A DNA stretch of 20,215 nucleotides from a virus. The stretch is from positions 1 through 20,215 of the IMG/VR virus record IMGVR_UViG_3300032291_004342; one strand, given 5' to 3'. The notes beneath the pieces were generated by a model. It was not told where the DNA came from, did no database searches, and saw only the letters and a list, made by a program, of their open reading frames with translations. Below, one piece after another: positions 1 through 20,215 of the stretch. Each line of letters begins with the position of its first letter. Within the stretch, counting starts at the first letter, position 1. The position numbers and the translations under genes are program-made.

Positions 1-201
1 GAAATGATTGTGAAGATTGTGGGCCGAGGCACCATTGAAGTTGGTGACCGAGATGCTGATTTTCCATCACGTGGTGCATTGAACATCGACAGGGCCAGAA
101 CCATTTTGAGTTTTGATCCCCGAGTAGACGTTGAAGAAGGATTCCAAAAGTACTATGAATGGCTCTCTAATTCAGTTTACTGGTCTTCAAAGACAGTATA
201 A
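1..201 (+). CDS. NAD-dependent epimerase/dehydratase, C-terminal end (5' partial)
   Basis: The reading frame is open from the first base to a TAA at 199-201, so the gene begins outside the window. The visible 66 residues end in a pattern typical of extended short-chain dehydrogenases that act on nucleotide sugars: DFPSRGALNIDRAR followed by a short helix and DPRVDVEEGFQKYYEWL. In that family the segment corresponds to the substrate-side C-terminal helices (RGxLDxxKAxxxLGYxP). The NAD-binding glycine motif and the catalytic Tyr-Lys pair would lie upstream and cannot be checked. The next gene, a sugar aminotransferase, starts inside this one, so the two are probably cotranslated and share a nucleotide-sugar pathway. 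The exact reaction (4-epimerase, 4,6-dehydratase or reductase) cannot be told from this fragment. Confidence 0.75.
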   Translation, partial: EMIVKIVGRGTIEVGDRDADFPSRGALNIDRARTILSFDPRVDVEEGFQKYYEWLSNSVYWSSKTV

Positions 202-1228
202 CAATCTACGCAAAGAGATACTGGATGCAACGGATCACGTTCTAGCATCTGGGCGTCTCATGAATGCAGAGCACACTGCCAACTTTGAGTCATGGTTGGC
301 CTACAAAAATCATGTCAAACATGCTGTTACCTGTCATTCAGGCACACAAGCACTAGAAATTATTGCCAGCTTTGCTCGACAAAGACTGGGAATAAATCCG
401 CCCACGGTGCTTGTTCCATCAATGACCTTTCCTGCATCAGCCAATGCATTTGTTCGCGCTGGGTGGAATCTGCATTTTGTAGACACTGATGCGTATGGCA
501 ACATGAATCTTACAAAAATACATCCTGATGTGTCGTATCAAGCCATACTTGGTATTGGCTTGTACGGATCAGCGTTGCCCAACGTATTACAAAATCGAAT
601 GGGTTCAGGCTTGATTGAAGACGCAGCTCAACATTGGCTCTCCAATGATTGCACTAGATATGGGTCAACCGCTATCAGTTTTGATCCCATGAAAAACCTA
701 GGCAACTATGGCAACGGTGGTGCTGTTGTCACAGATGATTATGAGTTGTTGAATTATGCTCATGGCTGGATCAACAACGGCAAGAGTACAGGCTATGCCG
801 AGATAGGAACAAACTCACGCATGAGCGAAGTTGACTGTGCTCAACTGTTGGTCAAAACCAAGTATCTAGATGCCTGGCAAGAAAGGCGCAAGCGCATTGC
901 GTTGTATTGGATGGATCGATTCAAAGGCTCACCTGTGCGCTGTTTGATCAACGAAACAAATTTTGAAAAACATTGCTTACACAAGTTTGTGGTTGACATA
1001 GACAATCGAAATCAAGTCCGAGCCAGGCTGCTAACGGCAGGTATTGATACTAGAGTGCATTACGAACACCCATTGCACGAGCTACCAGCATATCAGCATT
1101 ATTCAGGTCCAGATATACTTAGTGCTGCCAGCTCATTGAGCAGACGTTGCTTGAGCTTGCCTATCTATCCCGAGCTAACAGATACAGAAGTTGAGTACGT
1201 TGCTAGTTCGCTACTAAGCTGCGTTTGA
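155..1228 (+). CDS. DegT/DnrJ/EryC1/StrS-type PLP sugar aminotransferase
   Basis: Fold-type I PLP enzyme expected to transaminate a keto sugar or cyclitol on a nucleotide or free scaffold. From ATG 155 it is 357 residues, near family length. Visible motifs are SGTQAL (62-67, PLP phosphate side), IEDAAQ (154-159, the Asp that pairs with the pyridine nitrogen), SFDPMKNL with the expected Schiff-base Lys at 180, then GNGGAVVTDD, and GTNSRMSEVDCAQL (218-231). The same frame is open upstream to a TTG at 131, but neither start has a good Shine-Dalgarno site. ATG 155 is preferred because FTGLQRQY then lies near the N terminus as usual. It overlaps the upstream epimerase by 47 bases, and its 3' end overlaps the convergent repeat-protein gene by 26 bases. 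Amino-sugar synthesis is inferred from family and neighbour; the substrate is unknown. Confidence 0.9.
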   Translation: MNGSLIQFTGLQRQYNNLRKEILDATDHVLASGRLMNAEHTANFESWLAYKNHVKHAVTCHSGTQALEIIASFARQRLGINPPTVLVPSMTFPASANAFVRAGWNLHFVDTDAYGNMNLTKIHPDVSYQAILGIGLYGSALPNVLQNRMGSGLIEDAAQHWLSNDCTRYGSTAISFDPMKNLGNYGNGGAVVTDDYELLNYAHGWINNGKSTGYAEIGTNSRMSEVDCAQLLVKTKYLDAWQERRKRIALYWMDRFKGSPVRCLINETNFEKHCLHKFVVDIDNRNQVRARLLTAGIDTRVHYEHPLHELPAYQHYSGPDILSAASSLSRRCLSLPIYPELTDTEVEYVASSLLSCV

Positions 1229-4200
1229 CAAACGCATAACTGGCCAACCAAGCCCACTCGTAGCTCTTGCGGAGTTCAGTGGGATCGCCTTTGACTTCTT
1301 CATAATATTCTACAGCGTCTTGCGCACCTTTATGACTCCAGTGTCCATGGGCCATGGTGCCAGAGTCTTCCTTTAACCAAACTTTTAGTCTATATTCATT
1401 TTCTACGTCAGGCAAACTTGCACGTAGTTTAAGTGCTTCTCGGAACGCGGTGCGCCAAGCCATCCAGGGCGATTCAGCATACATGGCCGTGCCACTGAGA
1501 ATTGGTACAACTTCATGCGCTTGATCCAAGGTAAAGTCTAGTCCTACCCCAGTGTTCTCCAACACTAACTTTTTGTTGTAAGCAATCATGGCCTGGTGAC
1601 CGTACACCAAGCCATTCACAGGATTACCAGCATGAAAGATATAGTGCTTGGGCTGTTGCATACGATCAGGTTGCCAGGTCCAATCAAACATTTGATTCAC
1701 TTCTAGCTTGGCAAACACAGCAAAGAACCAAGGTGTGGTGCTGGCTCTAGCAGCCGCATGGTATGCTGCCACCCGTCCGTTTACACCTTCTACCACATGA
1801 ACGCGGTTTGTGTACCTTGACTCATTGGCCAGATACACTGTCATCTGCAAATAATTAGACTTGGCATTGGGTTCGCCATTGCTGATAAACACAATGTCCA
1901 AGGGTTGGTCTTTTAACCAACGTCGTGTTTTATCGATATGCGGATAATCATACAACTGTGTTCGTATATCTCCCACTGCTACTCTCGGAACAATCACGCT
2001 GGTTGCTCCTGCACTGAGTGGCACAATAGTTTTGGTTTCTTTGCGCCATAGCGGCACAGTGGCCATGTTGCCCGATGCTGAGTCTGTTGTGGTAAATGTG
2101 GCCAATGGTCCGGCCCAGGTTGTGTTTTTAACCACATCTACATGACTGTCTTCTGTGTGTTGTATCACAGGCATTGGCCGGCGTAGAACCTTGAGCCGAG
2201 ACACATAGTTTACACTATACCATTCCAACAACTGTTTCTTTTCTGCACGTTCAGCAAAGGTTGGAACATGCATGTAGAATGTGTCTCCAAACTTTTGTTC
2301 GTTGCTGGGGAACACATGCAGCATGGTGCTTTGCCACTTTTCTGGGTGCCAGGAGAAGTCAAAGTCAGTGTAATCACATATTGAACTACACACCCACACA
2401 TGTTCATGTGTGCCCACAAGACTTTTGGCCAGGCGAATCAATGTGTCACGATAGTTGTCAAAATATCGTATACGCTTAATGGTGTTGGGAATATTGCCTG
2501 CATGGCCATCCAAGTGATCGATCTCAACAACAGGCACAGATTCAGCTTTGACTTCGGCTTGCATCATGTCCACATACTTGATTTCTGTTGCACCTGGCAT
2601 ACGATACTGTGGGCCTCCGGTTTTTTGATGCTGTGTAGCAAATTGATAGATGTAAGGCGGTGATCCAGGATCCGGTACCCAAGAGAAATCCATGTCCCGA
2701 ATATCAACATTGTCTGGCACATGCCATAATGTCATGTCTGCTGGTAATTCAGCAACAGGTGAGTCCATGTACTTGCGGTCTGCGGCACCGGGCATGCGAT
2801 ATTCCACAGTGGGCATGATTTCGGCAGCATGCCATTGATTGCCAAACACGTAAATGTACGGAGGGTCGCCTGGGTCGGGCACCCAAGAATAATCCATGTC
2901 ACTTTCAACTACGTTGTACCAAGGTCGATTGGGGTTCTCAGGTAACTGGGCTTTTGGCTCATCCATGTATTTGACTTCTGTGGCACCCAGCATGCGATAT
3001 TCCACAGTGGGCATGATTTCGGCAGCATGCCATTGATTACCAAACATATAGTTGTATGGAGGGCTGCCAGGTTCTGGTTCCCACGACCAATCAAACACAC
3101 AATCAAACAGTGTTTGAAACTTTTCTGGATTGCCTTTGCGCTGTGCCTTTGGCTCATCCATGTACTTGATTTCGGTAGCGTTACCAACTGTGTACTGCAA
3201 TGCTGGCCGCTGTTCAGGTGTGAGCCATTGATTACCGAACACATACACATAAGGCGGATCAGTGGGGTTGGGTCTCCAGGAATAATCAAATTCTAGTACA
3301 TCATCAATCAGTTCAAACGCAGCAGGATTCTGCGCCACTGTGGCCACAATATCTTCCACATACTTGCGTTCTGTGGCACCTGGCACATGATAGGCCACAG
3401 TGGGCTCTAGCACTGCGCTGTTCCATTGATTTCCAAACACATAAATGTAAGGAGGATCAAACGGATTGGGTTCCCAGGAGTAATCAAATTGTTCTACATT
3501 GATATGCACATGCCAATGATTGCCGTAATTGGGCAACCGGCGTGTGCGGCGATCCATGTACTTGATTTCTGTTGCGCCGGACACATGATATCTCAAGCTG
3601 GCCTTGAACTCTGGTGGGTTCCATTGGTTGCCCCACACATAGATGTAAGGTGGGTCTTTGGGGTTTGGTACCCAGGTCCAATCCCATTCACTGTGGTCAA
3701 TATCTTCGCAAAACTCCCAGTCACTCATGCAACTGCTCAGCTCAGGTTGTGGACCATCTACGTATTTGATCTCTGTTGCACCAGGCACTGTGTATGTCAT
3801 AGTAGGCATGATTTCGCCAGGCCAATGTTGATTGCCCCACACATATACATACGGTGGTGATCCAGGATCTGGCACCCAGCTGTAATCCCATTGTTTGACA
3901 CATGCATGCATGGTCCAGTTGGTTTTGTCTTGGACTAATGTTGCAGTCATGTCCATGTACTTGCGTTCTGTGGCGCCAGGCATGCGATATTCCACAGTGG
4001 GCATGATTTCACCGGGCCACCACTGATTACCGAACACATAGATGTAAGGTGGATCCAATGGATGTGGAGCCCAGGTCCAATTCCAACCAGTTTCGTCTAT
4101 GGCATGCAACACATGCCAGTTTTTTCTTAGAGATTGGTTAGGAACAATCTCACTGTGGAAGTTCAATTGATCAGTGGGTTCTTTTGGAACCAGGTAAGTT

Positions 4201-4418
4201 CCCGAATAGTTGTGCCATTGGCTGGGCCATGTATGAATTTGATTGGCCTGCCAGGGCACAGGTTCCCAAAGAAAATCAAAGTTACTGTAGTCCGCTAAGT
4301 ATGTGACCCACCAAAAGTATCTAGTGGTGCTCAATTGCCGTGCATGTTCAATACTGTCAACTTCGCGCTCATGCACAAACAAATTAGGCTTAGGTCCTGA
4401 ATAAAAAATATCAAACAT
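1203..4418 (-). CDS. Giant repeat protein with C-terminal GT-A-like glycosyltransferase domain
   Basis: 1071 residues in three parts. (a) Residues 1-91: a divergent lead-in starting MFDIFYSGPKPN and containing NFDFLWEP. (b) About 92-617: eight repeats of 65-68 residues, each with a FDYSW.PdP core, then PPYIYVFGNQW, ending GATEIKYMD or similar. (c) About 640-1071: one more divergent unit (DFDFSWHPEKW, 685-695), then a domain starting PLDIVFISNGEPN (839-851), with SPWMAWRTAFREALKL (983-998) and RLKVW (1010-1014), which I recall from phage GT-A-like glycosyltransferases. Within that domain FDWTWQPDRMQQPKHYIF (911-928) matches the repeat core. Where such enzymes carry a DxD-like metal motif this protein has FAKLEV (902-907), so activity is uncertain. 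No signal peptide or membrane segment is obvious. The start codon shares the bases CATG with the divergent gene. Role unknown; glycan binding or transfer is inferred. Confidence 0.8.
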   Translation of the reverse strand: MFDIFYSGPKPNLFVHEREVDSIEHARQLSTTRYFWWVTYLADYSNFDFLWEPVPWQANQIHTWPSQWHNYSGTYLVPKEPTDQLNFHSEIVPNQSLRKNWHVLHAIDETGWNWTWAPHPLDPPYIYVFGNQWWPGEIMPTVEYRMPGATERKYMDMTATLVQDKTNWTMHACVKQWDYSWVPDPGSPPYVYVWGNQHWPGEIMPTMTYTVPGATEIKYVDGPQPELSSCMSDWEFCEDIDHSEWDWTWVPNPKDPPYIYVWGNQWNPPEFKASLRYHVSGATEIKYMDRRTRRLPNYGNHWHVHINVEQFDYSWEPNPFDPPYIYVFGNQWNSAVLEPTVAYHVPGATERKYVEDIVATVAQNPAAFELIDDVLEFDYSWRPNPTDPPYVYVFGNQWLTPEQRPALQYTVGNATEIKYMDEPKAQRKGNPEKFQTLFDCVFDWSWEPEPGSPPYNYMFGNQWHAAEIMPTVEYRMLGATEVKYMDEPKAQLPENPNRPWYNVVESDMDYSWVPDPGDPPYIYVFGNQWHAAEIMPTVEYRMPGAADRKYMDSPVAELPADMTLWHVPDNVDIRDMDFSWVPDPGSPPYIYQFATQHQKTGGPQYRMPGATEIKYVDMMQAEVKAESVPVVEIDHLDGHAGNIPNTIKRIRYFDNYRDTLIRLAKSLVGTHEHVWVCSSICDYTDFDFSWHPEKWQSTMLHVFPSNEQKFGDTFYMHVPTFAERAEKKQLLEWYSVNYVSRLKVLRRPMPVIQHTEDSHVDVVKNTTWAGPLATFTTTDSASGNMATVPLWRKETKTIVPLSAGATSVIVPRVAVGDIRTQLYDYPHIDKTRRWLKDQPLDIVFISNGEPNAKSNYLQMTVYLANESRYTNRVHVVEGVNGRVAAYHAAARASTTPWFFAVFAKLEVNQMFDWTWQPDRMQQPKHYIFHAGNPVNGLVYGHQAMIAYNKKLVLENTGVGLDFTLDQAHEVVPILSGTAMYAESPWMAWRTAFREALKLRASLPDVENEYRLKVWLKEDSGTMAHGHWSHKGAQDAVEYYEEVKGDPTELRKSYEWAWLASYAFVKRSLVAN
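1220..1236. other. Perfect inverted repeat at convergent gene ends
   Basis: TGCGTTTG (1220-1227), one base, then CAAACGCA (1229-1236). As RNA this would fold with about six base pairs and a five-base loop. It contains the TGA of the aminotransferase (1226-1228) and lies within the last codons of the opposing gene. There is no following T tract on either strand, so it is not a classic intrinsic terminator. It may be an RNA end-protecting hairpin, a weak bidirectional terminator, or chance. Confidence 0.4.
2568..4145 (-). repeat. Eight tandem coding repeats of about 66 codons
   Basis: Units by residue of the 1071-residue protein: 92-156, 157-221, 222-289, 290-355, 356-421, 422-486, 487-552 and 553-617. 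The spacing between KYMD-type ends is 65, 68, 66, 66, 65, 66 and 65 residues. Conserved in nearly all units: an aromatic-acidic-aromatic-Ser/Thr-Trp core, Pro then PPY.Y, FGNQW or WGNQ, Tyr about 15 residues later, GATE or similar, and KY[MV][DE]. The last unit is the most divergent after PPYIY (QFATQHQ). The first ~20 residues of each unit vary most. Confidence 0.9.
2792..3038 (-). repeat. Identical 49-base stretches in neighbouring repeat units
   Basis: Bases 2792-2840 and 2990-3038 read identically, 198 bases (66 codons) apart, inside repeat units 7 and 6. The first 31 bases of this stretch recur in unit 1, beginning at 3980. Other units encode similar residues with different codons, so the identity exceeds what protein conservation needs. 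This points to recent unit duplication or gene conversion. Confidence 0.85.
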
Positions 4419-5511
4419 GATTAGAATAGACGAAATTTACAACAACACCTTTTGGCCTTGGATTCGGCAGCATGTTCCCGGTACTAGAGTATTTTTTTGC
4501 GATCCCCCGGGGCGCAGTGATCCCGAAAGTTTGTTCAACTACGGTGGAGACGATGTACGCGAAATTGACTATATATTCATGCATGATCAAGAACCTGTTC
4601 ACATGGACTTGCACCGGCCGTTGTTTGATGATGTGATTCGCCGCAACAGTGATTTTTGGGGTGTTACTCCGCCTGGACATGTAGTAGTTAGCGAGCGGGG
4701 CGAGCACGTGGAAGAAATGTGTCGCGTGTATGGCTGGCAGCCTCACTACTATTTTTATCATGGTTGGGCCTGTCAAGATTGGTTTCGAGGCTACGACAAG
4801 AGTTTTTTGATTCCGCGAGCACAGGATCGGCAGCCCACACGGACTTTTATGAGTCCCAATCGTATCGTGGCCGGCAAGCGTGATCATCGTGTGTTGTTCT
4901 TGTATAACGTATTCAAACATGGGCTGGATCACAACTGGATATCGGCTCCTAGAACATGTACCTATGAGGGTGTTGATATCAGTAAGATAGCTCGTAAGTA
5001 TAATAACATATATCCCGACATTGAGCAAGTGTTTGCGGCAGCACCGTTGCCTAAACTGTTCCCCAGTGAGCAAACACAGCAAATGGCCAGTTGTTGGCTT
5101 ACAAACTTTGATGAGGCTGCTGACAGTTTAGTGTACGTGCCCACCGAAACTGTGTACTTTGGACGCCGTACACACATCACAGAAAAGACCTTCAAGGCCA
5201 TTGCCATGGAAATGCCGTTTGTGTTGGTGGCACCGGCTGGCAGCCTGGCCTACATGCGAGAATATGGTTTCCGCACATTTGATTCAGTGTTTGATGAGAG
5301 CTATGACTTGGAAACCGATGACATACTGCGAGTAGAAAAGGTCACCCAGCTGCTGAAACATCTAGAAAATCTAGGCGTTGAGGAACGTCAGCGCATACAC
5401 CGGGCCTGTGTTGAAATTGTGGAACACAACTTCAATCACTTCTACAACGGTGGGCTGACCAAGATATTATGGCAAGAGCTCATGGGCATGTTGGATGAAT
5501 TCACAGTTTAA
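4417..5511 (+). CDS. GT-B/fucosyltransferase-like glycosyltransferase, paralogue 1
   Basis: 364 residues. The best landmark is the C-terminal block ITEKTFKAIAM (254-264), then PFVLVAPAGSLAYMREYGF (267-285) and FDESYD (292-297), preceded by TETVYF. Glycosyltransferases that carry TEK..K..., a Pro-Phe strand, GSL and FDESYD blocks use this half to bind the nucleotide sugar; that function is family knowledge from memory, not shown here. The N-terminal half has IDYIFMHDQEP (50-60) and VVVSERGEH, plausibly the acceptor domain. Two further genes in the window share the C-terminal block. No Shine-Dalgarno site precedes ATG 4417, which overlaps the start codon of the divergent gene by two bases. The 3' end overlaps the next gene by 17 bases. 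Donor and acceptor are unknown. Confidence 0.7.
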   Translation: MIRIDEIYNNTFWPWIRQHVPGTRVFFCDPPGRSDPESLFNYGGDDVREIDYIFMHDQEPVHMDLHRPLFDDVIRRNSDFWGVTPPGHVVVSERGEHVEEMCRVYGWQPHYYFYHGWACQDWFRGYDKSFLIPRAQDRQPTRTFMSPNRIVAGKRDHRVLFLYNVFKHGLDHNWISAPRTCTYEGVDISKIARKYNNIYPDIEQVFAAAPLPKLFPSEQTQQMASCWLTNFDEAADSLVYVPTETVYFGRRTHITEKTFKAIAMEMPFVLVAPAGSLAYMREYGFRTFDSVFDESYDLETDDILRVEKVTQLLKHLENLGVEERQRIHRACVEIVEHNFNHFYNGGLTKILWQELMGMLDEFTV

Positions 5512-6685
5512 TTTTGTAGTTGACAGCACCATCAAAGGGCGTATATACCCAGCCCTGGCTCGTCATCAAGGCCGACCATACACGCAAAGCTGGCGTGAGT
5601 TTGGACAACACTGGCCCTACACCACACCCCTGCGCTTGGAAGAGTACTGCTGTGAACACGGCATTGTGATCAATAACTATGCTGTAGACACTGATTGCCC
5701 TGACAACAGTTACTATCCCATCTGCCTGGGATTCTTTGACTTTGAAATTGATTACTTTGAACTCATGTCTCCCGAAGTTAGAAAAAAGCTACGGCAAGAC
5801 AAACTGCGTGTGTTATTCATGTATCACGAAGGCGACAATCCCAGGCGCATTAAAAACAGATTGGATAGTCTAGCAGAGAACCATTTGCTTCCGCCAGATT
5901 GCTATGTTTTTGTAAGTGCCAACACCGCGGCTGATCAGTTGCCGGGTTTTGTTACATTTCATGACTTTGAGTTATGGTATTATCAGCGTAACTTGACCAG
6001 CACACCTTACATGATACATCGCGAGCCCAGACAACGAGACTTTACCTGTTTGAGCAGACTGCACAAATGGTGGCGTGCCACTGCCATGGCAGACTTGCAT
6101 CGCACAGGCTTGCTGAGCAACAGTTACTGGAGTTACTGTGAAGCACCTTACGATGCCGACACAGACTGTCCCATTGAAGTTGATATGATCAGTCGCTTGC
6201 GATATGATCGAACCAAATTTTTACAACAAGCACCTTATGTCAGTGACGAGTTGTCAGATTTTGATCGTAACAATCATGCTGTCATGGTGCCCAAATACTA
6301 TGGAGACTCCTACTGTCAAATTGTGCTAGAAAGTCAATTTGATGTGGATCAATCAGGTGGGGCATTTGTCACAGAAAAAACATTCAAGCCCATCAAACAC
6401 GGGCAACTGTTCTTTGTAGCAGGCGGCGCAGGCAGTTTGCAAGTGTTGCGTGACTTGGGCTATCAAGTGTTTGATGACTTGTTAGACAACAGTTATGACA
6501 CCATACCAAATCACACACAGCGTTGGGAATGCCTGCGTGACAGTATAGAAGCTGCCAGGCCACATTTGTCTGAATTGTTTGAAGCTGCCAGGCCACAGCT
6601 GGAACACAACCAACGATTATTTGTTGCCAACAAAGCTGATCGTTTAAATAGCTTGATCAGGAAAATTCATGAGCAATATAGTTAA
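5495..6685 (+). CDS. GT-B/fucosyltransferase-like glycosyltransferase, paralogue 2
   Basis: 396 residues with the same C-terminal block as its neighbour: VTEKTFKPI (292-300), LFFVAGGAGSLQVLRDLGY (305-323) and DDLLDNSYD (327-335). An upstream LESQFD matches the TET.. strand of the paralogues. The N-terminal half is different (for example YYPICLGFFDFEID, and RVLFMYHEGDN), suggesting another acceptor. Near the end EAARPHLSELF is followed by EAARPQLEHN, the protein result of a 17-base direct repeat. It overlaps the upstream gene by 17 bases and the downstream amidinotransferase by 17 bases, so the three plus-strand genes form one unit. Catalysis is inferred from the block only. Confidence 0.68.
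   Translation: MNSQFNFVVDSTIKGRIYPALARHQGRPYTQSWREFGQHWPYTTPLRLEEYCCEHGIVINNYAVDTDCPDNSYYPICLGFFDFEIDYFELMSPEVRKKLRQDKLRVLFMYHEGDNPRRIKNRLDSLAENHLLPPDCYVFVSANTAADQLPGFVTFHDFELWYYQRNLTSTPYMIHREPRQRDFTCLSRLHKWWRATAMADLHRTGLLSNSYWSYCEAPYDADTDCPIEVDMISRLRYDRTKFLQQAPYVSDELSDFDRNNHAVMVPKYYGDSYCQIVLESQFDVDQSGGAFVTEKTFKPIKHGQLFFVAGGAGSLQVLRDLGYQVFDDLLDNSYDTIPNHTQRWECLRDSIEAARPHLSELFEAARPQLEHNQRLFVANKADRLNSLIRKIHEQYS
6548..6597 (+). repeat. 17-base direct repeat inside paralogue 2
   Basis: GAAGCTGCCAGGCCACA occurs at 6548-6564 and 6581-6597, 33 bases apart, keeping frame and encoding EAARPH and EAARPQ. It may reflect an in-frame 33-base duplication that has partly diverged. No mobile element boundary is visible. 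Confidence 0.8.
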
Positions 6686-7712
6686 TTCATACACGTCGTG
6701 GCAACCACTAGAAGAAGTCATTGTGGGACGGGCCTACACACCTGACTACTTTGATTTTATAGACAATCCACAGGTGCGCAATCAATTGCAACAGATTCTC
6801 CATGAAACTGAAGAAGATCTCAACAACCTGCAACGAACCATTGAACAATACGGTGCTCAAGTGCGGCGTCCTGATTTGCCCAACAAAGATCAATTTGTAT
6901 GGTTTCAGACCGAAGGAGGAGGTGCTGCACTGCCGCCACTGACGCCACGCGACTGGCAAATCACCCTGGGCGATAAATTGTTGCGTGTGTTGCCCATGCA
7001 AGAGCTTGATTCACTGTGCGCTGAATATGCGGCCGCACAGCCTGGCGCAGTGATCAATCCACACGGTACTACTGGTTGGGACGAGAACTGCATCCTAAAC
7101 GGTGCGTCGGCGTCATGCATTGTGCGAGTAGGCCGTGATGTATTCTTTGATAACTCAGATTTCTTACGTCCAGATCAAACTCGTTGGATTGTGGACAATG
7201 TGTTGGGACCAGAATATCGCATACACGAAGCCATCACTGATGGCCATGGTGATGCGGTGTTTGCCATTCTCAAGCCTGGAGTGCTGCTGAGTAGCAAGCA
7301 CGATGTTAATTTGGATCTGGCCCGAGACTTTCCTGGCTGGGATGTGTGCAAGATTTGGGATAGCTCAATATGGGCAGCTATGGAAGTTGGCAAGTTCAAG
7401 TACGAACAATCACCGGGTGCTTGGTATGTACAAGGGCAAACACCTACCGCAGAGTTCACACAGTTTGTGGACACTTATCTGACCAAGTGGACTGGCTTTG
7501 TTGCTGAAACTGTGTTTGATGTGAACTGTCTTGTGTTAGACGAAAGCCATGTGGTATTCTCCGCATACAATCGAGAAGTGTTTGACTACTGCCGCCGGCA
7601 TCGGATAGAACCTATCATCAGCGAACTGCGTCATTCGTACTTCTGGGACGGTGGCATCTCATGCTGTACACAAGACATCCGCAGACGCGGCGGATTAGAG
7701 ACTTACCTCTAA
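6669..7712 (+). CDS. Glycine/inosamine-type amidinotransferase (AGAT/StrB family)
   Basis: 347 residues, family-length. AGAT and StrB move the amidino group of arginine to an amine, making a guanidino product, through a covalent Cys intermediate. Landmarks: SYTSWQPLEEVIVG (7-20) at the N terminus, IVRVGRDVFF (151-160), DGHGDAVFAILKPGVLLSS (191-209) with the expected catalytic His 193, and GGISCCTQDIRRRG (328-341) with the expected nucleophile Cys 332, ending LETYL as in AGAT. Against remembered human AGAT, the Asp of its AADFIRAGRD segment falls at Cys 150 here, so the usual Cys-His-Asp triad may be altered. It is the last gene of a three-gene plus-strand unit with two glycosyltransferases, which favours an amino-sugar acceptor over creatine-type metabolism. 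Its stop overlaps the convergent methyltransferase stop. Confidence 0.85.
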   Translation: MSNIVNSYTSWQPLEEVIVGRAYTPDYFDFIDNPQVRNQLQQILHETEEDLNNLQRTIEQYGAQVRRPDLPNKDQFVWFQTEGGGAALPPLTPRDWQITLGDKLLRVLPMQELDSLCAEYAAAQPGAVINPHGTTGWDENCILNGASASCIVRVGRDVFFDNSDFLRPDQTRWIVDNVLGPEYRIHEAITDGHGDAVFAILKPGVLLSSKHDVNLDLARDFPGWDVCKIWDSSIWAAMEVGKFKYEQSPGAWYVQGQTPTAEFTQFVDTYLTKWTGFVAETVFDVNCLVLDESHVVFSAYNREVFDYCRRHRIEPIISELRHSYFWDGGISCCTQDIRRRGGLETYL

Positions 7713-7719
7713 GGATGTC
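7674..7719. other. Nested inverted repeats over convergent stop codons
   Basis: Inner hairpin: TTAGAG (7695-7700), six-base loop, CTCTAA (7707-7712); its 3' arm carries both stop codons, TAA on plus (7710-7712) and TAG on minus (7709-7711). Outer arms: GACATCC (7674-7680) and GGATGTC (7713-7719), leaving 14 unpaired bases on the left. No T tract follows, so termination is only a possibility. Confidence 0.35.
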
Positions 7720-8494
7720 CGTCCCGATAAAATCTACCAGCAGTGTCGTCAGGACCTGTGACAGGAGTCATTGGCAACTCTCCTAGCGTTCTAGGCCAGG
7801 CTAGAATACTCATCAATGCACTCCCGCCAAAAATATTGTCAGTGTTGCCGGCAAAATTAGCAGGATTATAATTGTTGACCTGCGCCCAATAAAATCTATA
7901 TCTGTCATCTCCTAACAGCAGATATATTTGTTTAAGGTCTGGGCTTTCATGTGCTTCATAGTAGACCACAGGACAATATTGTTGTATGATTTGTTGACAA
8001 CCTTGCAGCACCTGTAATTCGTGACCTTCTGCATCAATCTTGACAAAGTCCGGCGGCTCCAAGCCAGCAGTGTCTAAATCAATGGCACGGACCGGAATTC
8101 CTGTGGTGTTACCAACCACACTGACAGCACCAAAATTGCTGGTCTGATCAGGATCATAATCTGAGATATAGCATGTTGATCTAGTGTTGCTTACTGCATA
8201 CTGTCCCAAGAACACATTGTCAAAATTTTCAGTGTTTTTTTCTAACAAAGCATAGTTACCAGGGTGTGGTTCAAATGCATACACACGTCTGGCCCGTGTG
8301 GCAAATGCTGTGGTATGGTATCCTATGTTGGCTCCCACATCATATACCACGGCATCATCAGTTAAAAAACTCAGGATAAAATCAATTTCGCACTGACTGT
8401 ATTCACCATAACAATCAATGCTGGTACCAATCATTAGATCATTGCTGTGATACCAAAATTCATTGCAGTATCGAGTTTTTGTAGATTTAATCAC
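7709..8494 (-). CDS. FkbM-family SAM-dependent methyltransferase
   Basis: 261 residues. Motif I is VYDVGANIGYHT (50-61) for S-adenosylmethionine binding, followed by AFEPHPGNY (73-81) and the FkbM hallmark FVKIDAEGHELQVLQG (150-165). The family usually O-methylates sugars or polyketides. The start is a GTG at 8494, forming a GTGA overlap with the stop of the carbamoyltransferase; the next in-frame Met is residue 21, which would still leave the SAM domain intact. It is the final gene of the long minus-strand run, and its stop codon overlaps that of the convergent amidinotransferase. Role as a late decorating enzyme is inferred from the neighbours; the acceptor is unknown. Confidence 0.88.
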   Translation of the reverse strand: MIKSTKTRYCNEFWYHSNDLMIGTSIDCYGEYSQCEIDFILSFLTDDAVVYDVGANIGYHTTAFATRARRVYAFEPHPGNYALLEKNTENFDNVFLGQYAVSNTRSTCYISDYDPDQTSNFGAVSVVGNTTGIPVRAIDLDTAGLEPPDFVKIDAEGHELQVLQGCQQIIQQYCPVVYYEAHESPDLKQIYLLLGDDRYRFYWAQVNNYNPANFAGNTDNIFGGSALMSILAWPRTLGELPMTPVTGPDDTAGRFYRDGHP

Positions 8495-9978
8495 GAATAC
8501 ACCGTTACACCATATAACATTTCAAAACGATCAGCATCTGCACGATCGTTGACCATGGGCTCTCCACGTATGTTCAAACTGGTGTTGAGCAACATGGGAC
8601 AACCAGTTTCAGCATACCAGGCTTCCAACAATTGTCTTATTCCCGATCCATCCGCTGTCACCGTTTGCACTCGGCTGGTGCCATCAACATGACATATACT
8701 AGGGTAAACATCAGATTGGCGGCAATGAGCAACGGACTGCATATAACTGTGAGTATGCCAGCCAGGCTTGATGTCAAAGTATTGATCAGCCAGTTCGACC
8801 AATATAACTGGTGCAAAGGGTCTGAATTGTTGTCTGCGTTTGATTGCATTTACTTGGCCTTTTATGTTGGGCCTACGTGGGTCAGCCAGTAGACTACGAT
8901 TTCCTAGTGCTCTGGGACCAAACTCAGCACGGCCAGAGGCCGCTCCCGCAATGCCAGTGTCAAGTAAACCGCGAACAAGATTGTCAACAGGATAAGCGCC
9001 AGGGATATTGTGACCAAGGTAAGCATTGTGCCAATGCAGACGTTTACCATAAGCAAGAGCAGCGGCTCCAAGACTTGATCCAGCATCGCCAGGGCAGGGC
9101 ATGATCCAGACGTTGTCAAAGTATTTCCCTAGTTGTTTGTTGGCCAAACAGTTGAGTGCAACACCACCTTGATACACAAGATTTGTTGACCACTTAAAGT
9201 CTCTGGCCCTGCACATAACATTGCCTATCAAACGTTCTAACAATCTCTGAGCACTGGCAGCAATATCCACATGATCAAGACCGCCCATGAAGGTATCACT
9301 GACTCCGGTATGTAAGTTTTGTTTGAACTCTGCGGTGCTGGGATCACTGATCAATGCTGCTTCCATGAGATCATGGTAATGATCATCACCATATGCTGCC
9401 ATGCCCATGGTGATGTATTCTTCGTCTAGTGGGTGTAGGCCCACACGCTTAGTAATTGCACTGTAAAACAGACCCAGGCTGTGGGGATATCGTTGTGCCC
9501 ACAGTTGCTTGTACTGTGCTCGTCCTTTTCTGTCATATTCTGCTGCCCAGATTGTAATGGTGTCCCACTCTCCTATGGCATCAATTACCACAACAGTGGC
9601 ACGATCGTATGGTGACGTTTGAAACCCACCTGCAGCATGCGAAAGGTGGTGATTAAAACTACGCACATGCTCAGGTTCAATTTGCCCGCCCAACTGTTGT
9701 TTTAATATTTGTCGTGTGGTAAGTTTGTCCCATTCAATGCCTTGGCCTGCGTACCATTGTCTAAATTGTTTGTTCCAGGGACGTTCATAGTATGCAACCA
9801 CATCTGGCCCATACTCTACAACTTCGTCTAGCAAGCCCTGACAGAAGTCAGCGTCGTTTTTCTTTTTTGAATAACGTTCCGAATGGCCAGCAAACAGGAT
9901 CTCCCCGTCAGGTGAGATTACCGTAGCGGCTGCATCATGAAAGCCTGCACTAATTCCTAATATATTTTGCAATTTCAT
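8491..9978 (-). CDS. NodU/CmcH-type O-carbamoyltransferase
   Basis: 495 residues. This family (NodU, CmcH, TobZ) transfers a carbamoyl group from carbamoyl phosphate, via carbamoyl-adenylate, to a hydroxyl of a sugar or antibiotic. Visible: ILGISAGFHDAAATVI (6-21) opening the ASKHA-like fold, SFNHHLSHAAGGF (107-119) with the conserved metal/adenylate histidines, VVVIDAIGEWDT (129-140), LVYQGGVALNC (267-277), and the C-terminal YrdC-like signature GRAEFGPRALGNRSLLADPR (349-368) with FRPFAP (385-390). It is somewhat shorter than many members (typically 550 or more). It overlaps the SGNH gene upstream by 29 bases and the methyltransferase downstream by 4, implying coupled translation. Carbamoylation of the same glycan the neighbours build is inferred. 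Confidence 0.93.
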   Translation of the reverse strand: MKLQNILGISAGFHDAAATVISPDGEILFAGHSERYSKKKNDADFCQGLLDEVVEYGPDVVAYYERPWNKQFRQWYAGQGIEWDKLTTRQILKQQLGGQIEPEHVRSFNHHLSHAAGGFQTSPYDRATVVVIDAIGEWDTITIWAAEYDRKGRAQYKQLWAQRYPHSLGLFYSAITKRVGLHPLDEEYITMGMAAYGDDHYHDLMEAALISDPSTAEFKQNLHTGVSDTFMGGLDHVDIAASAQRLLERLIGNVMCRARDFKWSTNLVYQGGVALNCLANKQLGKYFDNVWIMPCPGDAGSSLGAAALAYGKRLHWHNAYLGHNIPGAYPVDNLVRGLLDTGIAGAASGRAEFGPRALGNRSLLADPRRPNIKGQVNAIKRRQQFRPFAPVILVELADQYFDIKPGWHTHSYMQSVAHCRQSDVYPSICHVDGTSRVQTVTADGSGIRQLLEAWYAETGCPMLLNTSLNIRGEPMVNDRADADRFEMLYGVTVYS

Positions 9979-10597
9979 TTGCTATTCTTTCGTGCCCTTT
10001 TTCCAGTGGATGGTTTCCCGGACCACGCGGGCAATCTGCGGTCAGTTCTGCCATTCCAAATTTTTCCCATCCGATGAATTTTTCAGTGTCTACCAGGCCT
10101 GCTAGTTGTTCATAGGGCTCTCTGCCAACATTGCGATAGTAATCATTTTGTCTTACATTTATCATTCTATACTCAATGTTTTTTGCTTGGAAGTAAGATT
10201 GCAGAGAAATTACCTTTATTAGATACTGTTCATAGAGATAAGCAGAATTATGATGTTGACTAACAAAACTCAATAACTCTGTGCGCCAAGGATGATCTTG
10301 AAAGAACTTGGCATCAGCAGGATATCCAGGCCAAACATCATAAGCAATACCTATGTCATCTTTCCATTCAACTCGCCCCGGGCTGGTCCAGCCAATGATG
10401 ACCAAATCATAATGATTAATAGCAAGCTCTTCTAGTGTTCTACGCAAGATGCTAGAGTTACTGCATCCTGATTGCCCCATGTTGTGTACTGCATGGCCCA
10501 ATCGATCTGCCAGCCCATAGGGCCATGCTTGGTAGCGATCCTTTAATTCATCGCCATACGTAAAGCTGTCTCCAACTGTGAGCAACTGTTTTTTCAT
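9950..10597 (-). CDS. SGNH/GDSL-like hydrolase or acyltransferase
   Basis: 215 residues. Block I is LTVGDSFTYGDEL (6-18) with the expected nucleophile Ser 11; block II is NMGQSGCSNSS (39-49) with Gly 41; the C-terminal block is GNHPLEKGHERI (194-205) with the likely catalytic His 196. The DxxH Asp expected three residues before that His is Pro 193, so the charge relay may be incomplete. Family members hydrolyse or transfer acyl groups on sugars. It starts with an ATGA overlap to the 33-residue peptide gene and ends 29 bases inside the carbamoyltransferase gene. No signal peptide is seen, so it probably acts in the cytoplasm. Removal or transfer of acetyl groups on the glycan is inference. Confidence 0.75.
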   Translation of the reverse strand: MKKQLLTVGDSFTYGDELKDRYQAWPYGLADRLGHAVHNMGQSGCSNSSILRRTLEELAINHYDLVIIGWTSPGRVEWKDDIGIAYDVWPGYPADAKFFQDHPWRTELLSFVSQHHNSAYLYEQYLIKVISLQSYFQAKNIEYRMINVRQNDYYRNVGREPYEQLAGLVDTEKFIGWEKFGMAELTADCPRGPGNHPLEKGHERIANEIAKYIRN

Positions 10598-10695
10598 TTA
10601 TAGATAAAAGGATCTCGTTTACGTAGTTCTTTTAGTTTTTTGCGATAACGATATTCTAGTGTAATTCTATCCCAAAGTCTGCGTATCCATTTCAT
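10594..10695 (-). CDS. Small basic peptide, 33 residues (cyanophage-type, RKRDPFIYK end)
   Basis: An open frame of 34 codons from ATG 10695 to TGA at 10594-10596. The product starts MKWIRRLW and ends LRKRDPFIYK; it is strongly basic and aromatic, without Cys. Three things support it as real: the best Shine-Dalgarno site in the window (AAGGAGA, five bases before the ATG), and ATGA overlaps with both neighbours, which otherwise would leave a 94-base gap in a window with no other gap longer than one base. I recall similar short proteins ending KKRDPFIY in cyanophage genomes, which is memory only. Function unknown. Alternatives are a DNA- or RNA-binding host-takeover peptide, or a substrate for the radical SAM enzymes encoded upstream. 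Confidence 0.72.
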   Translation of the reverse strand: MKWIRRLWDRITLEYRYRKKLKELRKRDPFIYK

Positions 10696-11717
10696 TTCAG
10701 TCTCCTTATTTGTTGATCAGCATAATCTCGATCGCTCCAGCGATAGTCATATGTAGCTTCTGCGTCACTGGTACGAATTTTATATACATCCAATCTATTT
10801 GAAATCTGTTGCCAAATCTGATTGTAGTCCAAGGTACCAAATGATTTTGACAAATTGACTTGCGCTACCTTGGGATGGCCAATGGTCAGCGACCGATCTT
10901 CGGGATCAAATCCATTGTCTACTAACCATGTTCGAAATTCTGCAATTTTTTTTATTTGCCACGGATATGAACCTGGATCCCGTGCCCACTCAATATCAAA
11001 ATCGCCAGCTGCCTCAGTTTGATTACGCAGTCCTGTGGTAACCAACTCGTCTACACCACGCCCTTCGTCATTGAATACTTCCCAGTGTGTTTTGCCCACT
11101 GCTTTGTTCACACCAACGTACACTGCACCCATTTGTCTGTTGAGTGTGTCTATTCCAAACAGTTCAAAATCTTCTGTGTCCAATGCAAAACGTGGTGCAT
11201 TGAGCCAGCACATTAACTGACTGGGTCGGCGCCAGGCAGGTGCTTGTATGACCTTGCGCATGCTGAGCACAAGGCTTTCATATTCATGACACAACAAATT
11301 TAATTGGCGTATGTGCCAACGTGTGGCAGCATCTGCTTGATTCCAATAAGCACTCATGTGCCCAGAGTGACCCTGTAGGTCTTCAAAGTACCGATGCAGT
11401 CGATTCATACGATCATGGTCAACATTCAAATTATCTTGTATGGTCTCTCCCACAGTAAAATAATCATCAATGGTATACCCTAAATTAGCTGTGTTTATTG
11501 CTTGAATACTGGCATTGATGCTCTCAATTATATATTCTGCTGTTCGCGCACTTTCAGTCCATCCTAGCCAACAATAGTTTTTTTCTAAATGCAAATCATT
11601 GCGTAAAATATTGTTCAGTGCAGCCAGCCATTTGCAACTGAGACTGTTGTCTGTGACATCAATGTACAGTGTGAGCTGGTCTGCACCACGCAGGTCTATT
11701 TCGATTCTATCAAGCAA
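10692..11717 (-). CDS. Conserved-looking protein of unknown function, 341 residues
   Basis: Not recognised. It begins at a TTG (11717), eight bases inside the end of the upstream radical SAM gene; no ATG occurs in frame until residue 104, so the TTG start is the best choice. Soluble-looking, with no membrane segment. Segments that look constrained are LYIDVTDNSLSCKWL (17-31), a helical middle, MGAVYVGVNKAVGKTHWEVF (196-215), AAGDFDIEW (236-244), and WLVDNGFDPEDRSLTIGHP (264-282). It ends with an ATGA overlap to the small peptide gene. Its place directly after four radical SAM genes suggests it serves the same pathway, perhaps as a partner or substrate-handling protein; that is inference. Confidence 0.7.
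   Translation of the reverse strand: MLDRIEIDLRGADQLTLYIDVTDNSLSCKWLAALNNILRNDLHLEKNYCWLGWTESARTAEYIIESINASIQAINTANLGYTIDDYFTVGETIQDNLNVDHDRMNRLHRYFEDLQGHSGHMSAYWNQADAATRWHIRQLNLLCHEYESLVLSMRKVIQAPAWRRPSQLMCWLNAPRFALDTEDFELFGIDTLNRQMGAVYVGVNKAVGKTHWEVFNDEGRGVDELVTTGLRNQTEAAGDFDIEWARDPGSYPWQIKKIAEFRTWLVDNGFDPEDRSLTIGHPKVAQVNLSKSFGTLDYNQIWQQISNRLDVYKIRTSDAEATYDYRWSDRDYADQQIRRLK
10701..10707 (-). promoter_or_regulatory. Strong Shine-Dalgarno site of the 33-residue peptide gene
   Basis: On the minus strand the sequence reads AAGGAGA, then CTGAA, then ATG. It lies within the final codons (IRRLK) of the upstream gene. Most other starts in this run depend on overlap and have weak or no such site, so this peptide is probably translated at a higher rate. 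Confidence 0.75.
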
Positions 11718-12987
11718 TTGAGTTCCACCATTCTAACACCGCAGGTCTAGCCGACAGTATTTCTGTCATTGTGGTCGGCTGTGTGCGTATTTTTTCTAAT
11801 TGTAACACCCGAGCTCGACCTTTTACAAGTCCTTTGGCATATTCATTGGGCCATTGTTCAGCAAATGTGGGTCTAGTTTTTAGTTGTAACAACACATCAC
11901 GTAATGCGCCATCCACTTCGGGCACAAGTTCATCAATCCAAGGTTCTAACAAAGATCTAGGCAAGGCCAATGGACTCATAACAATGTCAGGCGAGAATGA
12001 AAATATCACTTTGGCAAGGACGTCGACTCCGTATGTGTTGGCAAGTTGTCTAATGCGTGTAACTTCGAACATTCCGGGCAAAGTGAGCGTAAAGTCAATT
12101 CGGACTTGACGTCTGTGACGTTGGATCTCAACTGCTTGACCAAAATTATCAAGCCAGCGATCATAGTCAAGACCTGTTCTGATGTATTCACCAATTGCGC
12201 CTGTGCCGTCGAGACTTGCACATATCTGCCAATCGCGCAACCCAGAAAGAATATTGCGATATAAGTTAACACCCCGATAATCCACTCTGGATAAATTTGT
12301 ATTGTATCTAGCATATACTCGTGGTCCATCCCCTAGTTCAACTATGCGTTTCATATAACGCCAATGTTGTTCGTACATAAGTGGCTCTCCGCCTACCCAG
12401 TACACTTCTTCAACACGGTGTTGTTCTACAGCATCAGCAAACTCTTGTTCAATTTGACTGTCTTGAAATGCAGAAATTTCTCGCCGCACTTCAGGTCTCA
12501 TCCAGGTGTTCTTGGGATTTGACCAGTCAACCATGTTGTGCTGCTTTTGCTCTGTTTCCCAACTACTGCTCAACATGTCACCGCAGGTTCTGCATTTAAA
12601 ATTGCACAAATTTGAAAATCTATAATCCCAACTCACAGGCTGCATTGTGGTGCGACCCGCGGTGTCTGTAGTTTCCCAGATATCAGGATACTTATGTTTG
12701 AACAACTGCCAAAAATATGTGCGGTAAACATCAGTATTCAGCAACTTGTCATTGCATACTTCGCACTCAGGCAGTGTTTCACCCGCCATCATTCTACTGC
12801 GCACACTCATCATGTGTGGCGAGTTCCAGTGCTGATCTAGTGTGATGGGAATATACCGGCCAGTTCCGGCTGCTGTGTCTATGTACTGTTCAAAGTTTTG
12901 TGCAGGCTCACGACTTGCACAACACATACGACGTTCTGTTTGTGGGCTCAAATAAGTATGCACCCAAGGTGCCATGCAAAGACTCAT
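11710..12987 (-). CDS. Radical SAM protein with N-terminal cysteine (twitch-like) module, no. 5
   Basis: 425 residues. The radical SAM motif is CNFKCRTC, with Cys 128, 132 and 135 holding the cluster that cleaves S-adenosylmethionine; GGEP follows at 199-202. An N-terminal module has C-M-A-P-W (4-8), Cys 22 and 23, and C-E-V-C (75-78), the pattern of an auxiliary Fe-S site placed before, not after, the barrel. Members of this type recur in marine phages (recollection), but their substrates are not known to me. It is the last of four consecutive radical SAM genes, starting with an ATGA overlap and ending with an 8-base overlap. It is most like the 402- and 420-residue neighbours (FC..PW, CC, C..C pattern). 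Confidence 0.88.
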   Translation of the reverse strand: MSLCMAPWVHTYLSPQTERRMCCASREPAQNFEQYIDTAAGTGRYIPITLDQHWNSPHMMSVRSRMMAGETLPECEVCNDKLLNTDVYRTYFWQLFKHKYPDIWETTDTAGRTTMQPVSWDYRFSNLCNFKCRTCGDMLSSSWETEQKQHNMVDWSNPKNTWMRPEVRREISAFQDSQIEQEFADAVEQHRVEEVYWVGGEPLMYEQHWRYMKRIVELGDGPRVYARYNTNLSRVDYRGVNLYRNILSGLRDWQICASLDGTGAIGEYIRTGLDYDRWLDNFGQAVEIQRHRRQVRIDFTLTLPGMFEVTRIRQLANTYGVDVLAKVIFSFSPDIVMSPLALPRSLLEPWIDELVPEVDGALRDVLLQLKTRPTFAEQWPNEYAKGLVKGRARVLQLEKIRTQPTTMTEILSARPAVLEWWNSIA

Positions 12988-14192
12988 TGATATCCAATCA
13001 AGTCCGCAAGTTCAGGTTCAACTGTGCGCAAGTTTTGATTGCGTTTGCGATCCAAGTCTGCAATCTTCATGCGCAACATAAATCCGTCTGATGAGGCACC
13101 ACGATTCATAAAGTCAATAATACGATCAAATTCTTCACGATACTGTGTGGGCACGTCAGCTGAACGTAAGTGATCAGTGATTTGCGTTTTAGCACTGTCT
13201 GGTAGTGTGGCAATGGAAAAATACCATGCATCATGCATCATGTTCCAGTACACAAAGTCAAAACGTTGTAATGCTATCCAATGGGCCAGTTTGTCAATGT
13301 AACGCACATTGAATATGTTTACGGTTGAACAACATTGCAGTCTCAAGTTGGGCATTTGATCTCGTAGATATTGAAAACTTGTGATTGTGTCTTCCACCAC
13401 AGCCCAGTCTGCATTGGTTCGTTGATATTCAAATCTTGCACCCAGATCATCTATTGAGAATGCCACTTCCACTGTTTTAAAATGCCGCCAAATTGATTCT
13501 GCTTCTGCAGGATAGTGTGTGCCATTGGTGTTGTAGTGTATCTCTACCTGATGTGCAATACCACGATCCACAATGCCTTGTAACATGGCAAAGTGTTCTC
13601 GAATCATGAATGGTTCGCCACCAGTGAATTCAATGTAGCGTATGTGATTTAAACACTGATCAATTTCTGCCCAAAATGATTGATTTTCTCTGGGCCATGC
13701 TCCGGCTCGCAGCATTTGATAGGGAAACGATTTCTTTTTATCCTCATCCGGGTGCATGTCATTGAGTTCTTCTGTGGCAAATTGACTTGATGACCATGAG
13801 CCGCATATGCGGCATTTTAAATTGCAGATGTTGCCCAGCTTTAGATCTAGGAACATCAGGGGCTTGGCATCGGTGGTCCATTCATTGCTGATGCCCATGT
13901 GCTTCATTCTGTCCAGGGTGTGCATGCGTTTGCTTGTACGGCCAGCACGTTCTTCATTCCAGCACTTGCGACAGGTCTGCGGTTTTTTGCCTGCCAAGAA
14001 CTCTTCACGCAATTGTGTCATTGCACGAGAATTTTGTATGCTTTCAAAGTCAGCTGACAACAGTGAGAACTTGTGGCCTGCATCATCTACCAATTCGTCG
14101 TCGGCCAAGCAGCAAGGACGCACTGTGCCAATGGGCGAAGCTTCTAGGCTGACCCAGGGCAATACGCAAAATTTATCGTGTGGCACATTCAT
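12984..14192 (-). CDS. Radical SAM protein with N-terminal cysteine (twitch-like) module, no. 4
   Basis: 402 residues. N-terminal module: FCVLPWVSLEASPIG (8-22) with Cys 9, PCC (26-28), CRKCWNEERAG (74-84). Radical SAM motif CNLKCRIC with Cys 123, 127 and 130; TGGEPFM at 190-196. This is the clearest example of the FC..PW/PCC/C..CW subfamily in the window. Both ends are 4-base overlaps with radical SAM neighbours (ATGA at 14189-14192 and 12984-12987), so the three proteins are likely made in similar amounts and could act as a series or complex. No peptide-recognition (RRE-like) region is obvious. Substrate unknown. Confidence 0.9.
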   Translation of the reverse strand: MNVPHDKFCVLPWVSLEASPIGTVRPCCLADDELVDDAGHKFSLLSADFESIQNSRAMTQLREEFLAGKKPQTCRKCWNEERAGRTSKRMHTLDRMKHMGISNEWTTDAKPLMFLDLKLGNICNLKCRICGSWSSSQFATEELNDMHPDEDKKKSFPYQMLRAGAWPRENQSFWAEIDQCLNHIRYIEFTGGEPFMIREHFAMLQGIVDRGIAHQVEIHYNTNGTHYPAEAESIWRHFKTVEVAFSIDDLGARFEYQRTNADWAVVEDTITSFQYLRDQMPNLRLQCCSTVNIFNVRYIDKLAHWIALQRFDFVYWNMMHDAWYFSIATLPDSAKTQITDHLRSADVPTQYREEFDRIIDFMNRGASSDGFMLRMKIADLDRKRNQNLRTVEPELADLIGYQ

Positions 14193-15451
14193 TTTAAAGC
14201 CTTTAGTTCTGGCAGTACATCCAGGATGTTTTCATTTCGTATAGAATCTAACTCATGTGTTTTACGCCAGAATGTATCTATAAGATTGGTGTTGTCTGTG
14301 GCATTCATAAATGTTATAGCACTTTCAAAGCCCTGTGTGGCACGTTGTAGCGTATCTCTATCACTGATCCAGTCAAGATGTTTACGGTACTTGGCTTCTA
14401 ACCGTTGTTTGTAGTCAGCAGGAGCAATATCTATTCTGAAATAGGCTGGGTCTTGAAGAATATTTACATTTAGATCCTGAGCGCGAATCAATCCATGGGC
14501 CACCCATTCTCTGTGAAAGTCTGGCAGGTGCCAAGCATTCATTATGCTGAGTGTGGGCGAAATATAAAAGTCCACCTGGGGGCAGGTGCGTATCATGTCA
14601 TGACGATTCTTTACCACGTCGGCCCAGGTAGTGCCTTTTCTAATATACTCTGCAGGACGGCCCATGGCATCCAAACTGGCGCCTACTGCTACACTCTTGA
14701 ATTGTTTCCAATATTCAAACACTGAGCGACCTTTTAAGTCTGTGTGCGTGAAGTTTGTGTTGTATATTAATCTAACATCAAACCGTCCACGTTTCACAAG
14801 CTCTTCTAAAATATTGTAGTGTTCTTCCATCAACAATGGTTCGCCGCCTGCAAAGTATATCTGCTCTACATAATCCAAGTGCGGCTCTAGTTGTGTCCAC
14901 ATGTCTGTTTCTGTGCGCCCTGCATAGTTTAACACAGTGTTACGTTCTTTCCAGTCGCCTCCAGCCAGCTTGGCTTGGTCCTGGTACCATTGGCTGCTGA
15001 AGATATGCCCACATGAACGACACTTCAAATTGCATAGGTTTGAGAAACGAATGTCCCAGTAAGTCATTTCAAATGGGTTCTCTTCTAGCTTTTTAATATG
15101 ATGCCCGTGATGTTTGTTGGCTGACCGACGACCTGAAAAGAATCCAGATTCTTCCTGCTCATAGCAACGTGTACAGGCAGCATGTGGTGTTTCGCTCAAC
15201 ATATCTGCACGTAGCTTCTGCATGGGTGCATCCTGCCATATTTCTTCTAGTGTATTTGTTCTACAGTTGCCCACCACACCTGGCTTCATTTCAGCATGAC
15301 AGCAAGGGTATGCTTCGCCTGTGGGGTAAGCATGTAGATGAATCCAGGGATAAATGCAAAAAGTTTTGGAATCTTTTAACAAGAATTCTTCACGAGCAGT
15401 CAATTCCGTGGGTCTTACTAGATCACTACTGTTGTATTTGTAAGCTGTCAT
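14189..15451 (-). CDS. Radical SAM protein with N-terminal cysteine (twitch-like) module, no. 3
   Basis: 420 residues. A leader of about 30 residues precedes FCIYPWIHLHAYPTG (31-45) with Cys 32, PCC (49-51), and CTRCYEQEESG (93-103). Radical SAM motif CNLKCRSC with Cys 140, 144 and 147; AGGEPLLMEEHY from 201. Compared with the 402-residue neighbour it carries a His-rich stretch, ANKHHGHHIKK (111-121), between the N-terminal module and the barrel. It overlaps the preceding gene by 26 bases and the following one by 4 (ATGA). The order of motifs is that of a twitch-type enzyme with the auxiliary cluster at the N terminus; the reaction cannot be read from sequence. Confidence 0.9.
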   Translation of the reverse strand: MTAYKYNSSDLVRPTELTAREEFLLKDSKTFCIYPWIHLHAYPTGEAYPCCHAEMKPGVVGNCRTNTLEEIWQDAPMQKLRADMLSETPHAACTRCYEQEESGFFSGRRSANKHHGHHIKKLEENPFEMTYWDIRFSNLCNLKCRSCGHIFSSQWYQDQAKLAGGDWKERNTVLNYAGRTETDMWTQLEPHLDYVEQIYFAGGEPLLMEEHYNILEELVKRGRFDVRLIYNTNFTHTDLKGRSVFEYWKQFKSVAVGASLDAMGRPAEYIRKGTTWADVVKNRHDMIRTCPQVDFYISPTLSIMNAWHLPDFHREWVAHGLIRAQDLNVNILQDPAYFRIDIAPADYKQRLEAKYRKHLDWISDRDTLQRATQGFESAITFMNATDNTNLIDTFWRKTHELDSIRNENILDVLPELKALK

Positions 15452-16775
15452 ACCATTCTTTCAAATTGGGAAATGCTGTGCTAAAATCTTTTGATCTACG
15501 CTGATCGTATTGTGTGTAAAACTGCCGGAAGTCATTTAATAGTTTGGGTAATTCAAATGCTTCTGAGTGCGGAGTTTTTACTATGTCCAGGTAATCAATC
15601 AGGCGTTGTACATGATTTATTTCGTGTTCATGCAAGCAAGGGTTTTCACGATTGTGGAACAACCATGCTTTCAACTGCAAACAATAACGATTTCGCATGT
15701 CATCCGGCAATACCAACGCACTTTGAAAACTAGGAAAGCGCAAGATGTTCAATGTAAAGTTAACTTGATCGCGACCATAACGTTGCTTTAAACTCAACAT
15801 CAGATTGAGGTGGTCCACAAGACTGTCCAGACACAAGGCATTGACGGTACACATCACATGCACAGCACTAACAAACTGACCTTGTAACAAAAACAACACA
15901 TTGTCGATCCATTGATTGTAATCTAGTCCGTCACGAATGTATTCAGCCTGCGCCCAGGTGGCTTCCATTGAAGTATATAGATCTACCTTGGGCAACGTGG
16001 CTATTGCCACAGCAAATTCTTTGACCTTGTCCAAGTCAATGCCCAGGTTTGAATTGATAGCCAATCGGGTTGTACTACGTCCTTGATTGATTTTGAACCA
16101 CTCAATCAGTTTCCAGGTGTAGCCCGACATCAAGGGCTCGCCGCCGGTTATTCGGAGTTCTTGCAGTGTTCTGTGGAGGTCTCTTTCCCACCAGTCAAAG
16201 AAGGCTTCCACGTAAGGATTAGTTTCACCGAATTTATAAAGTTGACTGCTATCATGAGTATGAGTAAAATGGTTCCTGCCATCGCTGACCAGCCCGTTAT
16301 AGGGTCCATGTTTTCGTATATCGTTAACCCAAGTGCTACTGAAAGCAGGATTGCAATAAGAACAAGCAAATTGACAAGTGCGATCGAAACTGATTTCCAG
16401 TGTTCTAAGATTGACATCATCTTGGATGGGGGTGTTGACTGCGTCATGCAAGGCCTTTATGGGATAAATTTTTGATTTGTACACACGGTCACTCACAGCA
16501 TTGGTGTCCATGTCTTCAATCTTCCAGCAGTATTCACAGCCTGCAGGACGCTCTCCAGCCAACATCTTGCGTCGGTCCGCTTTCTTTTGATCAGTATTGT
16601 GCAGCAGCCTAGAGTTGTTATTGACTTTATCAATGTCAATCAAATGAGCTGGCGGGTGATGACAACTTGTGGTCTGCCCACTTCCTAACCAAATGGTAGC
16701 ATTGTACCATTTCGCTGCACAAAAACTTGGGGACACAGAGTCCAACACCTGTTGTTTAAATTCTAAATCATTCAT
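15426..16775 (-). CDS. Radical SAM protein, SC(H/Y)HPP subfamily, no. 2
   Basis: 449 residues. The N-terminal module differs from the other subfamily: FCAAKW (18-23), SCHHPPAH (37-44), LHNTDQKKADR (58-68) and CEYCWKIED (80-88). Radical SAM motif CQFACSYC with Cys 134, 138 and 141; TGGEPLM from 210. NPYVEAFFDWWE (186-197) is shared with the 465-residue paralogue, so the two form a distinct pair. Start ATG 16775 overlaps the glycosyltransferase stop by eight bases (ATGAATGA). It ends 26 bases inside the next radical SAM gene. The separate N-terminal signature suggests a different substrate or redox partner from genes 3-5; this is inference. Confidence 0.9.
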   Translation of the reverse strand: MNDLEFKQQVLDSVSPSFCAAKWYNATIWLGSGQTTSCHHPPAHLIDIDKVNNNSRLLHNTDQKKADRRKMLAGERPAGCEYCWKIEDMDTNAVSDRVYKSKIYPIKALHDAVNTPIQDDVNLRTLEISFDRTCQFACSYCNPAFSSTWVNDIRKHGPYNGLVSDGRNHFTHTHDSSQLYKFGETNPYVEAFFDWWERDLHRTLQELRITGGEPLMSGYTWKLIEWFKINQGRSTTRLAINSNLGIDLDKVKEFAVAIATLPKVDLYTSMEATWAQAEYIRDGLDYNQWIDNVLFLLQGQFVSAVHVMCTVNALCLDSLVDHLNLMLSLKQRYGRDQVNFTLNILRFPSFQSALVLPDDMRNRYCLQLKAWLFHNRENPCLHEHEINHVQRLIDYLDIVKTPHSEAFELPKLLNDFRQFYTQYDQRRSKDFSTAFPNLKEWYDSLQIQQ

Positions 16776-17868
16776 TTATGTATTGGGCCAGTCGTTCAGG
16801 AAGTTCTGCACGTTCGCGACGATTGTGTTCGCGAAGTTGTTGATAGTTGTATTTACAAACCGATCTAGCTGACTCCAAGAAACTGGCAGCACCATTATAA
16901 CATATATCAGCAACAACGTCAACTATTCTGTCAGCACGATCTCGTGGGTCATCAATCTGGTCAAATGTTTCGTCAATCAAGTGCCCAAATGTTTGGAATC
17001 CTGCTGAGTGCAAATCTCTATAATAACCGCAATTGGCTGCTGCCACAAACGGATGGCACATGATCATGGGCTTCCAGATTTTTTCAGTACGAAATGTATA
17101 CGGATAGTCAAATATGGTTTCTGTGACCACACTGAAGTATGTGTCAATATACGGTGCGGGGTTAATTTCAGCGTCGCCCCAGGTGTTGCCAAACAAATGA
17201 TGTTTTATGAACCCAGTGGGCACGTTGTCCATGTTGGGCAATGCACGATCAATTTCGTATTGTGGGGGCAACAATCGTATGGGCTCAGACTTATCAGTTT
17301 GTAATTGACTGCTCCAGGCCATTTCCACACAGTCGTTGAGATTGGTCCATAGCGCACGATCCAACAAACGGCGATCACGCATGGTATCTATTAGATACTT
17401 GCGATGCGGACGTAAACGTCCGTTCAAAAACAAAAAGTCATAGGGCTTGTTAGATTTATGATACACTTGTGGATAAGATTCGTGCGCACGTAGATTTTCC
17501 AGGTACTCTACGATGTTGGCAAAGTAGCAGTCTGTTTTGCAGTAATTCCAGTCTGGTTCTAGGTCACCTGATGTCAATAGTCCAATGCGACCATCACGCA
17601 CATGTTCTGTTATTACCAATCTACGCAGTTGTAACAGTATGGTTTCACTGCCTTCGGCAGGATTGGAGAATACAATGTGCCCTGGGTATTTGTCAGCCCA
17701 CTCGGTTATGGCCGTCCAGTTTTCTTTGAGCACAACTCTGCCCACAATGTACACAGCTTCAGGATCTAATTGTTTTGGCCATTGCCAAAAACTGTCGTCG
17801 GCATAAGATTTCAACAAGTCCCATACTTCGGCCCATTCATCCACAATGATTTTACGATTGCCTAGCAT
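16768..17868 (-). CDS. GT-B/fucosyltransferase-like glycosyltransferase, paralogue 3
   Basis: 366 residues. The C-terminal block matches the two plus-strand paralogues: VVTETIFDY (247-255), RTEKIWKPM (260-268), HPFVAAANCGYYRDLHSAGF (272-291) and LIDETFD (297-303). The N-terminal half has YDFLFLNGRLRPHRKYLIDTM (143-163), which I recall from marine phage genes of this kind, and NTWGDAEINP (228-237). It starts one base after the stop of the upstream P-loop gene, the only non-overlapping junction in the window, and ends with an 8-base overlap into a radical SAM gene. Donor sugar unknown. Being inside the radical SAM run, it ties that run to glycan chemistry. Confidence 0.72.
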   Translation of the reverse strand: MLGNRKIIVDEWAEVWDLLKSYADDSFWQWPKQLDPEAVYIVGRVVLKENWTAITEWADKYPGHIVFSNPAEGSETILLQLRRLVITEHVRDGRIGLLTSGDLEPDWNYCKTDCYFANIVEYLENLRAHESYPQVYHKSNKPYDFLFLNGRLRPHRKYLIDTMRDRRLLDRALWTNLNDCVEMAWSSQLQTDKSEPIRLLPPQYEIDRALPNMDNVPTGFIKHHLFGNTWGDAEINPAPYIDTYFSVVTETIFDYPYTFRTEKIWKPMIMCHPFVAAANCGYYRDLHSAGFQTFGHLIDETFDQIDDPRDRADRIVDVVADICYNGAASFLESARSVCKYNYQQLREHNRRERAELPERLAQYINE

Positions 17869-17869
17869 A

Positions 17870-18535
17870 TTAACTAAAATATAATTTTTTATTTACTTGT
17901 TGGTATTTGTCAACAAATGCACGAAGGTCATTTGTTATCTGTCCTCCAGTAATATTTTTTACCTCATCTAGTAAATTTTTATTATTGATCCCCATGACAG
18001 TTTTAAAATCAATCACATGTGAATAATTTATACATTCATATTGTTTAAACCACGATTCTGTTTGTGTAACTGCAAGATCATTTATTAAATCATTGCAAAT
18101 TAATTCTGACTCTGCTATATTGCTGCGACTGTACGGTGGATAATTAGGGCTAACCCACTTATTGTATTCTTCTTGCGTCCATAAATTGGGCCAGGCTTTC
18201 TTAACGGCCAGTCTGGTCATATCTCGATATTCTGCTGGATCAGCTGCAATTTGTAATACTTGTACATCAGGATGATTTTCAATAAATTCGTTTGACACCA
18301 CATGGGTACAACATATTGTCAATTCTGAATGATAGGTTAACTTCATCTCTCTCAATTCCTTGTCAAATATATTTGCAATCAGTGAAGAATTCCAGGTACC
18401 ATTTCCAAAATCGTGACAGTCGCCAATGTTGCTAATTTTTGTGTCAATTGCAATACCCATTATTTTTGCAAATACAGAAGTCAAGAACATACCGCCTGCT
18501 CCTGGAGCAGAATGTATCATAAATTTTTTGTTCAT
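17870..18535 (-). CDS. P-loop protein, possibly sulfotransferase-like
   Basis: 221 residues. Near the N terminus HSAPGAGGMFLTSVFAKIMG (8-27) looks like the phosphosulfate-binding loop of PAPS-dependent sulfotransferases or another P-loop; CCTHVVSNEF (75-84) followed by VQVLQIAADPAEYRD resembles the strand and loop that bind the 3'-phosphate. The Ser/Arg pair expected there is not clear. The gene is visibly richer in A and T, and in Lys, Asn and Ile codons, than its neighbours, hinting at separate origin. It starts with an ATGA overlap to the radical SAM gene upstream. If it is a sulfotransferase it would add sulfate to the glycan. A nucleotide kinase or ATPase is the alternative. Confidence 0.5.
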   Translation of the reverse strand: MNKKFMIHSAPGAGGMFLTSVFAKIMGIAIDTKISNIGDCHDFGNGTWNSSLIANIFDKELREMKLTYHSELTICCTHVVSNEFIENHPDVQVLQIAADPAEYRDMTRLAVKKAWPNLWTQEEYNKWVSPNYPPYSRSNIAESELICNDLINDLAVTQTESWFKQYECINYSHVIDFKTVMGINNKNLLDEVKNITGGQITNDLRAFVDKYQQVNKKLYFS

Positions 18536-19929
18536 TGATTACTCCAATATCGACATTCCTCCCACCAACTACGCATTTCTGGAAATGTCTTCAAAAAGTC
18601 CGTACCGCGACGGCGGTCATGCTCGCTGAAGAAACGATAAAAATCAGCTTTGGCCACAGAATGATCCACTGATTGTGCTGATCGCATCCAGGCAATGTCA
18701 CGATCTAATCTGTGCAGTTCATAGTCTTTGAATCCTTTGAACGGTTCCGCTTCTGTTTCGATCTGACGCATCATCCAGGCCCACAACCATTCCAGTTTCT
18801 CAGCGTAACTTTCAGGCAAGATTTGTAAACTTTGCCATGCAGGCTCACGCAACACAGGTGTATCAAACCACACACGTTGATAGGTATGACTGTAGACTTT
18901 TCGTAGGCCTAATATGCCAGCAAACAATTTGTCCAAACTGGTCACACTGAGATTGTTCATTGTGATGATAAATGTAAGGCTTGAGTAGTTGGGCACTTCG
19001 GTTAAGAATTGATTTACTCGGTCCCACAACAGGTCAAAGTCCAGACCATTGCGCATGTATTCGGCCTGTTCTCCCCATCCATCTAAACTCACATACTGCA
19101 TGAAGTGTTCAATGCGTCCGTCACAGATTTGTTTTACGTATGCCAAGTACTTTTGCCATGACTTCTCATCCACTGAGAAGTTGCTTGTGACATTTAAATG
19201 CAGTTTGGGATTGGGGTTCTTCAACACATAATCAAACACACGATAGGTATTTTTGTCCAATAGTGGTTCACCACCAGTCATGCGAAAATGCTCTAAGTTA
19301 GGGTACAGTTGGGGCCACCACTGCCAAAATGCTTCTACATAAGGGTTATGCTCTCTAACTGGTATAACCCTGCGATCTCCACCAAAATGCCCAGGATCAT
19401 TGTGAACCCTAGCAGTAGGGTAGCCACCCAGTCGATCCACTTCTTGTTGCCAACTGCTAGAGAATTGCGGACTGCAATAACTGCACATGAGATTACACAC
19501 ATTATTAAAATTAACCTCAACGTAGCTAGGGATAACGTCATTTTCTTCTCCTGTGCTGTTCTTTATCTTTTCAAAATCCACTGCGGCCCAGGGTTCTCCG
19601 GACCGGTAGTGTCGGTCACTTAGCTTGCCTTGATCTTCCATGTTCCAGCAGTACTGACACTCTGCAGGTTTTTTGTTCTGTAGCATCATCACACGTTGCG
19701 CTTTCTTGTGTGGCGTATTGTGCAAGGATCCTGGATCGGCTGAAAGATTCTCTAAAGGTATCTTATGCAGGGGCGGATGATAGCAAGAATTGTTAAGCCC
19801 TGTAGGCAAGTGCAAACTTACTTGTTTCCATTTGGCCAGGCAAAGAGCAGTGCCTAGTTGTTCCTTCATCTGCTCTGCGGAACTAAGGAACTTGCTCTTG
19901 TTGTCTATTGATTCATCACCTTTGTTCAT
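18532..19929 (-). CDS. Radical SAM protein, SC(H/Y)HPP subfamily, no. 1
   Basis: 465 residues, paralogue of the 449-residue protein. N-terminal module: LCLAKW (29-34), SCYHPPLH (48-55), LHNTPHKKAQR (69-79) and CQYCWNMEDQG (91-101). Radical SAM motif CNLMCSYC with Cys 145, 149 and 152; TGGEPLL from 218; NPYVEAFWQWWP (195-206) matches its partner. The C terminus has DRRRGTDFLKTFPEMRSWW, also similar to the partner (DQRRSKDFSTAFPNLKEWY). It overlaps the partial gene upstream by 14 bases and the P-loop gene by 4 (ATGA). With its partner it brackets the P-loop and glycosyltransferase genes. Reaction unknown. Confidence 0.9.
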   Translation of the reverse strand: MNKGDESIDNKSKFLSSAEQMKEQLGTALCLAKWKQVSLHLPTGLNNSCYHPPLHKIPLENLSADPGSLHNTPHKKAQRVMMLQNKKPAECQYCWNMEDQGKLSDRHYRSGEPWAAVDFEKIKNSTGEENDVIPSYVEVNFNNVCNLMCSYCSPQFSSSWQQEVDRLGGYPTARVHNDPGHFGGDRRVIPVREHNPYVEAFWQWWPQLYPNLEHFRMTGGEPLLDKNTYRVFDYVLKNPNPKLHLNVTSNFSVDEKSWQKYLAYVKQICDGRIEHFMQYVSLDGWGEQAEYMRNGLDFDLLWDRVNQFLTEVPNYSSLTFIITMNNLSVTSLDKLFAGILGLRKVYSHTYQRVWFDTPVLREPAWQSLQILPESYAEKLEWLWAWMMRQIETEAEPFKGFKDYELHRLDRDIAWMRSAQSVDHSVAKADFYRFFSEHDRRRGTDFLKTFPEMRSWWEECRYWSNQ

Positions 19930-20215
19930 TTAGGTCTTTCCGATATTGATCAAAACAAGTTTGTACAAGCTGCCTGTCAAAATCTATAAATTCTAAAAAA
20001 TCGTACAACTCTGTCAAATCAAAATTAATTCTCATAAAATCTCTATGAACACCAAACATGAATACATGGGTCCATGAAAAAATATCAGTTAAAGTTTTTA
20101 TATCCGCTGTTCTTTCATTGTTCCAGAAGGTTACATTCACTGTAGGACCATTTATTAGTTTGGTTCCCAAATACTGAGTGTATACAGAATATAAAAACAA
20201 CTCGCTGGACCAGCC
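19916..20215 (-). CDS. Unknown protein, C-terminal part (5' partial)
   Basis: The frame stays open to the window edge (residues GWSSEL before a possible TTG start at 20200), so the gene most likely continues outside. About 99 residues are visible, including TVNVTFWNNER, WTHVFMFGVHRDF and a tail ending DQYRKDLNEQR. It is rich in aromatic and acidic residues and in A/T, like the P-loop gene two places downstream. No family is recognised. It overlaps the radical SAM gene by 14 bases and so belongs to the same run. Confidence 0.6.
   Translation of the reverse strand, partial: GWSSELFLYSVYTQYLGTKLINGPTVNVTFWNNERTADIKTLTDIFSWTHVFMFGVHRDFMRINFDLTELYDFLEFIDFDRQLVQTCFDQYRKDLNEQR

What the first reader, a model, noticed from the sequence alone, without database searches (positions are those of the whole stretch)
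1203..4418. Eight-unit repeat array apparently built from a piece of its own glycosyltransferase fold
The repeat core (FDYSW.PdP..PPYIYVFGNQW) lines up with residues 911-928 inside the C-terminal GT-A-like domain, and with divergent copies at 46-51 and 685-695. Even the start (MFDIFYSGPKPN) resembles the start of the GT domain (LDIVFISNGEPN), and TTRYFWW resembles TTPWFFA. The protein therefore looks like one domain whose central strand-loop segment was copied at least eight times. Such a design could give many weak binding sites for a glycan, or a length-measuring scaffold. The whole-domain copy has FAKLEV where a DxD-like motif is expected, so the protein may bind rather than catalyse.
Basis: partly seen in the sequence, partly recalled or inferred. 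Interest (0 to 1): 0.8.

Follow-up and report, generated by a model that had tools for sequence, protein, structure and literature searches.

The report
Ordered pseudo-glycosyltransferase repeat array in phages
Giant aquatic phages carry a protein built of glycosyltransferase-like domains that lack the usual metal-binding motif, with anywhere from 0 to 13 small copies of its own core strung between them in a conserved order; it looks like a rigid, length-tunable platform for building a sugar chain, but its function is untested.

Summary
The ORF at 1206-4418 (-), 1071 aa, holds eight ~66-aa units, plus three older copies of the same core at 43-79, 681-705 and 909-928. Unit-less orthologues keep those three. 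Profile comparison links the units to the N-terminal, middle and C-terminal domains (E 3e-6, 5e-8, 2e-5; no shuffle reaches the observed score). The C-terminal domain is predicted to have a GT-A fold. It is homologous to a separate DGD-bearing GT-A-like protein 15-24 kb away, but has FAK (invariant K) instead of DxD. Further findings: among 95 non-redundant orthologues the unit number takes every value from 0 to 13 (period 66.6 aa). The units are position-specific types in conserved order, not recent duplicates. Each type has its own near-invariant loop at the site matching the GT 'NPVNGL' loop. Three units fold with pLDDT 96 into a rigid all-beta rod; Foldseek found no PDB match. The gene sits in a conserved glycan-type cluster of T4-superfamily jumbo phages and is under purifying selection. 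Best reading: a scaffold or ruler of non-canonical GT-A domains in phage glycan assembly. Anatomy is well supported; function is inferred.

The parts
1206..4418 (-). whole array protein, 1071 aa, 8 units
   Evidence: orthologues
4134..4418 (-). N-terminal GT-A-like domain (aa 1-95), core FDFLWEP at aa 43-79
   Evidence: N vs middle domain E 2e-11
3945..4103 (-). unit 1 core (aa 106-158), type M
3750..3899 (-). unit 2 core (aa 174-223), type L
3546..3704 (-). unit 3 core (aa 239-291), type D
3342..3503 (-). unit 4 core (aa 306-359), type E
3144..3299 (-). unit 5 core (aa 374-425), type G
2949..3104 (-). unit 6 core (aa 439-490), type F
2751..2915 (-). unit 7 core (aa 502-556), type A
2556..2711 (-). 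unit 8 core (aa 570-621), type C; the last unit is always type B or C in orthologues with at least one unit
1929..2531 (-). middle domain (aa 630-830) with core FDFSWHPEKWQ at aa 681-705; strongly conserved; lacks DxD
1206..1907 (-). C-terminal GT-A-fold domain (aa 838-1071)
1707..1715 (-). FAK (aa 902-904), at the place of DGD in the homologous GT-A-like protein
1635..1694 (-). core copy FDWTWQPD in the GT-A domain (aa 909-928)
4417..5511 (+). divergent, syntenic GT-like partner gene (GTa), whose start overlaps the array start in CATG
131..1228 (+). convergent DegT/DnrJ/StrS aminotransferase, conserved neighbour

Best explanation
The gene encodes a protein of GT-A-derived domains without DxD (N, middle and C) into which a ~66-aa fragment of the same core has been inserted 0-13 times as a rigid all-beta rod. 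Shown here: homology of the units to the flanking cores, loss of DxD in the C domain, copy-number ladder, conserved order of unit types, type-specific loops, purifying selection, and a fixed place in a phage glycan-type gene cluster. Inferred: the protein does not act as an ordinary metal-dependent glycosyltransferase but works with the cluster's other enzymes (the DGD protein, GTa-c and modifying enzymes) as a platform. Each unit presents one position-specific binding site, built around the loop that matches a conserved loop of the parent GT-A domain, to successive sugars of a growing chain or to partner enzymes. The number of units then sets how far or how long the chain or complex extends. 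The product would be a modified glycan on the virion, phage DNA or host surface.
For: Unit-to-domain homology with shuffled controls. GT-A fold of aa 838-981 (VIA Z 11.8 to B4GALNT1, 10.8 to WrtF, 9.8 to SpsA). Homology to the DGD-bearing protein (E 1.8e-15), with DGD in 80/80 homologues against FAK/FGK/WAK in the 84 array proteins that could be read. Copy number 0-13, HMM count equal to length-derived count in 93/95. Type strings in conserved order such as JNFIIIKDEGFAC, MLDEGFAC, DEGAPC; best match of a unit lies in another protein for 294 of 300. Loop columns 40-47 nearly constant within a type and different between types (p = 9e-6, types defined without the loop). Rigid rod: pLDDT 96, pTM 0.86. 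Cluster with GT-like genes, aminotransferase, amidinotransferase, carbamoyltransferase, FkbM and five radical-SAM proteins, core conserved in 13 genomes. dN/dS 0.10-0.20.
Against: No biochemistry. An invariant Lys replaces DxD, and metal-independent GT-A enzymes exist, so the C domain may be active. The middle domain is also strongly conserved and might be catalytic. Cluster gene content does not follow unit number: 0-unit genomes have as many genes as 10-unit ones. No direct evidence that units bind sugars. Type-specific loops could equally bind protein partners or neighbouring units.
Confidence: 0.42

Rival explanations
1. An active glycosyltransferase that works without DxD (metal-independent GT-A, with invariant Lys904 in place of the metal), the array serving as acceptor-binding spacer.
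For: The C domain keeps other motifs of the DGD family (NxVNGLxYG, AWRxxFRE); K904 invariant in A4.
Against: DxD is lost in the array protein while the homologue 15-24 kb away keeps DGD; N and middle domains also lack DxD.
Confidence: 0.25
2. A virion or surface fibre/adhesin: a rigid beta rod whose length and receptor-facing loops vary, with GT-like ends used for assembly.
For: Rigid all-beta rod, variable unit number, type-specific loops; intragenic recombination.
Against: Always inside a glycan-type cluster, back to back with a GT-like gene; ends are GT-A-like; no significant PHROG match, tail or fibre included.
Confidence: 0.15
3. The repeats are a carrier or substrate modified by the five twitch-type radical-SAM proteins and glycosyltransferases of the cluster (RiPP-like or glycoprotein carrier).
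For: Five N_Twi_rSAM-like proteins in the conserved cluster; aromatic, Asn/Trp-rich units.
Against: The same five are present when the array has 0 units (G014, G015); units are predicted to be well folded, not leader-peptide-like.
Confidence: 0.1
4. Near-neutral repeat expansion with no function for unit number.
For: Copy number is very labile on the N+C tree.
Against: Purifying selection on units, conserved type order, constant type-specific loops.
Confidence: 0.08

Closest known systems
GT-A fold glycosyltransferases (SpsA, WrtF, B4GALNT1, SunS/ThuS; PBCV-1 capsid glycosyltransferase 2p72)
   Same: predicted fold of aa 838-981
   Different: DxD replaced by FAK; embedded in a multi-domain repeat protein
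Tandem GT-A proteins with an extra GT-A-like domain (human LH3, mimivirus R699, chondroitin polymerases CHSY/CHPF)
   Same: two consecutive GT-A-like parts (aa 627-980 align with both domains, rmsd about 14 A)
   Different: no amplified core array known in these (own knowledge); sequences not detectably related; domain orientation not matched
Coiled-coil chain-length rulers WbdD/WbbB (PMC11231755)
   Same: possible role: a rigid element of variable length in a glycan-assembly protein
   Different: here an all-beta rod of GT-derived units, not a coiled coil; no terminator domain identified; length control untested
DGD-bearing ~310-aa GT-A-like phage protein (this work, alignment A3)
   Same: direct homologue of the C domain, 30% identity, same phages
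   Different: standalone, keeps DGD, no units, no N or middle domain

Membership tests
GT-A glycosyltransferase | GT-A fold | tested here: met
   C domain, VIA Z up to 11.8; predicted model only
GT-A glycosyltransferase | DxD metal motif (not present in all GT-A families) | tested here: not met
   FAK/FGK/WAK in the 84 array proteins readable by the pattern (11 of 95 not read), DGD in the homologue
GT-A glycosyltransferase | sugar transfer activity | not testable with these tools
   -
LH3/R699-like tandem GT-A proteins | second GT-A-like domain beside the first | tested here: inconclusive
   aa 627-830 align in several rows, but at rmsd about 14 A for the pair
Coiled-coil glycan ruler (WbdD type) | extended coiled coil | tested here: not met
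   array predicted all-beta
Coiled-coil glycan ruler (WbdD type) | element length sets glycan length | not testable with these tools
   -
Known repeat or solenoid families | match to a Pfam repeat or PDB fold | tested here: inconclusive
   no Pfam match over its cut-off, Foldseek best E 3.7; absence is not proof

The most novel reading that the evidence does not exclude
A protein-encoded, ordered template for glycan assembly: GT-derived units, each with its own recognition loop, line up in a phage-specific order and number (0-13) and so specify the length, and perhaps the sequence, of a sugar chain.
Probability: 0.12. Interest if true: 0.95.

Novelty: new variant of a known kind. Interest (0 to 1): 0.74.

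Why it matters
Glycans are thought to be untemplated. A phage protein in which a fragment of a glycosyltransferase core is multiplied into an ordered, countable array with position-specific loops would, if it guides glycan assembly, link a gene-encoded number and order to chain length or structure. Even if not, it is a large unannotated family (at least 496 hits in IMG/VR, none in 50,697 phage records of INPHARED by tblastn), an unusual case of an enzyme core fragment turned into a rigid repeat module, and a natural ladder of 0-13 units for testing length control.

Tried and rejected
No informative hit: Pfam, PHROGs and PDB sequence searches of the array protein and its C region; the Pfam LAG1 hit (6e-5) is below its cut-off and inside the repeats, so taken as a composition match. 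INPHARED phages: none by tblastn. GTDB genomes: none for the array; one hit for the DGD protein in a Neomarinimicrobiota MAG whose bin also holds phage Gp23, taken as phage contamination. The idea that the conserved 'ISSILI' upstream is an N-terminal extension or element was rejected: it is the antisense of the divergent gene's start. Unit number does not track cluster gene content. 'Moraphages' (PMC12619734) considered as the host lineage: glycosyltransferase genes are mentioned, radical SAM is not; not tested by sequence. Foldseek/VIA found no PDB fold for the unit triplet; not claimed as a new fold. Literature searches found nothing on this protein.

Full report
Observation. The window is a whole 20,215-base IMG/VR record, possibly itself a genome fragment. 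The ORF at 1206-4418 (-) encodes 1071 aa. DNA-level tandem-repeat search finds nothing; units are on average 44% identical within a protein across the orthologue set.

Homology of units and domains. With 304 units as a profile, hhalign gives E 3e-6 to the N-terminal domain, 5e-8 to the middle domain and 2e-5 to the C-terminal domain, and nothing to the separate DGD family. In 150 column shuffles no score reached the observed one (best shuffle 19.8; observed 32-37). N and middle domains are clearly related (E 2e-11); N to C (4.5e-4) and middle to C (2e-3) are weaker but exceed all 100 shuffles each. The three flanking cores are also present in orthologues with no units, so they are not eroded copies of the array.

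The C-terminal domain. AlphaFold2 with 59 sequences gives mean pLDDT 86.7, pTM 0.48. Residues 838-981 match GT-A enzymes: VIA Z 11.8 (B4GALNT1), 10.8 (WrtF), 9.8 (SpsA). Each of the 15 related phage contigs examined has one array gene, and on the same contig a separate gene of about 310 aa homologous to this domain alone, about 15-24 kb away in the 13 contigs mapped (profile comparison: E 1.8e-15, 30% identity). That protein has DGD where the array protein has FAK: DGD in 80/80 homologues (79 by pattern, one by inspection), FAK/FGK/WAK in the 84 of 95 array proteins that could be read by pattern. The DGD protein itself has no significant Pfam, PHROG or PDB match, so its activity is inferred from fold relatives and motif only.

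Copy number and order. Among 95 non-redundant complete orthologues, lengths run from 529 to 1395 aa and are quantised with period 66.6 aa (R 0.907). Every unit number from 0 to 13 occurs, and HMM and length counts agree in 93 of 95. Units cluster by position, not by protein: the best match lies in another protein for 294 of 300 units (matches of 93% identity or more excluded), and the type strings keep their order (JNFIIIKDEGFAC with 13, MLDEGFAC in the window with 8, DEGAPC with 6, AAC with 3, B with 1). A tree of the N and C parts shows repeated changes of unit number between close relatives (for example 8 and 10 units at 85% identity); recombination makes details of that tree uncertain. Recent tandem duplications occur (up to 80% identical neighbours). 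Window and L009 are almost identical in the units (dS 0.05) but not in the C domain (dS 0.84), so the gene recombines internally. dN/dS in the units is 0.10-0.20.

Type-specific loops. After FGNQW a loop of about eight residues (columns 40-47) is nearly constant within a type and different between types. With types defined without these columns, within-type over total entropy is 0.09-0.36 there, against a median of 0.44 at 36 other variable columns (Mann-Whitney p = 9e-6). By alignment this loop corresponds to the NPVNGL loop of the C domain, conserved as N-x-[VI]-NGL in the DGD family.

Structure of the array. Units 4-6 of the window with 121 rows give pLDDT 96.1 and pTM 0.86: all-beta, rigid. 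Foldseek against the PDB gives no meaningful match (best E 3.7); BFVD gives only two uncharacterised proteins of uncultured phages with the same array. I had no coordinates, so a unit was not superposed on the C domain; the order of strands around the FDxxW motif is the same in the secondary-structure strings.

Setting. The related phages are T4-superfamily jumbo phages (Gp23 capsid protein); the capsid protein is 62-66% identical to Vibrio phage 2.275.O, PA5oct and XaC1, but tblastn finds the array gene in none of 50,697 INPHARED records. The array gene lies back to back with a GT-like gene and converges on a DegT aminotransferase in most loci. The wider cluster holds the DGD protein, five twitch-type radical-SAM proteins (NF033640 for the four scanned; the fifth, rSAM_465, by Pfam; all five placed), GT-like genes, a NodU-type carbamoyltransferase and an arginine:glycine/inosamine-phosphate-type amidinotransferase. 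Its core is kept in 13 genomes whether the array has 0 or 11 units.

Interpretation. The anatomy supports a protein of DxD-less GT-A domains with an amplified core. A scaffold or ruler role in glycan assembly is the most economical reading, since the ordered types and constant loops suggest one specific contact per unit. It is an inference. An active metal-independent transferase and a virion fibre remain open. The closest functional analogue, the coiled-coil ruler of O-antigen enzymes (PMC11231755), differs in structure.

Noticed in passing
window 4414-4419 and 63 of 67 array loci: The array gene and the divergent GT-like gene share overlapping start codons in CATG, with no intergenic space; the surrounding ~45 bases are strongly conserved.
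   Followed up: partly
window 11710-19929; L138-L154: Five different twitch-type radical-SAM genes (NF033640-like), in the same order in 13 jumbo-phage clusters, with a carbamoyltransferase and GT-like genes between or beside them.
   Followed up: partly
window 6669-7712, 131-1228, 8491-9978: Amidinotransferase (nearest AGAT and StrB1/SxtG), DegT/StrS aminotransferase and NodU-type carbamoyltransferase together suggest a guanidino- or carbamoyl-sugar product.
   Followed up: no
L116-L130, L274-L353: Large unannotated family of ~310-aa GT-A-like phage proteins with DGD, at least 594 hits in IMG/VR, without a significant Pfam, PHROG or PDB match.
   Followed up: partly
window 4417-6685, 16768-17868: Three GT-like proteins with a TEKTFK or similar motif (GTa, GTb, GTc) without a significant Pfam, PHROG or NCBIfam match where searched.
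   Followed up: no
window versus L009: Units nearly identical (dS 0.05) but C domain diverged (dS 0.84): recombination inside the gene.
   Followed up: partly
L005, middle domain: Small tandem duplication (NNQNSMQHVFPTNNQ) inside the most conserved part of the middle domain.
   Followed up: no
L135 (PBPT01000016.1): A Neomarinimicrobiota MAG carries the DGD gene on a 335-kb contig, and the bin also holds two phage Gp23 genes: probably phage contigs binned as bacterial.
   Followed up: partly

Follow-up and report, generated by a model that had tools for sequence, protein, structure and literature searches.

The window, a stretch of 20,215 nucleotides of viral DNA, carries five radical SAM genes, and we found this five-gene cassette to be a fixed feature of a lineage of large T4-like phages. 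Our leading interpretation, which is held tentatively, is that R5-R4-R3-R2-R1 form a late tailoring line in this lineage, in which five oxidative steps act on a virion or surface glycan; as a candidate role, the cassette probably decorates a surface sugar or a tail protein late in infection. An open reading frame check of the window confirmed that all five genes exist, are intact and lie on the minus strand, as listed here in order of transcription.

18532..19929, minus strand: R5, 465 aa, N-terminal Twitch radical SAM protein of the C.AKW/SCYHPP type, first of the five to be transcribed (NF033640, 325.9 bits)
15426..16775, minus strand: R4, 449 aa, radical SAM protein of the FCAAKW/SCHHPP type (NF033640, 287.4 bits)
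14189..15451, minus strand: R3, 420 aa, radical SAM protein (NF033640, 397.5 bits; AlphaFold model with a pLDDT of 94.4)
12984..14192, minus strand: R2, 402 aa, radical SAM protein (NF033640, 328.4 bits; N-terminal SPASM Pfam match over the cut-off)
11710..12987, minus strand: R1, 425 aa, radical SAM protein (NF033640, 267.4 bits)

In agreement with the original prediction of four genes in a row, R4, R3, R2 and R1 were consecutive with overlaps of 4-26 nt; two genes stand between R5 and R4.

Family assignment and the N-terminal Twitch module

The profile search revealed that all five proteins matched NF033640 (N_Twi_rSAM) over nearly their full length, with whole-protein scores of 267-398 bits against a curated cut-off of 170 bits; PF04055 also matched all five in the window record, two of them over its cut-off. 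The profiles thus assigned the five proteins to one family and not to unrelated known pathways. The cluster cysteines were retained among the relatives, with the CxxxCxxC core matching 644 of 649 NF033640-family ORFs and the N-terminal C..C..CxxC pattern matching 638 of them. Each window protein contained the CxxxCxxC radical SAM motif and four N-terminal cysteines ahead of the barrel. The earlier suggestion that an auxiliary-cluster module precedes the barrel was borne out by profile comparison, in which the N-terminal domain was homologous to the Twitch domain of BtrN (E 1.2e-7) with its cysteines aligned. The N-terminal position of the Twitch domain is, as the family name indicates, already the defining feature of NF033640. 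Matches to PF13186 (SPASM) covered residues 4-79 of R1 (below the cut-off), 9-78 of R2 and 32-97 of R3; none was C-terminal in R1-R3, and the class of radical SAM enzymes with a C-terminal SPASM domain was ruled out.

From these sequences, each enzyme is predicted to comprise a barrel with one SAM-binding [4Fe-4S] cluster and a preceding four-cysteine Twitch domain for one auxiliary cluster. The structure prediction for R3 was consistent with this arrangement, with one predicted cluster in the barrel and one in the Twitch domain; the corresponding cysteines in the alignment were Cys32/50/93/96 (Twitch) and Cys140/144/147 (barrel). BtrN, the butirosin dehydrogenase, performs a two-electron oxidation of an aminocyclitol alcohol and has a fully ligated auxiliary cluster, according to passages in PMC9012708 and PMC6231123. 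Its Twitch domain follows the barrel, whereas the homologous domain here precedes it, and the likeness that was seen concerns the domain. The five proteins share with NF033640 the order of N-terminal Twitch and barrel through full-length matches; NF033640 is a subfamily-level name with no reaction attached, and the difference here is that five fixed orthologous groups are found in one cassette.

The second of two motif sets described earlier was present in R4 (FCAAKW/SCHHPP/CEYCW) and R5 (LCLAKW/SCYHPP/CQYCW), and a reading of both proteins revealed the common NPYVEAF motif. The first set, an FC..PW/CC/C..C module ascribed to the other three proteins, was found in R2 (FCVLPW/CC/CRKC) and R3 (FCIYPW/CC/CTRC) but only in part in R1 (LCMAPW/CC/CEVC), where L replaces F before the first cysteine. 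The proposed division into two subfamilies did not hold in the tree: R4 and R5 formed one clade (SH-aLRT 99), but R1, R2 and R3 formed no single group, as R1 and R3 lay in a 34-row clade with bacterial proteins (SH-aLRT 99) and R2 lay apart from them in a separate clade (96).

Conservation across large T4-like phages

All five genes were present in 133 of 160 fetched viral loci, always in the order R5 R4 R3 R2 R1, and 23 of the 27 incomplete loci break off at the locus end. R5 relatives were found in all 161 loci searched, with a median best identity of 75% (the 80 R5-seeded loci included). The five genes are under purifying selection (dN/dS 0.04-0.10), and since the five orthologous groups recur across the 160 loci at these values, the five-gene set is not a chance assembly; the loci share ancestry, so the locus counts are not independent. 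Each of the five also had an ortholog in contigs of marine type and on a chromosome of the Bacteriovoracaceae. Distinct orthologous groups that are kept together fit separate steps rather than redundancy.

The original prediction had spoken of a small genome with five such enzymes. Neither part applies, as the 20-kb window is a fragment with related records of up to 353 kb, and each related record contains 2-21 NF033640-family matches. Family members were found in 10 of 10 records chosen by terminase and not by radical SAM. The T4-type character of the lineage is evident from its virion genes (baseplate wedge and baseplate hub/tail lysozyme PHROGs in record G008), and the window itself is tied to this lineage only by 99% R3 identity and a common gene order with a 72.8-kb relative. 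A-type Fe-S carriers were present in 15 of 17 records.

Earlier publications describe phages with many radical SAM genes, among them Campylobacter phages and marine T4-like genomes; at the level of titles, abstracts and passages, with most subscription papers and preprints outside the scope, no description of the five-gene cassette was found. The Campylobacter T4-like phages CP220 and CPt10 (Firehammervirus) are described in passages of PMC2853527 as having 11 and 12 radical SAM proteins and, in each, a swappable cluster of five radical SAM genes with a putative glycine amidinotransferase. Membership of the same family was rejected, as neither of the two records reached the NF033640 cut-off and the six CPt10 enzymes that were read are 193-319 aa long, too short for a full N-terminal module and barrel; the Campylobacter cluster is analogous but of a different subfamily. 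The marine T4-like genome TARA_ERS488813_N000010 has 12 radical SAM genes and an A-type Fe-S carrier according to passages of PMC5332604, and such carriers also occur in records of the present lineage. Passages of PMC7029224 describe the pelagimyophage host recognition cluster as an island between VrlC and gp14 that holds radical SAM cassettes and LPS-type genes, and state that the freshwater genomes of that study lack radical SAM genes. The present cassette likewise lies behind a giant virion protein and baseplate genes, but that island is hypervariable, whereas the five-gene run is strongly conserved.

Sugar-related neighbours and the candidate substrate

Further genes of the window are as follows.

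131..1228, plus strand: DegT/DnrJ/EryC1/StrS sugar aminotransferase (PF01041, 191.6 bits)
1203..4418, minus strand: repeat protein, 1071 aa, containing roughly eight W/P/Y repeats, each of 65 aa, and a u205-related C-terminal domain
4417-5511 and 5495-6685: two unnamed genes
6669..7712, plus strand: amidinotransferase-like (glycine amidinotransferase / StrB / SxtG relatives; phmmer to PDB, E 1.4e-14 to 1.8e-9)
7709..8494, minus strand: FkbM-type methyltransferase (PF05050, 69.6 bits)
8491..9978, minus strand: carbamoyltransferase of the NodU/CmcH type (PF16861, 157.3 bits; PF02543, 124.5 bits), in 99/161 loci
9950..10597, minus strand: SGNH/DUF6071 hydrolase-like (PF19547, 36.9 bits; cut-off 27)
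10692..11717, minus strand: g9, conserved companion, 341 aa, in 119/161 loci
16768..17868, minus strand: g10, conserved companion, 366 aa, in 148/161 loci, median 46%
17870..18535, minus strand: variable gene between R5 and g10, 221 aa, homolog in 1/161 loci, no Pfam, NCBIfam or PHROG match

The neighbours in the window and in bacteria were mostly sugar-tailoring genes. The amidinotransferase-like gene was present in 48 of 161 loci (median 88%). In bacterial loci, an NDP-hexose 2,3-dehydratase adjoined L248 and L262, FdtA adjoined L248, and GT90, GT2 and nucleotide-sugar dehydratase genes adjoined L230. A carbamoyltransferase occurred in 8 of 75 genome_contigs loci against about 0.4 expected, an expectation derived from 35 over-cut-off matches in approximately 103 Mb of background genomes that were not randomly drawn; at least one of the eight loci (L198) is phage-like. 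No glycosyltransferase profile matched u205, u208, u209, g10, g9 or the two unnamed window genes. For g10, there was no Pfam match over the cut-off and no credible PDB match (best E 0.56), and a likeness to phage glycosyltransferases, a candidate relationship, was seen by eye. For g9, no PDB match was found by sequence, and Foldseek with a model of pLDDT 89.6 gave a best E of 0.19, which does not prove a new fold.

A rather unlikely alternative is direct protein modification, in which no glycan is involved and the enzymes act through oxidation, epimerisation or cross-linking of residues in phage-encoded tail or virion proteins or in a RiPP-like peptide. The cassette shares a co-directional run with virion genes, the barrel is also near the peptide enzymes anSME, CteB, SkfB and SuiB, and an aspartyl/asparaginyl hydroxylase-type gene lies near the Bdellovibrionia array L246. 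The Bacteriovoracaceae set also lacks recognisable sugar genes nearby: in the fetched stretch of L202, read by eye and with three of its genes scanned, there was no recognisable glycosyltransferase or carbamoyltransferase, which also counts against the glycan reading. However, the bacterial neighbours are often sugar genes, no RRE (PqqD-like) family appeared among the Pfam matches to E 1, and no conserved small precursor gene was seen in a non-systematic look at the cassette. Nor is the repeat protein an obligatory substrate. It was found in all 16 large viral-contig records and in two of three genomes with marine-type cassettes, the third having a u205-like match only, and it had no match in GenBank phages. 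G004, G010, G016 and the two marine-type copies showed no repeat motif, so that the repeats cannot be an obligatory substrate, and the protein was rejected as the substrate on this distribution. The barrel fold was discarded as a substrate clue, as the sugar enzymes DesII and BlsE (Z 13.4) tied with the peptide enzymes anSME (13.0) and CteB (12.9), scores that are equal within the error of 1.

Position behind virion genes and predicted late expression

Upstream of R5 on the same strand, u205, u206 and u208 were present in 80 of 80 R5 loci and u212 in 75 of 80; beyond these lay genes for a virion protein of 4855 aa and for a baseplate wedge protein. The co-directional run comprises baseplate and virion genes, then the u205-u210 genes, R5, g10, R4-R1, g9 and the carbamoyltransferase. 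An exact copy of the T4-type late-promoter octamer TATAAATA occurred before u212 in 52 of 71 loci, conserved amid variable flanks, and the window itself ends short of u212. None of 614 tests before u213, u211-u205 and R5, and none of 1011 before cassette genes, found the octamer. We therefore regard it as a predicted late promoter heading the segment that leads into the cassette; other promoters could lie within the u212-R5 stretch of about 7 kb.

This position bears on three further explanations. One is that infection alters a host surface glycan (LPS or capsule), rather than the virion, to exclude superinfecting phages or to take over the host. Genes of the DegT, carbamoyltransferase, FkbM and SGNH types are typically found in loci for surface polysaccharides, and the LPS-type genes beside radical SAM cassettes in the pelagimyophage host-recognition clusters (passages of PMC7029224) point the same way; however, the predicted late octamer and the run-on from virion genes accord better with virion assembly than with early remodelling of the surface, and we consider this explanation unlikely.

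A role in auxiliary host metabolism, with the enzymes enhancing cofactor or energy pathways of the host (PQQ, low-oxygen reactions), appears improbable. No cofactor-pathway model came near its cut-off (MoaA 13.6-27.8 bits where listed versus 284; NirJ2 28.3 versus 500), the fit to the late octamer is poor, and the auxiliary cluster of PqqE is not N-terminal, unlike that of the five enzymes here. In its favour, a SAM synthetase was present in 3 of 17 records, and such roles were proposed for Campylobacter phages (passages of PMC2853527) and for Lake Baikal T4-type viruses, whose radical SAM genes were interpreted as PQQ biosynthesis (passages of PMC7678222).

Hypermodification of phage DNA bases is the least probable and would be surprising. 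The late octamer and the site behind tail genes argue against it, as do the NDP-sugar genes that adjoin the bacterial chromosomal relatives, although known phage base pathways include radical SAM, carbamoyltransferase and glycosyltransferase enzymes.

In the favoured reading, glycan tailoring, homology suggests that a 5'-deoxyadenosyl radical would take a hydrogen atom from an unactivated carbon and that the second electron would pass to the auxiliary cluster, giving a two-electron oxidation as in BtrN. Because five orthologous groups are co-inherited, the five enzymes may act at five different positions or steps, a stepwise modification of one scaffold as had been proposed. The likeliest substrate would be a glycan attached to tail or virion proteins of the phage itself or located on the host surface; the carbamoyltransferase, methyltransferase and amidinotransferase could add further groups to it. 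Given the A-type carriers in the records, phage-encoded carriers may help to load the clusters. A bolder version, which we consider somewhat unlikely, is that a late five-enzyme line with a front-mounted Twitch cluster and phage Fe-S carriers re-sculpts a sugar (or polypeptide) on the phage's own tail adhesins, achieving surface chemistry beyond ordinary glycosyltransferases or the host, with the same line on a Bdellovibrionota chromosome.

Radical SAM genes of phages usually receive only brief mention, as auxiliary metabolism. In this large phage lineage, five distinct enzymes stay together and are about as conserved as structural genes, so that a vague label becomes a system open to test, with one gene run, five steps and one probable product class. 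A product on virions would represent a new layer of phage surface chemistry and a product on hosts a new kind of surface remodelling; glycan tailoring, if true, would be the first function for the N-terminal Twitch family.

The u205 family was rejected as a general partner of radical SAM arrays, being present in 7 of 35 loci with at least three radical SAM genes and in 1 of 39 with one or two; as several of those contigs look like phage, these counts were given no weight as independent support. No Rfam or tRNA match was found in the window. Scans of both strands of the cassette revealed 36 sigma-70 promoter-like matches versus 23.2 (sd 5.2) in shuffles and 12 terminator-like matches versus 8.0 (sd 3.2).

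Composition and conservation of the cassette

In the window, a virus record of 20,215 bases, the five radical SAM genes, R1-R5, were found in a minus-strand cassette with two conserved companion genes, g9 and g10.

Genes of the window
18532-19929, minus: R5
between R5 and g10, minus: 221-aa gene
16768-17868, minus: g10
after g10, minus: R4, R3, R2 and R1, in that order (R1 at 11710-12987)
10692-11717, minus: g9, after R1
after g9, minus: SGNH/DUF6071 gene, carbamoyltransferase and FkbM methyltransferase, by profile matches
plus: DegT aminotransferase and amidinotransferase-like gene
plus: two genes with no profile match

From R5 to g9, adjoining genes overlapped by 4-26 nt or lay 1 nt apart, a spacing as expected if they formed one translation-coupled run. 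The g9 protein was strongly conserved and its AlphaFold model was confident, yet it had no match in the PDB.

Scans of viral contigs revealed 239 relatives of R3 and 314 of R5, the contigs with relatives being, to judge by IMG dataset numbers, probably mostly from lakes; the best 80 of each were taken as loci, with contigs overlapping between the sets. All five genes were present in 133 of the 160 loci, in the order R5 R4 R3 R2 R1 in 133/133; as R3 or R5 served to choose the loci, these two are present by selection, whereas R1, R2 and R4 are not. Among the 27 incomplete loci, 23 broke off within 600 bases of the outermost gene on the side where genes were missing; in the remaining four, L016, L039, L085 and L118, 1.4-2 kb was left there. 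The median best identity over 161 loci was 71-81% for R1-R5 and 46% for g10. The dN/dS values (NG86, against the window; pairs at 84-98% identity) were 0.097 for R1 (12 pairs), 0.096 for R2 (9), 0.044 for R3 (6), 0.094 for R4 (11) and 0.061 for R5 (13).

The N-terminal module and bacterial counterparts

The NCBIfam model NF033640 (N-terminal Twitch radical SAM) covered all five proteins nearly full length with 267-398 bits (cut-off 170), and no other model in the same scan attained its own cut-off. Pfam SPASM matched the N-terminus of R2, R3 and, below cut-off, R1. Positions 11-83 of a profile made from family members aligned to BtrN residues 163-237 (E 1.2e-7) with the cysteines in register; judged by sequence, the N-terminal module is a Twitch domain that stands before the barrel instead of after it. 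The original prediction of an auxiliary module preceding the barrel was thus borne out by the match to the BtrN Twitch domain, and the name of NF033640 already says so. When R3-type proteins of phage and bacterial origin were aligned (57 rows), Cys50, Cys93 and Cys96 proved invariant, as did Cys140/144/147 of the barrel, and Cys32 was at least 90% conserved. CxxxCxxC was present in 644 and the N-terminal pattern in 638 of 649 distinct family ORFs (350-560 aa, score at least 150; ORFs beyond those limits were dropped before counting), part of the misses being ORFs with over-long starts. The predicted R3 structure was confident (pLDDT 94.4, pTM 0.91), and many radical SAM structures fitted its barrel, with a tie between DesII and BlsE (Z 13.4) on one side and anSME (13.0) and CteB (12.9) on the other.

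NF033640 exceeded its cut-off in 21 of 77 Bdellovibrionota genomes. The locus L202 is a Bacteriovoracaceae chromosome stretch adjoined by ObgE and ribosomal protein L27, and carries seven co-directional radical SAM genes (R4, R1, R2-like, R3, R2, R5, R4) interrupted only by one 143-aa ORF. In a quick 122-row tree with SH-aLRT support only and several long branches, R1, R3, R4 and R5 each fell in one starred clade with relatives from large phages, relatives from marine-type contigs (those filed under marine MAG names) and an L202 gene; R2 had the same company in a wider clade (95) that also holds other Bdellovibrionota genes. As phage and L202 genes share clades for each R type, the divergence of the five enzymes seems to be older than the split between the phage and chromosomal sets, and the five seem to be kept together.

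Other loci were also of note. The marine MAGs named Rickettsiales MED657 (L238) and Gammaproteobacteria MED685 (L244) had 30 and 21 NF033640 matches; the contigs may derive from large phages that were binned as bacterial. Four cassette-type radical SAM genes at L256:4417-12052 lie beside two genes that by eye resemble an integrase and an excisionase, possibly a mobile element in a bacterial genome. An 876-aa ORF (L247:13009-15639) resembles two fused Twitch radical SAM proteins, and B12-binding radical SAM genes (L200:2326-3810 and L248:3977-5575) adjoin Twitch radical SAM genes.

Copy number and probable timing in large phages

The 16 records behind the fetched loci contained 6-21 NF033640 matches each, some below the family cut-off. 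For a selection independent of radical SAM genes, the terminase of the large viral record G008 was used; at least 600 stretches matched, the best 80 were kept, and the 10 longest of these records apart from G008 were tested. All 10 had matches over cut-off (2-17 each), and the three longer than 300 kb had 13, 13 and 17, each with a consecutive high-scoring run. The additional G008 genes were mostly single between conserved genes, as if they were mobile cargo. They include L171:11129-12706, L174:8921-10057, L174:17577-18812, L175:11903-13051 and others in L176, L178 and L179; neighbors of the single genes include an SbcCD-like pair and RecA-like and UvsW-like T4-like genes (by eye).

Upstream of and co-directional with R5, the genes numbered u205, u206 and u208 in G008 were present in 80/80 R5 loci, u209 and u210 in 79/80, u211 in 78/80, u212 in 75/80, u213 in 70/80 and the u214 C-terminus in 63/80, the counts dropping with distance because loci end. 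The u212 protein matches virion structural profiles; u214 encodes a virion structural protein of 4855 aa, and u215 a baseplate wedge subunit. The T4 late-promoter octamer TATAAATA was rare, with 8 copies in G008 and 7 in the large record G005 versus means of 28.5 and 35.6 for same-letter permutations. The few copies in G008 and G005 (L162-L197) lie mostly ahead of genes; depletion and placement would together fit late-promoter use. From -120 to +30 of u212, exact TATAAATA was found in 52/71 loci, and in 70/71 with one mismatch allowed; exact copies numbered 0 in 614 tests of eight other genes from u213 to R5 and 0 in 1011 tests of eight cassette genes. With one mismatch, several other genes also scored (R3 78/140, R4 64/101), so that only the exact count is informative. 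Among distinct u212 upstream sequences, 40/55 held exact TATAAATA, as a near-identical block with variable flanks. We infer from these sequence patterns that the cassette is probably transcribed late, from a unit headed by virion genes.

The window also encodes (1203-4418, minus) a repeat protein, in which a 65-aa unit (W.W.P.P..PPYIYVFGNQ ... GATExKYMD) occurs about eight times and the C-terminal domain is related to u205. Its relatives (L355-L372) had 0 to about 8 repeat-motif matches and total lengths of 441-1456 aa; it had no match among GenBank phages.

Putative function and comparison with known phages

Bacterial family members were found beside sugar genes, namely NDP-hexose 2,3-dehydratase (L248, L262), FdtA (L248) and, at L230, GT90, GT2 and a nucleotide-sugar dehydratase. 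A carbamoyltransferase was near such members in 8/75 loci (four confirmed by Pfam besides L264), whereas chance would give about 0.4 for 75 stretches of 17 kb, as calculated from 35 over-cut-off PF02543 matches in 29 genomes (about 103 Mb). Among records G002-G016 and G110-G114, an A-type Fe-S carrier (PF01521) was encoded in 15/17, mostly in two copies, the two without it being 178 and 168 kb, and SAM synthetase in 3/17. In SuiB the auxiliary cluster was observed accepting an electron, a role extended to the clusters of BtrN and PqqE (PMC9012708). Sugar neighbors, Fe-S carriers and electron acceptance therefore favor, tentatively and at somewhat less than even chances, oxidative tailoring, at a late stage of infection, of a glycan on the surface of the virion or the cell. 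Counting against a sugar substrate, the L202 stretch had no recognizable sugar gene and L246 has an Asp/Asn hydroxylase-type gene nearby; direct modification of proteins and remodeling of the host surface are both serious alternatives.

Published work describes 11 and 12 radical SAM proteins in Campylobacter phages CP220 and CPt10, with one swappable cluster of five plus a glycine amidinotransferase (PMC2853527), a marine T4-like genome whose 12 radical SAM genes are accompanied by an A-type carrier (PMC5332604), and pelagimyophage host-recognition clusters that acquire radical SAM cassettes (PMC7029224); phages of this kind are thus already known. Neither the CP220 nor the CPt10 record reached the NF033640 cut-off, which argues against the same family, and the CPt10 enzymes examined were much shorter than R1-R5. 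What this analysis adds is the five-enzyme NF033640 cassette with its fixed order, late-promoter octamer and chromosomal counterpart; these were not found in the literature searched, although prior publication is possible. Among GenBank phages, tblastn revealed only distant relatives: R3 matched three records, those of the Vibrio phages K566 and K567 and that of a marine virus, and R5 matched two (K566 and K567).
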